Assembly (NCBI GenBank): GCA_903884105.1
Contig: CAISDJ010000029.1
Location: 1-64,000, forward strand
DNA: 64,000 nucleotides
Reading direction: 5' to 3'
Origin: an uncultured Pseudomonadota bacterium
GTDB taxonomy: Bacteria > Pseudomonadota > Gammaproteobacteria > Steroidobacterales > Steroidobacteraceae
Each line of letters opens with the position of its first letter. Positions within the stretch are counted from its first letter, which is position 1. A program made the translations under genes and the position numbers. A model generated the notes under the pieces. The model was not told where the DNA came from, ran no database searches, and saw nothing but the letters and a program-made list of their open reading frames with translations. Positions 1 to 64,000 of the stretch are shown here, piece after piece.

Positions 1-815
1 GGCAGGATCATGATGTAGACCTCGGGGTGCCCGAAGAACCAGAACACATGCTGGTACAGGACCGGGTCGCCGCCGCCCGTGGCAGAGAAGAACGTCGTGC
101 CGAAGAAGTGGTCCGTCAGGACCATCGTTACTGCGCCGGCAAAAACGGGCATCACGGCGATCAGCAGGTAGGCGGTGATCAACCACGTCCACGTGAACAG
201 CGGCATCTTGAGCAGCGACATGCCGGGAGCGCGCAGGTTCATGATCGTGACGATGATGTTGATCGAACCCATGATCGACGACGCGCCGGCGAGATGGATC
301 GCGAAGATCGCCATCGGCAGCGAATTGCCCGTCTGGATCACGAGCGGCGGATAGAGCGTCCAGCCGGCAGCAGGGCCGCCGCCAGGCACGAACAGCGACA
401 TGATCAGCAGCGTGAACGCGGCGACCAGCAGCCAGAAGCTGAAGTTGTTCATGCGGGGCAACGCCATGTCTGGCGCGCCAACCTGCAGCGGCAGCATCCA
501 GTTCGCGAGGCCGACCGTGGCGGGCATGACCGCACCGAACACCATGACCAGCGCATGCACGGTCGTCATCATGTTGAAGAAGCCGGGATCAACGAGTTGC
601 AGGCCCGGCTGGAACAATTCGGCGCGAATGACCATCGCCATCGCACCACCGATGAAGAACATCAGCAGGCTGAACAACAGGTACAGCGTCCCGATGTCCT
701 TGTGGTTCGTCGCGAACACCCACCGGCGCCACCCGGCGGGGGCACCGTGGTCTGCGTGTGCATGGTCGTGCGCGTGGTCGGCCGCTGCCGCAGAAACAGA
801 ATGAACAGAACTCAT
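1..815 (-). CDS. ctaD: Cytochrome c oxidase subunit I (5' part, cut by window edge)
   Basis: This is the N-terminal half (about 271 residues) of the haem-copper oxidase catalytic subunit, an inner-membrane proton pump that reduces O2 to water. The frame is open to the left edge of the window. Visible family marks are the FATNHKDIG motif after the leader, the [13 protein letters not shown] segment carrying a haem a ligand His, and [10 protein letters not shown] near the edge, whose His is a CuB ligand. The ATG lies four bases after the ctaC stop, so the two are clearly co-transcribed. An unusual His/Asp/Ala-rich stretch sits at residues 13-23, before the first membrane helix. The remaining C-terminal half lies outside the window. 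Confidence 0.96.
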
Positions 816-819
816 GGAG

Positions 820-1722
820 TTACTCCGCCTTCGCGACGCTTGCGATCGCGCCATCCATAGTCAACGTGTTAGCAGGGACATTCGCCGCCGCTGCAGCAGG
901 GGCCGGAGCAGCTGCGGCCTGCTTCTCGGCGAGCCAGGCCGCGTAGTCTGCCTTCGAGCGCACTTCGACGACGACAGGCATGAAGCCGTGATCGCGTCCG
1001 CACAGCTCGGCGCACTGGCCCCGGTACGTCCCTGGGACATCTGCCTTGAACCAGATTTCATTCACGAACCCCGGAATCGCATCCTTCTTCATGCCGAAGT
1101 CGGGCACCCACCAGGCATGCAGTACGTCGCCGGCCGTCAGCAGCACGCGCACCTTGGTGTCCACAGGCACGACGAGCGGGTTGTCGACAGCGAGCAGATA
1201 GTTTTCGACGTCCCTGGGGTTGACGCCGGAATCCGGTTGCCGGGCGGCATTGCTGACCTTGTCGAGCGCCGAGAAGAAGTTCACGCCGTGGCCGATATAG
1301 TCGTAGTGCCATTTCCACTGGTATCCGGTCACCTTGATGGTGAGCTCGGAATTGCGCGTGTCTTCGATCTTGATCAGGGTCTCGGCAGCCGGAATGGCCA
1401 TTGCCACGAGAATGACCACCGGGATGATCGTCCAGATGATCTCCGCCTTGGTGCTGTGCGTGAACGTTGCGGGCTCGGGGTGGTTTGATCGGCGGAATTT
1501 GACAATCGAGTAGATCATCACGCCGAACACCGCCGCAGCGATGGCAACGCAGATCCACAGGACCATCATGTGCAGCCCGTAGATTTCCCGGCTGAGCTCG
1601 GTAACGCCCATGCGCAGGTTGGTTTCCCACGCCGCGAGCGCCGGGGCCGCTTGCAGGATGCTGGCGGCTGCCGCGACGGCGGAGTACTTCAGGGTCTTCG
1701 ACATTCGCGCCAATGCTCCCAT
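820..1722 (-). CDS. ctaC: Cytochrome c oxidase subunit II
   Basis: This periplasm-facing subunit receives electrons from cytochrome c at its binuclear CuA site and passes them to subunit I. From the ATG at 1722 the product is 300 residues: a signal peptide ending near AAPALAA, two membrane helices at about 47-73 and 95-112, and a cupredoxin domain with the CuA motif [12 protein letters not shown] at about 237-248. The distal CuA His lies in DVLHAWW. A 50-residue Ala/Pro-rich tail follows CuA; there is no C-terminal haem c motif. A TTG at 1740 and an ATG at 1704 are alternative starts. I chose 1722 because a GAGAGAG purine run precedes it. It is transcribed directly into ctaD. Confidence 0.96.
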
Positions 1723-1875
1723 GCTCTCTCTCACTTTCAATAATTGCCGCCCAGGTCCCAGCAGCCGCGTTACACGCTCTGCATTACCACGAATGGCCCC
1801 TGCCCCGCCCCCGCGGGCACGATCCTCAAGTCCGCAATCCGCCTAACCGCCTCGCTCCCATGGCGCGGGCTCTGC

Positions 1876-2373
1876 TCACACGTTCCCGATCAACTGCTTC
1901 AGGCGCGTCGCCAGACTGCAGCGCTCATCTTCCGTAAGGAAGATGCCTACCCCGCAGGTACGCTCCTGGCTTTCCAGGCTCAGTCGGCTCGGGTGCAGAC
2001 CGTGCAGCGGGGCGCGGAGTTTAACCTTGGTCCAGTGGCGTGGAAATACCGTCATTTGCCTATGTGGACCCCGGATGAGCTCCATGCTGATGGTTGTCCC
2101 GCCGATTTCCAGTATTTCCCGCTCCTGGCCGCGCCGGACGGCACGGTCGCCCATGCGAGCAATGCCACTTCGAGACCCGCAAACGGCAGGATGGGCCACA
2201 GCCCTTTGCTCGCCATCACGCCTGCAATGAGGAAGGTGGCTCCCCTGGTCACACACTGGAGCAGCGCAGCCGTTCTCGGGGTGTAGTGAGCAGCCGGGGG
2301 AAATGACGATCTGGTGCGGCGACGGAGTCCGCGAGGGTGCACTTGAAGTCGCGACAGTGCTCCCGCTCGTCAT
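1876..2373 (-). pseudogene. DUF2244 family membrane protein with two compensating frameshifts
   Basis: DUF2244 proteins are small two-helix membrane proteins often found next to cytochrome oxidase genes; their function is unknown. The first part (ISPGCSLHP) and the last part (RAVRRGQEREILEIGG through PSRLSLESQERTCGVG to the stop) lie in one frame. The middle (RTAALLQCVTRGATF, GLWPILPFAGLEVALLAWA) lies in another. Removing one base from the G run at 2278-2281 and adding one near 2146-2150 restores a continuous family-like protein of about 165 residues. The nominal frame stays open across the gap but reads nonsense there. It lies upstream of ctaC on the same strand. It could be a decayed gene or a sequence with two homopolymer errors. 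The start at 2373 is a guess. Confidence 0.7.
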
Positions 2374-2476
2374 GATGTGCCTGCCCGCCACCCGCCCGTT
2401 TGATCTGGCTCGGTATGCTACTTGAGGAAGGGCGGTCGGTGCAATGCACAAAGCCCGGAGGGAAAAGGGATTTTCT

Positions 2477-3166
2477 CTATTCCACTGCGGCCAGAACGGG
2501 CAACCGGAGCCGTGTGCAAGCGGCCTCTACGGACACGTTGGTGAGTGGCGGAACGATACCCAGGCAGGGCGCCGGAATCCGCCGCTCAAGCGTCGCGATG
2601 TTTGCCTCCAGTGGTGAGAATGCCGGATCAATGCCGTTGCCGACCCAGCCAACCAACCGGGACTTGCCCCCACGAAGGATGGCTTCGCAAGTCAGCAACG
2701 CATGATTGAGACAGCCCAGTCGCAGGCCGACGACCAGAATGACGCCGAGGCCCAGCGTTTCCGGGAAGTCGCTGAGCAACCCGACCGGACCAATGGGGAC
2801 TCGCCAACCGCCGGCGCCCTCCACGATCACGACATCTGAATGCTCTTCAAGTTGTTGATAGGCGTCGATTAGAAGAGGCATTGAGATGGTGACACCTACT
2901 GCGTCGGCCGCGAGATGCGGCGCGATCGCGGGGGCGAAAGCGTAAGGGTTCACCAGCGCGTAAGGGTGCCGGGCGGTCGCTTGATGCTCGAGGGCGACGG
3001 CATCGTCATTGCGCAAGCCTGCGGCCGTCGGGTAGCAACCGCTGGCAACGGGTTTCATTCCTGCCACTCGAAGGCCGAGTGCAGCCTGATGCTTCATGAG
3101 TGCCGCGGCGATCAGGGTCTTGCCGACGCCGGTGTCGGTTCCCGTCACAAAATAGCCCATAGCCAT
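2477..3166 (-). CDS. bioD: ATP-dependent dethiobiotin synthetase
   Basis: BioD closes the ureido ring of dethiobiotin from 7,8-diaminopelargonate, CO2 and ATP in the cytoplasm, the penultimate step of biotin synthesis. The 229-residue product starts with the P-loop GTDTGVGKT at residues 9-17, followed by the substrate-loop motif KPVASG, and has normal length for the family. It is the last gene of the bio cluster. Unlike the tightly overlapped genes before it, it is separated from bioC by 128 bases that include a very AT-rich segment. No Shine-Dalgarno sequence precedes either the ATG at 3166 or the ATG two codons later. Confidence 0.95.
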   Translation of the reverse strand: MAMGYFVTGTDTGVGKTLIAAALMKHQAALGLRVAGMKPVASGCYPTAAGLRNDDAVALEHQATARHPYALVNPYAFAPAIAPHLAADAVGVTISMPLLIDAYQQLEEHSDVVIVEGAGGWRVPIGPVGLLSDFPETLGLGVILVVGLRLGCLNHALLTCEAILRGGKSRLVGWVGNGIDPAFSPLEANIATLERRIPAPCLGIVPPLTNVSVEAACTRLRLPVLAAVE

Positions 3167-3249
3167 AAGTTAATTAAACATATAGGTGAGGTTAAATTTG
3201 TTAATGTTGGCAACAGAACCAATAATAAATAGTTAACTTATGGCAATGG
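3157..3249. repeat. Inverted repeat flanking an AT-rich bioC-bioD spacer
   Basis: The sequence TTAACTTATGGCTATGG (minus strand, 3173 to 3157, overlapping the bioD start codon) recurs as TTAACTTATGGCAATGG on the plus strand at 3233-3249. That is 16 of 17 identical in inverted orientation, about 59 bases apart. The enclosed segment is strikingly AT-rich for this genome. It could be a long stem, an operator, or a trace of a small inversion or insertion. I cannot match it to a known BirA site. Confidence 0.6.
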
Positions 3250-3294
3250 AGTGGAGCTGGTCGTCCTGGCGGCCGGCCGCTCAACCATCGAGGC

Positions 3295-4188
3295 CTACCG
3301 GCGTGTGCGCAGCGACTCCACGGGTATCCGGATCTCGCCGCCCCCAGGTCCTGGGCGACGCTCATCCACTCGTCCCCATGCCTGGCCGTAGACAACCTCA
3401 TAGGTCGCCGGGAGGACTCCCTCTTGGCGGAATTGCTCATAGGCCCTTTCCAGACTGCGCAGCGCACTGCGACCCGTGAGCCCAGAACTGCGCTGCTGTG
3501 CCGCGTTCCGAGCCCCGATTGCCTTGAGCTCCCGCATCAGCGTGCGGGCATCCAGATAGGTGAGCGTGAAGTTTTCGACATCGAGCACAGGTTCGGCCAA
3601 CCCTGCCCGCACCAGCGCGTCGCCCAGGTCGTGCATGTCGATGAAGCGATGCACGTGCGGACGGTCGTCAACGCTTGACCACGCCATACGCAGTTCGCGG
3701 AGCGTGTCCGGCCCGAGCGACGTGAACGTGAACAGCCCGCCTGGCTTCAGGATGCGCCGCACCTCGGCCAGCACAGTATCGGGAGGATCGCACCACTGCA
3801 GCATCAAATTGCTGACGACCAGGTCAACGGACCGGTCCTTCAGGGGCAGCAGACCTGCATCCGCGCACACTCGCTCGAACCTTCGGAGCCAGCCGATCCG
3901 GCGTTTGGCCTCAGTCAACATGCCCTGCGCAAGGTCGAGCGCGACGACCTGAGCACGTGGGTAGCGCTCCTTCAGCGCGCGACTGGCATGGCCCGTTCCC
4001 GCGCCAAGGTCAAGGATGACTTTCGGTTCCAGCTTGACGAAATCGAGTCGGTCCAGCAGACGCATCCGCACCTCCTTCTGGAGGACGGCGGCAGCGTCAT
4101 AGGCGCTGCTTGCAGCGTCGAAAGACCGGCGCACGGCCCGGCTGTCGAGCGAAGCATCACCTGGGACCGCGCTCCTGATTTTCGTCAT
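3295..4188 (-). CDS. bioC: Malonyl-ACP O-methyltransferase BioC
   Basis: BioC methylates malonyl-ACP with S-adenosylmethionine, disguising it as a fatty-acid primer so that the pimeloyl chain of biotin can be built. The 297-residue product has a class I methyltransferase fold: motif I DLGAGTG at residues 60-66, an acidic residue in VVALDLAQGM, and the motif IV region SNLMLQWCD. The ATG overlaps the bioH stop as ATGA, indicating translational coupling. It pairs functionally with the upstream bioH, which removes the methyl group again. Confidence 0.94.
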   Translation of the reverse strand: MTKIRSAVPGDASLDSRAVRRSFDAASSAYDAAAVLQKEVRMRLLDRLDFVKLEPKVILDLGAGTGHASRALKERYPRAQVVALDLAQGMLTEAKRRIGWLRRFERVCADAGLLPLKDRSVDLVVSNLMLQWCDPPDTVLAEVRRILKPGGLFTFTSLGPDTLRELRMAWSSVDDRPHVHRFIDMHDLGDALVRAGLAEPVLDVENFTLTYLDARTLMRELKAIGARNAAQQRSSGLTGRSALRSLERAYEQFRQEGVLPATYEVVYGQAWGRVDERRPGPGGGEIRIPVESLRTRR

Positions 4189-4988
4189 GGTGCAGTGCCG
4201 GTCGCCGCCAACGATCCAGGCACCTCTGCCAGAAAACGGCGGAGTGCCGCGAGGAAGTCTTCCCTGTGCGAAACAAAGGGAGCGTGTCCCGCACGGGGAA
4301 CCAGATGAAAAGTGGCGCCCGGGATGTGCTCGGCCAGATGCCTGCTCGCATCTGGAGGTGTGACCCGATCATATTCGCCCGCGATCACGAGACAGCTCAC
4401 CCGCACGTTCGCCAGTGCGGAGCGCATGTCCGCAGCGCCCAGCACACCGAGGCCCGCTTCGAGCGCCGCTTGCAGCGGCAAGCCTCCCGAAACCAGCCTG
4501 TGACGCAACTCCCGCAGACTGGACAGTTCGCGCTCATCGCCGCGCACCTGGAGCGCGAGGAAGTCCTGGATGGTGGCTCGATAGTCGTCCCTCAGGCGCA
4601 CTCCGAAGTTGGAGAGTACCTGTGGAGTCATCGCTGGCGTCCAGTCGGCTGCAGTCACGAATCGAGGCGTGGTCGAAATCAACACCAGCCCCGAAATACG
4701 CTCAGGGGCAAGCGATGCAAGGCGAAGGGCAACCATCCCTCCAAATGACCACCCGAGAATCGTGGAATGCCTGGGCACATAGGGCGCAACCGCCCGAGTG
4801 AAGTCGTCGAGGGATAAACACTGCGGTGACCATTCACTGCGCCCATGCCCTGGCATATCGATACGATGCAGCCGATGGGAGAGTGCAAGCTCGGCGGCAA
4901 CGCCGTCCCAGATTCCAGCATTGAGTCCCCAGCCGTGCAGCAGTACCAGATCCGGGCCCGCACCTTCGATTTCCACGTGCAGCTTCAT
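4185..4988 (-). CDS. bioH: Pimeloyl-[ACP] methyl ester esterase BioH
   Basis: BioH is a cytoplasmic alpha/beta hydrolase that removes the methyl ester installed by BioC once the pimeloyl chain is complete. The 267-residue protein shows the oxyanion region LLHGWG, the nucleophile elbow GWSFGG (Ser81), the acid in GEYDRVTPP (Asp207) and the catalytic His in AGHAPF (His235). Length is typical. Its ATG overlaps the bioF stop by four bases, and its own stop overlaps bioC. Its position inside the bio operon makes the biotin role, rather than a generic esterase role, secure. Confidence 0.94.
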   Translation of the reverse strand: MKLHVEIEGAGPDLVLLHGWGLNAGIWDGVAAELALSHRLHRIDMPGHGRSEWSPQCLSLDDFTRAVAPYVPRHSTILGWSFGGMVALRLASLAPERISGLVLISTTPRFVTAADWTPAMTPQVLSNFGVRLRDDYRATIQDFLALQVRGDERELSSLRELRHRLVSGGLPLQAALEAGLGVLGAADMRSALANVRVSCLVIAGEYDRVTPPDASRHLAEHIPGATFHLVPRAGHAPFVSHREDFLAALRRFLAEVPGSLAATGTAP

Positions 4989-6211
4989 GCGCGACGCTGC
5001 AGCGCCTGCAGCCTGGCCAGTGCGGTGAGCAGCCTTTCAATATCGCCGTCTTCGTGCGCAGCAGACAATGTGATGCGCAATCTCGCGCTTCCCTCAGGCA
5101 CCGTGGGCGGGCGGATGGCGCTCACGAGAATGCCCGCTTCGAGGAGTTCGGCGCTAGCGCGAAGCGCCGCGTCTTCGCTGCCAAGTACGAGGGGCTGGAT
5201 CGGCGTGGCTGAAGGCAGCAGCGGCCATCCATTCAGTGCAGCATGCTCGCGGAATCTAGCGATATGCCTGCGCAGTCGCTCGCGCCTCCATTCCTCATCC
5301 TGGGCGACGCGCAGCGACACTCGCGTGGCCGCAGCAATCGGCGGCGGCAGGGCAGTCGTATAGATGTAGGTGCGAGCCTTCTGGATCAGCATCTCGATCA
5401 GGCTGTTCGACCCGGCGACAAACGCTCCGAACGTGCCGAACGCTTTGCCCAGCGTTCCCATCAAGACAGGTACCGACGTGCTGTCGAGTCCAGCTGCATC
5501 GATGCTGCCCCGTCCGTGCGTACCGAGTACGCCAAGTCCATGGGCGTCGTCCACGATCAGGTGGGCTCCGTACCGCAGGGTAGCGTGGGCCAGGTCGGCA
5601 AGCGGTGCGACGTCGCCGTCCATGCTGAAGACACCGTCAGTCAAGACCCAGCTGCAACCTGTCGCTGTCCTTTCCGAGGCGCGCGCAAGCCGCCGCTCGA
5701 GCGCCTTGGCGTCCGCGTGGGTATAGCGGCCAAGGCGAGCGCCGCTGTTGAGTCCGGCATCGATCAGCGACGCATGATTGAGACGATCCTCGAACACGCG
5801 ATCTTCGGGTGAGAACAACGCGCTCGCAATGCCGAGATTGGCCATGTATCCCGTCGAGAACACCAAGGCGCGCTCACGGCCAGTAAAGCGGGCGAGCTCG
5901 ATCTCCAGATCTTCGTGCTCAGGACCATGCCCGGTGATCAGGTGCGACGCGCCGCTGCCAACCCCGTAACGGTGCGCGGCCGCGCAACAGGCATCGATGA
6001 CCTCTCGATGGCTCGCAAGGCCAAGATAGTCGTTGCTGCAGAACGAAATGCACGGCCGACCCTCGACCACGACTTGCACCGGATGGGCGATATCCGGCGC
6101 CTCGATTCGGCGCCTCCTGCGATAGCGGCTGGGGCTGAACTCTGCGAGGCGCGAGCGTAGGACCGGTTCGAGCAGGGACCTGGATTTATCCCCGGTCACG
6201 GCGTTCGACAT
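4985..6211 (-). CDS. bioF: 8-amino-7-oxononanoate synthase
   Basis: BioF is a PLP enzyme that condenses pimeloyl-ACP (or CoA) with L-alanine to give 8-amino-7-oxononanoate, the first ring-assembly step of biotin synthesis. From the ATG at 6211 the product is 408 residues. Marks are [12 protein letters not shown], the cofactor-binding [10 protein letters not shown] at about 221-230, and the Schiff-base lysine in MGTLGKAFG (about Lys256). The longer upstream reading frame lies inside bioB. The chosen ATG has AGAAG just before it and overlaps the bioB 3' end by 26 bases. The N-terminus is unusually rich in arginine (residues 20-35). Confidence 0.95.
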
Positions 6212-7247
6212 GATCTTCTGTCCGGCCGTCGTACCGCGCGTGCAGCAAGGAAGGAGTGACCTCAGTCGAAGGGGCTGCAGCTTCCGGACGGATACCAAGG
6301 CGCGCGAACAGCTTTCGATCCTCATCCTCTTCGGGGTTGCCGGTAGTCAGCAGCTTGTCACCATAGAAAATGGAGTTCGCGCCGGCCAGGAAGCAGAGAG
6401 CCTGCAGTTCATCCGACATCTCGCTGCGTCCGGCAGACAGGCGTACGTGGGCTTCCGGCATGAGGATGCGGGCGACGGCGATCGTCCGCACGAAATCGAG
6501 CGGATCCAGCGGCTCGGCGCCAAACAGCGGCGTGCCCGCGACTTGCACGAGTTGGTTGATCGGCACGCTGTCCGGATGCTGCGGCAATGTCGCGAGCGTA
6601 TACAGCAACTCCGCACGGTCGGCCTTCGATTCCCCCATGCCAAGAATGCCGCCGCAGCAGACCTTGATTCCCGCATCGCGAACAGCTTGCAGCGTGTCGA
6701 GACGATCCTGGTACGTCCGTGTGGTGATGATCTTGTCGTAGTAGCCGGCGGAGGTGTCCAGGTTGTGGTTGTAGTAGTCAAGGCCGGCTGCCTTCAGCTC
6801 CTCAGCCTGTTCGGGCTCGAGCATCCCGAGGGTTGCGCAGGTCTCGAGGCCCAGCGCGCGCACGCCGCGAATCATGTCGGCCACGGCTGCCAGCTGATGC
6901 TTCTTCGGATTGCGATAGGCAGCACCCATGCAAAAGCGGGTCGCTCCGCTTGCACGTGCGGCACGCGCACTTTCCAGTACGGTTTCGACATCGAGGAGCG
7001 CTTCGTGCTCGATTCCGGTGTCGTAGCGGACGCTTTGCGGGCAATACGCGCAATCCTCAGGACAAGCGCCCGTCTTGATCGACAGCAGCGTGCTCACCTG
7101 CACCTCGTTCGGGTCGAACTGTTCCCGATGGACACGCTGGGCGTGGAACACCAGGTCTGCGAAAGGCAGCTCGAACAGGGTCCGGACTTCGCTCAGTGTC
7201 CAGTCCGTCCGAACCTGCCCCAGTCGTGCGATGCCTGAGCCGCTCAT
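6186..7247 (-). CDS. bioB: Biotin synthase (radical SAM)
   Basis: BioB inserts sulfur into dethiobiotin using a radical-SAM [4Fe-4S] cluster and an auxiliary cluster that is consumed as sulfur donor. The 353-residue protein carries the radical-SAM triad in CPEDCAYC (Cys62, Cys66, Cys69). It also has the conserved YYNHNLDTS segment, and cysteines in FCMGAAYR and [12 protein letters not shown] expected for the second cluster. It is the first gene of bioBFHCD and is divergent from comF. The operon is probably controlled from the 170-base gap upstream, where a BirA-like palindrome is visible. Confidence 0.97.
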
Positions 7248-7396
7248 GAAGATCCTCGTGTGTGGTGTCCGCCTGTTGGGGCAGACAATTCAAGAAAGCG
7301 GAATTTCTGTAGAAACACAGAGGCATTCGTGGTTCCCGGCGCTTGCCATGAACACCAGACTGTCCGCCTTGGGCAGTATTCAGGCGGTGCATTCCG

Positions 7397-7429
7397 CTGT
7401 CAACCTGAGCGCATCATCGTGGTCAACAG
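7397..7429 (-). promoter_or_regulatory. Candidate BirA operator for the biotin operon
   Basis: CTGTCAACC at 7397-7405 and GGTCAACAG at 7421-7429 form an imperfect palindrome (7 of 9 matches) with a 15-base spacer. This is the architecture of BirA operators, whose enteric consensus is TTGTAAACC, about 15 bases, then GGTTTACAA. It lies 150 bases upstream of bioB. A second copy of TGGTCAACA follows at 7431-7439. The assignment rests on architecture and position only. The site also overlaps the likely comF start. Confidence 0.35.
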
Positions 7430-8132
7430 ATGGTCAACATTTGTACAGTCGGTGCTGCCGGCAGCCTGCATCCTGTGCGGCAGTCCTGGCCAACCACCAG
7501 ACCTGGACATATGTGCTGCATGCGAATCGGAGCTTGTAGTCAATTCTCCAGCCTGTGAGCGCTGTGGCGATCCACTTGCGGGCAACGTCGGTGGCTCCTT
7601 GGTCTGCGGGGCCTGCATCAGGTTGAAGCCATGCTTTCATCGAGCCTTCTGCGCATTCCGATACGCCTACCCGCTTGACCACATGGTGCTGGCGCTCAAG
7701 TTCCAGGGGGCCGTGGCGCATGGGCGCGTGCTTGGAACGCTGCTTGGGCGGAGGCTAAAGAGGGAGGCAATGCGCGATGTACCGGAGATCATCGTGCCGA
7801 TGCCACTGTCCGAGGAGCGCTTCAGGGAGCGCGGCTACAACCAGGCCGTCGAGCTTGGGTGGGCGGTCTCCGGGATGCTCGGCATACCGCTAGAGACCGA
7901 CCTCGTTGTCAGGCAAAGACATACACGGGAGCAAACGGCTCTGAGTCGCAAGGAGAGGAAAGAGAACGTCCGTCGGGCCTTTGTCGCCACCCGCAAAGTT
8001 CACAAGGCCTCGATAGCCGTGCTTGATGATGTCGTCACTACGGGCTGCACTGCGAACGAACTTGCAAAAGTGCTGCTTCGGGCAGGGGCGCAGCGAGTCC
8101 AGGTATGGGCGGTGGCGCACGCTGGGCATTGA
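7419..8132 (+). CDS. comF: ComF family phosphoribosyltransferase-like protein
   Basis: ComF proteins are linked to uptake of transforming DNA; they combine an N-terminal zinc module with a phosphoribosyltransferase fold. The zinc-type cysteines are in CILCG, CAACE, CERCG and CGACI. The PRPP-loop motif IAVLDDVVTTGCT lies near the C-terminus. The frame is open upstream to 7260, but family length (about 235 residues) and the lack of similarity before VLPAACILCG favour the GTG at 7419. It is divergent from bioB, a common arrangement in gammaproteobacteria. With the pil genes downstream it suggests competence capacity, although no other com gene is present. Confidence 0.88.
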   Translation: MVNRWSTFVQSVLPAACILCGSPGQPPDLDICAACESELVVNSPACERCGDPLAGNVGGSLVCGACIRLKPCFHRAFCAFRYAYPLDHMVLALKFQGAVAHGRVLGTLLGRRLKREAMRDVPEIIVPMPLSEERFRERGYNQAVELGWAVSGMLGIPLETDLVVRQRHTREQTALSRKERKENVRRAFVATRKVHKASIAVLDDVVTTGCTANELAKVLLRAGAQRVQVWAVAHAGH

Positions 8133-8207
8133 GCGAGCGACACAATTCCAAGGGACAGGGAGCCGGCCGGCGAATACCTGTTATCGTCGCGTGTCGGATC
8201 CACGGTC

Positions 8208-9389
8208 ATGTCACTGATGCCACTCCACGCCATCCACCGGTTCCTGCGGCTCGAATCATCAGGCGGGATTCTGCTTGTGCTGGCGGGCGCTTTCGCCATG
8301 CTTCTGGCGAATTCACCGCTAGCTGGTTATTACGGCCGGCTGCTCGATGTTCCGTTGGCAGTGCACCTCGGTGGTTTTGCGATCGCAAAGCCGTTGCTGC
8401 TGCGGATCAACGACGGCCTGATGGCAATCTTCTTCCTGTTGATCGGCCTCGAGGTGAAGCGAGAGATTATCGAAGGAGAGCTGGCAGACAGGGCACGCAT
8501 TGCGTTGCCCGCGTTTGGAGCGCTAGGGGGCATGCTGGTGCCAGCGATGATCTATGCCTCCTTGAACTGGGGTGATTCCACTGGCTTGCGAGGCTGGGCA
8601 ATCCCTTCGGCGACCGACATCGCTTTCGCGCTCGGCGTGCTGCAGGTTCTCGGCAATCGAGTACCAGTGGGGCTCAAGGTATTCCTCCTGACACTGGCCA
8701 TCATGGATGACCTCGGCGCCATCGTGATCATCGCCGTGTTCTACGCGAGCAAGCTGTCGATGGTGTCTTTGCTGCTTGCCGCGATCGCTGTTGCCATTCT
8801 GGTCGCTCTCAACGTGAAGCGAGTCTCCCGGGTCCCGCTGTACTTCGCGGTCGGGCTCGTCCTTTGGGTCTGCGTCCTCAAGTCCGGCGTTCACGCAACG
8901 CTGGCTGGTGTAGCCACCGCGCTTGCCATTCCGATGCGAGATTCCCTGGGCGCTTCCCGATCCCCGCTCAGGGAAGTCGAGCACGCGCTCCATCCTTGGG
9001 TTGCGTTCGGCATCCTGCCCCTCTTCGCATTTGCGAATGCGGGCGTCAGTCTTGCCGGGCTCACACCTGCAACTCTGCTCGAGCCGATCCCGCTTGGAAT
9101 CGCCCTTGGCCTGTTTGTCGGCAAGCAGGTCGGGGTCTTCCTGTTCGCGTGGCTTGCTGCGGCACTGGGGTTCGCACGATTGCCAACAGGGGTCACATGG
9201 AGCCAGCTCTATGGAGCAGCCATTCTCTGCGGAATCGGCTTCACCATGAGCATGTTCATCGGCTCATTGGCATTCGACCAGGCCGCGGTCGACGTCAACG
9301 ACCGCCTGGGAATCTTGGTTGGCTCGCTGGTCTCTGCAGTCGCGGGCTATCTGTTCCTTAAAGCAGTACTGCCGGCAACCCCTGCCTGA
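8208..9389 (+). CDS. nhaA: Na+/H+ antiporter NhaA
   Basis: NhaA exchanges internal Na+ (or Li+) for external protons across the inner membrane, controlling pH and sodium. The 393-residue protein is almost entirely hydrophobic, with about twelve helices. The conserved ion-binding aspartates are seen in LAIMDDLGAI (Asp167, Asp168), and the unwound-helix aspartate in PSATDIAFALG (Asp137). Length matches the family. It stands alone between comF and the convergent ubiA, 75 bases after comF. No good Shine-Dalgarno sequence precedes the ATG; a second ATG follows three codons later. Confidence 0.96.
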   Translation: MSLMPLHAIHRFLRLESSGGILLVLAGAFAMLLANSPLAGYYGRLLDVPLAVHLGGFAIAKPLLLRINDGLMAIFFLLIGLEVKREIIEGELADRARIALPAFGALGGMLVPAMIYASLNWGDSTGLRGWAIPSATDIAFALGVLQVLGNRVPVGLKVFLLTLAIMDDLGAIVIIAVFYASKLSMVSLLLAAIAVAILVALNVKRVSRVPLYFAVGLVLWVCVLKSGVHATLAGVATALAIPMRDSLGASRSPLREVEHALHPWVAFGILPLFAFANAGVSLAGLTPATLLEPIPLGIALGLFVGKQVGVFLFAWLAAALGFARLPTGVTWSQLYGAAILCGIGFTMSMFIGSLAFDQAAVDVNDRLGILVGSLVSAVAGYLFLKAVLPATPA

Positions 9390-9400
9390 GAAGTGAATGC

Positions 9401-10345
9401 TCAGGTGCGGAACAGGTACTCAAGGGCCACGCCGATAAAGACGGCCATGCCGAAGTAGTTGTTGTTCAGGAAGGCGCGGAAGCATTTGTCTGGATTCCGC
9501 TCGCGAATGAGCCATTGTTCGTAGAGCGAGAAGCAGGAAGCCGCGGCCAGCCCCCCTTGGTACCAGGGGCCGAGCGCCAGGTCGTGCCCAACCAGCCACA
9601 ACGCCAGCAGCGTCATCAACTGCATGATGCCGACGATCACACGATCTGCCTCGCCAAACAGGATGGCGCTGGAGCGGACGCCGATCTTGAGGTCGTCTTC
9701 CCGGTCCACCATGGCGTACATGGTGTCGTAAGCCGTCGTCCACAGCAGCGAGGCCATGAAGAGCAGCCACCCGATTCGCGAGATCGTTCCTGCCTCTGCC
9801 GCATACGCCATGGGAACCGACCACGAAAACGCAATGCCAAGGTACACCTGCGGGATGGGGAAGAAGCGCTTGAAGAACGGATAGGTCACCGTCAGGACCG
9901 CGCCGATCAGCGCGAGCTGCTGCGTGAACCGGTCCAGGGTCATCACGAGTCCAAAGGCGATTAGCGCCAGTGCGACGAACAGCATGATCGCTTCTTTCGG
10001 CTCGACGCGACCCTGCGCCATCGGGCGTTCTCGGGTTCGACGCACGTGGGTATCGATCTTGCGATCTGCAAAATCGTTGATGACGCACCCGGCCGAGCGC
10101 ATCAGGAAGACGCCCAGGGCAAAGACAACGAATACGCGCGGATGAGGATGCCCGTCAGACGCGAGCCAAAGAGCCCACAGAGCAGGCCACAGCAGCAGGA
10201 ATGTGCCGATCGGGCGGTCGAGGCGCATCAGGCGGCCGTAGTCGCCCAACGTGGCTGCCAGCTGCGGCAATACCAAGGTGGCGAAAGTGGTCTCGTTGAA
10301 GCGTTCGCCCCACCTACGTGGGCGATTGCCTGCGGGAGTCGTCAT
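9401..10345 (-). CDS. ubiA: 4-hydroxybenzoate polyprenyltransferase
   Basis: UbiA attaches the polyprenyl tail to 4-hydroxybenzoate in the inner membrane, an early step of ubiquinone synthesis. The 314-residue multi-helix protein carries both Asp-rich motifs that bind Mg-diphosphate: NDFADRKID at 90-98 and AYDTMYAMVDREDD at about 205-218. The RLDRPIGTFLLLWP signature near the N-terminus is typical of bacterial UbiA. It lies 115 bases downstream of recG on the same strand and ends 11 bases from the convergent nhaA stop. Confidence 0.96.
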   Translation of the reverse strand: MTTPAGNRPRRWGERFNETTFATLVLPQLAATLGDYGRLMRLDRPIGTFLLLWPALWALWLASDGHPHPRVFVVFALGVFLMRSAGCVINDFADRKIDTHVRRTRERPMAQGRVEPKEAIMLFVALALIAFGLVMTLDRFTQQLALIGAVLTVTYPFFKRFFPIPQVYLGIAFSWSVPMAYAAEAGTISRIGWLLFMASLLWTTAYDTMYAMVDREDDLKIGVRSSAILFGEADRVIVGIMQLMTLLALWLVGHDLALGPWYQGGLAAASCFSLYEQWLIRERNPDKCFRAFLNNNYFGMAVFIGVALEYLFRT

Positions 10346-10460
10346 GGGTCCTCTTGACCTCGGTTTAAGCTGCGAGACTGTGCCGGTGATTGTCGCCTGC
10401 GGTCAACAAGCTTTTCTGCTCAAGCCTTATGGGTCGTCATGACAACCTGAACACTCCAGT

Positions 10461-12560
10461 TCAGACCCGGCTGAATCGTTCCCCCGTTCCGATCCATCGG
10501 CTCAGAAGCGGCGCAATGACGTCGTCATTGCCTTCGAGCAGTGATGTTGCTGCTTGCTGGACGCGGGGCAGGAGGTCGGCGTCGCGAAGCAGGTCGGCTA
10601 CCCGCATCCTGGCGAGCCCCGTCTGCCGCGTGCCGAGCAGCTCTCCTGGTCCGCGTAGTTCGAGGTCGCGCCGAGCCACCTCGAAACCATCGTTGGTATC
10701 GCGCATGACACCGAGCCGTTCGCGGGCAATCTCGGTCAACGGCGGCTTGTAGAGCAGTACGCATGTGCTTTCCTGGCTACCGCGGCCAACCCGTCCCCTG
10801 AGCTGGTGCAGCTGCGCGAGCCCCATCCGCTCGGCATTCTCGATCACCATCAGGCTCGCATTCGGAACGTCCACGCCCACTTCGATGACGGTGGTCGCGA
10901 CGAGCAGATGAATGTCGCCCGCCTTGAAGCTCATCATGACGGCATCCTTCTGTTGGCCTGTCAGGCGGCCGTGAATCAATCCCACCGCGATTCCCGGTAG
11001 CGCTTCAGCCAAGGTGGAGGCCGTTTCCTCCGCGGCTTGTGCCTCAAGCAGGTCCGACTCCTCGATCAGCGGGCAAACCCAATACGCTTGACGCTTTCCC
11101 TGGCAGGCTTCAAGGATTCGCTGGATGACATCCGGCCGGCGCGCTTCCGGCAGCACGACTGTTCGCACGGGCGTTCGACCCGGAGGCAGCTCGTCAATGG
11201 TCGACACGTCCAGATCGGCATAGGCCGTCATGGCCAGCGTTCTCGGGATCGGCGTAGCCGTCATGATGAGTTGATGCGGATATCTGCCGCTCACCTGACC
11301 CTTCTCCCTGAGCAACAGGCGTTGATGCACACCAAAACGGTGTTGCTCATCAATGATTGCAAGCCCGAGTCGAGAGAATGCCACCTGCTCCTGGAATAGT
11401 GCGTGCGTGCCCACGGCCACGCTGATCTCGCCGGCAGCGAGCCCCGACAGAATCCCAGTGCGCTTTCGGGCGCCCAATCGCCCGGTCAGCAGCGCGATCG
11501 ATACCTTCAACGGTTCGAACCAGGCGGTGAAGTTGCGTGCATGCTGTTCGGCCAGGAGCTCGGTCGGTGCCATCAGCACAACCTGAAAGCCGGCGTCCAC
11601 CGCGTGGAGTGTTGCCAATGCCGCGACGACGGTCTTGCCGCACCCGACGTCACCCTGCACCAGTCGCAGCATTGGCTTCGAGTCCGAGAGGTCACCTTCG
11701 ATCTCGTGCCAGACGCGTGCTTGGGCGCCTGTCAGTGAGAAAGGGAGGTTGACGAGGAATTGGCCGAGCAGCTGCTTGCGCGCAGGCATCGCCCAACCGG
11801 GGTCGGTCTGGATGTTCTTGCGAAGCAACCGGAGGCTCAGATGCTGCGCCAGCAACTCCTCAAAGGCCAGGCGGCGTTGTGCGGGATGCAGGCCCGTCGA
11901 GAGCAGTTCGATGCTCGCGTCGGGAGGGGGGCGGTGCACATACTGCAGCGCCGTTGCCAACGTCGGCATCTCGAGTCCCTGCAACAGGGCTGTAGGCAAC
12001 CAGTCGCGTACCCCCTCGTCCCTCAGTTCCCCGAGGGCCAGGGTCGTCAATCGCCGCAATCGCGCTTGAGCCACGCCTTCCGTTGCCGGATAGACCGGCG
12101 TCAATGCGTCTTCAGTCTCCCCAATGGCGTCCGTTTCCACCCGGCGATATTCAGGATGGACAATCTCGAGGCCAAGCGGCCCGCGTCTGGCCTCCCCGAA
12201 GCAGCGAATGCGAACCCCGCGCGCAAGCGCAGCCTGTTGCGCACCGGAGAAGTGGAAGAAGCGCAGCGTAAGGAACCCGGACCCGTCAGCGATTCTGCAA
12301 ATGAGTTGTCGCCTTCCCCGGAAGACGACTTCCGCAAGCTGCACTTCGCCCTCGACAACGGCCCGGTCACCGGCCTGAAGCGAACCAATCGGCACGACTT
12401 GCGTGCGGTCTTCGTAGCGAAGCGGGAGCAGGAACAGGACGTCCTGCACCGTGAAGACACCCAGCTTCGTCAGCTTTTCCGCCAGTGCAGGGCCGACGCC
12501 GGAAAGCGCCGTTACTGGCCGGAGTTCAGGAAGCATTGTGGGCGTGCGTGATGCAGCCAT
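10461..12560 (-). CDS. recG: ATP-dependent DNA helicase RecG
   Basis: RecG is a monomeric double-strand DNA translocase that regresses stalled replication forks and branch-migrates Holliday junctions. The 699-residue protein has an N-terminal wedge/OB domain (to about 150), then a superfamily 2 helicase core: Walker A GDVGCGKT at 303-310, DEQHRFG, TATPIPRT, and the helicase C-terminal half ending in QLRGRVGRG. The RecG C-terminal region with GPGELLGTRQTG is present. It follows ridA by 50 bases in the gmk-rpoZ-spoT-ridA-recG block, an order shared with enteric bacteria except that ridA occupies the place of trmH. Confidence 0.97.
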   Translation of the reverse strand: MAASRTPTMLPELRPVTALSGVGPALAEKLTKLGVFTVQDVLFLLPLRYEDRTQVVPIGSLQAGDRAVVEGEVQLAEVVFRGRRQLICRIADGSGFLTLRFFHFSGAQQAALARGVRIRCFGEARRGPLGLEIVHPEYRRVETDAIGETEDALTPVYPATEGVAQARLRRLTTLALGELRDEGVRDWLPTALLQGLEMPTLATALQYVHRPPPDASIELLSTGLHPAQRRLAFEELLAQHLSLRLLRKNIQTDPGWAMPARKQLLGQFLVNLPFSLTGAQARVWHEIEGDLSDSKPMLRLVQGDVGCGKTVVAALATLHAVDAGFQVVLMAPTELLAEQHARNFTAWFEPLKVSIALLTGRLGARKRTGILSGLAAGEISVAVGTHALFQEQVAFSRLGLAIIDEQHRFGVHQRLLLREKGQVSGRYPHQLIMTATPIPRTLAMTAYADLDVSTIDELPPGRTPVRTVVLPEARRPDVIQRILEACQGKRQAYWVCPLIEESDLLEAQAAEETASTLAEALPGIAVGLIHGRLTGQQKDAVMMSFKAGDIHLLVATTVIEVGVDVPNASLMVIENAERMGLAQLHQLRGRVGRGSQESTCVLLYKPPLTEIARERLGVMRDTNDGFEVARRDLELRGPGELLGTRQTGLARMRVADLLRDADLLPRVQQAATSLLEGNDDVIAPLLSRWIGTGERFSRV

Positions 12561-12610
12561 CGGCCCTTCTGATGCGGGAGTGCAGTGCGTCGACAGGCAG
12601 CTGATGCGGA

Positions 12611-12991
12611 CTACAACTCCAGGACGCAGTCCATCTCGACGGCGGCACCTCGCGGCAGTGCACCCACGCCGATCGCAGCGCGCGCGGGATAGGGCTCCTT
12701 GAAGTATTCGGTCATGATCCGGTTGACGGCCGCGAAGTGCTGCAGGTCAGTGAGAAAGACATTCAACTTGGCCACCTGACTGAATTCGCCCCCCGCTGCA
12801 TTGATGATGGCTTTCAGGTTGTCGAGGACGCGACGGATCTGCTGATCCATGTCGCCCGTCACGAGCTGGCCCGTGGCCGGGTCCAGCGGGATCTGTCCGG
12901 ACACGTAAACAGTGTTGCCGCACTTGACGGCCTGTGAGTAAGTGCCGATCGCGCCGGGAGCATGCGGGGTCGAAATGATCGTACGTGTCAT
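12611..12991 (-). CDS. ridA: RidA enamine/imine deaminase
   Basis: RidA hydrolyses reactive 2-aminoacrylate released by PLP enzymes such as threonine dehydratase, protecting other PLP enzymes. The 126-residue product has the family start ([15 protein letters not shown]), the VSGQIPLDP loop, and the active-site arginine in [10 protein letters not shown] near residue 105. The C-terminus VEMDCVLEL is canonical. It sits between spoT and recG on the same strand, 159 bases from spoT. A second, more divergent RidA-like gene lies at 49897-50379. Confidence 0.96.
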
Positions 12992-13150
12992 GACGGGGGC
13001 CTCGGGGTCGTGATGAATGCGAAAGGATGCCTGCGCGAACTGCTGACAAGCGACGGCGTTAGGATGAATTCTAAAGACAGCACGGTCGATGTGCGAGTAA
13101 CAGACACGCGGCCGGAGCCACGGACATCCGGAATCACACCAGGCGGGGGG

Positions 13151-15307
13151 TCAGGCGCAGGTGCGGATGACCCTGAGGACGTCGGGCATCTTGCGGACGC
13201 TCTTGATCACCCTGGCCAGGTGCTTTCGGTCGCGTACCTGCAGTTCGAAGATGATCGTGGACGCATCAGTGTCGCTTTCAAGCATGGAGACATGATCGAT
13301 GTTCGTCTGCGTTCCTGCGATGTCCGAAGCGAGGGCCGCCAGGACGCCGACGCGGTTTGCAACCTCGACGCGGATTTCAACCCTGTACAGGCGGTCGACG
13401 CCGGTCTGCCAACTGACCGATAGCCACTTGTCCGGTTGCTTGCGGTAGCTGCGCAGATTGCCGCAGGACTCGCGGTGGATGACGACACCCCGCCCGCTTG
13501 AGAGATACGCCATGATCGGGTCATTCAGAATCGGGAAGCAGCAGCGTGCGTAGCTGACGACCAGACCTTCCGTTCCGGCGATGGCGAGTGGATCCTTTTT
13601 GGTCAGCGGTTCCGGTGCTGCCGAATCCGCCGGCAGGAGCCTTCGCGCCACCAGTGGCGCCAAGCGTTCGCCGAGGCCGATCTGTTCGAACAGCTGGTCG
13701 GGCTCTTCGAGGCCGAGGTCCGCAACCACGGTCCGCACCTGCTCGTCTTCAATCTTCTTCAGCGACAGCGACAGCTCGGACAACGCCTGGTTCAGCAGCC
13801 GTTTGCCAAGCTCGATGGCTTCGCTGTGTTTGAGGCTCTTCAGGTAGTGACGGATTGCGGCGCGAGCCTTGGCAGTGACCACGAAATTGACCCAGGCCGG
13901 GTTCGGTGTCGCACCCTTTGCAGTGATGATCTCGACCGTCTGCCCGTTTCGCAGGGGCGTCCTGAGCGGCACGAGTCGGCGGTCAATCTTGGCGGCGACG
14001 CAGTGATTGCCGACGACGGTGTGCACGTCATAGGCGAAGTCCACGGCCGTGGAACTCCGCGGCAAGCGCCGGATATCGCCTTTGGGCGTGAACACATAGA
14101 CCTTGTCAGGGAACAGGTCGAGCTTGACGCTCTCCATGAATTCTTCCGAGTTGCCTCCCTGCTGCATTTCCATGAGCTGCTTCAGCCACTCATGCGCGTG
14201 ATCGCTATAGGCACGACCCTGCGGCTCGCCAGTCTTGTACTGCCAGTGCGCTGCAATACCCGACTCGGCCACGCGATGCATGTCTTCGGTGCGGATCTGT
14301 ACTTCGATCGGCATGCCGTTCGGTCCGAACAGCGTCGTGTGCAGCGATTGATAGCCGTTGATCCGAGGGATCGCGATGTAGTCCTTGAAGCGTCCCGGCA
14401 TCGGTCTGTAGAGACCGTGGACCAGACCAAGGACACGGTAGCAGGTGTCGACGCTGTCGCACACGATGCGGAAGCCAAAGACGTCGACGATCTCTGCAAG
14501 TGAAGCGCTCTTGCGGCGCATCTTCTGGTAGACGCTGTAGAGGTGCTTCTCGCGCCCTTCCACCCTGCCTGCGATGTTCGCTTTCGTGAGCGACAACTGG
14601 ATGTTCTCGGAGATCTTGCCGATGAACTGCTTCTGGTTGCCCCGCGCCTTCTTCAGCGCTTTCTCGATGATCCGGTACCGCCCGGGGTACAGCGACTTGA
14701 AGCCCAGCTCCTCGAGTTCGCTCTTGATCGAATTGATGCCCAGCCGGTTGGCGATGGGCGCGAAGATCTCGAGCGTCTCGCGGGCGATGGCGCGGCGCCT
14801 GGCAGGTGGCATGGCGCCGAGCGTCCGCATGTTGTGCGTGCGATCCGCGAGTTTGACCATGATGACGCGAATGTCCCTGACCATCGCGAGCAGCATCTTG
14901 CGGAAGCTTTCAGCCTGTGCCTCTGCGCGGCTGCGAAACTGGATCTGGTCCAGTTTCGACACGCCATCCACGAGGTCCGCGACCTGAGTACCGAATTTCT
15001 CGGCGATCTCCGCCTTGGCGGTCGGGGTGTCCTCGATGACGTCGTGCAGGATGGCCGCAACGATGGTCTGGGCATCGAGGTGCAGGTCTGCCAACAAGTC
15101 GGCGACCGCGACTGGGTGAGCGATATAGGGTTCGCCCGAGAGGCGCTTCTGGCCCTCGTGGGCCTGGGCACCAAATTCGTAGGCTTCGCGGACCAGGTCG
15201 ACCTGCTCCGGCGGCAGGTACGTTTCGAGTTTGTTAAGAAGCTGGGTGACGCCTATCGAGCGTCTTCCTGACGGCCAGAGATTCCGTATGGAAGACGCAT
15301 AGTCCAT
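13151..15307 (-). CDS. spoT: Bifunctional (p)ppGpp synthetase/hydrolase SpoT
   Basis: SpoT makes and degrades the stringent-response alarmone (p)ppGpp. The 718-residue protein retains both activities by motif. The HD hydrolase has YIAHP, HDVIEDT (His88-Thr94) and DRTHNMRT. The synthetase domain has FGFRIV and RFKDYIAIPRINGYQSLHT. A TGS domain (VYVFTPKGDI) and a C-terminal ACT domain follow. It is 32 bases downstream of rpoZ. The ATG at 15307 lacks an obvious Shine-Dalgarno sequence and gives about 20 residues before the conserved start (LLNKLETYLPP), so the exact N-terminus is uncertain. Confidence 0.96.
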   Translation of the reverse strand: MDYASSIRNLWPSGRRSIGVTQLLNKLETYLPPEQVDLVREAYEFGAQAHEGQKRLSGEPYIAHPVAVADLLADLHLDAQTIVAAILHDVIEDTPTAKAEIAEKFGTQVADLVDGVSKLDQIQFRSRAEAQAESFRKMLLAMVRDIRVIMVKLADRTHNMRTLGAMPPARRRAIARETLEIFAPIANRLGINSIKSELEELGFKSLYPGRYRIIEKALKKARGNQKQFIGKISENIQLSLTKANIAGRVEGREKHLYSVYQKMRRKSASLAEIVDVFGFRIVCDSVDTCYRVLGLVHGLYRPMPGRFKDYIAIPRINGYQSLHTTLFGPNGMPIEVQIRTEDMHRVAESGIAAHWQYKTGEPQGRAYSDHAHEWLKQLMEMQQGGNSEEFMESVKLDLFPDKVYVFTPKGDIRRLPRSSTAVDFAYDVHTVVGNHCVAAKIDRRLVPLRTPLRNGQTVEIITAKGATPNPAWVNFVVTAKARAAIRHYLKSLKHSEAIELGKRLLNQALSELSLSLKKIEDEQVRTVVADLGLEEPDQLFEQIGLGERLAPLVARRLLPADSAAPEPLTKKDPLAIAGTEGLVVSYARCCFPILNDPIMAYLSSGRGVVIHRESCGNLRSYRKQPDKWLSVSWQTGVDRLYRVEIRVEVANRVGVLAALASDIAGTQTNIDHVSMLESDTDASTIIFELQVRDRKHLARVIKSVRKMPDVLRVIRTCA

Positions 15308-15339
15308 GGCCGCTGGATAGGGTCAGGCGCAGGAGCGGT

Positions 15340-15621
15340 TCAATCTCCAAGGCCCAGGTGCGGCGCGCGCAGTTCGCCCGACATATCAGGTTCCGGCATC
15401 ATCAGCTCGGGTGCGGGACGATCGGCTTCTTCCAGGATTTCCGGGCCCACGTGACCCGCAGCGATCTCCCGAAGCGCGATGACGGTCGGTTTGTCGTTTT
15501 CGGGGTCAACGGTCGCTTCCGCGCCGTTTGCCACGCGACGCGCCCTTTTGGCGGCGACCAGAACCAGCTGGAACAGGTTGGGGACGTTCTGCAGGCAATC
15601 TTCAACAGTAATACGTGCCAT
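15340..15621 (-). CDS. rpoZ: RNA polymerase omega subunit
   Basis: Omega binds the beta-prime subunit, assists RNA polymerase assembly and contributes to a ppGpp site. The 93-residue product begins MARITVEDC, the canonical omega start, followed by the [11 protein letters not shown] helix and the ALREIAAG segment. The frame is open for 37 codons upstream, but the family begins at this ATG. It lies between gmk and spoT, as in most gammaproteobacteria, linking an RNA polymerase subunit and its ppGpp effector enzyme in one transcript. Confidence 0.95.
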
Positions 15622-15791
15622 CTGGATCAAGACCTCGAAGATAGTCGGTTCGCTCGGAACCTTGGGGAGACTGCCTGAACAGGCGTATTGCCGACAGTAT
15701 AGCCGAGCGGCCAGCCAACCGCATTCGGGCACGGTGAACTGGTAGGCGCTTTATGCCGCGGGCGTGAGGGTCTGGGAGACCCCACGGTGCC

Positions 15792-16418
15792 TTAATCAGC
15801 GCTTGTCAGGGTGGGCATCAGCCAGTCGAGTTCGGGGCGGGGGGCGCGCAGGTGCTCGCCTTGACCGGTGACGACCGCCTCCAGGTCGTCCAGAGCCCGG
15901 GCGAAGTCCTCGTTGATCACGACATAGTCAAATTCGTCCCAATGGGACATATCGCCACGTGCATCCAGCAGACGTCGCTCAATGACCTCGTCTGAATCCG
16001 TCGCCCGCCCCCGCAGCCGGCGCTCGAGTTCAGTCAGCGAGGGCGGCAGGATGAAAATCGAGAGACACTCGGCCATCGCCGCACGCACCTGTCTTGCGCC
16101 CTGCCAATCGATCTCCAGAATGACGTCGTGCCCCTGGCCCAGCAGCCCTTCGACCGGGGCCTTGAGGGTTCCGTAGTAGTTGTCGAATACCCGGGCATAT
16201 TCGAGGAAGGCGCCAGCGGCGATCCGGCTCACGAATTCCGCGCGCTCGATGAAAAAGTAGTCCCTCCCTTCCTGCTCTGCCGGGCGACGCGGCCGGGTGG
16301 TGCAGGAAATCGAGAAACGCAGCTGGGGGCGGCGCTCGAGAATGGCGCGCACCAAAGACGTCTTGCCCGCCCCGGAAGGGGCCGCGATTACATAAAGTCG
16401 TCCGCGCCGTGCAGTCAC
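15792..16418 (-). CDS. gmk: Guanylate kinase
   Basis: Gmk phosphorylates GMP to GDP, feeding GTP and (p)ppGpp synthesis. The 208-residue product shows the P-loop APSGAGKTSL (about 13-22), the GMP-binding region SCTTRPRRPAEQEGRDYFF, and EIDWQGARQV. The long open frame upstream has no family similarity; a GTG at 16418 gives the normal length. Its Shine-Dalgarno sequence is weak. It is the first gene of the gmk-rpoZ-spoT-ridA-recG-ubiA block and is divergent from pcaI. Confidence 0.94.
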   Translation of the reverse strand: MTARRGRLYVIAAPSGAGKTSLVRAILERRPQLRFSISCTTRPRRPAEQEGRDYFFIERAEFVSRIAAGAFLEYARVFDNYYGTLKAPVEGLLGQGHDVILEIDWQGARQVRAAMAECLSIFILPPSLTELERRLRGRATDSDEVIERRLLDARGDMSHWDEFDYVVINEDFARALDDLEAVVTGQGEHLRAPRPELDWLMPTLTSAD

Positions 16419-16653
16419 TTGGGTTGAACCATTGAAAGGCGTTTTCCGGGGGTCTGCCAGCGCGCGGGCTGGCGACGGCAGGCATGGTAACAACAAAGAT
16501 TCGTGCGTGTCGTCCCGCTGCTGGATTTGGCAGTGGCCTGCAATGCGGGGCGGACGGTAAGATGCGGGCATGCGATTCGTGCCCTGGTGAGCCGGGGCTG
16601 CCAATTCTGCCGGTCGAATCGACTGGCCAATCATGCCGGAGGAGGTTTCGAGA

Positions 16654-17370
16654 GTGCTGAACAAGCGAGTACGCTCGGTCGCGGAGGCCGTCGCGGACGT
16701 CAAGGACGGATCCACCGTGATGATCGGTGGGTTCGGCACTGCCGGCATTCCCAATGAGCTCATCGATGGACTCATCGAACAGGGTGCCAGGGATCTGGTC
16801 GTGGTGAACAACAATGCGGGCAACGGCGACACGGGCCTTGCAGCGCTGCTGAAGGCGGGGCACGTACGCAAAATCATCTGCAGCTTTCCCCGGCAGTCGG
16901 ACAGCTATGTCTTTGACGAGTTGTACCGTACCGGCAAGCTCGAGCTGGAACTGGTGCCCCAGGGCAACCTCGCAGAGCGAATCCGTGCAGCCGGCGCGGG
17001 GATCGGTGCTTTCTTTACTCCTACCGGATATGGAACCGACCTCGCCAAGAATCCGGACGGCACGCCCAAGGAAACCCGCGAAATAAACGGCCGCATGTAC
17101 GTCCTTGAGTATCCGATTTATGCCGATGTCGCGCTCATCCGCGCGGAACGCGGCGATGCCTGGGGCAATCTGACGTATCGCAAGGCAGCGCGGAATTTCG
17201 GCCCTGTCATGGCGACGGGAGCGAAATGCACGATTGCCACCGTGCATGAATTTGTCGAGCTGGGCCAGCTCGATCCGGAAAACATCGTGACCCCCGGCAT
17301 CTTCGTCAGCCGGGTGGTCCTCGTGCCGCGCGTTGCCACGGGCGCCGGCGGTTTCAAGAAGGAAGCGTGA
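16654..17370 (+). CDS. pcaI: 3-oxoacid CoA-transferase subunit A (PcaI type)
   Basis: This is the alpha subunit of a two-subunit family I CoA-transferase that moves CoA from succinyl-CoA to a 3-oxoacid (3-oxoadipate or acetoacetate). The CoA-binding signature GGFGTAGIPNEL lies at 25-36. SFPRQSDSYVFDELYR and PQGNLAERIRAAGAGIGAFF follow closely the PcaI pattern. I chose the GTG at 16654 because a strong GGAGGAGG lies eight bases before it; an in-frame ATG at 16633 would place that Shine-Dalgarno inside the gene. No other protocatechuate gene is nearby, so the substrate is not settled by context. Confidence 0.9.
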   Translation: MLNKRVRSVAEAVADVKDGSTVMIGGFGTAGIPNELIDGLIEQGARDLVVVNNNAGNGDTGLAALLKAGHVRKIICSFPRQSDSYVFDELYRTGKLELELVPQGNLAERIRAAGAGIGAFFTPTGYGTDLAKNPDGTPKETREINGRMYVLEYPIYADVALIRAERGDAWGNLTYRKAARNFGPVMATGAKCTIATVHEFVELGQLDPENIVTPGIFVSRVVLVPRVATGAGGFKKEA

Positions 17371-17372
17371 AG

Positions 17373-18014
17373 ATGACCTACCAGCGTAGAACCAAGGACC
17401 AGCTCGCGGTCCGCGTCGCTGAGGACATGCCGGACGGTGCCTATGTGAATCTCGGCATCGGCATGCCGACTCTGGTCGCGAATCACATTGGCGGCGGGCG
17501 GGAGATCATTCTCCATAGCGAGAATGGAATTCTCGGCATGGGGCCCGCGCCCAACGCCGGCGACGAGGATTACGACCTCATCAACGCTGGCAAGCAGCCG
17601 GTTACGTTGCTGACCGGCGGCGCCTTTTTTCACCACTCGGACAGCTTCGCGATGATGCGTGGTGGGCACCTTGATATCTGCGTGCTGGGAGCATTCCAGG
17701 TTTCAGCAACCGGTGACCTGGCCAATTGGAGCACTGGCGAGCCCGGTTCAATTCCGGCCGTTGGCGGAGCGATGGATCTGGCAATTGGCGCGAAGCAGAC
17801 CTGGGTGATGATGGATCTACTGACCAAGAAGGGTGAGAGCAAGCTCGTGCGCGAGTGCACCTACCCCCTGACGGGTATCGGCTGCGTGTCGCGGGTGTAT
17901 TCCGACCTCGCTACGTTCGAGTGCTCGCCCCAGGGACTCAAGCTCGTCGACAAGGTCGACGGTCTCGACCTTAAGGAACTCGAACAGCTGGTGGGTTTGC
18001 CCATCAGAACCTGA
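17373..18014 (+). CDS. pcaJ: 3-oxoacid CoA-transferase subunit B (PcaJ type)
   Basis: This is the beta subunit of the CoA-transferase, carrying the catalytic glutamate that forms the enzyme-CoA thioester. The glutamate is in SENGILGMGP (Glu50), followed by AGKQPVTLLTGGAFF and MMRGGHLDICVLGAFQV. Start choice: GAAGGAAG ends seven bases before the ATG at 17373; a GTG two codons earlier overlaps the pcaI stop. It is translationally coupled to pcaI. The next gene on the same strand is a class I aldolase, so the three may form one unit in carbon catabolism. Confidence 0.92.
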   Translation: MTYQRRTKDQLAVRVAEDMPDGAYVNLGIGMPTLVANHIGGGREIILHSENGILGMGPAPNAGDEDYDLINAGKQPVTLLTGGAFFHHSDSFAMMRGGHLDICVLGAFQVSATGDLANWSTGEPGSIPAVGGAMDLAIGAKQTWVMMDLLTKKGESKLVRECTYPLTGIGCVSRVYSDLATFECSPQGLKLVDKVDGLDLKELEQLVGLPIRT

Positions 18015-18074
18015 TCGACGCCCCATCGCGCACCTGCATTCGATTTCTACCTGATCATTCTGCGAGGCCGATTC

Positions 18075-18968
18075 ATGAGCACATTCGATGAGCAGACTAC
18101 GAAGTTCCGGACCCAAACGGGCTTCATTGCCGCGCTCGACCAGAGTGGCGGCAGCACCCCGAAAGCCCTCAAGCTTTACGGGATTGCCGAGTCAGCGTAC
18201 TCAGGCGACGCGCAGATGATGGATCTTATCCACGCCATGCGTTCGCGCATCATCACGAGTCCGGCTTTCAACGGAGACCGCGTGCTTGCCGCGATCCTGT
18301 TCGAAGCCACGATGGATCGTGACATCCAGGGCGTGCCGACAGCGGAGTACTTGTGGAACGTCAAGCGAGTCGTTCCGATACTGAAGGTCGACAAGGGCCT
18401 TGCCGATGAGGCGAACGGCGTGCAGCTGATGAAGGCAATGCCCGAGCTTGATGCACTGCTGGCCAAGGCCAAGGCGAAGGGTATCTATGGCACGAAGATG
18501 CGCTCGGTCATCAAGCAGGCCAATGACGCAGGAATCCAGGCGGTTGTCGAACAGCAGATCGCCGTGGCAAGGCAGATCATCGCTGGCGGCCTCGTGCCGA
18601 TCGTTGAGCCCGAAGTCGACATTCACTGTCCCGACAAGGCTGGCGCAGAATCGCTGCTCAACGCCGCGCTGCTCAAGGGACTCGAGGGGCTGCCGGCCGG
18701 CCAGCTCGTCATGCTCAAGCTGACGCTGCCCGAAGTCGATGACCTCTACGCGGATTTCGTCAAGCATCCCCGGGTTCTCAAGGTGGTCGCGTTGTCGGGT
18801 GGCTACAGCCGTGCCGACGCCAACAAGAAGCTTGCCCGGCAGCACGGCATGGTTGCCAGTTTCTCGCGGGCGCTGACGGAAGGGCTGACTGCGCAGCAGA
18901 GTGAATCGGAATTCGATGTCGCGCTCGACGCAGCAATTCAGGCGATCTACGAAGCCTCCAAAACCTGA
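18075..18968 (+). CDS. fda: Class I fructose-bisphosphate aldolase
   Basis: This is a Schiff-base (metal-independent) aldolase that interconverts fructose 1,6-bisphosphate with the two triose phosphates. The 297-residue protein matches the bacterial class I branch: FIAALDQSGGSTPKAL at the start, YGTKMRSVI at 138-146, IVEPEVDI at 176-183, and the probable Schiff-base lysine in MLKLTLPEV (Lys215). It begins 61 bases after pcaJ on the same strand and converges on yicC. The gene order with a CoA-transferase pair is not the usual setting for glycolytic genes. Confidence 0.93.
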   Translation: MSTFDEQTTKFRTQTGFIAALDQSGGSTPKALKLYGIAESAYSGDAQMMDLIHAMRSRIITSPAFNGDRVLAAILFEATMDRDIQGVPTAEYLWNVKRVVPILKVDKGLADEANGVQLMKAMPELDALLAKAKAKGIYGTKMRSVIKQANDAGIQAVVEQQIAVARQIIAGGLVPIVEPEVDIHCPDKAGAESLLNAALLKGLEGLPAGQLVMLKLTLPEVDDLYADFVKHPRVLKVVALSGGYSRADANKKLARQHGMVASFSRALTEGLTAQQSESEFDVALDAAIQAIYEASKT

Positions 18969-18999
18969 TCCCGGTCCTGACCCGCAGTTGAAGCAATTG

Positions 19000-19024
19000 G
19001 CGCGAGGTGCTCGGGGCCTCGCGC
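19000..19024. terminator. GC-rich hairpin between convergent fda and yicC
   Basis: GCGCGAGG at 19000-19007 pairs perfectly with CCTCGCGC at 19017-19024 around a nine-base loop, in the 128-base gap between two convergent genes. There is no T tract on either side, so it is at most a weak or factor-assisted bidirectional terminator. Confidence 0.4.
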
Positions 19025-19096
19025 GCTACGCTTGTTTCCAGGCGGCCTGATGCCGTAACCGCCGGGCGCTATGCCTTGTCCCGCCTGCGGGCAGCG

Positions 19097-19963
19097 CTAT
19101 TCGATGTTCTGTACCTGTTCTCGAATCTGCTCGATGATGACTTTCATGTCCACGGCCGCCCTCGTGGTTTCGACATCCTGGGACTTCGAGGAGAGGGTGT
19201 TCGCTTCGCGATTCAGTTCCTGCATCAGGAAATCGAGCCTGCGGCCGGCCGGCTCCGAGGAATCGAGCGCAGCAACGATCTCCGTCAGGTGACTTTCGAG
19301 CCGGTCGAGTTCCTCGTCCACGTCCATCTTGTGTGCATACAGGACGATTTCCTGCTCGAGTCGACTCGGATCGATGGTCTGGCCCAGCTGCGCCACCTTC
19401 TCGATGATGCGCGCCCGCAGCTTGGCGGACAGCTCGGGAAGGCGCTTCTTGACCGCTTCGACTTGGGACTGGAGCGCGGTGCAACGCTGCAGGATCACAT
19501 CGCGCATCCGTGCACCCTCGCGCGCTCGGGTCTCGTTGAGCTCCTGAAGCGCCTCGCGGACCAGGTCCACGGTCGAGGCCAGTGCCGGACTCAAGTCCTT
19601 CTCCGCCTCGCGCATTACACCGGGCCAGCGCATGACTTCGAGCGGGCTGACTGGGGCGGGCGAGGCCATCTGGTGGTGTAGCTCCGCGACCTGCCTGACC
19701 AGCTGGGCGACGAGTTCCGCGTTTAGCTCTATGACGGGCGTACTACCCGCCGTCGACTTGAGGTATAGGTTCGCGTCCACTTTGCCCCGCCGCAGTTGGG
19801 ACCCGATCAGCTGGCGCACCTCGCTCTCGATGGACTTCAGTTCGTCGGGCAGGCGCAGGGCCAACTCGAGGTGGCGATGATTGACGGTACGGAGCTCACA
19901 CGAAAGTGTGCCCCAGGCGCCCTGACGCTCGCGCCTGGCGAACCCGGTCATGCTGCGGATCAT
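19097..19963 (-). CDS. yicC: YicC/YloC family endoribonuclease
   Basis: YicC-family proteins act as endoribonucleases in RNA turnover. The 288-residue product begins MIRSMTGFAR, the invariant family start, and has the C-terminal block RLDFLMQELNREANTLSSKSQD (DUF1732). I chose the ATG at 19963 because AAAAGAG sits directly upstream and the family starts there; the longer open frame overlaps the divergent phosphatase gene. In many gammaproteobacteria yicC lies next to rph; here a PP2C gene separates them. Confidence 0.95.
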   Translation of the reverse strand: MIRSMTGFARRERQGAWGTLSCELRTVNHRHLELALRLPDELKSIESEVRQLIGSQLRRGKVDANLYLKSTAGSTPVIELNAELVAQLVRQVAELHHQMASPAPVSPLEVMRWPGVMREAEKDLSPALASTVDLVREALQELNETRAREGARMRDVILQRCTALQSQVEAVKKRLPELSAKLRARIIEKVAQLGQTIDPSRLEQEIVLYAHKMDVDEELDRLESHLTEIVAALDSSEPAGRRLDFLMQELNREANTLSSKSQDVETTRAAVDMKVIIEQIREQVQNIE

Positions 19964-20027
19964 CTCTTTTACTCGGATACGTTGGGGGTGATATAAAGCG
20001 CCGCGAAGTGTAGCAGCTGCAGGCCGT

Positions 20028-20789
20028 GTGACGGAGTTGTCCTTGCTGATCGAGTACGCAGACCTGAGCCTGATTGGCGCCCGCGAAGACAACCAGGATC
20101 GCGTTGCCATTGCCGTCTCCGAACGCGCGGCCCTGCTGGTCGTGATCGACGGCATGGGCGGACATGCCGACGGCGCCAAGGCTGCCGATACGGCGCTGAA
20201 GAGCATGCTTGAGTCATTCTGGCAGTCTTCGTTGCCCATCTTCGATCCCCTCGGTTTCGTCCACCTTGCGCTGGGACGCGCCCATGACGAGGTCTGCCGG
20301 CTTGGCAACGGCCTCACGGTTGATTCCCGGCCGCGCGCAACGGCGGCAATCTGCCTCGTCCAGGATGGCTCGGCCTATTGGGGCCACGTCGGTGACAGCC
20401 GGATCTATCTCATGCGGCGTGGCCAGATTGCTGATCGCACACGCGATCACAGCCACGTGGAACTGCTTTTGCGGGAAAATAAGATCGCGCAAGAGGAGGT
20501 TGCGCACCATCCAATGCGCAACTTCGTCGAAAGTTGTCTGGGCGGCGATCCCGCTATTCCTGAAATGACCATCAGCGGGCGCAAGTCACTGGTGTCCGGC
20601 GATGTGCTGCTCCTGTGTACCGACGGCATCTGGTCCAATTTGAGTGATGCCGCGATTGCGGGTTATTGCACCGATGAGGGCCAGGGCCTTCGAGCCGCAC
20701 TTGAGGTGCTAGGCCATCGAGCCGTCGCTGCGTCTGCCCCCTTCAGCGACAATGCGACTGCCGCCATCCTGTGCTGGAAGGGCGAGTGA
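20028..20789 (+). CDS. PP2C-family serine/threonine phosphatase
   Basis: This cytoplasmic metal-dependent phosphatase has no transmembrane segment. Metal-binding and signature motifs are present: REDNQD at 19-24, [10 protein letters not shown] at 41-50, [25 protein letters not shown] and [10 protein letters not shown]. The 253-residue length fits a single catalytic domain. It probably reverses protein phosphorylation by an unknown Ser/Thr kinase; none is encoded in this window. It starts with GTG, lies divergent to yicC with a 64-base gap, and is followed by rph 40 bases downstream. Confidence 0.93.
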
Positions 20790-20829
20790 GGGATGTTCAG
20801 TGCCCGGGCGTCGGCCCATAGGAGGAGTT

Positions 20830-21561
20830 ATGACAGCCCATCTGCGTCCTAGTGGCCGCGCTCCGGATCAGTTGCGGACGGTGAAGTTCACCCGGGGCTA
20901 CACCCGTCATGCCGAAGGTTCGGTGCTGGTCGAGTTCGGCGATACCAAGGTTCTGTGCACGGCCACTGTCGAGAACAGCGTGCCTTCCTTTCTGCGCAAT
21001 TCCGGTCAGGGCTGGGTCACCGCGGAGTACGGCATGTTGCCGCGGGCCACGCATACTCGCTCCGCGCGGGAAGCAGCAAAGGGCAAACAAGGCGGGCGCA
21101 CGCTCGAAATCCAGCGGCTGATTGGCCGTTCGCTGCGGGCGGTTGTGGATCTGAAGGCCCTTGGAGAGCGCACCGTAACGCTCGACTGCGACGTGCTCCA
21201 GGCGGATGGCGGCACTCGCACGGCGGCCATCACGGGCAGTTACGTTGCGCTTGTCGATGCTGTGGCGGCCATGATCAGGAAGGGCCAGCTCAAGGAAAGC
21301 CCCGTTCATGGCCAGGTCGCTGCGGTTTCGGTCGGCATCTCGGGTGGCATCCCCGTGCTGGACCTCGACTATCGCGAGGACTCGGAGGCCGAGACGGACA
21401 TGAATGTCGTCATGAACAACGGCGGTGGGTTCATCGAGGTGCAGGGGACGGCTGAAGGCCACGCATTCCGACGGCATGAACTCGATGAGTTGCTGAATCT
21501 CGCTGCTGGAGGTATCGGCCGCCTGCTCGCGCTGCAGCTTGAGTCCTTGCACGGGGACTGA
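20830..21561 (+). CDS. rph: Ribonuclease PH
   Basis: RNase PH is a phosphate-dependent 3'-5' exoribonuclease that trims tRNA precursors and forms a hexameric ring. The 243-residue protein starts [16 protein letters not shown] and contains [12 protein letters not shown], the [20 protein letters not shown] core and [18 protein letters not shown], all highly conserved. The ATG at 20830 is preceded by a textbook AGGAGGAG (20820-20827). It is followed by rdgB with 82 bases between, a conserved pair. Confidence 0.97.
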
Positions 21562-21643
21562 GTCGCCCATTCCGCGCCAGGTGCGGATCGCCACAGATCG
21601 GCTGCGGGTAGCGACCATAGTTCATCCAGATGGCCATTCCCCC

Positions 21644-22261
21644 ATGAAACCGCGCATCGTCCTCGCTACCACCAATCCGGCAAAACTACGGGAACTGGAA
21701 GACCTGCTGTCGCCCTGGCGGATCGAGGTGCTGGCCCAGTCGGGCTTTACCCGCGAGAGCGTGCCTGAGACTGGCCTGACATTCGTCGAGAATGCCATCC
21801 TCAAGGCTCGCCACGCTGCGGCCAACTCCGGGCTACCCGCCGTGGCAGACGATTCCGGCATCGAAGTTGACGCACTCCAGGGGCGCCCTGGCATCTACTC
21901 GGCCCGATATGCGGGACCGAGCGCAAGCGATACCGATAACTTGCAACGGCTGCTTGTCGAGTTGGCAGACGTACCTGAAGGCAAGCGAACGGCTCGCTAC
22001 CGGTGTGCGCTTGTCTATATGCGATTCCCAGAGGATCCCGCTCCGGTCGTCTGCCAGGCAAGCTGGGAGGGCCGGATCCTGACCCACTCTCGCGGCGAGG
22101 GTGGTTTTGGCTATGACCCGGTTTTTCAGGTGTCCGGTCTCGAGGTCACGGCGGCGGAGCTGCCGGCAGAGACAAAGAACCGGCTGAGCCACCGCGGCAA
22201 AGCGCTGCGACTTCTGGTCCAGGAGCTCGAAATCAGTGGAACGCTGCCGAGGCGGCGCTGA
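21644..22261 (+). CDS. rdgB: XTP/dITP diphosphatase (RdgB/HAM1)
   Basis: RdgB hydrolyses non-canonical purine nucleoside triphosphates (ITP, dITP, XTP) to monophosphates, keeping them out of DNA and RNA. The 205-residue product shows the substrate-binding start LATTNPAKLRE, the metal-site ADDSGIEVD, GRPGIYSARYAG, GFGYDPVF and the closing SHRGKALR. The start was placed at the ATG before KPRIVLATTN, the family N-terminus. It lies in the run rph-rdgB-hemW, with hemW starting 10 bases after its stop. Confidence 0.96.
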   Translation: MKPRIVLATTNPAKLRELEDLLSPWRIEVLAQSGFTRESVPETGLTFVENAILKARHAAANSGLPAVADDSGIEVDALQGRPGIYSARYAGPSASDTDNLQRLLVELADVPEGKRTARYRCALVYMRFPEDPAPVVCQASWEGRILTHSRGEGGFGYDPVFQVSGLEVTAAELPAETKNRLSHRGKALRLLVQELEISGTLPRRR

Positions 22262-22271
22262 TGGTTACGTG

Positions 22272-23438
22272 ATGAGATCTGCGCCACCGCTCTCCCTCTA
22301 CGTCCATGTGCCGTGGTGCGTTCGCAAATGCCCCTACTGCGACTTCAACTCGCATCAGGTTCCGACCGGCGAGATTCCCGAAGACCGCTACGTGGCTGCG
22401 CTGCTCGGTGACTTGGACCACGATCTTCCATTCGTGGGCGATCGGGAACTGCAGTCCGTCTTCATCGGCGGAGGGACTCCAAGCCTCTTTCACCCTTCGG
22501 TTTTCGCGCATCTGCTCAACTCGATTGCCGGGCGTCTGCCTTGCGCGCGAGACATGGAGGTGACGCTCGAGGCGAATCCCGGAACGATCGAGCATGGTCG
22601 TTTTGCAGCCTATCGCGAAGCGGGGATCACGCGCGTGTCGTTGGGGGTACAAAGCTTCGACGCGGGCCACCTCAAGCGACTTGGCAGGATTCACTCGCCA
22701 GATGACGTCTTCCGGGCAGTCACGGAGCTCAAACAGGCCGGGATTCACAACTTCAATCTTGACCTCATGTATGCCTTGCCGGAGCAGACACTTGCCCAGG
22801 CCGAGTCCGATGTGAGAACGGCAATCGATCTTCAGCCGCGACATCTTTCGCACTACCAGCTGACGCTGGAGCCAGGCACGGTGTTCCATCATCGCCCACC
22901 GCAGGGGATGCCGGATCCCGATGCCGCATGGGAGATGCAGGAGTCCTGCCAGGACCTGTTCGCGCGCAGCGGATTCACGCAGTACGAAGTATCGGCGTAC
23001 GCCAGCCAGGAACACCGCTGCCGCCACAACCTCAACTATTGGAAATTCGGTGACTACATTGGCATCGGTGCAGGCGCGCACGGGAAGCTGACGGACTTTG
23101 GGAGCCGGCGGGTACTGCGAACGACGCGTCACAAGCAGCCTCGAACCTACCTGGAGGCCGCTTCTGCCGTGGGCAGGTTGCAGGAAATACGGGAGGTCGA
23201 AGAGGCCGACCTCCCCTTCGAATTCATGCTGAATGCCTTGAGGCTGCGCGAGGGATTCGATTTGGCAGCGTTCGAGGCGACAACCGGCATTCCCGAAGAA
23301 GTGATCGAACGTCCCCTTGATGTTGCCAGGGCGAGGGGGCTGATTGAGGTCACGGGAGGGGGGCGCTGGCGGCCAAGCGACCTCGGTTGGCGATTTCTGA
23401 ACGATCTACAGGCACTCTTTTTGGCATCCAAACCCTGA
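22272..23438 (+). CDS. hemW: HemW-type radical SAM protein
   Basis: HemW is a radical-SAM family member now regarded as a haem chaperone rather than a coproporphyrinogen oxidase. The 388-residue protein has the cluster motif in CVRKCPYCDF (Cys16, Cys20, Cys23), GGGTPSL, and the family block LGVQSFD. The C-terminal HemN domain is present. Two short extensions are possible at the start; I used the ATG at 22272 just before the family N-terminus. Its stop codon lies inside a perfect 22-base tandem duplication (23417-23460). Confidence 0.95.
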   Translation: MRSAPPLSLYVHVPWCVRKCPYCDFNSHQVPTGEIPEDRYVAALLGDLDHDLPFVGDRELQSVFIGGGTPSLFHPSVFAHLLNSIAGRLPCARDMEVTLEANPGTIEHGRFAAYREAGITRVSLGVQSFDAGHLKRLGRIHSPDDVFRAVTELKQAGIHNFNLDLMYALPEQTLAQAESDVRTAIDLQPRHLSHYQLTLEPGTVFHHRPPQGMPDPDAAWEMQESCQDLFARSGFTQYEVSAYASQEHRCRHNLNYWKFGDYIGIGAGAHGKLTDFGSRRVLRTTRHKQPRTYLEAASAVGRLQEIREVEEADLPFEFMLNALRLREGFDLAAFEATTGIPEEVIERPLDVARARGLIEVTGGGRWRPSDLGWRFLNDLQALFLASKP

Positions 23439-23460
23439 CTTTTTGGCATCCAAACCCTGA
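23417..23460. repeat. Perfect 22-bp tandem duplication spanning the hemW stop
   Basis: The 22 bases ending the hemW gene (CTTTTTGGCATCCAAACCCT plus the GA of its stop) are repeated immediately, without mismatch: copy 1 at 23417-23438 and copy 2 at 23439-23460. Because the first copy contains the stop codon, the protein is unaffected. Identity between the copies suggests a recent slippage event. Confidence 0.95.
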
Positions 23461-23548
23461 AGCACGCATCTCGATGCGCGTGCAAGCTCGTGAAACAGTT
23501 TGTAAATTTGGCTGGCCACGCCGCATTTCAGCCTGTCAGAAAGGAAGG

Positions 23549-23760
23549 TTATGCACATCCAACTCTGCCTTTCCTAAAAACCGAGCCTTGATGGCGACAT
23601 TACATCGTAATTATTATGTAGTAATCATAACCAATTGATTTATCAATAAGAAAATGCTTGGTTACTTTTTGAGCAACATGACATTGTCGCAGCAACAGCG
23701 GCATTGCCGCCCCTCTTGAGGGCTTTCTTCCACAGACTTATCCACAGCTTTTGTGGATAA
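23549..23760. other. DnaA-box cluster with AT-rich core (oriC-like)
   Basis: Three sequences match the DnaA box consensus TTATNCACA exactly: TTATGCACA at 23549-23557 (plus), TTATCCACA at 23738-23746 (plus), and its complement TGTGGATAA at 23752-23760. The last two form a perfect inverted pair five bases apart. A degenerate box, TCTTCCACA, lies at 23726-23734. Between the first box and the others is an AT-rich stretch (about 23597-23675) of only about 30% GC in a genome of about 62%. No GATC occurs from 23461 to 23919. The arrangement resembles a replication origin or a DnaA-titration or reactivation locus. Confidence 0.5.
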
Positions 23761-23839
23761 CCGGAGATTACACCGACATGGCGCTTTGCAGCGTCCGCCT
23801 GCGTATGACTGACCTCAGGCAGGCCGGTCAATTCTCAGC

Positions 23840-23868
23840 TTGTCAGGGCCCCATTTCGTGGCTACAAT
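23840..23868 (+). promoter_or_regulatory. Sigma-70 promoter of rpmE
   Basis: A -35 box TTGTCA (23840-23845) and a -10 box TACAAT (23863-23868) are separated by exactly 17 bases. This predicts a transcript starting near 23875, about 45 bases before rpmE. It is the best-looking promoter in the window. Confidence 0.75.
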
Positions 23869-23888
23869 TCGCGCCCCATTTCATAAGG

Positions 23889-23909
23889 GGGCGCCCGTAA
23901 GCGGCGCCC
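23889..23909 (+). promoter_or_regulatory. rpmE leader hairpin (candidate bL31 autoregulatory element)
   Basis: GGGCGCC (23889-23895) and GGCGCCC (23903-23909) form a perfect seven-pair stem with a seven-base loop, ending ten bases before the rpmE ATG, where a Shine-Dalgarno would sit. Ribosomal-protein leaders of L31 genes are known to bind their own product in several groups. Position and strength make that plausible here, but I have not matched a defined family. Confidence 0.45.
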
Positions 23910-23919
23910 AGTAAAAGCC

Positions 23920-24123
23920 ATGAAGGCCGGCATCCATCCCGAGTACAAAGAGATCACCGTGCTGTGCAGCTGCGGGAACACCTTCCAGACGAGGTCGACC
24001 CTCTCTGAGGACCTGCAGATTGAAGTCTGCTCGAACTGCCACCCGTTCTATACGGGCAAGCAGAAGATCGTGGATACCGGCGGCCGCGTTGACAAGTTCC
24101 GCAAGAAGTACGCGCGCGCCTGA
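23920..24123 (+). CDS. rpmE: 50S ribosomal protein bL31 (zinc-binding type)
   Basis: bL31 bridges the two ribosomal subunits. The 67-residue protein is the zinc-containing C+ form: cysteines in CSCGN (Cys16, Cys18) and [12 protein letters not shown] (Cys37, Cys40). The start [11 protein letters not shown] is canonical. No clear Shine-Dalgarno precedes the ATG; instead a stable hairpin occupies that site. The gene is monocistronic, bounded by a good promoter upstream and a strong terminator downstream. Confidence 0.97.
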
Positions 24124-24167
24124 AAGCGGCACGGGTATCCCGGGCGGGAGCCCCGGCAGGTTTTGGA

Positions 24168-24200
24168 GAAGGGGTGCCAAAGAGCACCCCTTCTGCTTTT
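24168..24200 (+). terminator. Rho-independent terminator of rpmE
   Basis: GAAGGGGTGC (24168-24177) pairs with GCACCCCTTC (24184-24193) as a perfect ten-pair stem with a six-base loop, followed by TGCTTTT. It lies 45 bases after the rpmE stop. Confidence 0.85.
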
Positions 24201-24325
24201 GGAGGGATCCGTTCCGGTTAGAGTGGAGGCGCCTTGTCCCGTCGCTAGGCGCAGGGTTATAACGGAACTCGTTCATCACTGGGTGCCCTCAAAGCAGGCC
24301 AATGGCTCATTCAACGGAGCGATCG

Positions 24326-25795
24326 ATGCCCTTCCAGCGTGCTTTCGTTGCTGCGCCCCTTGTCGCGCTCGCAGTGTTGTCACTGGCCAGTTGCGCCACC
24401 AACCCGGTGACGGGTCGCCCGAATCTCGCATTCATGTCGGAAGCCGACGAGATTCGCATCGGTCAGCAGATGCATCCACAGATTCTGCAGCAATACGGGG
24501 CCTACGATGACGTCAGGGTCCAGGCTTACGTCAACGAGGTTGGCCAGCGCCTTGTCGCGAAGAGTCACCGCAGCAACCTGAAGTACACATTCACCGTATT
24601 GGATAGCGACGAGGTGAATGCCTTCGCAACGCCAGGGGGCTACATCTATATCACTCGCGGTATCATGGCCTACCTCAATTCTGAAGCTGAGCTCGCAGCG
24701 GTGGTAGGACACGAGATTGGACACGTAGCTGCACGCCATGCCGTCAGACAACAGAGCCAATCCTCGATCGCGGGCGTTGGTGCCATGGCCGTGGGAATTC
24801 TCACGGGGAGCGGCGACCTTGCCAACCTGACGGGTGAGGCGGCCACGGCGCTGGTTCGCGGCTACGGCCGCGACATGGAACTGGAGGCAGATCGCCTCGG
24901 TGCCGAAAACATCACCGCGATCGGATTCAGTTCCGAAAACATGGTCGATGTGGTGAGGCTGCTGAAGAATCAGGAAATGTTCGAAGTAGACAGGGCGCGA
25001 CGCGAAGGTCGGCAGCCCAAGATCTACCATGGCGTGTTCGCGACGCACCCGGACAACGACACCCGGCTGCGCGAAGTTGTGCAATCTGCGCAAAAGTACG
25101 CGTCAAGCCAGGCGAGCGACGATCTGGCGCAGTCTTACTTGAAAAACATCGAGGGACTCGCCGTGGGTTCAAGCCGCGCACAGGGTGTTGTGCGCGGCAC
25201 CCGCTTCTATCACGCCAATCTCGGGTTCACGCTCGCATTTCCGACCGGCTGGACAGTGCAGAACCAGGCGGACAAGCTGACCGCGCTGTCCCCGCAGAAG
25301 GACAGCATGATCCAAATGACGACCGAGACGCCGCCGCCCAACACTGGACCACGAGAGTTTCTTTCCCGCTTGCTATCGAATGCAGGATCTGGCCAAGGCG
25401 AAGAGCTGGAGATCAATGGATTGCGCGCGTATTCCGCAGTGGTCAGGTCTGGCAAGACCCCGTTCGGGCAGGGTCCGGTCAGGTACGTCGTCGTTTTCTA
25501 CAACAATCTGGCCTACGTATTTGCGGGCGCCAGCAAGGCAAGTACATCGGTGCCCTCCGCAGATCCCGTGATAGTGTCGAGCATCAAGACTTTCCGGCGT
25601 CTCAAGGAAAACGAATTTGCCCTCGCCGAGCCCTACAGGATCAAGCTGGTTCAGGCGACGGATACGACCCGCGTTACCGATCTGGCCAAGGGGTCGCCCC
25701 TGGAAAAGTATCCGATGGAGTCGCTCAGGCTATATAACGACCTCTACCCGAACAAGGAGCCGCGTCCAGGCCAGCTGGTCAAGGTAGTGCAGTAG
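24326..25795 (+). CDS. M48 family metalloprotease lipoprotein
   Basis: This is a zinc metalloprotease of the M48 (BepA/LoiP-like) group, probably anchored to the outer membrane and involved in envelope protein quality control. From the ATG at 24326 (489 residues) there is a lipoprotein signal with lipobox LASC (Cys23), the zinc motif HEIGH (129-133), and the third-ligand region ELEADRLG. A long C-terminal domain ends in PRPGQLVKVVQ. A start eight codons earlier is possible, but GGAG precedes the chosen ATG. It is preceded by the rpmE terminator and followed by gltA after 148 bases. Confidence 0.92.
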   Translation: MPFQRAFVAAPLVALAVLSLASCATNPVTGRPNLAFMSEADEIRIGQQMHPQILQQYGAYDDVRVQAYVNEVGQRLVAKSHRSNLKYTFTVLDSDEVNAFATPGGYIYITRGIMAYLNSEAELAAVVGHEIGHVAARHAVRQQSQSSIAGVGAMAVGILTGSGDLANLTGEAATALVRGYGRDMELEADRLGAENITAIGFSSENMVDVVRLLKNQEMFEVDRARREGRQPKIYHGVFATHPDNDTRLREVVQSAQKYASSQASDDLAQSYLKNIEGLAVGSSRAQGVVRGTRFYHANLGFTLAFPTGWTVQNQADKLTALSPQKDSMIQMTTETPPPNTGPREFLSRLLSNAGSGQGEELEINGLRAYSAVVRSGKTPFGQGPVRYVVVFYNNLAYVFAGASKASTSVPSADPVIVSSIKTFRRLKENEFALAEPYRIKLVQATDTTRVTDLAKGSPLEKYPMESLRLYNDLYPNKEPRPGQLVKVVQ

Positions 25796-25943
25796 GACTC
25801 CCCCGGTTGCCAGTCCGTCGCCCTGTTCTCAGCGGATGCTCCCGGCAGCCGCAAACGCTTGATTTAGCCGCGCCCCCATGTAAGGCTGCGCGCCACATTT
25901 TGCGTCTCTCCCGGCACCGGGAGTCGATACTCAGGAAGATGTC

Positions 25944-27242
25944 ATGACCGACAAGAAGTACGAGCTGACCAACCTCTCCAGTGGCAAGAAGTCCATTCTC
26001 GAGGCCCGGAGCGGGACGCTCGGACCGGACGTCCTCAACATCGCGAACGTCACTCGAGACCACGGGGTGTTTACGTTCGACCCCGGGTTCATGGCGACTG
26101 CAGCCTGCGAGAGCAAGATCACCTACATCGACGGTGACGAGGGCGTACTCCTCTACCGCGGCTATCCGGTGGAGCAGCTGGCGGAAAAAAGCAACTTCCT
26201 TGAAGTGGCTTACTTGCTGATCAACGGACAGCTACCGTCCGCTGCGCAGCTTGCCGAGTTCGTGCACGCGATCCAGTACCACACGATGATCAACGAATCG
26301 CTGCTGCGGTTCTTCAATGGCTTCCAGTACAACGCTCATCCGATGGCGATGTTGTCTGGTGTCGTAGCGTCGATGGCGGCCTTCTACCACGACTCCACGG
26401 ACATCCATAACCCGCGCCACCGGGAAATATTCGCGCACCGGATCATTGCGAAGATCCCCACCATCGCAGCAGCGGCGTACAAGCACTCGACGGGCCAGCC
26501 GTTCATGTACCCGCGCAACGACCATGACTACTGCGCAAACCTCCTGAACATGTTCTTCTCGGTGCCTTGCGAGAACTACCAGGTTGATCCCGTTGCGGCG
26601 CAGGCGCTCGACCTGCTGTTCATTCTCCATGCCGATCATGAGCAGAATGCGAGTACCTCCACTGTCCGTCTGGCAGGCAGCACGGGTACCAATCCCTATG
26701 CCGCGATTTCAGCGGGTATTTCTGCGCTATGGGGACCCGCGCATGGCGGCGCAAACGAGGCAGTTCTGGCCATGCTCGAGCAGATCGGCACTGCGGAGAA
26801 TATTCCGAAGTTTGTTGCCAAGGCCAAGGACAAGAACGACAACTTCAAGCTGATGGGTTTTGGTCATCGCGTCTACAAGAATCGCGATCCGCGCGCGACC
26901 ATCATTCGCGCGATGTGCCACAAGGTGCTCGCGAAGCTGGGCAAGTCGGACAACCCCCTCTTCGAGCTGGCTTTGCGCCTCGAAGAGGTCGCTCTCAAGG
27001 ACGAGTATTTCATCGAGCGCAAGCTGTACCCGAACGTCGATTTCTATTCCGGCATTATCTACAGCGCTATCAAGATTCCCCAGTCAATGTTCACCGTGAT
27101 GTTCGCCATTGCGCGTACGGTCGGCTGGGTTGCGCATTGGCAGGAGATGATTTCCGATCCTGGCATGAAGATCGGAAGGCCGCGTCAGCTGTACGCGGGT
27201 CCAGAACGCAGGGACTACGCGGAGATGTCCAATCGCGGCTGA
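25944..27242 (+). CDS. gltA: Citrate synthase (type II)
   Basis: GltA condenses oxaloacetate and acetyl-CoA to citrate, the entry to the TCA cycle. The 432-residue length matches the NADH-sensitive hexameric type of Gram-negative bacteria. Visible conserved blocks are [39 protein letters not shown], and the catalytic region [17 protein letters not shown] precedes the ATG. It stands alone and converges on a conserved hypothetical gene, with a short GATC-containing palindrome in the gap. Confidence 0.97.
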
Positions 27243-27303
27243 TCTGGTGCGTTCATGGAGCCGACCGTCTCCGAGCCCCGCGCGATCCGGATCGCAGCTG
27301 GAG

Positions 27304-27945
27304 TCACCCTCCCCAAGGTAACCTCGGTAGGTCTGTAGCGCCGAAGAGCAGGTTCCGTACCTCCGCGGCGTCTCCTCTGCGCATCGGCTTGCCATCGACT
27401 GGACTGCTCGGTGCCTGGCGAATCCCATCCACGGGAAACACCACGACGTCTATTGGTTGATCCCCCGCGACGAACCTGAATGCAGGGTACCCGACGATCC
27501 GGTTGGCCTCGTACCGCAGTCGTCGTTCAGTCGCCTGATGTGGAATATCTCGTTCCAGCAGCAAAAGCGCCACGCTTTCCGCCCTGTCGGCAAACAAGTG
27601 CAAGTCAATTTCTGAATGTTCCGAGGCAGTGCCGCTCAGCACCGGTCCTACGAGCCTGGGCTGAAAGCGCACGAACATTCCCATTGTCTTGAGGGCTGTC
27701 TGGCGGAGATCCCTGATCGTCGCGGTATGCGACTCGCTGCTGAAGAGGCGATGGTACTCGCCGAGGGCTGATTCGATCTCCGTGTTGCGCGGTAGCACGG
27801 AGACGTCTGTTGCTCCCAAGCGCTCAGCCGCCTTGCGCTTCGCCAGCAGAAAATCATCTATGCCTTGCTCTGCCATGACACGGGCCGCCTCCTGCGCTAT
27901 GGCACGCCGTAGATCCTCGGCGCGGGGGTTGCTCCTCTTGCTCAT
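27304..27945 (-). CDS. Conserved hypothetical protein with nucleotidyltransferase-like motif
   Basis: I recognise this 213-residue protein as a conserved, mostly uncharacterised proteobacterial family. An N-terminal helical part contains DDFLLAKRKAAERLG. The middle holds RLVGPVLSGTASEHSEIDLHLFAD, which resembles the G-S...D-x-D pattern of nucleotidyltransferase folds. The C-terminal half includes ERRLRY and PIDVVVFPVDG. The resemblance to nucleotidyltransferases is my inference and the activity is unknown. There is no signal peptide or membrane segment. It lies 43 bases upstream of the end of mrcA, on the opposite strand to gltA. Confidence 0.75.
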   Translation of the reverse strand: MSKRSNPRAEDLRRAIAQEAARVMAEQGIDDFLLAKRKAAERLGATDVSVLPRNTEIESALGEYHRLFSSESHTATIRDLRQTALKTMGMFVRFQPRLVGPVLSGTASEHSEIDLHLFADRAESVALLLLERDIPHQATERRLRYEANRIVGYPAFRFVAGDQPIDVVVFPVDGIRQAPSSPVDGKPMRRGDAAEVRNLLFGATDLPRLPWGG

Positions 27946-27988
27946 CGGCTATGTCTGCAAAGTGTGTGACGAGAGATTCAAGTGTCCG

Positions 27989-30487
27989 CTAGAAGAGTGG
28001 TTTCCCGTCGCTTCCTTCCCGCGGGGTTCCGGTTTGATCGGGCTCTTCACCGTTGGTGTCGGTGATGGGTGTGTGGCCAGCAAGGAACGTCTCGAAAATG
28101 GTTCCTGATTCACCCGGTCGGGCGGGGCCGCCGGTCTCTGTCGATATGCGCATTGTCACCAGACCTGCAGGCGCTGGCTGCCGGTGCTGCGGAGTGCCCT
28201 TCAATGCTTCTCCCATGAAGTAGATCCACATCGGGAGCGCGGTGCGAGCGCCTTCCTCGCGAGGTCCAAGGGAGCGCTCCTGGTCAAAGCCGACCCAAGC
28301 TGCGCCAACCAAGTCGGCATTGAAGCCAAGAAACCAGGCATCTCGCCTGTCGTTGGTGGTGCCCGTCTTGCCAGCGATATCGTCGCGCTGTAGTGCACGG
28401 GCCCGGGTTGCCGTGCCGCGGCGGATGACGTCCATCATCATGTCCGTCATCAAGTACGCGTTCTGGGGAGAAATGGCCTGTGGGGCCATGTCATCCCTCG
28501 GTAGGCTGGATTGCGCGCTCCGCCCATCCAGCGGCATCGCAGATGGGTCGTTGCCGATGGAGGCAGGTGCGGTTACCCGCAACGTGGCCGTTTCCGTATC
28601 GACCACTCCCGACGGAACGGGGTCGCTGCAATCGGAGCAGGCATATCTAGGCTCGGCAGCGAACACGACTTTTCCGTCCGCATCCTCGATGCGCTCAATG
28701 AAGTAGGGCGCTACGCGATAGCCACCATTCGCAAAAATCGCGTATGCGGCAGCCATTTCCAGCGGCGATACCAGAGCCGTGCCTAAGGCAAGAGTCAAAT
28801 TCTGGGGCAGAGCGTCTTTCGCGAATCCGAAGCGTTGAATGTAGTCCGTTGCGTAAGCGGGACCGAGATCATTGAGGATGCGGATGGACACCAGATTCCG
28901 CGAGCGCACCAACGCTTCGCGTAGACGGGTTGGTCCATAGAACTCACGGCTTGAGTTCTGGGGTCGCCACGTGGCCTCCAGCGAGGCATCGTTGAACACC
29001 AGCGGAGCGTCGTTGATCAAAGTGGCCGGCGTAAAGCCCTTCTCGAGCGCGGAGGAATAGAGGAATGGTTTGAACGACGATCCCGGTTGGCGCCTCGCCT
29101 GCACTGCCCGATTGTAATTGCTCGAGTAGTAGTCAAAGCCGCCCGTCAGGGCCGTCACCGCGCCGTCTTGCGGATCGATGGCTACGAAGGCACCTTCCGC
29201 ATCCGGTACCTGCATCAGGCGCCACGGACCGGACACTTCCTGCGCGACGTAGACGATATCCCCGATTGAAAGAATCCTCCCGGCACTTTCCGGTGCCTTG
29301 CCGACGCCTCCGTCTGCCATGGAAGGCCTTGCCCATTCCAGACCACCCCACGGAATCGAAACGCTTCCTTGTTTCCTCGCAAACACTCTGGCCGCACGGG
29401 CTTCAACGCCTGTGACCACGGCCGGAATCAGCGTTCCACGATCGGGATACGCGGAAATGGCGGCTTCCCATTCGGGGTTCGAGGCGGCTGCTGGCAGTTT
29501 CACGTGTCCGGCGGGTCCTCGATAGCCGTGCCGCAGGTCGTACTCCAATAGCGCCAGTCGCAAAGCCCGGACAGATGCGCCCTGTAGGCGACTATCGACT
29601 GTCGTCACCACCTTGTACCCAGCTGTGTAAATCGAAGCGCCCATCCTGGCGAGCAGGTCCGTGCGGACCATCTCGGCCACATACGGTGCATCGAGTCCCA
29701 TGCTCGGCCCATGCAGTTGCGATAGCACTGGAGTCAACGCTGCAACGTCGTGTTCCGCCTGGGTAATGGTGCCCTTCTCGAGCAAGCGCCTCAGAACGTA
29801 TGTGCGCCGCTGCTTCGCGTACTCTGGATTGGACACGGGATTGTCGCGGGAAGGACGCTGAGGCAGTCCCGCAATCAACGCCATTTCTGCGATGCTCAGC
29901 TGATCCATCGTCTTGCCGAAATAGACTTCCGCTGCAGCGCCCACGCCGTAGGCGCGTTGCCCCAGAAAGATCCTGTTCAGGTACAGGGTCAGGATTTCCT
30001 GTTTGGTGAAAAGCTGCTCGATTCGCAGGGTCAGGAAGATTTCGAGAAGCTTCCTTCTGTAAGTCTTCTCGGGGGTCAGGAAGATCCCGCGAGTCAATTG
30101 CATGGTGATGGTGCTACCACCCTCACCCATCTCGCCCGACATCAAGTTCCGGCCTATTGCCCTGATCAGACCCTGGTAGTCGACGCCGTTGTGCTCAAAA
30201 AAGCGGTCATCCTCCGCAGCCAGGATTGCAGCTATGAGCTTCTGCGGAATTTGCTCAAGATTCAGAGGTATACGGCGTTGTTCGCCGAATTGTGCGATCA
30301 ACAGTCCGTCGCGGCTGTAGATTCGCAACGGGACCTGCAGATCCACGTCGCGAAGGGTAGCGACGTCCGGCAGGTCCGCCCGGAGATATTGCAACGCTCC
30401 GAGACACGCCAAGGTGCCCGCACCCAAGCCCACCAACAGGCCGGCGAAGATCAGGCGCGATACCGAAAACATATAACGTCGTGTCAC
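27989..30487 (-). CDS. mrcA: Penicillin-binding protein 1A
   Basis: This class A PBP polymerises and cross-links peptidoglycan in the periplasm. The 832-residue protein has one N-terminal membrane anchor (about 8-32), a glycosyltransferase domain with EDDRFFEHNGVD (catalytic Glu92) and GGSTITMQL. An OB-like insertion typical of PBP1A follows. The transpeptidase domain has SSFK (Ser470), SRN (529-531) and KTGT near 735. The C-terminus is Pro/Gly/Glu-rich. The start is a GTG at 30487; an ATG five codons in is an alternative. Divergence from pilM is the standard gammaproteobacterial arrangement. Confidence 0.96.
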   Translation of the reverse strand: MTRRYMFSVSRLIFAGLLVGLGAGTLACLGALQYLRADLPDVATLRDVDLQVPLRIYSRDGLLIAQFGEQRRIPLNLEQIPQKLIAAILAAEDDRFFEHNGVDYQGLIRAIGRNLMSGEMGEGGSTITMQLTRGIFLTPEKTYRRKLLEIFLTLRIEQLFTKQEILTLYLNRIFLGQRAYGVGAAAEVYFGKTMDQLSIAEMALIAGLPQRPSRDNPVSNPEYAKQRRTYVLRRLLEKGTITQAEHDVAALTPVLSQLHGPSMGLDAPYVAEMVRTDLLARMGASIYTAGYKVVTTVDSRLQGASVRALRLALLEYDLRHGYRGPAGHVKLPAAASNPEWEAAISAYPDRGTLIPAVVTGVEARAARVFARKQGSVSIPWGGLEWARPSMADGGVGKAPESAGRILSIGDIVYVAQEVSGPWRLMQVPDAEGAFVAIDPQDGAVTALTGGFDYYSSNYNRAVQARRQPGSSFKPFLYSSALEKGFTPATLINDAPLVFNDASLEATWRPQNSSREFYGPTRLREALVRSRNLVSIRILNDLGPAYATDYIQRFGFAKDALPQNLTLALGTALVSPLEMAAAYAIFANGGYRVAPYFIERIEDADGKVVFAAEPRYACSDCSDPVPSGVVDTETATLRVTAPASIGNDPSAMPLDGRSAQSSLPRDDMAPQAISPQNAYLMTDMMMDVIRRGTATRARALQRDDIAGKTGTTNDRRDAWFLGFNADLVGAAWVGFDQERSLGPREEGARTALPMWIYFMGEALKGTPQHRQPAPAGLVTMRISTETGGPARPGESGTIFETFLAGHTPITDTNGEEPDQTGTPREGSDGKPLF

Positions 30488-30918
30488 AACAAGAACCCCT
30501 AAGTCCTTGCTTTAGAATAATCGATTATGCATAGTACTTTGGCGATCATCAGACTAAATCGTTCCAGAATATTGCGGACGCTGGTTAGCCGAGAGTGCTG
30601 GATTTCGTCTCGCGGGAGTCTGGAATGGCGGGCAATGGGGTTGGGATCTCTGGTAAGTCCATTACTAAGGGCCAAACAAGACTCCTGGCAGCTCAATCCG
30701 GCGACGCTGCATATTCGACGCATCCGGCAACAGGATCCAAGACCGCGAGCCGGGACTGCGGGTTGAGTATGGAAATCGGCATTTCGAATTCACCCTGCCG
30801 GCATTCCGTGAGCGGCCTCACATTCAACTTAACACCGGGCTGTTATAAATTTGCGTGCCGTGTTCCGTTCCCGGTCGCTGATCATCACGTAAGTAATTGA
30901 GTTGTAAAGGAAACTCGC
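30488..30918. other. mrcA-pilM divergent intergenic region
   Basis: These 431 bases contain no convincing gene. They should hold both divergent promoters. A perfect 12-base palindrome ATAATCGATTAT lies at 30517-30528, 30 bases before the mrcA GTG. On the pilM side an AT-rich TATAAA at 30844-30849, with TTCAAC 15 bases upstream, is a weak promoter candidate. I see no sigma-54 motif. Confidence 0.6.
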
Positions 30919-31980
30919 GTGTTATTTAAATCCTCCGCCAGGCCCTTGATCGGCCTTGACATAACCACCTCTTCGATCAAGCTGATCGAACTCAGCATGA
31001 GCGGTGGCCAATATCGGGTCGAGTCGTATGCCGCCGAGGCTACTCCGCCGAATTCAATCAACGAGAAGGCAATCGTTGACGCCAACGCTGTCGGGGACGC
31101 CATCAAGCGAGCAGTAAAGCGCTCCGGTGCCCGTGTGAAAGAGGTCGCCGTTGCGATCAGTGGTGACGCTGCCATCACCAAGGTCATCCAGATGCCGAAG
31201 ACCTTGACCGAGGCTGAACTTGAAGGCCAGGTAGAGATGCAGGCTGACCAATACATTCCGTTTCCCATGGAGGAAGTCAGCTTTGACTTCGAGGTCATCG
31301 GTCCGTCCGAGAAGGACCCGGACATGCTCGATGTACTCCTGGTGGCCACCCGAACCGAGAACGTCGAACAGCGAATCTCCGCATGTACCGCGGCCGGGTT
31401 GACTCCAAGAATCGTCGACGTAGAAGCGTTTGCGCTTGAAAACGCGTGCAAGTTGCTGACACACCAGATGCCCGATGGAGGACTCGACCGCATTATCGCG
31501 GTGGCGGACTTCGGCGCCAGCAGCACCACCTTCAGCGTCCTGCGCGACCTCAAGGTTATTTATACGCGCGACTTCGCATTTGGGGGGCAGCAGCTCACCG
31601 AAGAAATCATGCGTACCTATGGCTTGAGCATGGAGGAGGCCGGCCGCGCCAAGAAGGAAGGCGGTCTGCCAAGCAATTATCAGACGGAAGTGCTGGATCC
31701 CTTCATTGACGACATGTGCCAGCAGGTAAGTCGCTCATTGCAGTTCTTCCTTGCATCAGGAGCCGGCAGGGAACAACCCGAGCAGATCATCATCTGCGGC
31801 GGATGCGCGAACATCCCCGGCGCAGCTGACGTTGTGACCAGTCGCGTGGGAATTCCAGCGGAAAAGGGCGATCCTCTGGGGCAGATGAAGATTTCGTCCA
31901 AAGCGAAGTCGCAGGCGGTGAAGAAGGACGCCACCGCCCTGCTGACTGCTTGCGGTCTGGCACTAAGGAGCTTCGACTGA
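30919..31980 (+). CDS. pilM: Type IV pilus assembly protein PilM
   Basis: PilM is an actin-like cytoplasmic ATP-binding protein that docks on the N-terminal tail of PilN and links the alignment subcomplex to the cytoplasmic machinery. The 353-residue product begins with the pilus-specific KSSARPLIGLDITTSSIKLIEL, followed by the actin-fold elements VAVAISGDAAITKVI, ADFGASSTTFSVL and IICGGCANIPG. The GTG start is preceded by AAAGGAAA. It is the first gene of pilMNOPQ, one base before pilN. Confidence 0.96.
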   Translation: MLFKSSARPLIGLDITTSSIKLIELSMSGGQYRVESYAAEATPPNSINEKAIVDANAVGDAIKRAVKRSGARVKEVAVAISGDAAITKVIQMPKTLTEAELEGQVEMQADQYIPFPMEEVSFDFEVIGPSEKDPDMLDVLLVATRTENVEQRISACTAAGLTPRIVDVEAFALENACKLLTHQMPDGGLDRIIAVADFGASSTTFSVLRDLKVIYTRDFAFGGQQLTEEIMRTYGLSMEEAGRAKKEGGLPSNYQTEVLDPFIDDMCQQVSRSLQFFLASGAGREQPEQIIICGGCANIPGAADVVTSRVGIPAEKGDPLGQMKISSKAKSQAVKKDATALLTACGLALRSFD

Positions 31981-31981
31981 C

Positions 31982-32593
31982 ATGCCGAGAATCAACCTAC
32001 TCCCCTGGCGAGAGGCTGAGCGCAAGCGCCGGCGTCAGGAGTTCATATCCGCGTCGGTGGGGGCTTTGCTGGCCGCTGGCGTACTGACGCTGGTCGTCAA
32101 CTGGCAATTCGATTCTGCAATCAGCAACCAGAACGAGCGAAATCAGGTTCTCAAGAACGAGATCGCGACGCTGGATAAAGAGATCACGGAAATTCTGGGC
32201 CTCGAACAACAGAAGCAGGGGCTTTTGGCGCGCATGCAGGTGATCGAGCAGCTGCAACGCAGTCGCCCTGAGGTCGTACACCTATTCGACCAGCTCGCAC
32301 GCACAGTGCCCGATGGCGTCTATCTGACGGCCGTTAAGCAGACAGGCAAGCGCGTACAACTGAACGGGATGGCCCAGTCAAGCACCCGCGTGTCCTCCTA
32401 CATGCGCAACATAGACGCATCCGAGTGGATGGCGGATCCCGCGCTTGAAGTGGTTGAGACGAAGGGCGCATCGACCGCCGGCGCACAATTCACGCTCTAC
32501 GCCAACCAGGAAGGTATCTTCCAGGAAGAGCCGCCGCCCGAATCAAAGGCTGCAGCCAAGCGTACCGCTACCCGCAAGGGAGCAACCAAATGA
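31982..32593 (+). CDS. pilN: Type IV pilus assembly protein PilN
   Basis: PilN is a bitopic inner-membrane protein of the alignment subcomplex. The short N-terminal tail MPRINLLPWRE (residues 1-11) is the conserved PilM-binding motif. It is followed by one membrane helix (about 24-42), a coiled coil, and a periplasmic ferredoxin-like domain that pairs with PilO. The 203-residue product has a longer than usual basic, Ala-rich C-terminus. Its stop overlaps pilO. Confidence 0.96.
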   Translation: MPRINLLPWREAERKRRRQEFISASVGALLAAGVLTLVVNWQFDSAISNQNERNQVLKNEIATLDKEITEILGLEQQKQGLLARMQVIEQLQRSRPEVVHLFDQLARTVPDGVYLTAVKQTGKRVQLNGMAQSSTRVSSYMRNIDASEWMADPALEVVETKGASTAGAQFTLYANQEGIFQEEPPPESKAAAKRTATRKGATK

Positions 32594-33246
32594 ACAGGCT
32601 TCTCGAGCAGCTGCGGAGCCTCGACCCGAATGATCCCGGTCGCTGGCCTCTGGTTTTCCGGATTGGAGCCATTGCGGCCATCTTGATCGTCGCCACTGCT
32701 TTCGGCGTCTACATGTTTGCCTGGAAACCACAGAACCCTCTGCTGCAGCAGGCTCAAGCCGAGGAAGCCACGTTGTTTACGACGCTTGAGGGCAAGGCCC
32801 GCAAGGCCGCAAACCTCGACGCGTACAAGGTTCAACTTGCAGAAATGGAGCGGTCTTTCGGGGCGATGCTGCGGCAGCTACCCAATCGCACCGAAGTTCC
32901 GAACCTGCTTGTCGATATTTCGCAGACCGGCTTGTCGGCAGGATTGGAAGAGAAACTCTTCCAGCCCTCAAGCGAAGTCAAGCGCGACTTCTACGCCGAG
33001 TTCCCGATCAAGATCCGCTTGACGGGCAACTTCCATGCCGTGGGAAGCTTCGTCAGCGGGATCGCGGCGCTGCCGCGAATCGTTACATTGCATGACATCC
33101 AGATCCAACCTGCTTCGAAAACCTCCGGTGACCAGTTGCAGATCGATGTGGTTGCCAAGACCTATCGCTATCTCGACGACGAAGAGCAGGCACCCGTGGA
33201 AAAGCAGCCGGCGCCGAAGAAGAAAGCAGGCGCGGCCAGGAGCTGA
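32590..33246 (+). CDS. pilO: Type IV pilus assembly protein PilO
   Basis: PilO forms heterodimers with PilN across the inner membrane and helps position the secretin. The 218-residue protein has a short cytoplasmic N-terminus, one membrane helix (about 18-40), a coiled coil with AEMERSFGAMLRQLPNRTEVPNLL, and a periplasmic fold ending in a Lys/Pro/Ala-rich tail. The conserved PilO segment LVDISQTGLSAGL is present. The start overlaps the pilN stop as ATGA, and pilP begins four bases after its stop. Confidence 0.95.
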   Translation: MNRLLEQLRSLDPNDPGRWPLVFRIGAIAAILIVATAFGVYMFAWKPQNPLLQQAQAEEATLFTTLEGKARKAANLDAYKVQLAEMERSFGAMLRQLPNRTEVPNLLVDISQTGLSAGLEEKLFQPSSEVKRDFYAEFPIKIRLTGNFHAVGSFVSGIAALPRIVTLHDIQIQPASKTSGDQLQIDVVAKTYRYLDDEEQAPVEKQPAPKKKAGAARS

Positions 33247-33249
33247 TGG

Positions 33250-33813
33250 ATGACTCCCCAACTGAAATTCACAAGTGCCGTACCGCGGTCCCTGCGGCAA
33301 CGTCTGCGTAGCGCGAGTGTTGCAGTCTTCATGACCGCAGTTGCCGCGCTCGTTGCAGGCTGTTCTGATGACATGTCGGGGCTGAATCAAAAGATCGCCG
33401 AGATCAAGGCCAAGCCCGGTGAGAGAATTGAACCGCTCCCCGAGATAAAGCCCTACGAAGCATTCGTGTACTCGGCATCGACGCTGCGTTCTCCCTTCAC
33501 GCCGAGTGCGCCGGTGCAGGCTGACCTGCCCAATTCCATTCGACCCGACTCCAAGCGTTCTCGCGAGTTCCTTGAGCAGTTCCCGCTCGACACGCTGCGA
33601 ATGGTTGGCACGCTCCGGCTGCAAGGGCGGAATTTCGGGCTAGTCCAGGGAAAGGACGGTCTCGTTCATCGCATCCTGCCGGGTAACTATCTTGGCCAGA
33701 ACGAAGGCCGCGTCCAGTCCGTCAATGAATCGAAAGTATCGCTGATTGAGATCATTCCGGATGGTCTCGGCGGCTACATCGAGCGTCCTGCGGCGCTTGC
33801 GCTCAGCGAATGA
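33250..33813 (+). CDS. pilP: Type IV pilus lipoprotein PilP
   Basis: PilP is an inner-membrane-anchored lipoprotein whose C-terminal beta domain binds PilQ, connecting the PilNO platform to the secretin. The 187-residue product has a long basic N-region and a lipobox ending VAGC (Cys38). The disordered linker contains RSPFTPS, and the HQ-like domain contains LRLQGRNFGLVQGKDGLVHRI. The stop overlaps an upstream in-frame pilQ ATG. Confidence 0.95.
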   Translation: MTPQLKFTSAVPRSLRQRLRSASVAVFMTAVAALVAGCSDDMSGLNQKIAEIKAKPGERIEPLPEIKPYEAFVYSASTLRSPFTPSAPVQADLPNSIRPDSKRSREFLEQFPLDTLRMVGTLRLQGRNFGLVQGKDGLVHRILPGNYLGQNEGRVQSVNESKVSLIEIIPDGLGGYIERPAALALSE

Positions 33814-33836
33814 TGCCTTCCAAGGGAGTAACCAGA

Positions 33837-36038
33837 ATGTCTTCCTCATCCAACTCCACGCTCCATACTGATGTTCGCGTGGAATCTTCGAACCGCCGCG
33901 GCAAGAAACCCGCGCTGCGGCTCCTGGCTGCTTCTGCGCTAATCTGGATGGCCAGCCTCGCGATTTCGGGCCCGGCGGCTGCACAGGCAAATCGACTCGA
34001 GCGCGTGGACGCAAGCAGCTTGCCCGGCGACCAGGTTGAAGTGCGACTGCAGCTGAGTGATCCGGCAACCCAGCCGTTGGCATTCACCGTCGACAATCCG
34101 GCTCGTATCTCTTTCGATTTGCCCGGTACCTCGATCGCCATGGCATCGCGCCGCGTGGACGTCAAGAAGGGCGTCCTTGACACCATCAATACCGCCGAAG
34201 CGAACGGCCGCACCCGAGTCGTGATGAATGTCGATCGCTTGGTGCCCTATGAAGCCCGCGTTGACGGCAACACGATCATCGTAACTTTGGCGGCAGCCCC
34301 CGCAGCACGCGTCGAGCCCTCCTCGTCCCCGGCGCTGTCTCAGGCCGCCGGAAGAACGACCAATGCGGGTAGTCGCAGCGTCACCAAAGTTGACTTCCGC
34401 CGTGGGACCGAAGGTTCCGGTCGCGTGGTTGTCGAGCTGACGGATCCTCGTGCAAACGTCGATCTCCGGCAGGAAGGGGGACGGATTGTCGTGAATTTCA
34501 ACGGCGCAGCCATCGCGGACTCGCTCTTGCGCCGGTTGGATGTGGTCGATTTTGCGACACCGGTGAGTTCGATCGACACGCTTCGTGTCGGTGACGGAAC
34601 AAGGATTGTGATCGCCGCAACAGGTGACTACGAACAGATTGCCTATCAAACCGATAACTTCTACACCATCGAAGTCAAGCCGGTTACCAAGTTGCCGCCT
34701 GGCCTCGAGCTGCAGAAGGAATACAAAGGCGAGCGACTGACGCTCAACTTCCAGGACATCGAAACGCGGGCGGTACTGCAGCTTCTTGCAGATACGAGCG
34801 GCCAGAACATGGTCATCAGCGATACGGTTCGCGGCAACGTAACTCTGCGGTTGCAGAACGTTCCATGGGACCAGGCGCTCGATATCGTGATGAGGACCAA
34901 GGGCCTCGATATGCGCCAGGAGGGCAATGTCATTCTGGTGGCGCCGGCTGCTGAAATTGCATCCCGGGAAAAGGAACTGCTGGCGGCACGCAAAGAGGTG
35001 CTTGAGCTATCCCCGCTGCGAAGCGAGTATTTGCAGGTGAACTACGCAAAGGCAGTCGACCTGGCTGCGCTCATCAAGAAGGGCGCGGAGAATTCACTCC
35101 TGTCGGAACGGGGCAGCGTTGCGATCGACGACCGAACCAACACATTGCTGCTGCAGGACACTGCCGAGCGCCTCGCGGACATCCGCAGATTGGTGACGAC
35201 ACTGGATATTCCCGTCAGGCAAGTGCTGATCGAGGCCCGCATCGTGATTGTCAGCGACGATTTCAGCCGGCAGCTTGGAGTGCGCTTTGGTAGCACCGTT
35301 GCCTTCGATCACGGCGGCAGTGACGGTGGCGGTATCGTTGGTGGAAACAACTTTGTCAAAGAAAGCGATGACTTTATCCTGTCGCGAGCAACTCCGGATG
35401 CGCGCGGTACGCCTGGCTTTGCGCAAGGCGATCCTACGGACCGATACATGGTCAATCTTCCGGTCGCAAATCCGGCAGGGCGCCTTGCCTTGACACTGCT
35501 CGACTCCGACTACCTGCTTGATCTTGAGTTGTCTGCCGCGCAGGCCGAAGGCAGGGGCGAGATCATCTCGTCGCCGCGAGTCATTACTGCCAACCAGAAG
35601 GAAGCCAGCATCGAGCAGGGTACTGAAATCCCCTACCAGCAGTCTTCCTCGAGCGGCGCCACGACCACGCAGTTCAAGAAGGCAGTTCTCAGTCTCAAGG
35701 TGACGCCGCTGATCACTCCGGATAATCGCGTCATCCTGGACCTGATTGTCAGCAAGGACAGCGTTGGCCAGCTGGTTTCGAGCGCCACGGGCGGCTTTGT
35801 CCCGAGCATCGACAAGCGCGAAATCACCACCCGGGTCATGGTCAACGACGGTCAGACCGTAGTGCTTGGTGGCATCCTGGAAACCGAGCGTCGTGACGCT
35901 GATCGGAAGGTGCCGTTCCTGGGTGACGTCCCGGTCCTCGGTCGACTATTCAAGACGACGACAACGACCAACAACAAGGACGAACTCCTGATCTTCGTGA
36001 CTCCGAAGATCCTGCGTGAAGGGTCGAACGTGTTCTGA
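33837..36038 (+). CDS. pilQ: Type IV pilus secretin PilQ
   Basis: PilQ forms the outer-membrane channel through which the pilus (and transforming DNA) passes. The 733-residue product has a signal peptide after a long basic N-terminus, two AMIN peptidoglycan-binding domains (about 45-270), and secretin N0/N1 domains including LNFQDIETRAVLQLLADTSG. The secretin channel domain has IISSPRVITANQKEASIEQGTEIPY and ends GRLFKTTTTTNNKDELLIFVTPKIL. An upstream ATG at 33810 overlaps the pilP stop; I chose 33837 because AAGGGAG lies eight bases before it. A strong hairpin follows the gene. Confidence 0.96.
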   Translation: MSSSSNSTLHTDVRVESSNRRGKKPALRLLAASALIWMASLAISGPAAAQANRLERVDASSLPGDQVEVRLQLSDPATQPLAFTVDNPARISFDLPGTSIAMASRRVDVKKGVLDTINTAEANGRTRVVMNVDRLVPYEARVDGNTIIVTLAAAPAARVEPSSSPALSQAAGRTTNAGSRSVTKVDFRRGTEGSGRVVVELTDPRANVDLRQEGGRIVVNFNGAAIADSLLRRLDVVDFATPVSSIDTLRVGDGTRIVIAATGDYEQIAYQTDNFYTIEVKPVTKLPPGLELQKEYKGERLTLNFQDIETRAVLQLLADTSGQNMVISDTVRGNVTLRLQNVPWDQALDIVMRTKGLDMRQEGNVILVAPAAEIASREKELLAARKEVLELSPLRSEYLQVNYAKAVDLAALIKKGAENSLLSERGSVAIDDRTNTLLLQDTAERLADIRRLVTTLDIPVRQVLIEARIVIVSDDFSRQLGVRFGSTVAFDHGGSDGGGIVGGNNFVKESDDFILSRATPDARGTPGFAQGDPTDRYMVNLPVANPAGRLALTLLDSDYLLDLELSAAQAEGRGEIISSPRVITANQKEASIEQGTEIPYQQSSSSGATTTQFKKAVLSLKVTPLITPDNRVILDLIVSKDSVGQLVSSATGGFVPSIDKREITTRVMVNDGQTVVLGGILETERRDADRKVPFLGDVPVLGRLFKTTTTTNNKDELLIFVTPKILREGSNVF

Positions 36039-36086
36039 ACCGATTGGTTCTGGGTCCTGACAGGATCCGAATTAGGTGTGACAATA

Positions 36087-36119
36087 CACGGCCGCAGCAA
36101 TGCGGCCGTGTTCATTTTT
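36087..36119 (+). terminator. Hairpin with T tract between pilQ and aroK
   Basis: CACGGCCGCA (36087-36096) and TGCGGCCGTG (36101-36110) form a perfect ten-pair stem closed by a GCAA tetraloop and followed by TTCATTTTT. It has every feature of an intrinsic terminator for pilMNOPQ, yet the T tract runs directly into the aroK ATG at 36120, leaving no room for a Shine-Dalgarno. Confidence 0.8.
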
Positions 36120-36653
36120 ATGATCGGAAAAAGCAGCATCTTCCTTATTGGTCCCATGGGTTCGGGCAAGACCGCGGTCGGCAAGCAGCTGGCCCGGATG
36201 CTCGACCTTGATTTCATCGACAGCGACGTCGAGATCGAGGCTCGTACGGGGGTCGATATTCCACTGATCTTCGAGAAGGAGGGCGAAGCCGGATTCCGCG
36301 ATCGGGAGCGGGAGGCGATTGAGTCCCTGACGGCCCGGGAGGGAATCGTCCTCGCCACAGGGGGAGGTGCCGTTCTCAACTCCGCCAATCGAGAGAACCT
36401 CTCGCAGAGAGGCTGCGTGATCTACCTGCAGACCTCCGTGGACCAACAACTGGAACGCACGCGGCATGGGCGCCAGCGACCACTGCTCTACACGGCCGAC
36501 CCAAAAGCCAAGCTCCGCGAGCTCATGGCGGAAAGGTTGCCACTGTATGAGGTCACGGCGGACCTGATCGTGAGCACAGATGGCAGGCGAGTCCAGGCCG
36601 TCGCCGACGAGATCGCCCACCTGCTTGCCGATCCCAAAGATGCTTCACCCTGA
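36120..36653 (+). CDS. aroK: Shikimate kinase
   Basis: AroK phosphorylates shikimate at the 3-hydroxyl, fifth step to chorismate. The 177-residue product has the P-loop GPMGSGKT at 11-18, the shikimate-binding [11 protein letters not shown] with Arg in FRDRE, and the ATGGGAV loop. I used the ATG at 36120, the family start. The upstream GTG at 36078 would translate through a terminator-like hairpin. There is no Shine-Dalgarno at 36120, so expression may rely on leaderless or structure-dependent initiation. It precedes aroB by eight bases. Confidence 0.94.
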
Positions 36654-36660
36654 GTCTCCT

Positions 36661-37737
36661 ATGGACCAACTGCATATTTCCCTGGGCGAACGGAGCTACC
36701 CGATCATCATCGGCGCGGGCCTGCTGTCAGAAGCTGATGTAGTGAGCTCGCACGTCGAAGCCCGGGACCTGCTGATCGTCACCAACGAACGAGTGGCGCC
36801 GCTGTACCTCGATCGTTTGCGATTATCGCTGCAAGGGAAGCGCACGGCGGTCGTTATCCTGCCCGACGGCGAGGCATACAAGACCCTCGAGACGGTCAGC
36901 AAGGTTTTCGATGCCCTGACGGCCGAGCGGATGAACCGGGACGCCGCCATCGTCGCACTGGGCGGCGGCGTCGTCGGCGACATCGCAGGATTCGCCGCGG
37001 CCTGCTACCAGCGTGGCATCGACTATATCCAGGTGCCGACCACGCTGTTGGCGCAGGTGGACTCCTCCGTCGGCGGCAAGACCGGCGTCAATCACCCTGC
37101 GGGCAAGAACCTGATCGGTGCATTCCATCAGCCGCGCTGTGTTCTTGCCGATCCAGAGACGCTGCAGACGCTCCCCGAACGTGAGTATCGCTCCGGTCTG
37201 GCCGAGGTCGTCAAATACGGGCTGATCCGGGATCCTGAATTCTTTTCGTGGCTGGAAGGCCATCCCGAAAAGCTGCTTTCACGCGAATCCGCTGCCTTGT
37301 CTCATGCAATTAGGCGCTCCTGCGAGCTCAAGGCGGAGATTGTCGGCATCGACGAGCGCGAGCATGGTCTCCGAGCCATTCTCAACCTGGGACATACATT
37401 CGGCCACGCGATTGAAACGGCAACGGGCTACGGTGCATGGCTGCACGGTGAGGCCGTGTCGGCCGGAATGGTGCTCGCCGCTGACCTGTCGATGAGGCTC
37501 GGGTGGTTGAGCGGCGTTGACCACAAGCGGACGGTGGCGCTCCTGCAGCGCCTGGAGCTTCCGGTGGCTGCGCCCAAGATCGGGGCTGCCCGGGCGCTCG
37601 GGCTAATGGGCATGGACAAGAAGGTGCTGGCTGGCAAGCTGCGGCTGGTTCTGATGAAATCGATGGGGGACGCCATCGTGACCAGTGACTTCCCGCTGTC
37701 CGCCCTTACCGAGACGCTCGAGCAGGGGTTCTCATGA
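36661..37737 (+). CDS. aroB: 3-dehydroquinate synthase
   Basis: AroB converts DAHP to 3-dehydroquinate using NAD+ and a divalent metal, second step of the shikimate pathway. The 358-residue protein shows [14 protein letters not shown], the substrate loop [22 protein letters not shown] and the metal-ligand region [11 protein letters not shown]. It follows aroK closely. In many gammaproteobacteria a SPOR-domain (DamX-like) gene lies next; here dgt follows directly after 19 bases. Confidence 0.97.
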
Positions 37738-37756
37738 TGTGCCAACCTCAAGAGCA

Positions 37757-38920
37757 ATGAACCAGCCGACCACCTCGCTTGCGGCCTACGCCGCCCAGGA
37801 CGACCGCACCAGGGGGCGCCACTACTTGGAGCCCTCTCCGGGCTATCGTACTGAATTTCAGCGCGATCGCGATCGCATTGTCCATTCCACGGCCTTCCGT
37901 CGCCTCGTGTACAAGACGCAGGTCTTCGTCAATCACGAGGGCGACCTGTACCGGACTCGTCTGACGCACTCCGTCGAGGTCGCGCAAATCGCTCGGACCA
38001 TTGCCCGCGCAATGAATCTCAACGAAACACTGACCGAGGCCATCTGCCTGGCCCATGACCTTGGGCACACCCCATTCGGACATGCGGGGCAGGATGCGCT
38101 CAATGAATGCATGCGGGAATACGGCGGCTTCGAGCACAACCTGCAGTCGCTCCGGGTCGTCGAGGAGCTAGAGGAGCGCTACGCGGAATTTCCCGGGCTT
38201 AACCTGACGTTCGAAGTTCGCGAAGGCATCCTGAAACATTGTTCCCTGAAGAATGCCGCCAAGCTGGGTGAGCTCGGTGAACGCTTCATCAAGCGCCAGC
38301 ATCCTTCCCTCGAGGCCCAGCTTGCCAACGTGGCGGACGAGATTGCCTACAACAACCACGACCTTGACGACGGTCTGCGCGCCGGGCTGCTCACCCTAGA
38401 GGAGCTGGCGGAGGTGACGATCTTCCGTCGGCACTATGACTCCGTCCTCAAGCGTTATCCGGGCCTCTCGGGCAGGCGGCTGATCCACGAGACCGTCCGC
38501 CGGATGATCAATGAAGTCGTCACCGATTTGATCGATACCACTTCGGCAGCCATCGCGGTAGCCGAACCTGCCGACATCGAGGCGGTCCGCAGGTTGCCGG
38601 CGATGCTGGTTGGGTTCGGTTCCACCGTCGCAGCCGAGCACCTCGAACTCAAACAATTCCTGCGCAAGAACCTGTATCGCCATTACCGCGTGCTGCGCAT
38701 GACGACCAAGGCGCACAAAGTCGTCCAGGCGCTGTTTTCCGCGTTCATGGACAAGCCGGAACTCATGCCACCCGAGCACTGGGTGCATGCCCAGAGGCTG
38801 CAGGGAGAAGCAGGCGATGCCGGCCGGGCTCGCGCCGTGGCAGACTACATCGCCGGCATGACCGATCGCTTTGCAATCCTCGAATACGACCGACTCTTTG
38901 ATCCCAGCGAACGCACATGA
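37757..38920 (+). CDS. dgt: dGTP triphosphohydrolase-like protein
   Basis: This HD-domain enzyme hydrolyses dNTPs (classically dGTP) to the nucleoside and triphosphate, influencing dNTP pools. The 387-residue product belongs to the shorter, second type: [51 protein letters not shown] (metal-binding HD) and [17 protein letters not shown] are all present. AAGAG precedes the ATG at 37757; the longer open frame runs into aroB. Its stop overlaps pyrF as ATGA. Confidence 0.93.
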
Positions 38921-39633
38921 CTTCAACCAAGAACATTCCCGTCCGCGACCGTCTCATTTTCGCCATGGATGTGCCGGACACGGACAGCGCGCGGCGACTG
39001 GTTACCGAGCTCGGCGATTCGGTCCAGTTTTACAAGCTCGGACTTGAGCTGTTCATGGCCGGCGGCTACTTCGAGCTGCTCGACTGGATGGTCGGCCAGA
39101 ACAAGAAGGTCTTCGTCGATCTGAAATTCTTCGACGTCCCCGCTACCGTGGCCGCTGCCGTCAAGCGCCTGCGCAACCGCGGCGTTACCTTTGCCACGGT
39201 TCACGGCAATCAGTCGATCATGCAGGCGGCGGCCGAGGTTAAAGGAGACGTCAAGATCCTGGCCGTGACAGTGCTCACCAGCCTTGATCGAGGCGACCTC
39301 GACGATCTCGGCTTCAAGTGCGACGTAGAAGATCTGGTTCTCTCTCGCGCACGTCGTGCCCTCGAAGCCGGTTGCGATGGGGTCATTTCTTCGGGCCTCG
39401 AGGCCGAAAAGCTCAGGCAATACATCGACCAACGGCTACTTGTCATCACTCCCGGAATCCGCCCGGTCGACAATCGCCCGAGCGACGACCAGAAGCGCGT
39501 GGTCAGTGTCGAGCAGGCGTTCAGGAGTGGCGCGGACTACATCGTAGTCGGGCGTCCGATCCGCGATGCGGCCGACCCCAAAGCCGCTGCGGAGGCAATC
39601 CAGGCCACCATCGCCGGCCTCTTCGCAGGCTGA
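38917..39633 (+). CDS. pyrF: Orotidine 5'-phosphate decarboxylase
   Basis: PyrF makes UMP from OMP, the last step of de novo UMP synthesis. The 238-residue TIM-barrel protein carries the catalytic tetrad region VDLKFFDVP (Asp68, Lys70, Asp73), TVHGNQS, TVLTS, and the phosphate-binding TPGIRP and VVGRPI. Length is typical of the PyrF-I group. Translation is coupled to dgt through an ATGA overlap, and hemE follows six bases after its stop. Confidence 0.97.
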
Positions 39634-39638
39634 GCAAC

Positions 39639-40706
39639 ATGCCGACCGAGCTCAAGAACGATGTCTTTCTGCGTGCACTGCTGCGTCAGCCCGTCGATCG
39701 CACGCCCGTCTGGATGATGCGCCAGGCCGGGCGCTATCTCCCTGAGTACCGTGCAGCCCGCGCGCAGGCTGGCAGCTTCCTCAAGCTGTGCATGACCCCG
39801 GATCTGGCCTGCGAAGTGACGCTGCAACCGCTGCGCCGCTATCCGCTCGATGCGGCAATCCTGTTTTCCGACATCTTGACGATTCCGCATGCGATGGGTC
39901 TCGGCCTCGAATTCGAGACGGGTGAGGGTCCGCGTATCCGCAAGCCCGTGCGCTCAGCCGCGGATGCCAAGGCGCTCGGTGTGCCGGATCCGTCAACGGA
40001 TCTGCGCTACGTTGTCGATGCGGTGAGCCTGATCAGGCGCGAGCTTGGCGGCAAAGTACCGCTGATCGGCTTTGCCGGCAGCCCCTGGACCGTAGCGACT
40101 TATGTTGTCGAGGGCGGCAGCAGCAAGCAGTTCGACATCATCAAGGCGATGATGTATGAAGAGCCGGCCACGCTGCACCACGTGCTTGGCGTGCTGGCGG
40201 AGGCGACCCGCCTGTACCTCAACGCGCAGATTGAAGCCGGTGCTCAGGCCGTCATGATCTTTGATACCTGGGGCGGCATCCTGGCACCGCAGAAGTATCG
40301 TGAGTTCTCACTCGCCTACATGGTTCGCGTCATCGAAGGGCTGAAGCGAGAACACGACGGTCATCGCATTCCGGTCGTGCTGTTCACCAAGGGAGCAGGC
40401 GCGCGTCTTGTCGATCTCGCCGCGACGGACTGCGATGCGTTGGGCGTGGACTGGACGACGGATCTGGCAGAAGCGCGCACCCTGGTCGGTGACGGCAAGG
40501 CGCTGCAGGGAAATCTCGATCCTTCCGTTCTGTATGCATCCCCCGCAACAATCCGCTCGGAAGTCGACAGGGTGCTCGCGAGCTATGGCAACGGTCCCGG
40601 GCACGTCTTCAACCTCGGTCACGGCATCCATCCCGACGTGAACCCGGAGCACGCCGGTGCGATGATCGCGGCAGTGCACGAGCTGAGCCCGGCCTACCAC
40701 CGCTAG
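39639..40706 (+). CDS. hemE: Uroporphyrinogen decarboxylase
   Basis: HemE removes four carboxyl groups from uroporphyrinogen III to give coproporphyrinogen III in haem synthesis. The 355-residue protein starts before [33 protein letters not shown], the invariant family opening with substrate-binding arginines. The catalytic Asp is in [10 protein letters not shown], and GFAGSPWT and FDTWGG are present. The end [15 protein letters not shown] is canonical. It closes the aroKB-dgt-pyrF-hemE run and converges on fadD, whose stop is three bases away. Confidence 0.97.
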
Positions 40707-40709
40707 GCG

Positions 40710-42392
40710 TCAGCTGCTGGCGCCGGCCACTTCGTCGCGGAGTGCCCGTCGCATGATCTTGCCGACGTTTGTCTTTGGCAGCTCATCGCGGAAGTACACG
40801 TGCTTCGGGATCTTGTATCCCGTGAGTTCTCCGTGACAAAACGCCACGATGTCCTCTGCCGTGAGGGCAGGGTCCTTGCGGACGATGAACACGGCCACCA
40901 CTTCACCCGACTTCTCGTCAGGCTGTGAAACGGCTGCGACTTCCCGCACGCCCGGGTGCTTGGCGATCACGTCCTCGACTTCATTCGGATACACATTGAA
41001 GCCGGACACGTTGATCATGTCCTTCTTGCGGTCCTGGATGAACACGAATCCCGCATCGTTCATGTAGCCGAGATCGCCCGTCCGGAACCAGCCGCCCGGC
41101 AGCATCACCTTGGCCGTTTCATCAGGTCGGTTCCAGTAACCCGCCATCACCTGCGGACCGCGAACGCAGATTTCTCCGCTTGCATTGAGGCCAAGGTCCT
41201 CACCCGCATCATTCCTGATGGTGACTTCGGTCGAGGGAATCGGCAGGCCGATCGAGCCATTGAACTCATCGAGATCGAATGGATTGATGCACGCGGCGGG
41301 CGACGTTTCCGTGAGACCCCAGGCTTGCGTCAACACATTGCCCGTCACCTGCTTCCACCGCGTGGCAACCGCCTCCTGCACAGCCATGCCACCGCCCAGC
41401 GTGATTTTGAGACTCTTGAAGTCGAGGTCCGCAAAACCCGGCGTAAGCATCAAGGCATTGAACAGCGTATTGACGCCGCTGAAGAACGTAAATCGATGCC
41501 GCCCCAGCTCTGCCACGAAGCCTGTGAAATCGCGGGGGTTGGTGATCAGGACGTTGCAGGCGCCGAGCCGCATGAAGGAGAGGCAATTCGCCGTCAGAGA
41601 AAAGATGTGATACAGCGGCAGCGACGCAATCGCGATGTCACCGCCGCCGATCGAAATCTTCGTCCCGAGCCACGCGCAAGCCTGCAGCAGGTTCGACACC
41701 ATGTTGCGATGAGTGAGTACGGCTCCCTTCGCAACGCCCGTGGTTCCGCCGGTGTACTGCAGGAAAGCCGTGTCCTCATGACCGACCGTGACAGGGGTCA
41801 GTGTCTGGAACTGCCCTTCGTTCAGCACCCGATTGAAGCGAATGGCGCCGGGGATACTCCAGGTGGGCACCTGCTTGCGGACGTAGCGCACGACGAAATT
41901 GGCGACGATCGACTTCGGAAACTCGAGCTGGTCACCGACGCTCGCAACGATGACGGTCTTGATCGACGTCTCGTGCATGACCTCCGCGAGCACATGCGCG
42001 AAGTTCTCCAGGATGACAATGGCCGTTGCACCGGAGTCGTTCAACTGGTGCGCCAGCTCGCGGTGTGTATACAGCGGGTTGGTATTGACGATTGCAAGGC
42101 CCGCCCGCAGTGCGCCGAAGACGGCGATGGGATACTGCAGCAGGTTCGGCATCATCAATGCGATGCGATCGCCCTTTCTGAGCCCTGCTACCTGCTGCAG
42201 CCAGCTTGCGAACTGCAGTGACAGCCGGTCGAGGTCGGCATACGAAATCGTGCGTCCCATGTTGCTGTACGCCGGCAAGCTCGCGAAGCGCTCGCAGCTT
42301 TCGGCAAACATGGAGACGAGCGACGGGTATTCGTCCGGATTGACGTCGGCGGGCACCCCGGCGGGGTAATGTTTCAGCCAGACTCGTTCCAC
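40710..42392 (-). CDS. fadD: Long-chain fatty acid-CoA ligase
   Basis: FadD activates free long-chain fatty acids to acyl-CoA through an acyl-adenylate at the inner face of the membrane, feeding beta-oxidation. The 560-residue product begins VWLKHYPAGVPADV, diagnostic of the FadD branch. It has the P-loop YTGGTTGVAKGAVLTH, the adenylate motif WGLTETSP, FRTGDLGYM, and the C-terminal lysine in PKTNVGKIMRR. The start is a GTG at 42392 with a GGGGGG run upstream. The thioesterase gene tesA lies 79 bases upstream on the same strand. Confidence 0.96.
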   Translation of the reverse strand: MERVWLKHYPAGVPADVNPDEYPSLVSMFAESCERFASLPAYSNMGRTISYADLDRLSLQFASWLQQVAGLRKGDRIALMMPNLLQYPIAVFGALRAGLAIVNTNPLYTHRELAHQLNDSGATAIVILENFAHVLAEVMHETSIKTVIVASVGDQLEFPKSIVANFVVRYVRKQVPTWSIPGAIRFNRVLNEGQFQTLTPVTVGHEDTAFLQYTGGTTGVAKGAVLTHRNMVSNLLQACAWLGTKISIGGGDIAIASLPLYHIFSLTANCLSFMRLGACNVLITNPRDFTGFVAELGRHRFTFFSGVNTLFNALMLTPGFADLDFKSLKITLGGGMAVQEAVATRWKQVTGNVLTQAWGLTETSPAACINPFDLDEFNGSIGLPIPSTEVTIRNDAGEDLGLNASGEICVRGPQVMAGYWNRPDETAKVMLPGGWFRTGDLGYMNDAGFVFIQDRKKDMINVSGFNVYPNEVEDVIAKHPGVREVAAVSQPDEKSGEVVAVFIVRKDPALTAEDIVAFCHGELTGYKIPKHVYFRDELPKTNVGKIMRRALRDEVAGASS

Positions 42393-42471
42393 CTGTCATC
42401 CCCCCCGCAACGCTTCTTATCGTAAAGAGGCTCCATTCAGCCGCTTTGCGCACCGCAATTCACGGCCCCGA

Positions 42472-43173
42472 TCATCGCACAGCCGCACCGCTCCCGGAGA
42501 CGGGTGCACTGCGTTGCACATTGACATTTCTTTTCAGCAGCGGCTCGAGGAAAGGCCATACATTGTCGAGCAGCAAGGGCTGGCCCGCCTCGTTGGGATG
42601 CAGGTCATCGGCCTGCATCAGTTCGTCCTTCAGGGCGATGCCTTCCATGAAAAACGGGACCAGGGAGACCTGATGGCGTTCGGCAAGTTCGCTGAAGGAA
42701 TTGCGGAAGCCGGTGGTGTAGGTAGCCCCGTAGTTGGGCGGCATCTGCATGCCCGCGACCAGCACGTAGGCGCCTCGTCCTTTGGCCAGCTGGATCATGG
42801 CTTCCAGGTTGGCGCGCATTTGCTCCAGTGGCAGCCCGCGGAGGCCATCATTGGAACCGAGCTCCAGGATCGCGATATCCGGTTTGTGGAGGTCGAGCGC
42901 CCGGGGCAACCGGGTGCGGCCGCCGCCAGTGGTTTCGCCGCTGACGCTGGCATTGACCACCCGGTAACCGTACCCTTGCGCTTCAAGTCGCTGGGCCAGC
43001 AGGGCCACCCAGCCCTTGGTCACGTTGATCCCGTAGCCGGCGCTCAAGCTGTCCCCGAACACCAGGATAGTGGGTGCGGCCGGTCTTGCGGGAGCAGGGG
43101 CCGCCGCATGGGCACCCGTGGCCAGCAGCGCAACCAGTACCCAGGCACAGCGTCTGATTTTTGAATCAATCAT
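42472..43173 (-). CDS. tesA: Periplasmic acyl-CoA thioesterase/lysophospholipase (TesA)
   Basis: TesA is a periplasmic SGNH hydrolase that cleaves acyl thioesters and lysophospholipids. The 233-residue product has a signal peptide (about 1-24, ending AHAAA) and an Ala/Pro linker. The nucleophile block is FGDSLSAGYG (Ser42), followed by GGGRTRLP, the ELGSNDGLRG block, and the Asp/His pair in DDLHPNEAGQ. It is divergent from ybbA, as in enteric bacteria. The two nominal start codons overlap in CATG at 43171-43174. Confidence 0.95.
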   Translation of the reverse strand: MIDSKIRRCAWVLVALLATGAHAAAPAPARPAAPTILVFGDSLSAGYGINVTKGWVALLAQRLEAQGYGYRVVNASVSGETTGGGRTRLPRALDLHKPDIAILELGSNDGLRGLPLEQMRANLEAMIQLAKGRGAYVLVAGMQMPPNYGATYTTGFRNSFSELAERHQVSLVPFFMEGIALKDELMQADDLHPNEAGQPLLLDNVWPFLEPLLKRNVNVQRSAPVSGSGAAVR

Positions 43174-43882
43174 GAATGCATCTGCGAACAGGGTTCCCGT
43201 GACAGCCGCAACCGCTCCATCCATCGTCCTCAAGACCGAATCTTTAAGCAAGCAGGTTAGCAGCCCCGACGGAACCTTGACCATTCTCGACGGCGTCAGC
43301 ATCGAGGTGGCGGCCGGGGAAACCGTGGCCATCATCGGCGCCTCCGGTGCCGGGAAGTCCACGCTGCTGGCCCTGCTGGCGGGACTGGACGAGCCCACTT
43401 CGGGGCACACATGGCTCCGCGGTTCGGACCTGACCCGTCTCGATGAGGACGGTCGGGCGGCCGTGCGCGCCAAGCACGTGGGTTTCGTGTTTCAGAGCTT
43501 CCACCTGCTGCCTTCGCTGACGGCCCTCGAAAACGTGATGTTGCCGCTCGAACTGGCCGGGACCGCCAACGCCAAGGCGCTCGCTCTCGAAGTGATCGGC
43601 AGGGTCGGGCTCGGCCCTCGCTCCAGCCACTATCCGCGCCAGCTGTCGGGCGGGGAGCAGCAGCGCGTAGCCATCGCGCGCGCTTTCGTCACCCATCCTG
43701 CAGTGCTGTTTGCCGACGAACCGACCGGCAATCTCGATGCCACCACGGGCGCCAAGATCATCGAGCTGCTGTTCGAGCTCAACCGCGGCAGCCAGACCAC
43801 GCTGGTCCTTGTCACGCACGACCAGGCCATTGCCGAGCGGTGCGGCCGCATCATCCGACTGGATGCAGGTAGGGTGGTATGA
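43172..43882 (+). CDS. ybbA: ABC transporter ATP-binding protein YbbA
   Basis: YbbA is the ATPase of an FtsX-type ABC system that pairs with YbbP and is functionally linked to TesA, probably in extruding or processing hydrophobic compounds at the envelope. Motifs are Walker A GASGAGKST at 56-64, Q-loop VFQSFHLLP, signature LSGGEQQRVAIARAF, and Walker B VLFADEPTGNLD. The ATG at 43172 overlaps the tesA start. An alternative GTG at 43199 has AGGG five bases before it and would relieve the clash. It overlaps ybbP by four bases. Confidence 0.93.
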   Translation: MNASANRVPVTAATAPSIVLKTESLSKQVSSPDGTLTILDGVSIEVAAGETVAIIGASGAGKSTLLALLAGLDEPTSGHTWLRGSDLTRLDEDGRAAVRAKHVGFVFQSFHLLPSLTALENVMLPLELAGTANAKALALEVIGRVGLGPRSSHYPRQLSGGEQQRVAIARAFVTHPAVLFADEPTGNLDATTGAKIIELLFELNRGSQTTLVLVTHDQAIAERCGRIIRLDAGRVV

Positions 43883-46374
43883 CCAAGGCATTGCGCTTTG
43901 CGTTCCTGACGCTGATCCGGGACTGGAAGTCCGGGGAGCTGGCCGTCATGGCGTTTGCGTTACTCGTGGCCGTCACGTCGCTCACCGCGGTCGGCTTCTT
44001 CACGAGCCGCGTGAGCGCCACCGTCAACCAGCAGGCGGGCGAGGTGCTTGCAGCAGACCTGAGGCTGCGGTCGGGCCGTCCCATCGATCCGCGCTATTTC
44101 GAGATCGGCAAGGAGAACGGGCTCCGTACGGCGGAGATCCAGTCGCTGCCCAGCGTGATCTTCCAAGGCCAAGCGAACGCGCTGTCGACGATCCGTGCCG
44201 TATCGGCCGGGTACCCGCTGCGCGGCAAGCTGAAGATTGCCGACGAGCCGTTTGGAGTGGCTCGCGAAACAGACCAGATCCCGGCCCGCGGCGAAGTGTG
44301 GGTGGAGTCGCGCCTGCTCGCGCGCCTCGGAGCGGGCATCGGCACGGCCCTCACCATCGGCGGTTTGCCGCTGAAGGTCACGCAGGTGCTCGACTACCGT
44401 CCCGACCAGGGCTCGCAATTCATCGATCTCGCGCCCTCAGTGATTCTCAACCTCGAGGATCTGCCAGCCACGTCGCTGGTGCAGCCGGGTAGCCGCGTCA
44501 ATTTCGTGATCCTCTTTGCCGGCAACCCGGACAACGTCGCTGCAGCCAAGGCAGCGCTCGAAGCGATCAAGCAACCGGCGGAACGGCTGGTCGACATCAA
44601 CGAAGCCAGTCCGCAGATCCGCTCGGCCATCGATCGGGCCGGCCGCTTCCTGAATCTCGCGTCGCTGGTGAGCGTGTTGCTGGCGGCCGTTGCTGTGGCC
44701 ATGGCGGCGCGGCGCTATGCCACGCGGCACCTCGATTCCGTGGCGCTGCTCAAGAGCATGGGTGCATCGCAGAACCTCGTGCTGCAGATCAGCGTGTTCG
44801 AACTGCTGTTCCTCGCGATCCTCGCGGCCGTCGTAGGCACGGCGCTCGGCTACGTCGCGCAGGAAGGCATCTACTTGTTGTTGAAAGATCTGGTCCGCGG
44901 TGAGTTGCCGCCGCCTTCGTTTGATTCGGCATGGCTCGGCCTGGTCGTATCCATCGCCGTGCTGACAGGGTTTGCGCTGCCACCGCTGTTGCAGCTGCGG
45001 AATACGCCGCCTGCCCGCGTCCTCAGAAAGAATGCCGAACCGCCCGCATTGAAGTACTCGGTGGTCTACGGCCTCGCCGGCGGCTCCATCTTCGCGATGC
45101 TGCTGTGGCTCGCGCGGGATGTGAAGCTGGTGACCTATGTCGTAGGTGGCGCCGTTGCCACCATCGTCGTGTTGTTCGGTGCGGGCTGGCTGCTGGTCAA
45201 GGCGTTGTCTAAGTTCCGCGGTGGCGTGGGCGTGTCGTGGCGTTATGGGCTTGCCAACATCTCGCGCCGCGGGCCCGAGAGCATCGTGCAGATCATGGCG
45301 TTCGGCTTAGGTCTGATGGTGCTGCTGCTGCTCGCCGTCGTCCGCAATGACCTGATGTCCGAGTGGCAGGCCACCTTGAAGGAAGGCGCGCCGAATCACT
45401 TCCTCATCAATATTCGTCCCGACGAGGCGGCCGGCATTGCCACCTTTTTCCAGGGCATCGGTGTCGACAAGCCTGAGCTCGTGCCGATGGTTCGCGCCCG
45501 GCTGACCCACATCAACAGCACGCCGGTACAGGAACTCACCTTCCGCAACCGCGAGCAAGCCGAGGACCGTTTCGACGGGGAATCCAATCTCACGTGGGCC
45601 AAGGACTTGAAGGGCGACAACAAGCTGCTGCAAGGAAAGTGGTGGGAGGAGGGTGATGGCGGCGGCCCTCGCGTCTCTGCTGAGTCTCGAGTCGCGCAGG
45701 AGCTGGAACTGAAGCTGGGCGACACCGTCACCTACGACGTGGCCGGCGAGCCGGTCACTGCCACTGTCAGCAGCATTCGCGAAGTGCAGTGGGATTCCTT
45801 CCAGCCGAACTTCTTCATGGTGTTCTCGCCTGGCACGTTCGACGATTCCGCGGGCAGCTACATCACGAGCGTCCACCTCGATCAACAGCAGAAGCGCTCG
45901 CTGATCGATCTCGTGCGGCAGTACCCGGAAGTCACCGCCATCGACATCGAGGCGATCCTGAATCAGGTGCGCTCCGTCATGGACCGCGCCTCGCTCGCGG
46001 TACAGTACGTCTTCCTGTTCACGGTGCTCGCCGGCGTCGCCGTGCTGCTGGCTGCCATCCAGACCACTCGCGATGAACGCCGCTACGAAAGCGCGATGCT
46101 GCGCACGCTCGGGGCGAGTCGCCGCGTCGTGTTGCTCGGTGTCGCGGCGGAATTCTCTGCGCTCGGATTGCTGTCGGGCATTCTGGCCGCCACCGGCGCC
46201 ACCGTCGCGGGCTACCTGCTTGCGACCCAGGTGCTCGATCTGCAGTATCACTTCCCGTCGGGCGTCTGGCTGTACGGCCTCGCCGGGGGTGTATTGCTCG
46301 TCGGGTTGAGCGGCACGTTGGCAACACGATCGGTGGTCAGCACGCCGCCGGTGACCACGCTGCGGCAGGGCTGA
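43879..46374 (+). CDS. ybbP: FtsX-family ABC transporter permease YbbP
   Basis: YbbP is the large inner-membrane partner of YbbA. The 831-residue protein has an N-terminal helix and a periplasmic MacB-like domain. Two FtsX transmembrane blocks follow: one near 255-350 with VALLKSMGASQNLVLQISVFELLFL, and one at the C-terminus with SAMLRTLGASRRVVLLGVAAEFSALGLLSG. Ten or so membrane helices are expected. It has an ATGA-type overlap with ybbA and is followed by an M20 peptidase gene 81 bases on. Confidence 0.94.
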   Translation: MTKALRFAFLTLIRDWKSGELAVMAFALLVAVTSLTAVGFFTSRVSATVNQQAGEVLAADLRLRSGRPIDPRYFEIGKENGLRTAEIQSLPSVIFQGQANALSTIRAVSAGYPLRGKLKIADEPFGVARETDQIPARGEVWVESRLLARLGAGIGTALTIGGLPLKVTQVLDYRPDQGSQFIDLAPSVILNLEDLPATSLVQPGSRVNFVILFAGNPDNVAAAKAALEAIKQPAERLVDINEASPQIRSAIDRAGRFLNLASLVSVLLAAVAVAMAARRYATRHLDSVALLKSMGASQNLVLQISVFELLFLAILAAVVGTALGYVAQEGIYLLLKDLVRGELPPPSFDSAWLGLVVSIAVLTGFALPPLLQLRNTPPARVLRKNAEPPALKYSVVYGLAGGSIFAMLLWLARDVKLVTYVVGGAVATIVVLFGAGWLLVKALSKFRGGVGVSWRYGLANISRRGPESIVQIMAFGLGLMVLLLLAVVRNDLMSEWQATLKEGAPNHFLINIRPDEAAGIATFFQGIGVDKPELVPMVRARLTHINSTPVQELTFRNREQAEDRFDGESNLTWAKDLKGDNKLLQGKWWEEGDGGGPRVSAESRVAQELELKLGDTVTYDVAGEPVTATVSSIREVQWDSFQPNFFMVFSPGTFDDSAGSYITSVHLDQQQKRSLIDLVRQYPEVTAIDIEAILNQVRSVMDRASLAVQYVFLFTVLAGVAVLLAAIQTTRDERRYESAMLRTLGASRRVVLLGVAAEFSALGLLSGILAATGATVAGYLLATQVLDLQYHFPSGVWLYGLAGGVLLVGLSGTLATRSVVSTPPVTTLRQG

Positions 46375-46455
46375 TTGCAGCGGGCAGTGATTAGCGACTA
46401 GCAAGATGCTGAATGTAATGGAGGCGCGCACACAGCTCGCCATGGAAGCCAAGCA

Positions 46456-47976
46456 ATGATCAAGCATTTACCCCTCGTCCTGGCGGTCGTTCTTGCGCCG
46501 CTGCTCGCAGTCGCGCAAGACAATTCCGCTGCGAAGGCGGCGCGGGAATGGCGTCAGCAGCACGAGCGCGCGATCGTCGACGAGTTCGTCGAGCTTCTCA
46601 AGATCCCGAACATTGCTGCGGACAAGGCCAATATCCAGCGCAATGCGGAGCTGATCGCAGCGATGCTCGAGAAGCGCGCTGTGCCGGCGCGGCTCGTCTC
46701 GGTGCCGGGCGGCAATCCGGTGGTGTTCGGCGAGATCAAGACGCCGGGCGCCACGCGCACGATCGTCCTGTATGCCCACTACGACGGGCAGCCGCTCGAT
46801 CCCAAGGAGTGGGCGATGCCGCCCTTCGAGCCCACGTTGCTCACCCGTTCCCTCAATGACGGCGGTACCGTCATTCCGCTGCCGCCGGCCGGCACACCGT
46901 TCGATCCAGAGTCGCGACTTTATGGAAGGGCCACGGCCGACGACAAGGCGCCGATCATCGCCATCGTCACCGCGCTCGATGCGATCCGCGCGGCGGGGCT
47001 CAAGACGAAGTCCAACATCAAGTTCGCGTTCGAGGGGGAAGAGGAGGCGGGTTCGATCAATCTTGAAAAGACCCTCGCTGCCAACAAGGAACTGTTCTCC
47101 GCCGACGTGTGGCTGATGTGCGATGCGCCGTTGCACCAGACTCGGCGCCAGTCTCTGATCTTCGGTGCGCGCGGACTCACGGCGATCGACATCACGACGT
47201 ACGGTCCCCGCAGCGAAACGCACAGCGGCCATTACGGAAACTGGGCGCCGAATCCTGCCTTTTCGCTGGCGCGGCTGCTGACGTCGATGAAGGACGAATC
47301 CGGCCGCGTACTCGTGAAGGATTTCTACAAAGGCATCGAACCCTTGAGCGCGCTGGAGAAGCAGGCGCTGAAAGACGCACCTGATGTTGACGCGCAGATC
47401 ATGCAGGAGATGCTGCTCGGCTCCACCGAGAACGCGCCGATGAAACTCGTCGAGCTGGTGACGCTGCCTTCGCTCAACATCCGCGGCATGGCAAGCTCGC
47501 GCATCGGCAACCAGGCATCGAACGTGATTCCCGCGACGGCTACGGCGACGCTCGACATCCGCCTCGTCAAAGGGCTCGATCGCGACACCGCCGTCAAGCG
47601 CGTGATCGACCACATCCGCAAACAGGGTTACTTCGTCGTCGACTCCGAGCCGGATGCCGCCGTACGCCTCGGACATGCCAAGGTCGCGAAGGTCGTCGTG
47701 CGTCCGGGTGGATATGGCGCAGCCCGCACGTCGATGGACCTGCCGATTTCGCAGGAACTCATCCGCGTCGTCGAAAGCGCGCGCGGCCCCGTCATCAAGC
47801 TACCCACGATGGGCGGCGGCCTACCCCTTGAAAGCGTCGAACGCCCACTCGGTACTCGTACCGTGATCATTCCCATCGGCAACCATGACAACAACCAGCA
47901 TGGGTACGACGAGAACCTGCGTATCCAGAACCTCTGGGACGGCATCGAGCTGATGGCGGCGCTGCTGACGATGTAA
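46456..47976 (+). CDS. Exported M20 family zinc peptidase
   Basis: This 506-residue protein has a signal peptide (about 1-20, ending LLAVAQ) and a complete M20 fold: VLYAHYDGQP and GRATADDKAP supply the first zinc ligands, FEGEEEAGS the catalytic Glu pair, and NHDNNQHGYDENLR the final His. The dimerisation domain with RGLTAIDIT is intact. It is probably a periplasmic dipeptidase or carboxypeptidase of the M20 dipeptidase group; the substrate is unknown. It starts the accessory half of the window. A second M20 gene at 54057-54720 is a deleted remnant. Confidence 0.92.
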   Translation: MIKHLPLVLAVVLAPLLAVAQDNSAAKAAREWRQQHERAIVDEFVELLKIPNIAADKANIQRNAELIAAMLEKRAVPARLVSVPGGNPVVFGEIKTPGATRTIVLYAHYDGQPLDPKEWAMPPFEPTLLTRSLNDGGTVIPLPPAGTPFDPESRLYGRATADDKAPIIAIVTALDAIRAAGLKTKSNIKFAFEGEEEAGSINLEKTLAANKELFSADVWLMCDAPLHQTRRQSLIFGARGLTAIDITTYGPRSETHSGHYGNWAPNPAFSLARLLTSMKDESGRVLVKDFYKGIEPLSALEKQALKDAPDVDAQIMQEMLLGSTENAPMKLVELVTLPSLNIRGMASSRIGNQASNVIPATATATLDIRLVKGLDRDTAVKRVIDHIRKQGYFVVDSEPDAAVRLGHAKVAKVVVRPGGYGAARTSMDLPISQELIRVVESARGPVIKLPTMGGGLPLESVERPLGTRTVIIPIGNHDNNQHGYDENLRIQNLWDGIELMAALLTM

Positions 47977-48006
47977 GGGGGGCGGTTCGCGAGACCCATA
48001 CCGCTT

Positions 48007-48022
48007 TGACGTCATGACGTCA
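48007..48022. repeat. Two adjacent TGACGTCA palindromes
   Basis: The perfect palindrome TGACGTCA occurs twice head to tail (48007-48014 and 48015-48022), followed by a related ACGTGATCGT. It lies directly before the probable start of the DUF2127 gene. Such arrays can be operators of dimeric regulators, but no regulator is nearby. Confidence 0.6.
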
Positions 48023-48026
48023 CGAC

Positions 48027-48437
48027 GTGATCGTCGCTGCAACCGGACTCCTGACCGTCGCCCACCAGAATATTCAAGACCTTGCGGCCCGGTTGATCGA
48101 ACACTCTCACCTGAATCCAGCCTCGAAGTATCCGCAGATCTTCATCGATGCAGCCGGCCGCCTGCAGGACACCCGGGTGGTTCTATTGGCGCTGGGTGCA
48201 GCCGTCTACTCCCTGGTCCGTCTTGCCGAAGCCTACGGCCTGTACCGCGAGAAGGCCTGGGCTGAAGTGCTCGCCGCTGCCAGCGCGGCAATCTACATGC
48301 CGATTGAGATCTATGAGTGGTTTCACCACCCGACATGGTTTCGTGCGGGGATCTTCGTCATCAACGTGGCTGTCGTCGCAGTCATGCTGCTCGCGCTCTA
48401 TCACCGGCAGCAGGCACGAAGCGCTTCGGCCAAATAG
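48027..48437 (+). CDS. DUF2127 family membrane protein, probably 5'-truncated
   Basis: The 136-residue product matches DUF2127 integral membrane proteins of unknown function: LARLIEHSHLNPASKYP, a helix at about 50-68, LAEAYGLYREKAWAEVLAAASAAIYMPIEIYEW, and a final helix. Family members normally begin with a full membrane helix about 20-25 residues longer than seen here. An in-frame stop at 48015 and only 50 bases after the M20 gene leave no room for it. The GTG start at 48027 has no Shine-Dalgarno. The gene may be truncated at its 5' end. Confidence 0.7.
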   Translation: MIVAATGLLTVAHQNIQDLAARLIEHSHLNPASKYPQIFIDAAGRLQDTRVVLLALGAAVYSLVRLAEAYGLYREKAWAEVLAAASAAIYMPIEIYEWFHHPTWFRAGIFVINVAVVAVMLLALYHRQQARSASAK

Positions 48438-48499
48438 TGATAGCGATCGGAAGGCGCGCCGGAACTGCGGTGCCCGTCCGATTTCCTGGAATTGCCAAC

Positions 48500-48622
48500 T
48501 CAGGCGGCTGCCGGAATCCGCAACTGCTGCAGGTCGACCTCACCCGACTTGCCGACCTGCGTGAGCGGCCATCCACGAGCTTGGCTCACGAAGTCCCTCA
48601 GGGTATCGTGTTGCCTCGTCTG
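48500..48622 (-). pseudogene. Tail remnant of an AMP-dependent ligase
   Basis: On the minus strand an open stretch of 40 codons ends RGWPLTQVGKSGEVDLQQLR and then IPAAA and stop. PLTQVGK followed by DLQQLR closely resembles the A10 motif and C-terminus of AMP-dependent acyl-CoA synthetases, in which the lysine is catalytic. LRDFV before it resembles the start of the same C-terminal subdomain, with the part between lost. There is no start codon and a stop lies just upstream. I read it as the end of a deleted gene; the family assignment rests on a short motif. Confidence 0.4.
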
Positions 48623-48695
48623 TCAAGGCGGTGCAGGCGCAATTGGTTTGAGTTTCAGGCGCCCTACGCCATCCCTTCTCTGCTCGGAGGTCCAA

Positions 48696-49118
48696 ATGAC
48701 GTCGTTCCGTACCACATGCATCATTGACGCGCCTTCGTCGAAGGTTTGGGCGATCCTGACGGACCTTGAGGCATGGCCGAAGTGGAATACGACTGTACCC
48801 AAAGTCGAAGGCACGGTGGCACTCGGGAACACGGTGACCGTGTACACCACAGCAAGCCCTGGCCGCGCATTTCCAGTGAAAGTGGCGGTACTGAATCCAC
48901 CGTGGGAAATGCTGTGGTCAGGGGGCATGCCCCTCGGGCTGTTCGTCGGTCGGCGGACGTTCACCTTGACTGAGCCTGCTCCAGGCAAGACCACCTTCAC
49001 GATGAAGGAAGAGTTCACGGGCTTGCTGGCTCCCCTCATCACGAAGTCCATTCCTGACCTGCAGCCACTCTTCGTCGAGTTTGCGGCCTGCCTCAAACGC
49101 GTTGCTGAGTGCTCATGA
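48696..49118 (+). CDS. SRPBCC (START-like) domain protein
   Basis: This 140-residue protein is a small ligand-binding helix-grip fold of the polyketide cyclase type. Typical features are the opening IDAPSSKVWAILTDLEAWPKWN and the closing helix PDLQPLFVEFAACLKRVAE. A good GGAGG lies six bases before the ATG. The ligand is unknown and there is no signal peptide. Its stop overlaps a 34-codon remnant of another SRPBCC gene, so two members of this fold lay side by side. Confidence 0.88.
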   Translation: MTSFRTTCIIDAPSSKVWAILTDLEAWPKWNTTVPKVEGTVALGNTVTVYTTASPGRAFPVKVAVLNPPWEMLWSGGMPLGLFVGRRTFTLTEPAPGKTTFTMKEEFTGLLAPLITKSIPDLQPLFVEFAACLKRVAECS

Positions 49119-49219
49119 CGATCACTGTTACGACGGTTGTTGCTGCAACCCTTCATGACGGCTGGCAGACGATCCTCGACAACGTCGGGCGGCATGTGCA
49201 GAGCAAGACATCCCGGTAG
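49115..49219 (+). pseudogene. Internally deleted AHSA1-type SRPBCC remnant
   Basis: This 34-codon frame overlaps the preceding stop as ATGA. It begins MTITVTTVVAA, like the first strand of AHSA1/SRPBCC proteins, and ends LHDGWQTILDNVGRHVQS, which is the characteristic last helix (GGWQxILDNF) of the same family. The approximately 100 residues between are gone, with the frame kept. It cannot fold as an SRPBCC domain. The assignment depends on two short matches in the correct order. Confidence 0.5.
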
Positions 49220-49258
49220 ACTGCTCCGATACGCCGATCATTCAGAAGAGGTCATCCC

Positions 49259-49885
49259 GTGTCCAAGGATTTCTTTGCACAGAAGGCGGCGGTCTACGAG
49301 AAAGACCAGCGCCGCGTCGACAGCGTCAACAACATCGCCACGGCGATCATCGAGCGCGTGAAGCTCGACAAGGGCATGCGCCTCATGGATTTCGGATCGG
49401 GCACGGGGCTATTGCTTGAAGGCGTTGCGCCGCAGGTGGGCAAGATCACCGCCATCGACGTCTCGAAGGCGATGAACCAGCAGCTTGCAGCGAAGCGCGG
49501 CAAGATCGGCTGTGAGCTCGAACTGCTGGAGCTCGATCTGACGACAGCCGGCCTTGACCGGCAGTTCGACGGCATCATTTCGTCGATGACCATGCATCAC
49601 GTGAAGGACATCGCCGCGATGTTCGGCAAGTTTCACGACATGGTGAAGCCGGGCGGCTTCATCGCGATCTCGGACCTCGACACGGAGGACGGCGGATTCC
49701 ATACGGAAGATACCGGCGTGCATCATCACGGCTTTGACCGGGAGACCTTTGCGGGCGCTGCGTGGTCGGCGGGATTCCAGGACGTTGTCGTCACGACGGC
49801 CAGCATCATGCGCAAGGCACAAGCCGAGTATCCCGTGTTCCTGCTGACGGGTTACAAGCAGATCGGGAGTGGTCTTCCATCCTGA
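49259..49885 (+). CDS. Class I SAM-dependent methyltransferase
   Basis: The 208-residue product has motif I MDFGSGTGLLLEGVAP (DFGSGTG at 44-50), ITAIDVSKAM for the ribose contact, SSMTMHHVKD (motif IV region) and LVKPGGFIAISDLDTEDGGFH-type post-motif sequence. The closest general type is the UbiE/Coq5-like methyltransferase 11 fold acting on small molecules; the substrate is unknown. The start is a GTG with AAGAGG nine bases before it. The next gene starts 12 bases after its stop. Confidence 0.9.
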   Translation: MSKDFFAQKAAVYEKDQRRVDSVNNIATAIIERVKLDKGMRLMDFGSGTGLLLEGVAPQVGKITAIDVSKAMNQQLAAKRGKIGCELELLELDLTTAGLDRQFDGIISSMTMHHVKDIAAMFGKFHDMVKPGGFIAISDLDTEDGGFHTEDTGVHHHGFDRETFAGAAWSAGFQDVVVTTASIMRKAQAEYPVFLLTGYKQIGSGLPS

Positions 49886-49896
49886 GTCCACCCAGC

Positions 49897-50379
49897 ATGT
49901 CGAAAGTACACGACCGCATTCGCGCACTGGGCCTGGTGTTGCCAGAGCCGCTCAAGATGCCGCCCGGCGTCGTGTTGCCGTTCCAGTTTGTCCGCGTGGT
50001 GGGCAGCAGTGCGTTCGTTTCCGGTCACGGTCCCACCACAAGCGACGGGTCCCTGGCCGAACCGTTGGGCAAGGTCGGTCGCGAGCTGACCACGGAGCAG
50101 GGCTACCATGCCGCCCGTCTTGCTGGGCTTGCGATGCTGGGCAGTATCGAGCGAGCGCTCGGCGATCTCGACCGCATCGTCGCGTGGACACGCGTGTTCG
50201 GCATGGTGAATTCGGCGCCCGGGTTCAATCGGCATCCGGCCGTCATCAACGGCTTCTCCGATCTCATTCTTGATGTATTCGGGCCCGAGATCGGTGCGCA
50301 CTCAAGAAGTGCGGTCGGCATGGCCGAATTGCCATTCGATCTTCCGGTGGAGATCGAAGCGCAGGTCGAGTTCAGGTGA
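49897..50379 (+). CDS. RidA/YjgF-like family protein
   Basis: This 160-residue protein belongs to the broader YjgF/Rid superfamily, in a subgroup longer than RidA. It opens RIRALGLVLPEPLKMPPG, has VVGSSAFVSGHGP and ARLAGLAMLGSIERALGDLD, and retains an arginine in HSRSAVGMAELP at the position of the RidA active-site arginine. Whether it deaminates enamines is unknown. The true RidA is at 12611-12991. It probably shares a transcript with the upstream methyltransferase. Confidence 0.88.
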   Translation: MSKVHDRIRALGLVLPEPLKMPPGVVLPFQFVRVVGSSAFVSGHGPTTSDGSLAEPLGKVGRELTTEQGYHAARLAGLAMLGSIERALGDLDRIVAWTRVFGMVNSAPGFNRHPAVINGFSDLILDVFGPEIGAHSRSAVGMAELPFDLPVEIEAQVEFR

Positions 50380-50422
50380 GAAGGAGGCCGGAGGGCTTGT
50401 GCCGCACCGGCCTCGCTTGAGA

Positions 50423-50956
50423 CTACTTCAGGCGCGAGGCGATCTTGTCGAGACCGGCCTGCGTGCAGACTTCGTCCTTGTCGCCGCCGGGCGCGCCGGA
50501 TACCGACATCGCACCGATGATCTCGCCGCCCACCTTGATGGGCAGTGCGCCGCGACGGGCCGTGCCGATCTTCGGGTCCGCCTTCACTTCGGCATCGAGC
50601 GCTGCGTCGGTCTTGACGCGGTCCGCGATGTCACCGCTCGGCACCTTGTACTTGATCGTCGCCGTCGTCTTGGTCAGACCGATCATCTGCGTGCGCTCGG
50701 CTACGCCGTCACCCGACAGCACCACGACCGGTACGCCAGCGGAGTCCACCACGGTCGCCGTGGTCTTGTAGCCATTGGCCAGGCAGACAGCGATAGCGGT
50801 CTGGGCGGCTTCAACAGCGAGCGCCATCTCCGGGCCCCGTGCACGGGGTGGAGCAGGGGGCAGTGCGCCCGGTGCAGGAGCCGGAGCCTGCGCCATGGCC
50901 GAGGCCGCTGCAATACTGGCGCTGACTAGAAAGGCAAGACGGCTGGGTTTCCGCAT
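50423..50956 (-). CDS. Exported GlcG/HbpS-type haem-degrading-like protein
   Basis: The 177-residue product has a signal peptide (about 1-22, ending ASAMAQ), a Pro/Ala linker, and a GlcG/HbpS domain: AAQTAIAVCLANGY, VVDSAGVPVVVLSGDGV, GARRGALPIKVGG-like loop and IGAMSVSGAPGGDKDEVC. Members of this fold bind haem or small ligands, and secreted versions are often of unknown role. The start was placed at the ATG before RKPSRLAFLV. It is convergent with the RidA-like gene and divergent from the next. Confidence 0.88.
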   Translation of the reverse strand: MRKPSRLAFLVSASIAAASAMAQAPAPAPGALPPAPPRARGPEMALAVEAAQTAIAVCLANGYKTTATVVDSAGVPVVVLSGDGVAERTQMIGLTKTTATIKYKVPSGDIADRVKTDAALDAEVKADPKIGTARRGALPIKVGGEIIGAMSVSGAPGGDKDEVCTQAGLDKIASRLK

Positions 50957-51121
50957 GGTGGAACATCCTTTGTGTGACTGACGAAATCCGGAACGAGATG
51001 GTACCCGACTTCGCCCCGCCGGGTGCCGGGTGGCCAGGGTTGCGGTATTGTGTGCATAGCAACAAGACACGACTTGTCGCCCCGTTTTTCCCGATCAGTG
51101 GCCACTGACACCACTCCGCGC

Positions 51122-51352
51122 ATGCTAACCGCCCTTCGCCTCGCAACGCCCGCTGACAGCCCGGTCCTCGATGACTTGCTTCCGGAGTCTGTCCGGGGGC
51201 TGCTGGTCGCGGCCTGCGCCGAGGCTGCAATCGCCAAGGGATCTACCCGGCTTGAGCTGATGTCGACGTTGCCCGGCGTGCCGTTCTACGCCAAGCTCGG
51301 GTTTGTGCGCATGACGCGGGCGGCACACTCCACAGGAGGCCGGCTGTCTTGA
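51122..51352 (+). pseudogene. GNAT acetyltransferase with the central core deleted
   Basis: The 76-codon frame starts LTALRLATPADSPVLDDLL and PESVRG, as in GNAT acetyltransferases. It then jumps directly to LLVAACAEAAIAKGSTRLEL and MSTLPGVPFYAKLGF, the last helix and strand of the same family. The intervening acetyl-CoA-binding strand and the Q/RxxGxG/A loop are absent. The reading frame is intact, so a short protein could be made, but it lacks the catalytic centre. It overlaps the next gene by four bases. Confidence 0.7.
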
Positions 51353-51858
51353 TCCACCGCATTCACGCTGACCTTGGCATCACGCCCGCGCTGCTGGAGG
51401 GTCGAGCACTGCTGCAGTACGAGGAGGCGCAGGGACTCGTGCCCGCCGAAAAGGCGCCGAACGGGCGCGTGCATTTCCTGCTGTCCGAGGCTGCCGCAGC
51501 GTGGCGTGCGATGAAAGAGGCAGCACAGAGCGACGGCGTCGACATTCACATCCTGTCCGGATTTCGCAGCATCGCGCGCCAAGGCGAACTGATCCAGGCG
51601 CGTCTCGACGGAGGCATGGCCATCGAAGATGTCTTGAAGATCCTTGCGCCCCCGGGGTACAGCGAGCATCACACCGGCCGCGCGGTGGATGTGTCCACCG
51701 AAGGCATCAAGGTATTGCAGCCCGAATTCGAGTCCACTCCGGCTTTCACATGGCTCAGCGGTCATGCGGGCAAGTTTGGATTCATGCTGTCTTTTCCCAG
51801 AGCCAATTCCGCCGGCTACGGCTACGAGCCCTGGCACTGGTGTTACCGCGGGCGATGA
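51349..51858 (+). CDS. VanY-type D-alanyl-D-alanine carboxypeptidase
   Basis: This 169-residue M15-family zinc peptidase trims the terminal D-Ala of peptidoglycan peptides. It has HILSGFRSIARQ, the zinc motif SEHHTGRAVD (105-114), and the closing EPWHWCY with the last ligand His. No signal peptide is visible, so it may act in the cytoplasm or lack its leader. The start is a TTG supported by AGGAGG ten bases upstream and by overlap with the preceding remnant. Length is short but the catalytic domain is complete. Confidence 0.9.
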   Translation: MIHRIHADLGITPALLEGRALLQYEEAQGLVPAEKAPNGRVHFLLSEAAAAWRAMKEAAQSDGVDIHILSGFRSIARQGELIQARLDGGMAIEDVLKILAPPGYSEHHTGRAVDVSTEGIKVLQPEFESTPAFTWLSGHAGKFGFMLSFPRANSAGYGYEPWHWCYRGR

Positions 51859-51898
51859 GCGGTCCGCCGCCGATGCGCCATGTCACAATTGCGGGCCC

Positions 51899-52576
51899 AT
51901 GAACAAGACGCTGACTCAAGATGCGATTGCCGCCGGCCCCTTCGGAGCCTGGCTTGAGCAGGCCCGCGAGTCGCTGCATGGGGCTCGCGGTTCAGACGTT
52001 CCGTGCGGGGACTGCGTGGGGTGCTGCGTCTCGTCGTACTTCATTCCCGTTCGGCCGGAAGACACAGCGGCTCTCGATACGATCCCGGCGAAGTATCTGG
52101 TCAACGCACCAGGGCAGCCCCGCGAACAGTGGATGATGGGGTACCGCGAGGACGGCACCTGTCCGATGCTGACCGACCGCAAGTGCACGATCTACGCGCA
52201 GCGCCCGCAAACCTGCCGTGACTACGATTGCCGCGTGTTCGCCGCAGCAGGGATCGACGCGGGCGGCGACGACAAGGTCGTCATCAATCGTCGCGTCCAT
52301 GCGTGGCGCTTCACGTACCCATCGCCGTCCGACCAGGCAGCGCACGCTGCCGTACAAGCGGCGGCGGCCTTCATCACGACCCGGCGTGACAAGTTTCCCG
52401 GCGCTCGCGCTCCCACGGCGCCGACGGGCATCGCCGTCCTCGCCTTGAAAGTCTATGCAGTCTTCCTGGACCCCGGTTTGCAGGCGAAGACGGAGTCGGA
52501 CATCGCGTTGGCGATCATCTCGGCCAGCCGCGATTTCGACACCCGCGCACGCGAGGCGGAACGTTCCCCGGCGTGA
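51899..52576 (+). CDS. YkgJ-type cysteine cluster protein
   Basis: The 225-residue protein contains the zinc or iron-chelating cysteine cluster: CGDCVGCC at 36-43, then CPMLTDRKCTIYAQRPQTCRDYDCRVF. These are the eight or so cysteines expected of the family. Function is unknown; members are proposed to bind Fe-S or zinc. The C-terminal half is mostly helical. It starts 40 bases after the VanY-type gene and is followed by an osmC-like gene on the same strand. Confidence 0.88.
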   Translation: MNKTLTQDAIAAGPFGAWLEQARESLHGARGSDVPCGDCVGCCVSSYFIPVRPEDTAALDTIPAKYLVNAPGQPREQWMMGYREDGTCPMLTDRKCTIYAQRPQTCRDYDCRVFAAAGIDAGGDDKVVINRRVHAWRFTYPSPSDQAAHAAVQAAAAFITTRRDKFPGARAPTAPTGIAVLALKVYAVFLDPGLQAKTESDIALAIISASRDFDTRAREAERSPA

Positions 52577-52605
52577 CGCACATCCACAGAAAGTGAAGGA
52601 CATGC

Positions 52606-53118
52606 ATGAACGCAGATGAATTGCGAGCCACCCAGGCACCGCTCAAGGCCCTGTACAAGGAAACACCGGACGCTGCGATGGTCACGCTGCGTGCCCAGGG
52701 ACGGATCGGAGAAGGCGTCAGCTGTCGCGTCGAAACCGGGAAGGCGCTGGTCGTCGCGGGTCTGCACCCCGCCACCGGGGGCACGGGCCTGGCGGCGTGC
52801 TCAGGCGATATGCTGCTGGAAGCGCTGGTGGCCTGTGCCGGCGTGACGCTAAATGCAGTTGCGACTGCGCTTGGCATCGAACTGCGCGATGCGTCCCTGC
52901 TCGCGGAGGGCGATCTCGACTTTCGCGGGACGCTCGGTGTGTCGAAGGAAGTCCCCGTCGGCTTCAAGACCATCCGCCTCGAGTTCATGCTGGACACCGA
53001 CGCGTCCGAAGAGCAGCTCGCAACGCTGCTCAAGCTCACGGAGCGCTACTGCGTGGTCTATCAGACGCTGGCCCATCCGCCGACAATGTCCGTGTCCCGC
53101 AAGGTTGCCAAGGCATGA
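52606..53118 (+). CDS. OsmC family peroxiredoxin-like protein
   Basis: OsmC-family proteins reduce organic hydroperoxides using two cysteines. The 170-residue product has candidate cysteines in LEALVACAGVTLNA (Cys77) and ERYCVVYQTL (Cys149), the expected spacing for the pair. A further cysteine lies in GLAACSGD (Cys65). The C-terminus PTMSVSRKV is typical. It forms a short same-strand run with the cysteine cluster gene and may serve thiol or oxidative stress tolerance. Confidence 0.9.
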   Translation: MNADELRATQAPLKALYKETPDAAMVTLRAQGRIGEGVSCRVETGKALVVAGLHPATGGTGLAACSGDMLLEALVACAGVTLNAVATALGIELRDASLLAEGDLDFRGTLGVSKEVPVGFKTIRLEFMLDTDASEEQLATLLKLTERYCVVYQTLAHPPTMSVSRKVAKA

Positions 53119-53210
53119 CCGGCTGACGCGGAGACAGCGGTGGCAAAAGGAGAGGCTTGCCATGCAGAATGTCGGCACCTGCATCAGGCTCGACACCCCG
53201 AGACGAGTCA

Positions 53211-53495
53211 ATGACCGACACTAAAAAGCCGCTACGGATCGCTGTCTTGCTGGCCGCCACGCTTGGCATGGTCGGCTGCGGCCATGACGAAGCACCTGCC
53301 GAATCCCCGCAACGACGCGCCCCGCAGAGTGTGGGTGCGGATCGCGACAAACACGGCTGCATCGGCTCGGCCGGCTACACCTGGTGTGCGCGGGCGAATC
53401 AGTGCGAACGGCCTTGGGAACTCGCGAAGGCGAGGGGCCTGGTCGAGGGCGCAGTAGCCTATCAGCAGTTCTGTTCCGCGAGCCGCGACCCTTGA
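53211..53495 (+). CDS. Small lipoprotein with GYTWC motif
   Basis: The 94-residue protein has a short lipoprotein signal with lipobox ending MVGC (Cys23), followed by a disordered segment and the block HGCIGSAGYTWCARANQCERPWE. This cysteine-rich block recurs in small bacterial envelope proteins and may form disulphides; its function is unknown. The start at 53211 was chosen as the ATG immediately before the basic n-region. It stands between the osmC-like gene and a DNA glycosylase gene. Confidence 0.78.
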   Translation: MTDTKKPLRIAVLLAATLGMVGCGHDEAPAESPQRRAPQSVGADRDKHGCIGSAGYTWCARANQCERPWELAKARGLVEGAVAYQQFCSASRDP

Positions 53496-53547
53496 GGGAT
53501 TGAGCCACGACTTGCCCGAGTCGTGCCGAACGCTACACTGCAGGGCC

Positions 53548-54060
53548 ATGAGACCGGAGCGGATCGAGAGCTTTTCCTGCATCGCGACGCGCACGGCGCG
53601 CATCCTGATTCTCGGCAGCATGCCGGGAGAAGCTTCGTTGCAGGCGCAGCAGTACTACGCTCACCCCCGCAATGCGTTCTGGCCGATCATGGCAGGCATT
53701 CTGGGATTTGACGCGAAGGTTCCGTACCCCGCTCGCATTGCAGCTCTGCGCGCCAACGGCATTGCGCTCTGGGATGTGCTCGCGTCGTGCCATCGCAGCG
53801 GCAGCCTCGACAGCGAGATCGAGTCGCCCTCCGTGGTCGTCAACGACTTCGAGGCGTTCTTCACCGCGTACCCGGGGATCACGCAAGTCTGCTTCAATGG
53901 TGGAACGGCAGAGCGTTACTTCAAGCGCCGGGTCCTGGCCATCCCGGGGATGCGCAATCTGCACTACACTCTCTTGCCTTCTACCAGTCCGGCGCATGCG
54001 GCGCTGTCGCTGGCCCGCAAGACAGAGGCCTGGCGTGCTGCACTGGCGACTGTTCGATGA
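53548..54060 (+). CDS. DNA-deoxyinosine/uracil glycosylase of the Mug-like superfamily
   Basis: The 170-residue product belongs to the uracil-DNA glycosylase superfamily, nearest to the hypoxanthine-DNA glycosylase group. The motif ILGSMPGEASLQAQQYYAHP followed by RNAFW opens the active site. FNGGTAERYF and LLPSTSPAHA form the second and third motifs. It removes deaminated bases from DNA in base-excision repair. I chose the ATG at 53548, just before the family start; the M20 remnant overlaps its stop as ATGA. Confidence 0.9.
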   Translation: MRPERIESFSCIATRTARILILGSMPGEASLQAQQYYAHPRNAFWPIMAGILGFDAKVPYPARIAALRANGIALWDVLASCHRSGSLDSEIESPSVVVNDFEAFFTAYPGITQVCFNGGTAERYFKRRVLAIPGMRNLHYTLLPSTSPAHAALSLARKTEAWRAALATVR

Positions 54061-54720
54061 GGACGCAGACGATGCGAAACGCGATGACCTCCTTTCTGGT
54101 GCCTGCCCTGCTCTGGGGTCCGTTCCCGGTGAATGCGCAGAAGCTGAATCCCGAAGAGCAGCGAATCGTCGCGAGCGTCGATGCCCGCGTGGACGAGGCG
54201 AACCAGCTGCTCGAGCGCTTCGTGAACATGCCGAGCGCCACGCAGAATATCGCGGGCGTGCGCCAGGTCGGTGATGTGTTCCAGCAGGAGTTTGCGGCTC
54301 CGGGGTTCACCACCCGGAGGGTCGGCATGCCGAAGGAAATGCAGCGGGCCGGTCACCTCGTTGCCGAACACCCGGGCAAGCAGGGCAAGCGCATCCTGCT
54401 CCTCGGGCATCTCGATACTGTGATTGAGGGCGAGCGCTTTCGCAGGAATGGAACGACGGCGAACGGCACCGGCGTCAACGACATGAAGGGTGGCGACGTG
54501 ATCCTGCTGTTTGCACTGAAGGCCCTCAAGGCGCTCGATGCGGCCGAGCGGGGCGCGGGCGACATATCCTATGTCGCGCCTTACGTAGCCGTACTCGACG
54601 GTCTCGGCATCATGGGCGAAGGCTCGCATGCACCCGGCGAGACGGCCGACCTCGACTCCTTAGCTCCTGCTGCTCAAGCGCACGGCGCTGCTGCCCTATC
54701 GCCTGTCGCTGCAGAACTGA
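54057..54720 (+). pseudogene. M20 peptidase with large internal deletion and frameshift
   Basis: The frame begins with a signal peptide (ending FPVNAQ) and the N-terminal M20 region LLLGHLDTVIEGERFRRNG, then GTGVNDMKGGDVILLFALKAL. It jumps at about 54555 to GDISYVAPYVAVLDGLGIMG and EGSHAPGE, which belongs to the extreme C-terminus. The dimerisation domain and later metal ligands (about 200 residues) are missing. Near 54660 a +1 shift is needed to reach the natural ending LLLKRTALLPYRLSLQN and stop at 54720; without it translation runs on to 54749. It is non-functional as a peptidase. Confidence 0.8.
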
Positions 54721-54776
54721 CCCCGCCCATGACAGAATTCGTGTGTTGATTCGGGCGACATAACGGAGGAAGCGGC

Positions 54777-55364
<588 letters not shown>

Positions 55365-55449
55365 GCGCAGTCGATGCTGTACCGCGACGCCAAGATGACC
55401 CTGGCGTGACCGCACCCGGGTCAATCAGCGAGCTCGCAGAACCGGATCC

Positions 55450-55596
55450 GTGGCTGCCTATTGCCTGGCGAAGCGTGCAAATGCGAAAGTAAGCCTCCTT
55501 GAGGCTACCCTCATGGGTGAGCCTTGGCAGCAGCTTGCTCGTGTGCACCGCACCAGCCTGCTGCTGGCGGTCGACGAGTACGAAAAGAACGACTGA
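55450..55596 (+). other. Short open frame with protein-like ending, origin unknown
   Basis: A frame open from 55399, with a GTG at 55450, encodes 48 residues ending ATLMGEPWQQLARVHRTS then LLLAVDEYEKND and stop. The composition looks coding, but I do not recognise it. It is preceded by a stop and lacks a Shine-Dalgarno. It may be the tail of another deleted gene or a genuine small protein. The rest of the 287-base gap (55365-55651) holds a six-pair hairpin at 55492-55506 and nothing else I can identify. Confidence 0.3.
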
Positions 55597-55651
55597 CGCA
55601 GCACCTCTCCCCGGTCGACTAACCCGGCAGAGAGGCAAGAGAATAGAACGC

Positions 55652-56392
55652 ATGTTCGGCGGGCCGAATCGAACGGTACTCGTTGCGGGCGCGAGCGGTG
55701 TCATCGGACGCAGGCTATGCCGTCTGCTGGTCGAAGACGGCTGGAGCGTCGTCGGCATGACCCGTTCAGAGGAAAAGGCCAAAGCCCTCGCCGCCATGGG
55801 GGTCAAGCCGCTGGTCGTCGATGTGTTCGATGCCGCCAAGCTCAAGAGCGCAGTGGTCGGGGCGAAGCCCACCATCGTCGTGCACATGCTGACTGACTTG
55901 CCGCCGGCGTTGGCGCCCGCCGCCATGGCGACCGCCCGGGTCCGCAATACCCACATCCGCGATATCGGTACCCGCAATCTCGTCGCTGCTGCCGTCGCAG
56001 CCGGCGCGCAACGCATGGTGGCCCAAAGCGTGTGCTTCGCCTATGCGCCGGGGCTGATGCCCTATCCCGAGGATCGGGCCCTCAATGCAGGCTCGATCGC
56101 GGGCAACGACGGCGTCCTCGCGCGTGGCGTGATCGCACTCGAGCGGCAGGTCATGGGGGCGCCGCTCACCGGGGTCGTGTTGCGATTCGGCAAGTTCTAT
56201 GGACCCGAGACCGGACTGGATGCACCACCCGCTGGCGGGCCGGTCCACGTGGATGCCGCCGCCGATGCAGCCCGTCGGGCCGTCAGCCGGGGCAAAGCCG
56301 GGGCGTACAACATCGCCGAGGAGGACGGAGCCGTCCTCACCAGCAAGGCCCGGTTCGATCTCGATTGGCGTCCTGGGTTCCGTATCGGCTAG
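55652..56392 (+). CDS. NAD(P)-dependent epimerase/dehydratase-like protein
   Basis: The 246-residue Rossmann-fold protein opens with the dinucleotide motif VAGASGVIGRR (GxxGxxG at 13-19) and continues TRNLVAAAVAAGAQRMVAQS and LRFGKFYGPETG, as in extended SDR epimerases. The usual YxxxK catalytic pair is not evident; the corresponding region reads VCFAYAPGLMPYPEDR, so it may be an atypical SDR. AGAGG lies about 20 bases upstream, so initiation is uncertain. The end KARFDLDWRPGFRIG is family-like. The substrate is unknown. Confidence 0.85.
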   Translation: MFGGPNRTVLVAGASGVIGRRLCRLLVEDGWSVVGMTRSEEKAKALAAMGVKPLVVDVFDAAKLKSAVVGAKPTIVVHMLTDLPPALAPAAMATARVRNTHIRDIGTRNLVAAAVAAGAQRMVAQSVCFAYAPGLMPYPEDRALNAGSIAGNDGVLARGVIALERQVMGAPLTGVVLRFGKFYGPETGLDAPPAGGPVHVDAAADAARRAVSRGKAGAYNIAEEDGAVLTSKARFDLDWRPGFRIG

Positions 56393-56525
56393 CAACCGGC
56401 CTTAAGGGCAACGCCTTATGGGAATGCGGCGGCGCCGCCCCCATGCTGCTTGCATGCCCACCCCCAATGTTCGGTACCCCCCCCGGAGCGCAGGCCCCGG
56501 CCGACATCCTGCAGGAGAGATGCCC

Positions 56526-56909
56526 ATGTACTACATCGTTGAATCGTCCAAGACTTTCGAGCAGGCTGCCAACGACCTCGACGCGGCCGTGAAGCGGAAC
56601 GGCTTCGGGGTCCTGCATGTCCATGATCTCGGCAACACACTGCGCAGCAAGGGCCAGGCGTTCACCGAGCAGTGCAAGGTCTTCGAGGTCTGCAATCCCG
56701 CTCAGGCTGCCAAGGTGCTGTCGACCGACATGCGGCTCAACATGGCGCTGCCGTGCCGGATTTCCGTCTTCACCGAGCACGGCAAGACGAAGATTGGCCT
56801 GATCAAACCGGTCCAGATGCTGTCGTCCCTGTCGCAGGACCCGGTTCTGGCAACTGTCGCGAAAGAAGTCGAAGACAAGACCATCCTGATGGTGGATGAG
56901 GCGAAGTAG
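56526..56909 (+). CDS. DUF302 family protein
   Basis: This 127-residue product matches DUF302: YYIVESSKTFEQAANDLDAAVKRNGFGVLHVHDLG, then VFEVCNPAQAAKVLSTDMRLNMALPCRISVF, with the cysteines and LPCRI block conserved. These small cytoplasmic proteins are of unknown function and sometimes associate with metal or sulfur metabolism. GGAGAG lies seven bases before the ATG at 56526; another ATG two codons earlier is possible. It is solitary, following the epimerase by 133 bases. Confidence 0.88.
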   Translation: MYYIVESSKTFEQAANDLDAAVKRNGFGVLHVHDLGNTLRSKGQAFTEQCKVFEVCNPAQAAKVLSTDMRLNMALPCRISVFTEHGKTKIGLIKPVQMLSSLSQDPVLATVAKEVEDKTILMVDEAK

Positions 56910-57032
56910 CCGGATGCACGGTGCGCCAGCTCTTCCTCGCGGCGCTCGTTGCTGCGAGGCTCAAGCGATCGGGAGAGCAGGCGTAGCGCTGATCGGCAAC
57001 AATGGCAGCCGGTGGCCGTTTCCGGATACGCG

Positions 57033-57644
57033 ATGTCACGCCAAGTTGTCCTTCCCGTTCTGGCCGGGGTGATCGTCATACTGCTGCTCGTCTCCGGGTG
57101 GCACCCCTTCGACCGCGCGACGTGGTGGATGGAAGTGGCGCCGGTCCTGATCGCATTGCCGTTGCTGGTGCTCACGCGGGACCGCTTCCCGCTGACGCCG
57201 TTGCTGTATGCCCTGATCTTCATCCATGCGACCATTCTGATCGCGGGTGGCGCGTACACCTATGCGCGCGTTCCCCTTGGATTCTGGCTCCAGGGCATGT
57301 TCGACCTGGGCCGCAATCCGTACGACAAGATCGGACACTTCGCCCAGGGGCTGGTCCCCATGCTGCTTGCAAGGGAAGTGTTGCTGCGCAAGGGCTATGT
57401 CGCCGGCAGCCGTATCGCCGGCTTCCTGTCGATCTGCTTCGCCATGGCCGTCAGCGCCTGGTATGAACTGATTGAATGGGGGGCGGCACTCGCCATGGGG
57501 CAGGGGGCTGACGAATTCCTCGGTACCCAGGGGGACATCTGGGATACGCAGTCCGACATGTTCATGGCGTTCCTTGGTGCGACGAGCGCCTACGTGTTGC
57601 TGTCACGGCTGCACGATCGCCAGATCCGCACAACCGCGAGGTGA
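57033..57644 (+). CDS. DUF2238 (YjdF-like) inner membrane protein
   Basis: The 203-residue protein has about five to six membrane helices and the conserved DUF2238 blocks NPYDKIGHFAQGLVPMLLARE, FAMAVSAWYELIEW and GDIWDTQSDMFMAFLGA. Function is unknown; the charged residues within helices suggest a small transporter or enzyme, which is speculation. The ATG at 57033 was chosen because the hydrophobic N-terminus starts directly after it. It is followed three bases later by another small membrane protein gene, probably in the same transcript. Confidence 0.88.
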   Translation: MSRQVVLPVLAGVIVILLLVSGWHPFDRATWWMEVAPVLIALPLLVLTRDRFPLTPLLYALIFIHATILIAGGAYTYARVPLGFWLQGMFDLGRNPYDKIGHFAQGLVPMLLAREVLLRKGYVAGSRIAGFLSICFAMAVSAWYELIEWGAALAMGQGADEFLGTQGDIWDTQSDMFMAFLGATSAYVLLSRLHDRQIRTTAR

Positions 57645-57647
57645 TGC

Positions 57648-57995
57648 ATGTACGAAAAGAAGGTCGAGGCCCCGTTGTCCCGCCGTCGCTTTGCACGACG
57701 TATCATGTTGCACATCGTTGTTGCCGCGGCCCTGTTGCTCGCCTCGCTGGGACTCGGCATGACGGGGTACGAGTCCCTCGAGCAGTTGCCGTGGCGGGAT
57801 GCTTTCCTGAATGCCGCAATGCTGCTCGGCGGCATGGGACCGGTCGATCCCCCCCAAACCGACGCAGGCAAGGTGTTTGCGGGCCTGTACGCGTTGTATG
57901 CTGGTCTCGTGTTCCTGCTGATCGTCGGATTGGTCTTTACGCCGGTGGTTCACCGGTTGCTCCACAAGTTCCACTGGGACCAGCAAGCGGAGTGA
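57648..57995 (+). CDS. Small two-helix membrane protein, K+ channel pore-like
   Basis: The 115-residue protein has a basic N-terminus, a helix at about 19-40, a short re-entrant-like segment DAFLNAAMLLGGMGPVDPP, and a second helix at about 78-103. The helix-loop-helix layout and AMLLGGMGP at the selectivity-filter position resemble two-helix ion channel domains, but the K+ signature TVGYG is absent. I call it a hypothetical membrane protein. It is coupled to the DUF2238 gene by a three-base gap. Confidence 0.75.
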   Translation: MYEKKVEAPLSRRRFARRIMLHIVVAAALLLASLGLGMTGYESLEQLPWRDAFLNAAMLLGGMGPVDPPQTDAGKVFAGLYALYAGLVFLLIVGLVFTPVVHRLLHKFHWDQQAE

Positions 57996-58002
57996 ATCGT
58001 CT

Positions 58003-58464
58003 GTGCCATCTCGCATGACCGATACCAGACCGGCGAAGCTCGAAGACGCTGCAAGCATCGCCACGCTCTCGACGCAACTGGGCTACCCCTCGACGACCGA
58101 GCAGGCCGGCTCGCGACTGAACGACCTGCTCGCGAATCCCGACCACTTCGTCGTCGTGGCCGTTGTCGATGGTCAGGTGTCCGGTTGGGCCCACGTTGAA
58201 CGACGCATCAATCTCGAAACCGTGGAGCGGGCCGAGTTGATGGGCCTGGTCGTCGACGCGCAGGCCCGGCGTGCAGGGATCGGTCGAGCACTGGTGGAAA
58301 CGGCGGAGCGGTGGGCCGCGGCCCGCCACCTCGGCGTCATGACGGTCCGCTCGAACGTCGTCCGCGACGGATCCCATGCTTTCTACCGGCAGCTCGGGTA
58401 CAAGGCCGTGAAGACACAGCATGTCTATCAGAAGGACCTTCGCGACGCTGCGCATCGAGCTTGA
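58003..58464 (+). CDS. GNAT family N-acetyltransferase
   Basis: The 153-residue product is an intact GNAT enzyme: TRPAKLEDAASIATL at the start, then AELMGLVVDAQARRAGIGRALVETAERWA, where RRAGIGRA is the acetyl-CoA pyrophosphate loop, and SHAFYRQLGYKAVKT at the end. The substrate is unknown. GTG at 58003 has GGAG ten bases upstream; an ATG four codons later is equally possible. It overlaps the next acetyltransferase gene by 44 bases in another frame. Confidence 0.9.
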   Translation: MPSRMTDTRPAKLEDAASIATLSTQLGYPSTTEQAGSRLNDLLANPDHFVVVAVVDGQVSGWAHVERRINLETVERAELMGLVVDAQARRAGIGRALVETAERWAAARHLGVMTVRSNVVRDGSHAFYRQLGYKAVKTQHVYQKDLRDAAHRA

Positions 58465-58951
58465 ACGTCCAACCCTGTTGCGCGAGCAGGAGTTCCTGAG
58501 TGCGGTAAAGTACAGCGTCAAGTTGCACAAGGGACTGGTTGCACCGCCGCCCACGGTCGAGCGGTATCGCGCATTCCTCGGTGGGTTACGCGGCGACTCG
58601 AGGGCAAGCTTCTTCGTCGTAGTGAAGCGAACGGACACGATCGCCGGAGTCGTCACGATCAGCGAGATCGTGCGGGGTACCTTCCAGTCGGCCTACCTTG
58701 GTTACTACGCGCTGGAACCGAATGCGGGTGAAGGCTACTTGCGTGAAGGGCTGCAGCAGGTCATCTCGCATGCCTTTGGCAAGTTGAAGTTGCATCGTCT
58801 TGAAGCCAACATCCAGCCAGGAAATCAGCGTTCGATCGCGCTCGTCAAACGGCTTGGGTTCAAGCGCGAGGGCTACTCACCGCGCTATATCAAGGTCTGC
58901 GGTCGCTGGCGCGACCATGAGCGCTGGGCGCTACTGGCCGACGCGCGGTAG
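58421..58951 (+). CDS. RimJ/RimL-type GNAT acetyltransferase
   Basis: The 176-residue product resembles ribosomal-protein or amino-acid acetyltransferases: LRIELERPTLLREQEFLSAV, YLGYYALEPNAGEGYLREGLQQVI, KLHRLEANIQPGNQRSIALVKRLGFKREGYSPRY, and the RimJ-like ending WRDHERWALL. The usual acetyl-CoA loop R/QxxGxG/A is replaced by GEGYLREG, as in other RimJ proteins (G-x-G-Y/ amphipathic pattern). Its start lies inside the upstream acetyltransferase gene, so the two are probably translated together. Confidence 0.88.
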   Translation: MSIRRTFATLRIELERPTLLREQEFLSAVKYSVKLHKGLVAPPPTVERYRAFLGGLRGDSRASFFVVVKRTDTIAGVVTISEIVRGTFQSAYLGYYALEPNAGEGYLREGLQQVISHAFGKLKLHRLEANIQPGNQRSIALVKRLGFKREGYSPRYIKVCGRWRDHERWALLADAR

Positions 58952-59111
58952 GAAATACCCACGACCGGGCTGGCGGGTGCGCTTACCCAAGGCAACCCCC
59001 GTGTCGATTCTACTTACATCCCCGGAAAGTCCGGTATTGCCTGATGTAACCAAGCCCCCGATGGTGAAAGCATGGCAACCCAAGGCATGAGTGTTGCTGT
59101 CTGGCTGGACC

Positions 59112-59573
59112 ATGAGCCTCTCCCTCTTCGTGAACACGGGCCGAGCGTTGTCGTTATGTCTGTTGGGCTGTACCGTTTCCGCAACGGCGTCCGCGGGCAC
59201 CGAACCTGAGGCGGCTTTGGGTTTCGACCTCACCCTTGAGCGCGCCACCGAATTGCAGGACGCTGGCAGTTACGACGCGGAACTCCAGATCTATCAGAGC
59301 CTGTGCGAGGATGGTCCTGCCGATCCTCATCTGCTCTTCGAAATGGCGCGGGCCTCCTTGGCCGCCGGCAATTTCAGCGCCTGCGTGGACTACTCACTAC
59401 GCAGTAGCGTGAGTGAATCGCGTGACCAGGGCGCTGCGTTTGGCGTGCTGGCCAAGGGCCAGCACCGCAGTCCCCCGCGCCGAGGGCAGTCCCGAGTGGC
59501 TGAGCGCGCATCGCCCGCAATTCGAAAGGTTCGTCGAATACCTGGCACGGAACCGGGCGACGTGCCCGCCTGA
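59112..59573 (+). pseudogene. Exported TPR-like protein, probably internally deleted and frameshifted
   Basis: The frame begins with a signal peptide (to about ATASAG) and TPR-like helices: LERATELQDAGSYDAELQIY and PHLLFEMARASLAAGNFSAC. After AAFGVLAKGQ the sequence becomes Arg/Ser/Pro-rich and unlike protein. In another frame, from about 59480, it reads PEWLSAHRPQFERFVEYLAR, a plausible C-terminal helix of the same kind of protein. I infer loss of the middle repeats with an out-of-frame junction near 59455-59485. Alternatively it is a short TPR protein with a random tail. Confidence 0.5.
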
Positions 59574-59668
59574 ACACCCTTTCCGCCGAATCGCTGCAGC
59601 GATTCACGTAAACTCTTGCGCCACAGGTCCGCGAAGGTCGCGGACGACAGGGAGCCGGGTTTCTCATC

Positions 59669-60130
59669 ATGCGATTCCATGTGCAATGGGTTCTGGCGGT
59701 GCTCTGCACCGTCCTGCCGTGGCTGCCGCTGCAAGCGGCCGAAGGTGACGCGCCCGTGCCGGTCGTGTTGCGGCACGCAGGTACCGATCCTGTCGGCTTC
59801 GTGCTCGCAGCGGCTGTCAGCCAGGCGTTGACCGCCGCTCCGGAATTCAGACAAGCAGGGGAGGGCGGGACGCCGCGCGTGGTGTTGATCGTCGCTACCG
59901 TGGACGGCAGCGTCGAGGACCCCGGCAAGCAGACGGCCGCCTCCATCAATGTGCTCTACGATGCCGATACGCTGCCGCTCAACGGCTACCTGCTGTCCGG
60001 GCTCGTGCAGGTCTGTGGCATCACTCGTACGGAAGCGTGCGCGCAGGAAATCATGGCGACGCTGCTGGCGGCGGTAACCCGGTTGCGGACGAGCGATCCG
60101 GAGCTGTGGTCGGCAATGCAGCCACGATGA
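59669..60130 (+). CDS. Exported hypothetical protein
   Basis: I do not recognise this 153-residue protein. It has a clear signal peptide (about 1-23, ending PLQAA) and a small alpha/beta-looking domain with ALTAAPEFRQAGEGG, RVVLIVATVDGSVEDPG and INVLYDADTLPLNGYLLSGL, plus two cysteines (CGITRTEAC) that could form a disulphide. It is translationally coupled to a small two-helix membrane protein through an ATGA overlap. Confidence 0.7.
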   Translation: MRFHVQWVLAVLCTVLPWLPLQAAEGDAPVPVVLRHAGTDPVGFVLAAAVSQALTAAPEFRQAGEGGTPRVVLIVATVDGSVEDPGKQTAASINVLYDADTLPLNGYLLSGLVQVCGITRTEACAQEIMATLLAAVTRLRTSDPELWSAMQPR

Positions 60131-60381
60131 CAAAAGAGGGCGACATCGACAGCGAGCGGCAGGACGCAGCCCGACGCGGGCGGGCTCTCCTCTACACGGT
60201 GGGGGGTGCTCTGGCGGCGAGCGCCGTCCTGCTCGACCTTCTACCTGCGCTCGGGGCCTTTGCCTCGCCTCTGCGCGTCAGGGCCCTGGCCCTCGCGGGT
60301 GCCCTGTTCCTTGCGATAGGACGCTTGGGTACGCCAACGCTGCTCAGCGGCCTCGGCAAGCGAGGGCGGCGTCCCGGTTGA
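60127..60381 (+). CDS. Small hypothetical membrane protein
   Basis: The 84-residue product has an acidic/basic N-terminus and two hydrophobic segments (about 21-45 and 49-70), ending in a basic tail. The ATG overlaps the stop of the preceding secreted protein gene. I recognise no family. It converges on the gene at 60411-61175. Confidence 0.6.
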   Translation: MTKEGDIDSERQDAARRGRALLYTVGGALAASAVLLDLLPALGAFASPLRVRALALAGALFLAIGRLGTPTLLSGLGKRGRRPG

Positions 60382-60410
60382 GTTCGCTGCCGGGCCTGTA
60401 CCGCGACCCG

Positions 60411-61175
60411 CTATTTCATCTGCAGGCGGGTCCACCCGGCGTCAACGAGTTCGCCGCGCCAGGTGTAGCCCTGCAGGTCGATGCGGTATTCCCCGGGGCC
60501 GAACGCCGAGGAATTGAGCGCGATTCGCAGTTCCCGATTGGAGTCCGGGGAGATGCGACGAATCTGCATGATGCGAGCTTCGCCTGCCTTTTCGATCGTC
60601 ACCGAAAAGCTGTTGAAGTGCGCTTCCGTGACGTCGATTCTCAGTTCCAGCAGTTGCGGTGGGTCAGGCCAGGCCACGGTGACACCGGGTGCCGACTGTG
60701 GCCCCTGCGTGCCGAGAGCGAGCTTGTAACTCTGCACGCCAGAAGGGGGCTTCAGCCGCGCGGTTTCCGCCGAGGTGTTCATCAAGGCGAGCCGGTTCTC
60801 GAGCTTCTGTACTGCCATCAGGTGATAGGCAATCCCGGCGCCTGCCACGAGGACGGCCACGAGCAGGACCGCGAGCTGTTTGCCGCGCTCCGCCCTGCCT
60901 GATTCGGCTGGCGAGAGGTCGTCATCGATGGCATCACCCATCTCGACTGCCTCGCGCGTTGCGGTCGAGGGAATCGCCGGGAACATGCCGGTCTCGCCGT
61001 CCTCGAAAGGCCGCTTCGCCAGGCGCGTCTTGAGCCGCACCGGAATCGGCAGCTGCGCGAGGAATTCCGGATGCTCGAGGCAATACTTCTCGAAGGCCCG
61101 GGCCTCGCGAACGAGCAGATCACCGGACAGGTATCGCTCGACGACTTCTCGTGACTCGATGTAGGCGCGATCCAT
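60411..61175 (-). CDS. Membrane protein with anti-sigma-like layout, hypothetical
   Basis: The 254-residue protein has a cytoplasmic N-terminal part with EVVERYLSGDLLVREARAFE, resembling the helical N-terminus of anti-sigma or zf-HC2-like proteins but without cysteines. One membrane helix lies at about 101-119, followed by a periplasmic beta-rich domain (VTVAWPDPPQLLELRIDV, GEYRIDLQGYTWRGELV). No sigma factor gene is adjacent, so the anti-sigma reading is only a structural analogy. Its start codon overlaps an in-frame ATG on the opposite strand. Confidence 0.65.
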   Translation of the reverse strand: MDRAYIESREVVERYLSGDLLVREARAFEKYCLEHPEFLAQLPIPVRLKTRLAKRPFEDGETGMFPAIPSTATREAVEMGDAIDDDLSPAESGRAERGKQLAVLLVAVLVAGAGIAYHLMAVQKLENRLALMNTSAETARLKPPSGVQSYKLALGTQGPQSAPGVTVAWPDPPQLLELRIDVTEAHFNSFSVTIEKAGEARIMQIRRISPDSNRELRIALNSSAFGPGEYRIDLQGYTWRGELVDAGWTRLQMK

Positions 61176-61281
61176 GTGGTCTACATTGCAGATGAGAGGG
61201 CTGCATTATGACGAATATCTGGCCGATTCGCAGAGATATGCAGCGTGCCTTCCAGGGCACGGTTCCTCTAGTCTCGCGGCC

Positions 61282-61620
61282 ATGTTCACCGGCGTATTCA
61301 CGGATCGTACTCAGGCTCGTCTTGGGCCCGCACGGACTCCCGAACAGGTTCTGCAGCGGCTGCTGCAGGGGCGCAGCGTCCGGCCGCATCGATTCTTAAG
61401 ACACGCACCCATCGGACCGTTCGTGGTGGACTACCTTTGTCCGGAAAAGGCGGTCGTCATAGAACTGATGACCGATCATCGGGCCTTCCAGACCCAGGAC
61501 GCCACCGATCGTGCGCTGATGCTTGAGCGGTTCGGTTATCGCGTGCTGCGCTTCTGGAACAAGGACATCACCGACAGTCCGGATCTGGTGCTGCGGCAGA
61601 TCCTGCAGGCGCTGGCCTGA
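61282..61620 (+). CDS. DUF559 (Vsr-like endonuclease fold) protein with altered active site
   Basis: This 112-residue product follows DUF559, a restriction-endonuclease-like fold related to very short patch repair nucleases. RTPEQVLQRLLQGRSVRPHRF, IGPFVVDYLCPEKAVVIEL and RFGYRVLRFWNKDI match in order. The usual metal-binding run ELDGGQH is replaced here by ELMTDHR, losing the DGG triplet, so activity is doubtful. The frame is open 36 codons upstream to 61174, but the family starts near the ATG at 61282. Confidence 0.78.
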   Translation: MFTGVFTDRTQARLGPARTPEQVLQRLLQGRSVRPHRFLRHAPIGPFVVDYLCPEKAVVIELMTDHRAFQTQDATDRALMLERFGYRVLRFWNKDITDSPDLVLRQILQALA

Positions 61621-61849
61621 CCGTCGCGCTGCCGTTGTCAGCGTCCGCATTGATCTGGCGCAGCTAGCACGCCGAGTTGCTTTGCGCTGCAATACCAAAA
61701 AAATCATTCGTCGCCTAACCGGGAGGCCACTTCTGACCGCTATTATAGCTGCAAGGTCGGCACTCGCTTGAGTGTAGCCGGCACCGATCGCGACCGATGT
61801 CCATGCCGGACCGGGCGACTCCAATGCATCGACGCAACAGGGGACTTGT

Positions 61850-62593
61850 ATGACTCAGAAGCGGATTGCCTACGTAACGGGCGGAATGGGTGGTATCGGC
61901 ACCGCGATCTGCAAGCAGCTGGCCAAGGCAGGACATACTGTGGTGGCAGGCTGCGGCCCCAACTCACCCCGCAAGGATCGCTGGATCGGCGAGATGAAGG
62001 ATCAGGGATTCAACATCATCGCGTCCGAAGGCAACGTTGCCGATTGGGATTCCACGGTGGCTGCCTTCGAGAAAGTCATCAAGGAAGTCGGGCCGGTCGA
62101 CATCCTCGTCAACAATGCGGGTATCACCCGTGATGGCGTGTTCCGCAAGATGAGCAAGGCCGACTGGGAGGCCGTCATCAACACCAACCTCAACAGCCTC
62201 TTCAACGTGACGAAACAGGTCATTGAAGGCATGGTCGAGCGCAACTGGGGCCGCATCATCAGCATCTCGTCGGTGAACGGCCAGAAGGGCCAGTTTGGAC
62301 AGACGAACTATTCGACCGCCAAGGCGGGCATCCACGGTTTCACGATGGCGCTGGCGCAGGAAGTCGCGAGCAAGGGCGTCACGGTCAACACCGTCTCGCC
62401 GGGCTACATCGGCACCGACATGGTGAAGGCGATCCGTCCGGACGTGCTCGAGAAGATCATTGCGACGATTCCGGTCAAGCGGCTCGGCGAGCCGGAAGAG
62501 ATCGGCTCCATTGTCACCTGGATTGCCTCGGACAATGCCGGCTTTGCCACCGGAGCGGACTTCTCGCTGAATGGCGGCTTGCATATGGGCTAA
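61850..62593 (+). CDS. phaB: Acetoacetyl-CoA reductase
   Basis: PhaB reduces acetoacetyl-CoA to (R)-3-hydroxybutyryl-CoA with NADPH, providing monomer for polyhydroxybutyrate. The 247-residue SDR has the cofactor loop TGGMGGIG at 10-17, NNAG at 88-91, and the catalytic Ser140, Tyr154 and Lys158. The PhaB-specific GQFGQTNYSTAKAGIHGFT and PGYIGTDMV are present. GGGGA precedes the ATG. The 229-base gap upstream contains an AT-rich patch with TATTAT (61740-61745) that could be a -10 box. No PHA synthase or thiolase gene is in the window. Confidence 0.94.
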   Translation: MTQKRIAYVTGGMGGIGTAICKQLAKAGHTVVAGCGPNSPRKDRWIGEMKDQGFNIIASEGNVADWDSTVAAFEKVIKEVGPVDILVNNAGITRDGVFRKMSKADWEAVINTNLNSLFNVTKQVIEGMVERNWGRIISISSVNGQKGQFGQTNYSTAKAGIHGFTMALAQEVASKGVTVNTVSPGYIGTDMVKAIRPDVLEKIIATIPVKRLGEPEEIGSIVTWIASDNAGFATGADFSLNGGLHMG

Positions 62594-62601
62594 GAGATAG
62601 A

Positions 62602-62623
62602 GGGAGCCGAGGAATCGGCTCCC
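62602..62623 (+). terminator. Hairpin after phaB
   Basis: GGGAGCCGA (62602-62610) and TCGGCTCCC (62615-62623) make a perfect nine-pair stem with a GGAA tetraloop, eight bases after the phaB stop. No T tract follows, so it is a probable but not canonical terminator. Confidence 0.55.
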
Positions 62624-62680
62624 GAGTCTCGTTGCAGAGCGATCGGTCAGGAAGATCAGCAGGCCAACAGAGTTGGCCGG

Positions 62681-63460
62681 TTGTTTCCTGTCTTATTCCG
62701 TGTCCCCTCCTGCCGCACCGTCCCCTCGTCGCGCCGTCCGTCCCGACTTCAATTGCACCGCTTCCTGCTCGCGCTGCTGATCACCGGCGGCCCGCTGTTC
62801 GAATGCCCCTCTACTGCCCCTGCAGCGAGCATCGCCGATGTCGGCAACGTGCCTGCGGTGTGGAAAGAGCAGCAGATCCGCTTCTACTTCGTGACCCCCG
62901 GTACCAGTTATTCCTGCAATGCCATCCAGACGAAGCTGCGGGCATTGTTGACGGATCTCGGCGCTGCCGATGGCCTGAACGTCAATGTCCAGAGTTGCAG
63001 CGACGGGATTCGCAAGTCGGCACTGAATATGCGCTCGGGTGGACGCCAGGACGACTTCATGCTCGACGGTGCGTTGAGCCCGCTCGTGACCATCTCCATT
63101 CGCAGCCTTGCTCCCGAAACGCCCGACGCCGTTGCCGCCCTCAATGCGGACCGGGGCACTGCAGAACTCAAGGCACTGGTGCGCAATGAGGGCAGCCTCG
63201 ATCCGGCGTATGCCAGCGCCGTCGCCGCGGAATGGAAGCCGGTGCGTCTCTCGGAGCGGACGCGATATCTGGATGCGTCCGATTGCGACCTGTTGCTGCA
63301 GGTCCATGCGCAGGTCTTTGCCAAGCTGGCCGTGCGCATAGTGAAGGACAGCGGGACGTGTCAACGCCGGAGCGTCAGTTTGCGACTGGGCTCCCCGAAC
63401 CTGCGCGTCGAAGCCCTCGTGCCAGTCCGTCGCGACCCGACGATCAACACGACGGGCTGA
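62681..63460 (+). CDS. Exported hypothetical protein
   Basis: I do not recognise this 259-residue protein. A basic N-terminus is followed by a hydrophobic stretch HRFLLALLITGGPLFE and PAAS, consistent with a signal peptide. The mature part has paired cysteines (YSCNAIQTKLR and VQSCSDGIRK; DCDLLLQ and TCQRRS). The start is uncertain: TTG at 62681 or TTG at 62753 right before the hydrophobic segment; no ATG is in frame. The frame composition and internal consistency support a real gene. It converges on the last gene with a four-base gap. Confidence 0.65.
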   Translation: MFPVLFRVPSCRTVPSSRRPSRLQLHRFLLALLITGGPLFECPSTAPAASIADVGNVPAVWKEQQIRFYFVTPGTSYSCNAIQTKLRALLTDLGAADGLNVNVQSCSDGIRKSALNMRSGGRQDDFMLDGALSPLVTISIRSLAPETPDAVAALNADRGTAELKALVRNEGSLDPAYASAVAAEWKPVRLSERTRYLDASDCDLLLQVHAQVFAKLAVRIVKDSGTCQRRSVSLRLGSPNLRVEALVPVRRDPTINTTG

Positions 63461-63464
63461 GTAA

Positions 63465-64000
63465 CTACCGGTATCGCTGCAGGATCTTCTGCAGGCCTGC
63501 GTTGCCTGGCGACAGCTTCTCGTAAGGCAGGCGATTCATTGGTGTCGCGACACTGCCCTGGACTTCGTGGAAGTCCGGGCTCTGCTCGTCGATGTAGATC
63601 AGCCCCGTCAGATATTCCCCCTGCGCCTGCTTCGTGCGGATGTACTCGAACGCCTTGCCTCGATCGGTCGGGTCGTACGACGGATCGAGCTTGCGCAGAA
63701 CAACGTGACTGCCGTCGTGCAGGGTCACGGGAAGGGCCTCTCCCGGCGCGTAGTCCACCTTGATCTCGCTGCGCAGCGGCACGAAGTCGGTGTGCACCAG
63801 CTCGTCGTAGTGATCCCTGACGAACTGGTAGCTTTTGGTCGAGCCCTCGTGATCGTTGAAGGTGACGCAGGGCGACAGCACGTCCACCATCGCGAATCCC
63901 GGATGACTCAGGGCGGCCTGCAGCAGCGGCACCAGCTGTTCCTTGTCGCCGGAGAAGCTACGGGCGATGAACGTGCAACCGAGGCTCAGCGCGGCGAGCG
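63465..64000 (-). CDS. korB: 2-oxoacid:ferredoxin oxidoreductase beta subunit (3' part)
   Basis: The visible 178 C-terminal residues belong to the thiamine-diphosphate-binding beta subunit of 2-oxoglutarate (or other 2-oxoacid) ferredoxin oxidoreductase: SLGCTFIARSFSGDKEQLVPL, VDVLSPCVTFNDHEGSTKSY, and the tail GLIYIDEQSPDFHE. This subunit converts the 2-oxoacid to acyl-CoA with reduction of ferredoxin. The N-terminal cofactor domain and the alpha subunit would lie to the right, outside the window. Substrate preference cannot be read from this part. Confidence 0.9.
   Translation of the reverse strand, partial: LAALSLGCTFIARSFSGDKEQLVPLLQAALSHPGFAMVDVLSPCVTFNDHEGSTKSYQFVRDHYDELVHTDFVPLRSEIKVDYAPGEALPVTLHDGSHVVLRKLDPSYDPTDRGKAFEYIRTKQAQGEYLTGLIYIDEQSPDFHEVQGSVATPMNRLPYEKLSPGNAGLQKILQRYR

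Follow-up and report, generated by a model that had tools for sequence, protein, structure and literature searches.

In a window of 64,000 nucleotides (the whole stretch of DNA analysed), genes of the AHSA1, GNAT, M20 peptidase and TPR families were found to lack their middle parts, the TPR case being less firm, and like damage was present on another contig of the same genome. With a probability of roughly three in four, these remnants are pseudogenes of dispensable genes that were worn down by successive deletions. Such ordinary deletion-biased erosion is an already known phenomenon.

Genome context and features of the region

The window comes from a 3.73-Mb draft genome made up of 144 contigs. 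It was compared with G001, a genome of the same genus, 77% complete, that was assembled separately. Positions 47396-60876 of the window correspond to positions 1-19000 of the G001 contig L039 in eight blocks with conserved order and orientation; since this contig is collinear with the window, the remnants could be tested gene by gene. The features considered are as follows:

48027..48437, + strand: 5'-truncated DUF2127 gene (Pfam DUF2127, E 2.2e-38, profile positions 17-138 of 140)
48503..48622, - strand: open stretch of 40 aa, candidate AMP-ligase tail, identity without family or PDB support
48696..49118, + strand: SRPBCC gene (Polyketide_cyc2), apparently intact (Pfam E 4.8e-15)
49115..49219, + strand: AHSA1-type SRPBCC remnant, both ends present (pairwise matches to proteins of six relatives)
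51122..51352, + strand: GNAT remnant with two in-frame deletions (alignment to the intact G001 gene)
54057..54720, + strand: M20 peptidase remnant, about 200 aa lost in frame, later frameshift near the C end
59112..59573, + strand: TPR protein remnant, internal deletion out of frame, C end weakly placed

The genes flanking the remnants were predicted to be intact, and they are indeed open reading frames of ordinary lengths, collinear wherever they are present in G001. A scan of the window and L039 against Rfam at gathering thresholds gave zero matches, and a promoter and terminator scan showed no excess over shuffled sequences.

Remnants retaining both gene ends

The AHSA1 remnant is 34 aa long; about 100 aa are gone from its middle, with the frame preserved. 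Its residues 1-18 (3-18 in L052) and approximately 15-31 align with the opposite ends of intact SRPBCC proteins from all six relatives compared (L051-L054, L056 and L057; L055 was left out), the E-values deriving from tiny one-locus searches. The GNAT gene is intact in G001 (190 aa; L039, 9391-9963), and alignment to it shows that the remnant has lost two segments, of 273 and 54 bp, each a multiple of three; a second aligner divides the 273-bp loss into 125+106+42. In G001, the segment corresponding to the 54-bp deletion is flanked by TCGGGTT and TCGGCTT. Both the AHSA1 and GNAT remnants are open frames. For the M20 peptidase, nine of the 11 relatives gave separate N- and C-terminal BLAST pieces with about 200 aa absent between them, and with L007 and L008 the N-terminal piece alone was matched. 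The M20 remnant is without the alignment columns bearing the GDEE motif, and its frameshift near the C end was read by eye from the translations. The loss of the middle with retention of both ends, as given in the original prediction, is confirmed for these three genes.

The same had been claimed for the TPR gene, which, judging from sequence matches, probably keeps both ends with the middle missing. Its N-terminal part matches proteins of G169 and G137, and its C end matched weakly, in a different frame, the single protein L042 (E 0.018 in a one-locus search). Comparison with orthologous loci of relatives, proposed as a check, yielded an intact gene in the collinear G001 contig for GNAT; for M20 and TPR, no match at E 0.001 or better was found in G001 (77% complete), either at the locus or elsewhere, and the G001 blocks close up at both places.

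The 5' truncation suggested for the DUF2127 gene is confirmed by the profile match, which begins at position 17 of 140, and by the break of G001 collinearity at 48027, where the gene starts. Beyond this point there are 6.9 kb in G001 versus 1.2 kb in the window. The G001 segment contains a weakly RelE-like gene (E 0.0038, under its cut-off), an integron integrase (L039, 1176-2147; TIGR02249) and further genes, and corresponds to the stretch from DUF2127 to AHSA1 in the window. In addition, attC-like sites were recognised there by eye in G001 and aligned. The gene-by-gene comparison found no counterpart of the integrase in the window tract, and inspection by eye revealed no attC-like sites in the window; for these two reasons, a classification of the window genes as integron cassettes was not adopted.

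The open stretch at 48503-48622 had been named as an AMP-ligase tail, and we take it to resemble the end of an adenylate-forming enzyme. This identity failed to find support: searches of Pfam and NCBIfam with an E-value limit of 1 and of PDB with a limit of 10 gave no match, and the best match in other genomes had an E-value of 0.064 (217 genomes searched).

Internally deleted genes in other parts of the genome

Seven syntenic tracts (220,408 bp of the window genome versus 234,359 bp of G001), selected not at random but by the availability of G001 sequence, were compared for genes of at least 80 aa predicted with a simple gene caller. Among 194 G001 genes, 152 were intact in the window genome, 22 were absent, 4 were internally deleted, 11 carried frame-change flags and 5 were partial. 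In the reverse direction, G001 was tested for 182 genes, of which 151 were intact, 13 absent and 3 partial; 15 carried frame-change flags, and none was internally deleted. Some of the frame-change flags (11 and 15) and of the broken-like entries (14 and 10) resemble antisense ORFs or short spurious first pieces. The G001 gene at C176 66104-68542 is represented in the window genome only by pieces across several ORFs, with the C-terminal half gone.

The four internally deleted genes are GNAT in the window tract and three genes of contig C16, named OMP-like, GGDEF-EAL-like and reprolysin-like from sequence, without a family search; in each, parts near both ends remain. The C16 loci are 60872-61453, 76234-77420 and 88144-88987. 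Counting such remnants elsewhere in the genome, proposed as a check, thus gave three further cases in these tracts and, since three of the four genes lie on another contig, the damage is not confined to the window cluster. With one gene in the window's 16-kb tract and three elsewhere in 220 kb, the chance that at least one of four falls in the window tract (7% of the comparison) is about 0.26 by hand calculation; hence no local excess is apparent by this measure, which counts genes with an intact G001 counterpart and, of the four window remnants, covers GNAT alone. The proposed cluster therefore stands as far as the presence of the remnants here is concerned, but not as an excess by this count; as AHSA1, M20 and TPR are outside the even count, a several-fold local excess may still exist. 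When 643 kb of the window genome were scanned with genes from 400-kb samples each of G116 and G137, nothing beyond candidates of low identity was gained; the scan did not report M20, AHSA1 or TPR and is thus of low power.

Gaps of at least 30 bp amounted to 3667 bp missing here versus 399 bp missing in G001 in the C16 tract, to 82 versus 35 bp at the start of C29, and to 7298 versus 1269 bp in the window tract, the last figure being largely the 6.9-kb difference at 48027; the direction of change (loss or gain) was judged from gene intactness alone.

The constraint on the remaining pieces was estimated as omega, computed on pieces trimmed at the junctions and ranked among 106 intact orthologue pairs (median 0.085, 5-95% range 0.03-0.20); the values include the G001 branch. 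GNAT, the sole window remnant of the four entering this test, had an omega of 0.19 (rank 0.925), within the 5-95% range of intact genes. The reprolysin-like gene (0.27, rank 0.991) has, to judge by this value, clearly been in decay for a long time. The OMP-like and GGDEF-EAL-like genes (0.09 each, rank 0.566) are as conserved as intact genes, which may reflect recent death, misassembly or continued work in some form.

Deletion junctions, repeats and reading frame

Eight deletions are anchored by G001, namely, 273 and 54 bp in GNAT, 199 bp in the OMP-like gene, 369, 40 and 591 bp in the GGDEF-EAL-like gene, and 246 and 732 bp in the reprolysin-like gene; a gap of 50 bp at the latter's 3' edge was excluded from the count. 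Breakpoints were clean at five of the eight junctions. The search for short direct repeats at the junctions, also proposed as a check, had a mixed outcome: short imperfect repeats were clear at two of these five (the 54-bp deletion of GNAT and the 369-bp deletion of the GGDEF-EAL-like gene, where 14 of 17 bases agree by eye), marginal at two and absent at one, the OMP-like junction. The pooled p-values were 0.014, 0.008, 0.133, 0.112 and 0.776 (Fisher 0.0025); the breakpoints were set by the aligner, whose choice may favour repeats slightly. This test concerns the G001-anchored genes, the junctions of AHSA1, M20 and TPR being outside the nucleotide-level alignment. The junction repeats do not exceed 17 bp, C16 genes included. 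A scan for direct repeats of at least 20 nt in 47900-60000 found no long ones (the longest one listed spans 31 nt with 74% identity, and the closest pair 20 nt with 90%), which argues against a simple assembly collapse.

Deletion lengths are multiples of three in 6/8 G001-anchored cases and in 8/11 when AHSA1, M20 and TPR are added (probability 0.0088 if one third is expected); the OMP-like and TPR deletions are out of frame. The window remnants were selected by a reader noticing open frames, so the sample favours in-frame deletions. Moreover, exact direct repeats within the genes of this genome are in codon phase in 54% (at least 6 bp) to 71% (at least 10 bp) of pairs, which makes the 8/11 proportion unremarkable. 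Beyond the deletions, the GGDEF-EAL-like gene has three frame changes, the reprolysin-like gene one stop and M20 a frame change, all falling outside the junctions.

The odds that both ends survive one random deletion sparing the neighbours are 0.22 for AHSA1, 0.65 for GNAT, 0.85 for M20 and 0.55 for TPR; the joint chance for all four, 0.065, is rough, with estimated inputs and with genes picked for that very trait. A search for Ku found none in either G000 (99.29% complete) or G001 (77%); matches were obtained in 6 of 36 genomes searched, and the Bacillus subtilis control was positive.

Origin of the remnants

In the erosion preferred here, the deletions would be real and not assembly errors, and most of them would stem from short direct repeats that slipped or annealed, with Ku-dependent end joining playing no part. 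Codon use would place most short intragenic repeats in the same codon phase, so that most deletions would keep the frame. Since the genes around a dead gene are tightly packed and must survive, the tolerated deletions would be those within it, and its ends would last longest. Erosion is favoured by the intact GNAT gene in G001, the lack of M20 and TPR matches there, the damage on C16, the frame changes and the stop, the relaxation of the reprolysin-like gene, the high rank of the GNAT omega, the junction repeats, the share of in-phase repeats and the lack of a Ku match in G000 and G001. Against it are the constraint on the OMP-like and GGDEF-EAL-like genes, the position of the GNAT omega within the intact 5-95% range, the repeat-free OMP-like junction, the asymmetry of 4 versus 0 internally deleted genes and the both-ends chance of 0.065. 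Deletion bias, one of the two causes first suggested, is thus likely, but it is not special to the region, as the C16 genes indicate.

The other suggested cause, assembly collapse, would mean that the assembler joined sequence across the middles of some genes that are in fact intact. The draft state of the genome, the 4 versus 0 difference by direction and the conservation of two of the four genes testable for constraint (OMP-like and GGDEF-EAL-like) at the level of intact genes are in keeping with it. Nevertheless, it appears unlikely, given the shortness of the repeats in the region and at the junctions, the frame changes and stop outside the junctions, the failure to find M20 and TPR in the separately assembled G001 and the clearly relaxed reprolysin-like pieces. 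The same 4 versus 0 difference in the same tracts could point to a deletion-prone process of this lineage, in which internal deletion is faster than point mutation in dead genes, and the GGDEF-EAL-like gene, with three deletions and three frame changes in pieces still conserved like intact genes, fits such a process. However, the two-sided sign-test probability for this difference is 0.125 (hand calculation), and the fragmented counterpart of the C176 gene, with its C-terminal half missing here, makes the decay mode seem mixed; this process is considered quite improbable. Equally doubtful is a more specific version, namely, that in genes of this lineage that have just died, internal deletion between codon-phased short repeats is faster than point mutation. 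If it were true, gene death would pass through in-frame shortened forms, possibly translated, and would regularly supply new small proteins. Selection for functional mini-proteins, which would explain the kept frames (8/11) and the open AHSA1 and GNAT remnants, is very improbable: a share of 54-71% in-frame deletions is expected from in-phase repeats alone, the M20 remnant has lost the GDEE-motif columns and carries a frameshift, and the GNAT omega exceeds that of 92.5% of intact genes.

Accepting erosion, remnants with both ends need no special repair process, as short-repeat deletion, tight packing and codon periodicity would suffice. For annotation, small in-frame ORFs bearing family ends may be dead genes.

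Comparison with known systems

RecA-independent deletion between short direct repeats proceeds by slippage or single-strand annealing. The present case resembles it in that some junctions carry short imperfect repeats and Ku gave no match, but differs in that one of five junctions is repeat-free and two are marginal. It is unlike Ku-dependent end joining, neither G000 nor G001 giving a Ku match, and unlike assembly collapse, with no long repeats in 47900-60000 and none above about 17 bp in the C16 junction contexts. Among the titles and abstracts searched, a weak guide to novelty, none linked in-frame deletions in pseudogenes to codon-phased repeats.

According to a review (PMC5447742), inactivated bacterial sequence erodes via small deletions, and this bias is general in bacteria. 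Decay by internal deletion, described as unusual in the original prediction, is present here, but its likely cause, a deletion bias, is a general one, and such damage also occurs on another contig. Deletional bias in bacterial pseudogenes was described by Mira et al. 2001 and Kuo and Ochman 2009 (cited in PMC5447742 and PMC2916853). A strong deletional bias has been reported for Salmonella, and the same study counts premature stops and indels under 10 bp among the commonest lesions (PMC2916853). Here, in contrast, larger internal deletions are prominent, though these are what the scan was designed to detect. The likeness is that inactivated regions erode by deletions and that unselected genes are inactivated and removed. 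As in deletional-bias pseudogenes, an intact homologue exists for GNAT (in G001) and for AHSA1 and M20 (in relatives), the TPR case being weaker, and net loss of DNA at dead loci is seen here in gaps of at least 30 bp.

Further features, near the breakpoint (48027, where collinearity with the same-genus genome G001 ends) and elsewhere, were as follows; L039 is the collinear locus of G001, and L112 lies on contig C5 of G000, the genome holding the window.

Window 48007-48022: two TGACGTCA palindromes, head-to-tail
Window 49259-49885: methyltransferase-like gene (matches in GTDB contigs)
L039 1176-2147: integron integrase (TIGR02249), adjoining the breakpoint position
L112 17303-18268 (C5:37303-38268): integron integrase (TIGR02249), elsewhere in G000
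L039 4280-4367 and L112 16707-16795: attC-like site (sequence comparison)
G000 C16 160317-161387: remains of an 812-aa ORF (G001 C176 66104-68542)

For window 19027-47396, only short matches and no collinear counterpart were found on G001 contigs (40/173 and 40/111 candidates scored), an absence that is uncertain because G001 is 77% complete.

The paired palindromes are also present in G001 (L039 612-627), where they directly precede a RelE-like pair; gene-by-gene comparison found no counterpart of this pair in the window tract. The 812-aa ORF is split in G000 into pieces over several ORFs, its C half gone, indicating either gene-caller error or decay via a different route.

The search with the methyltransferase-like gene, which detects close relatives only, gave nine loci, six of them titled Sulfurovum or Epsilonproteobacteria (49-52% identity). 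The attC-like site is common to both integrase loci (93% identity).
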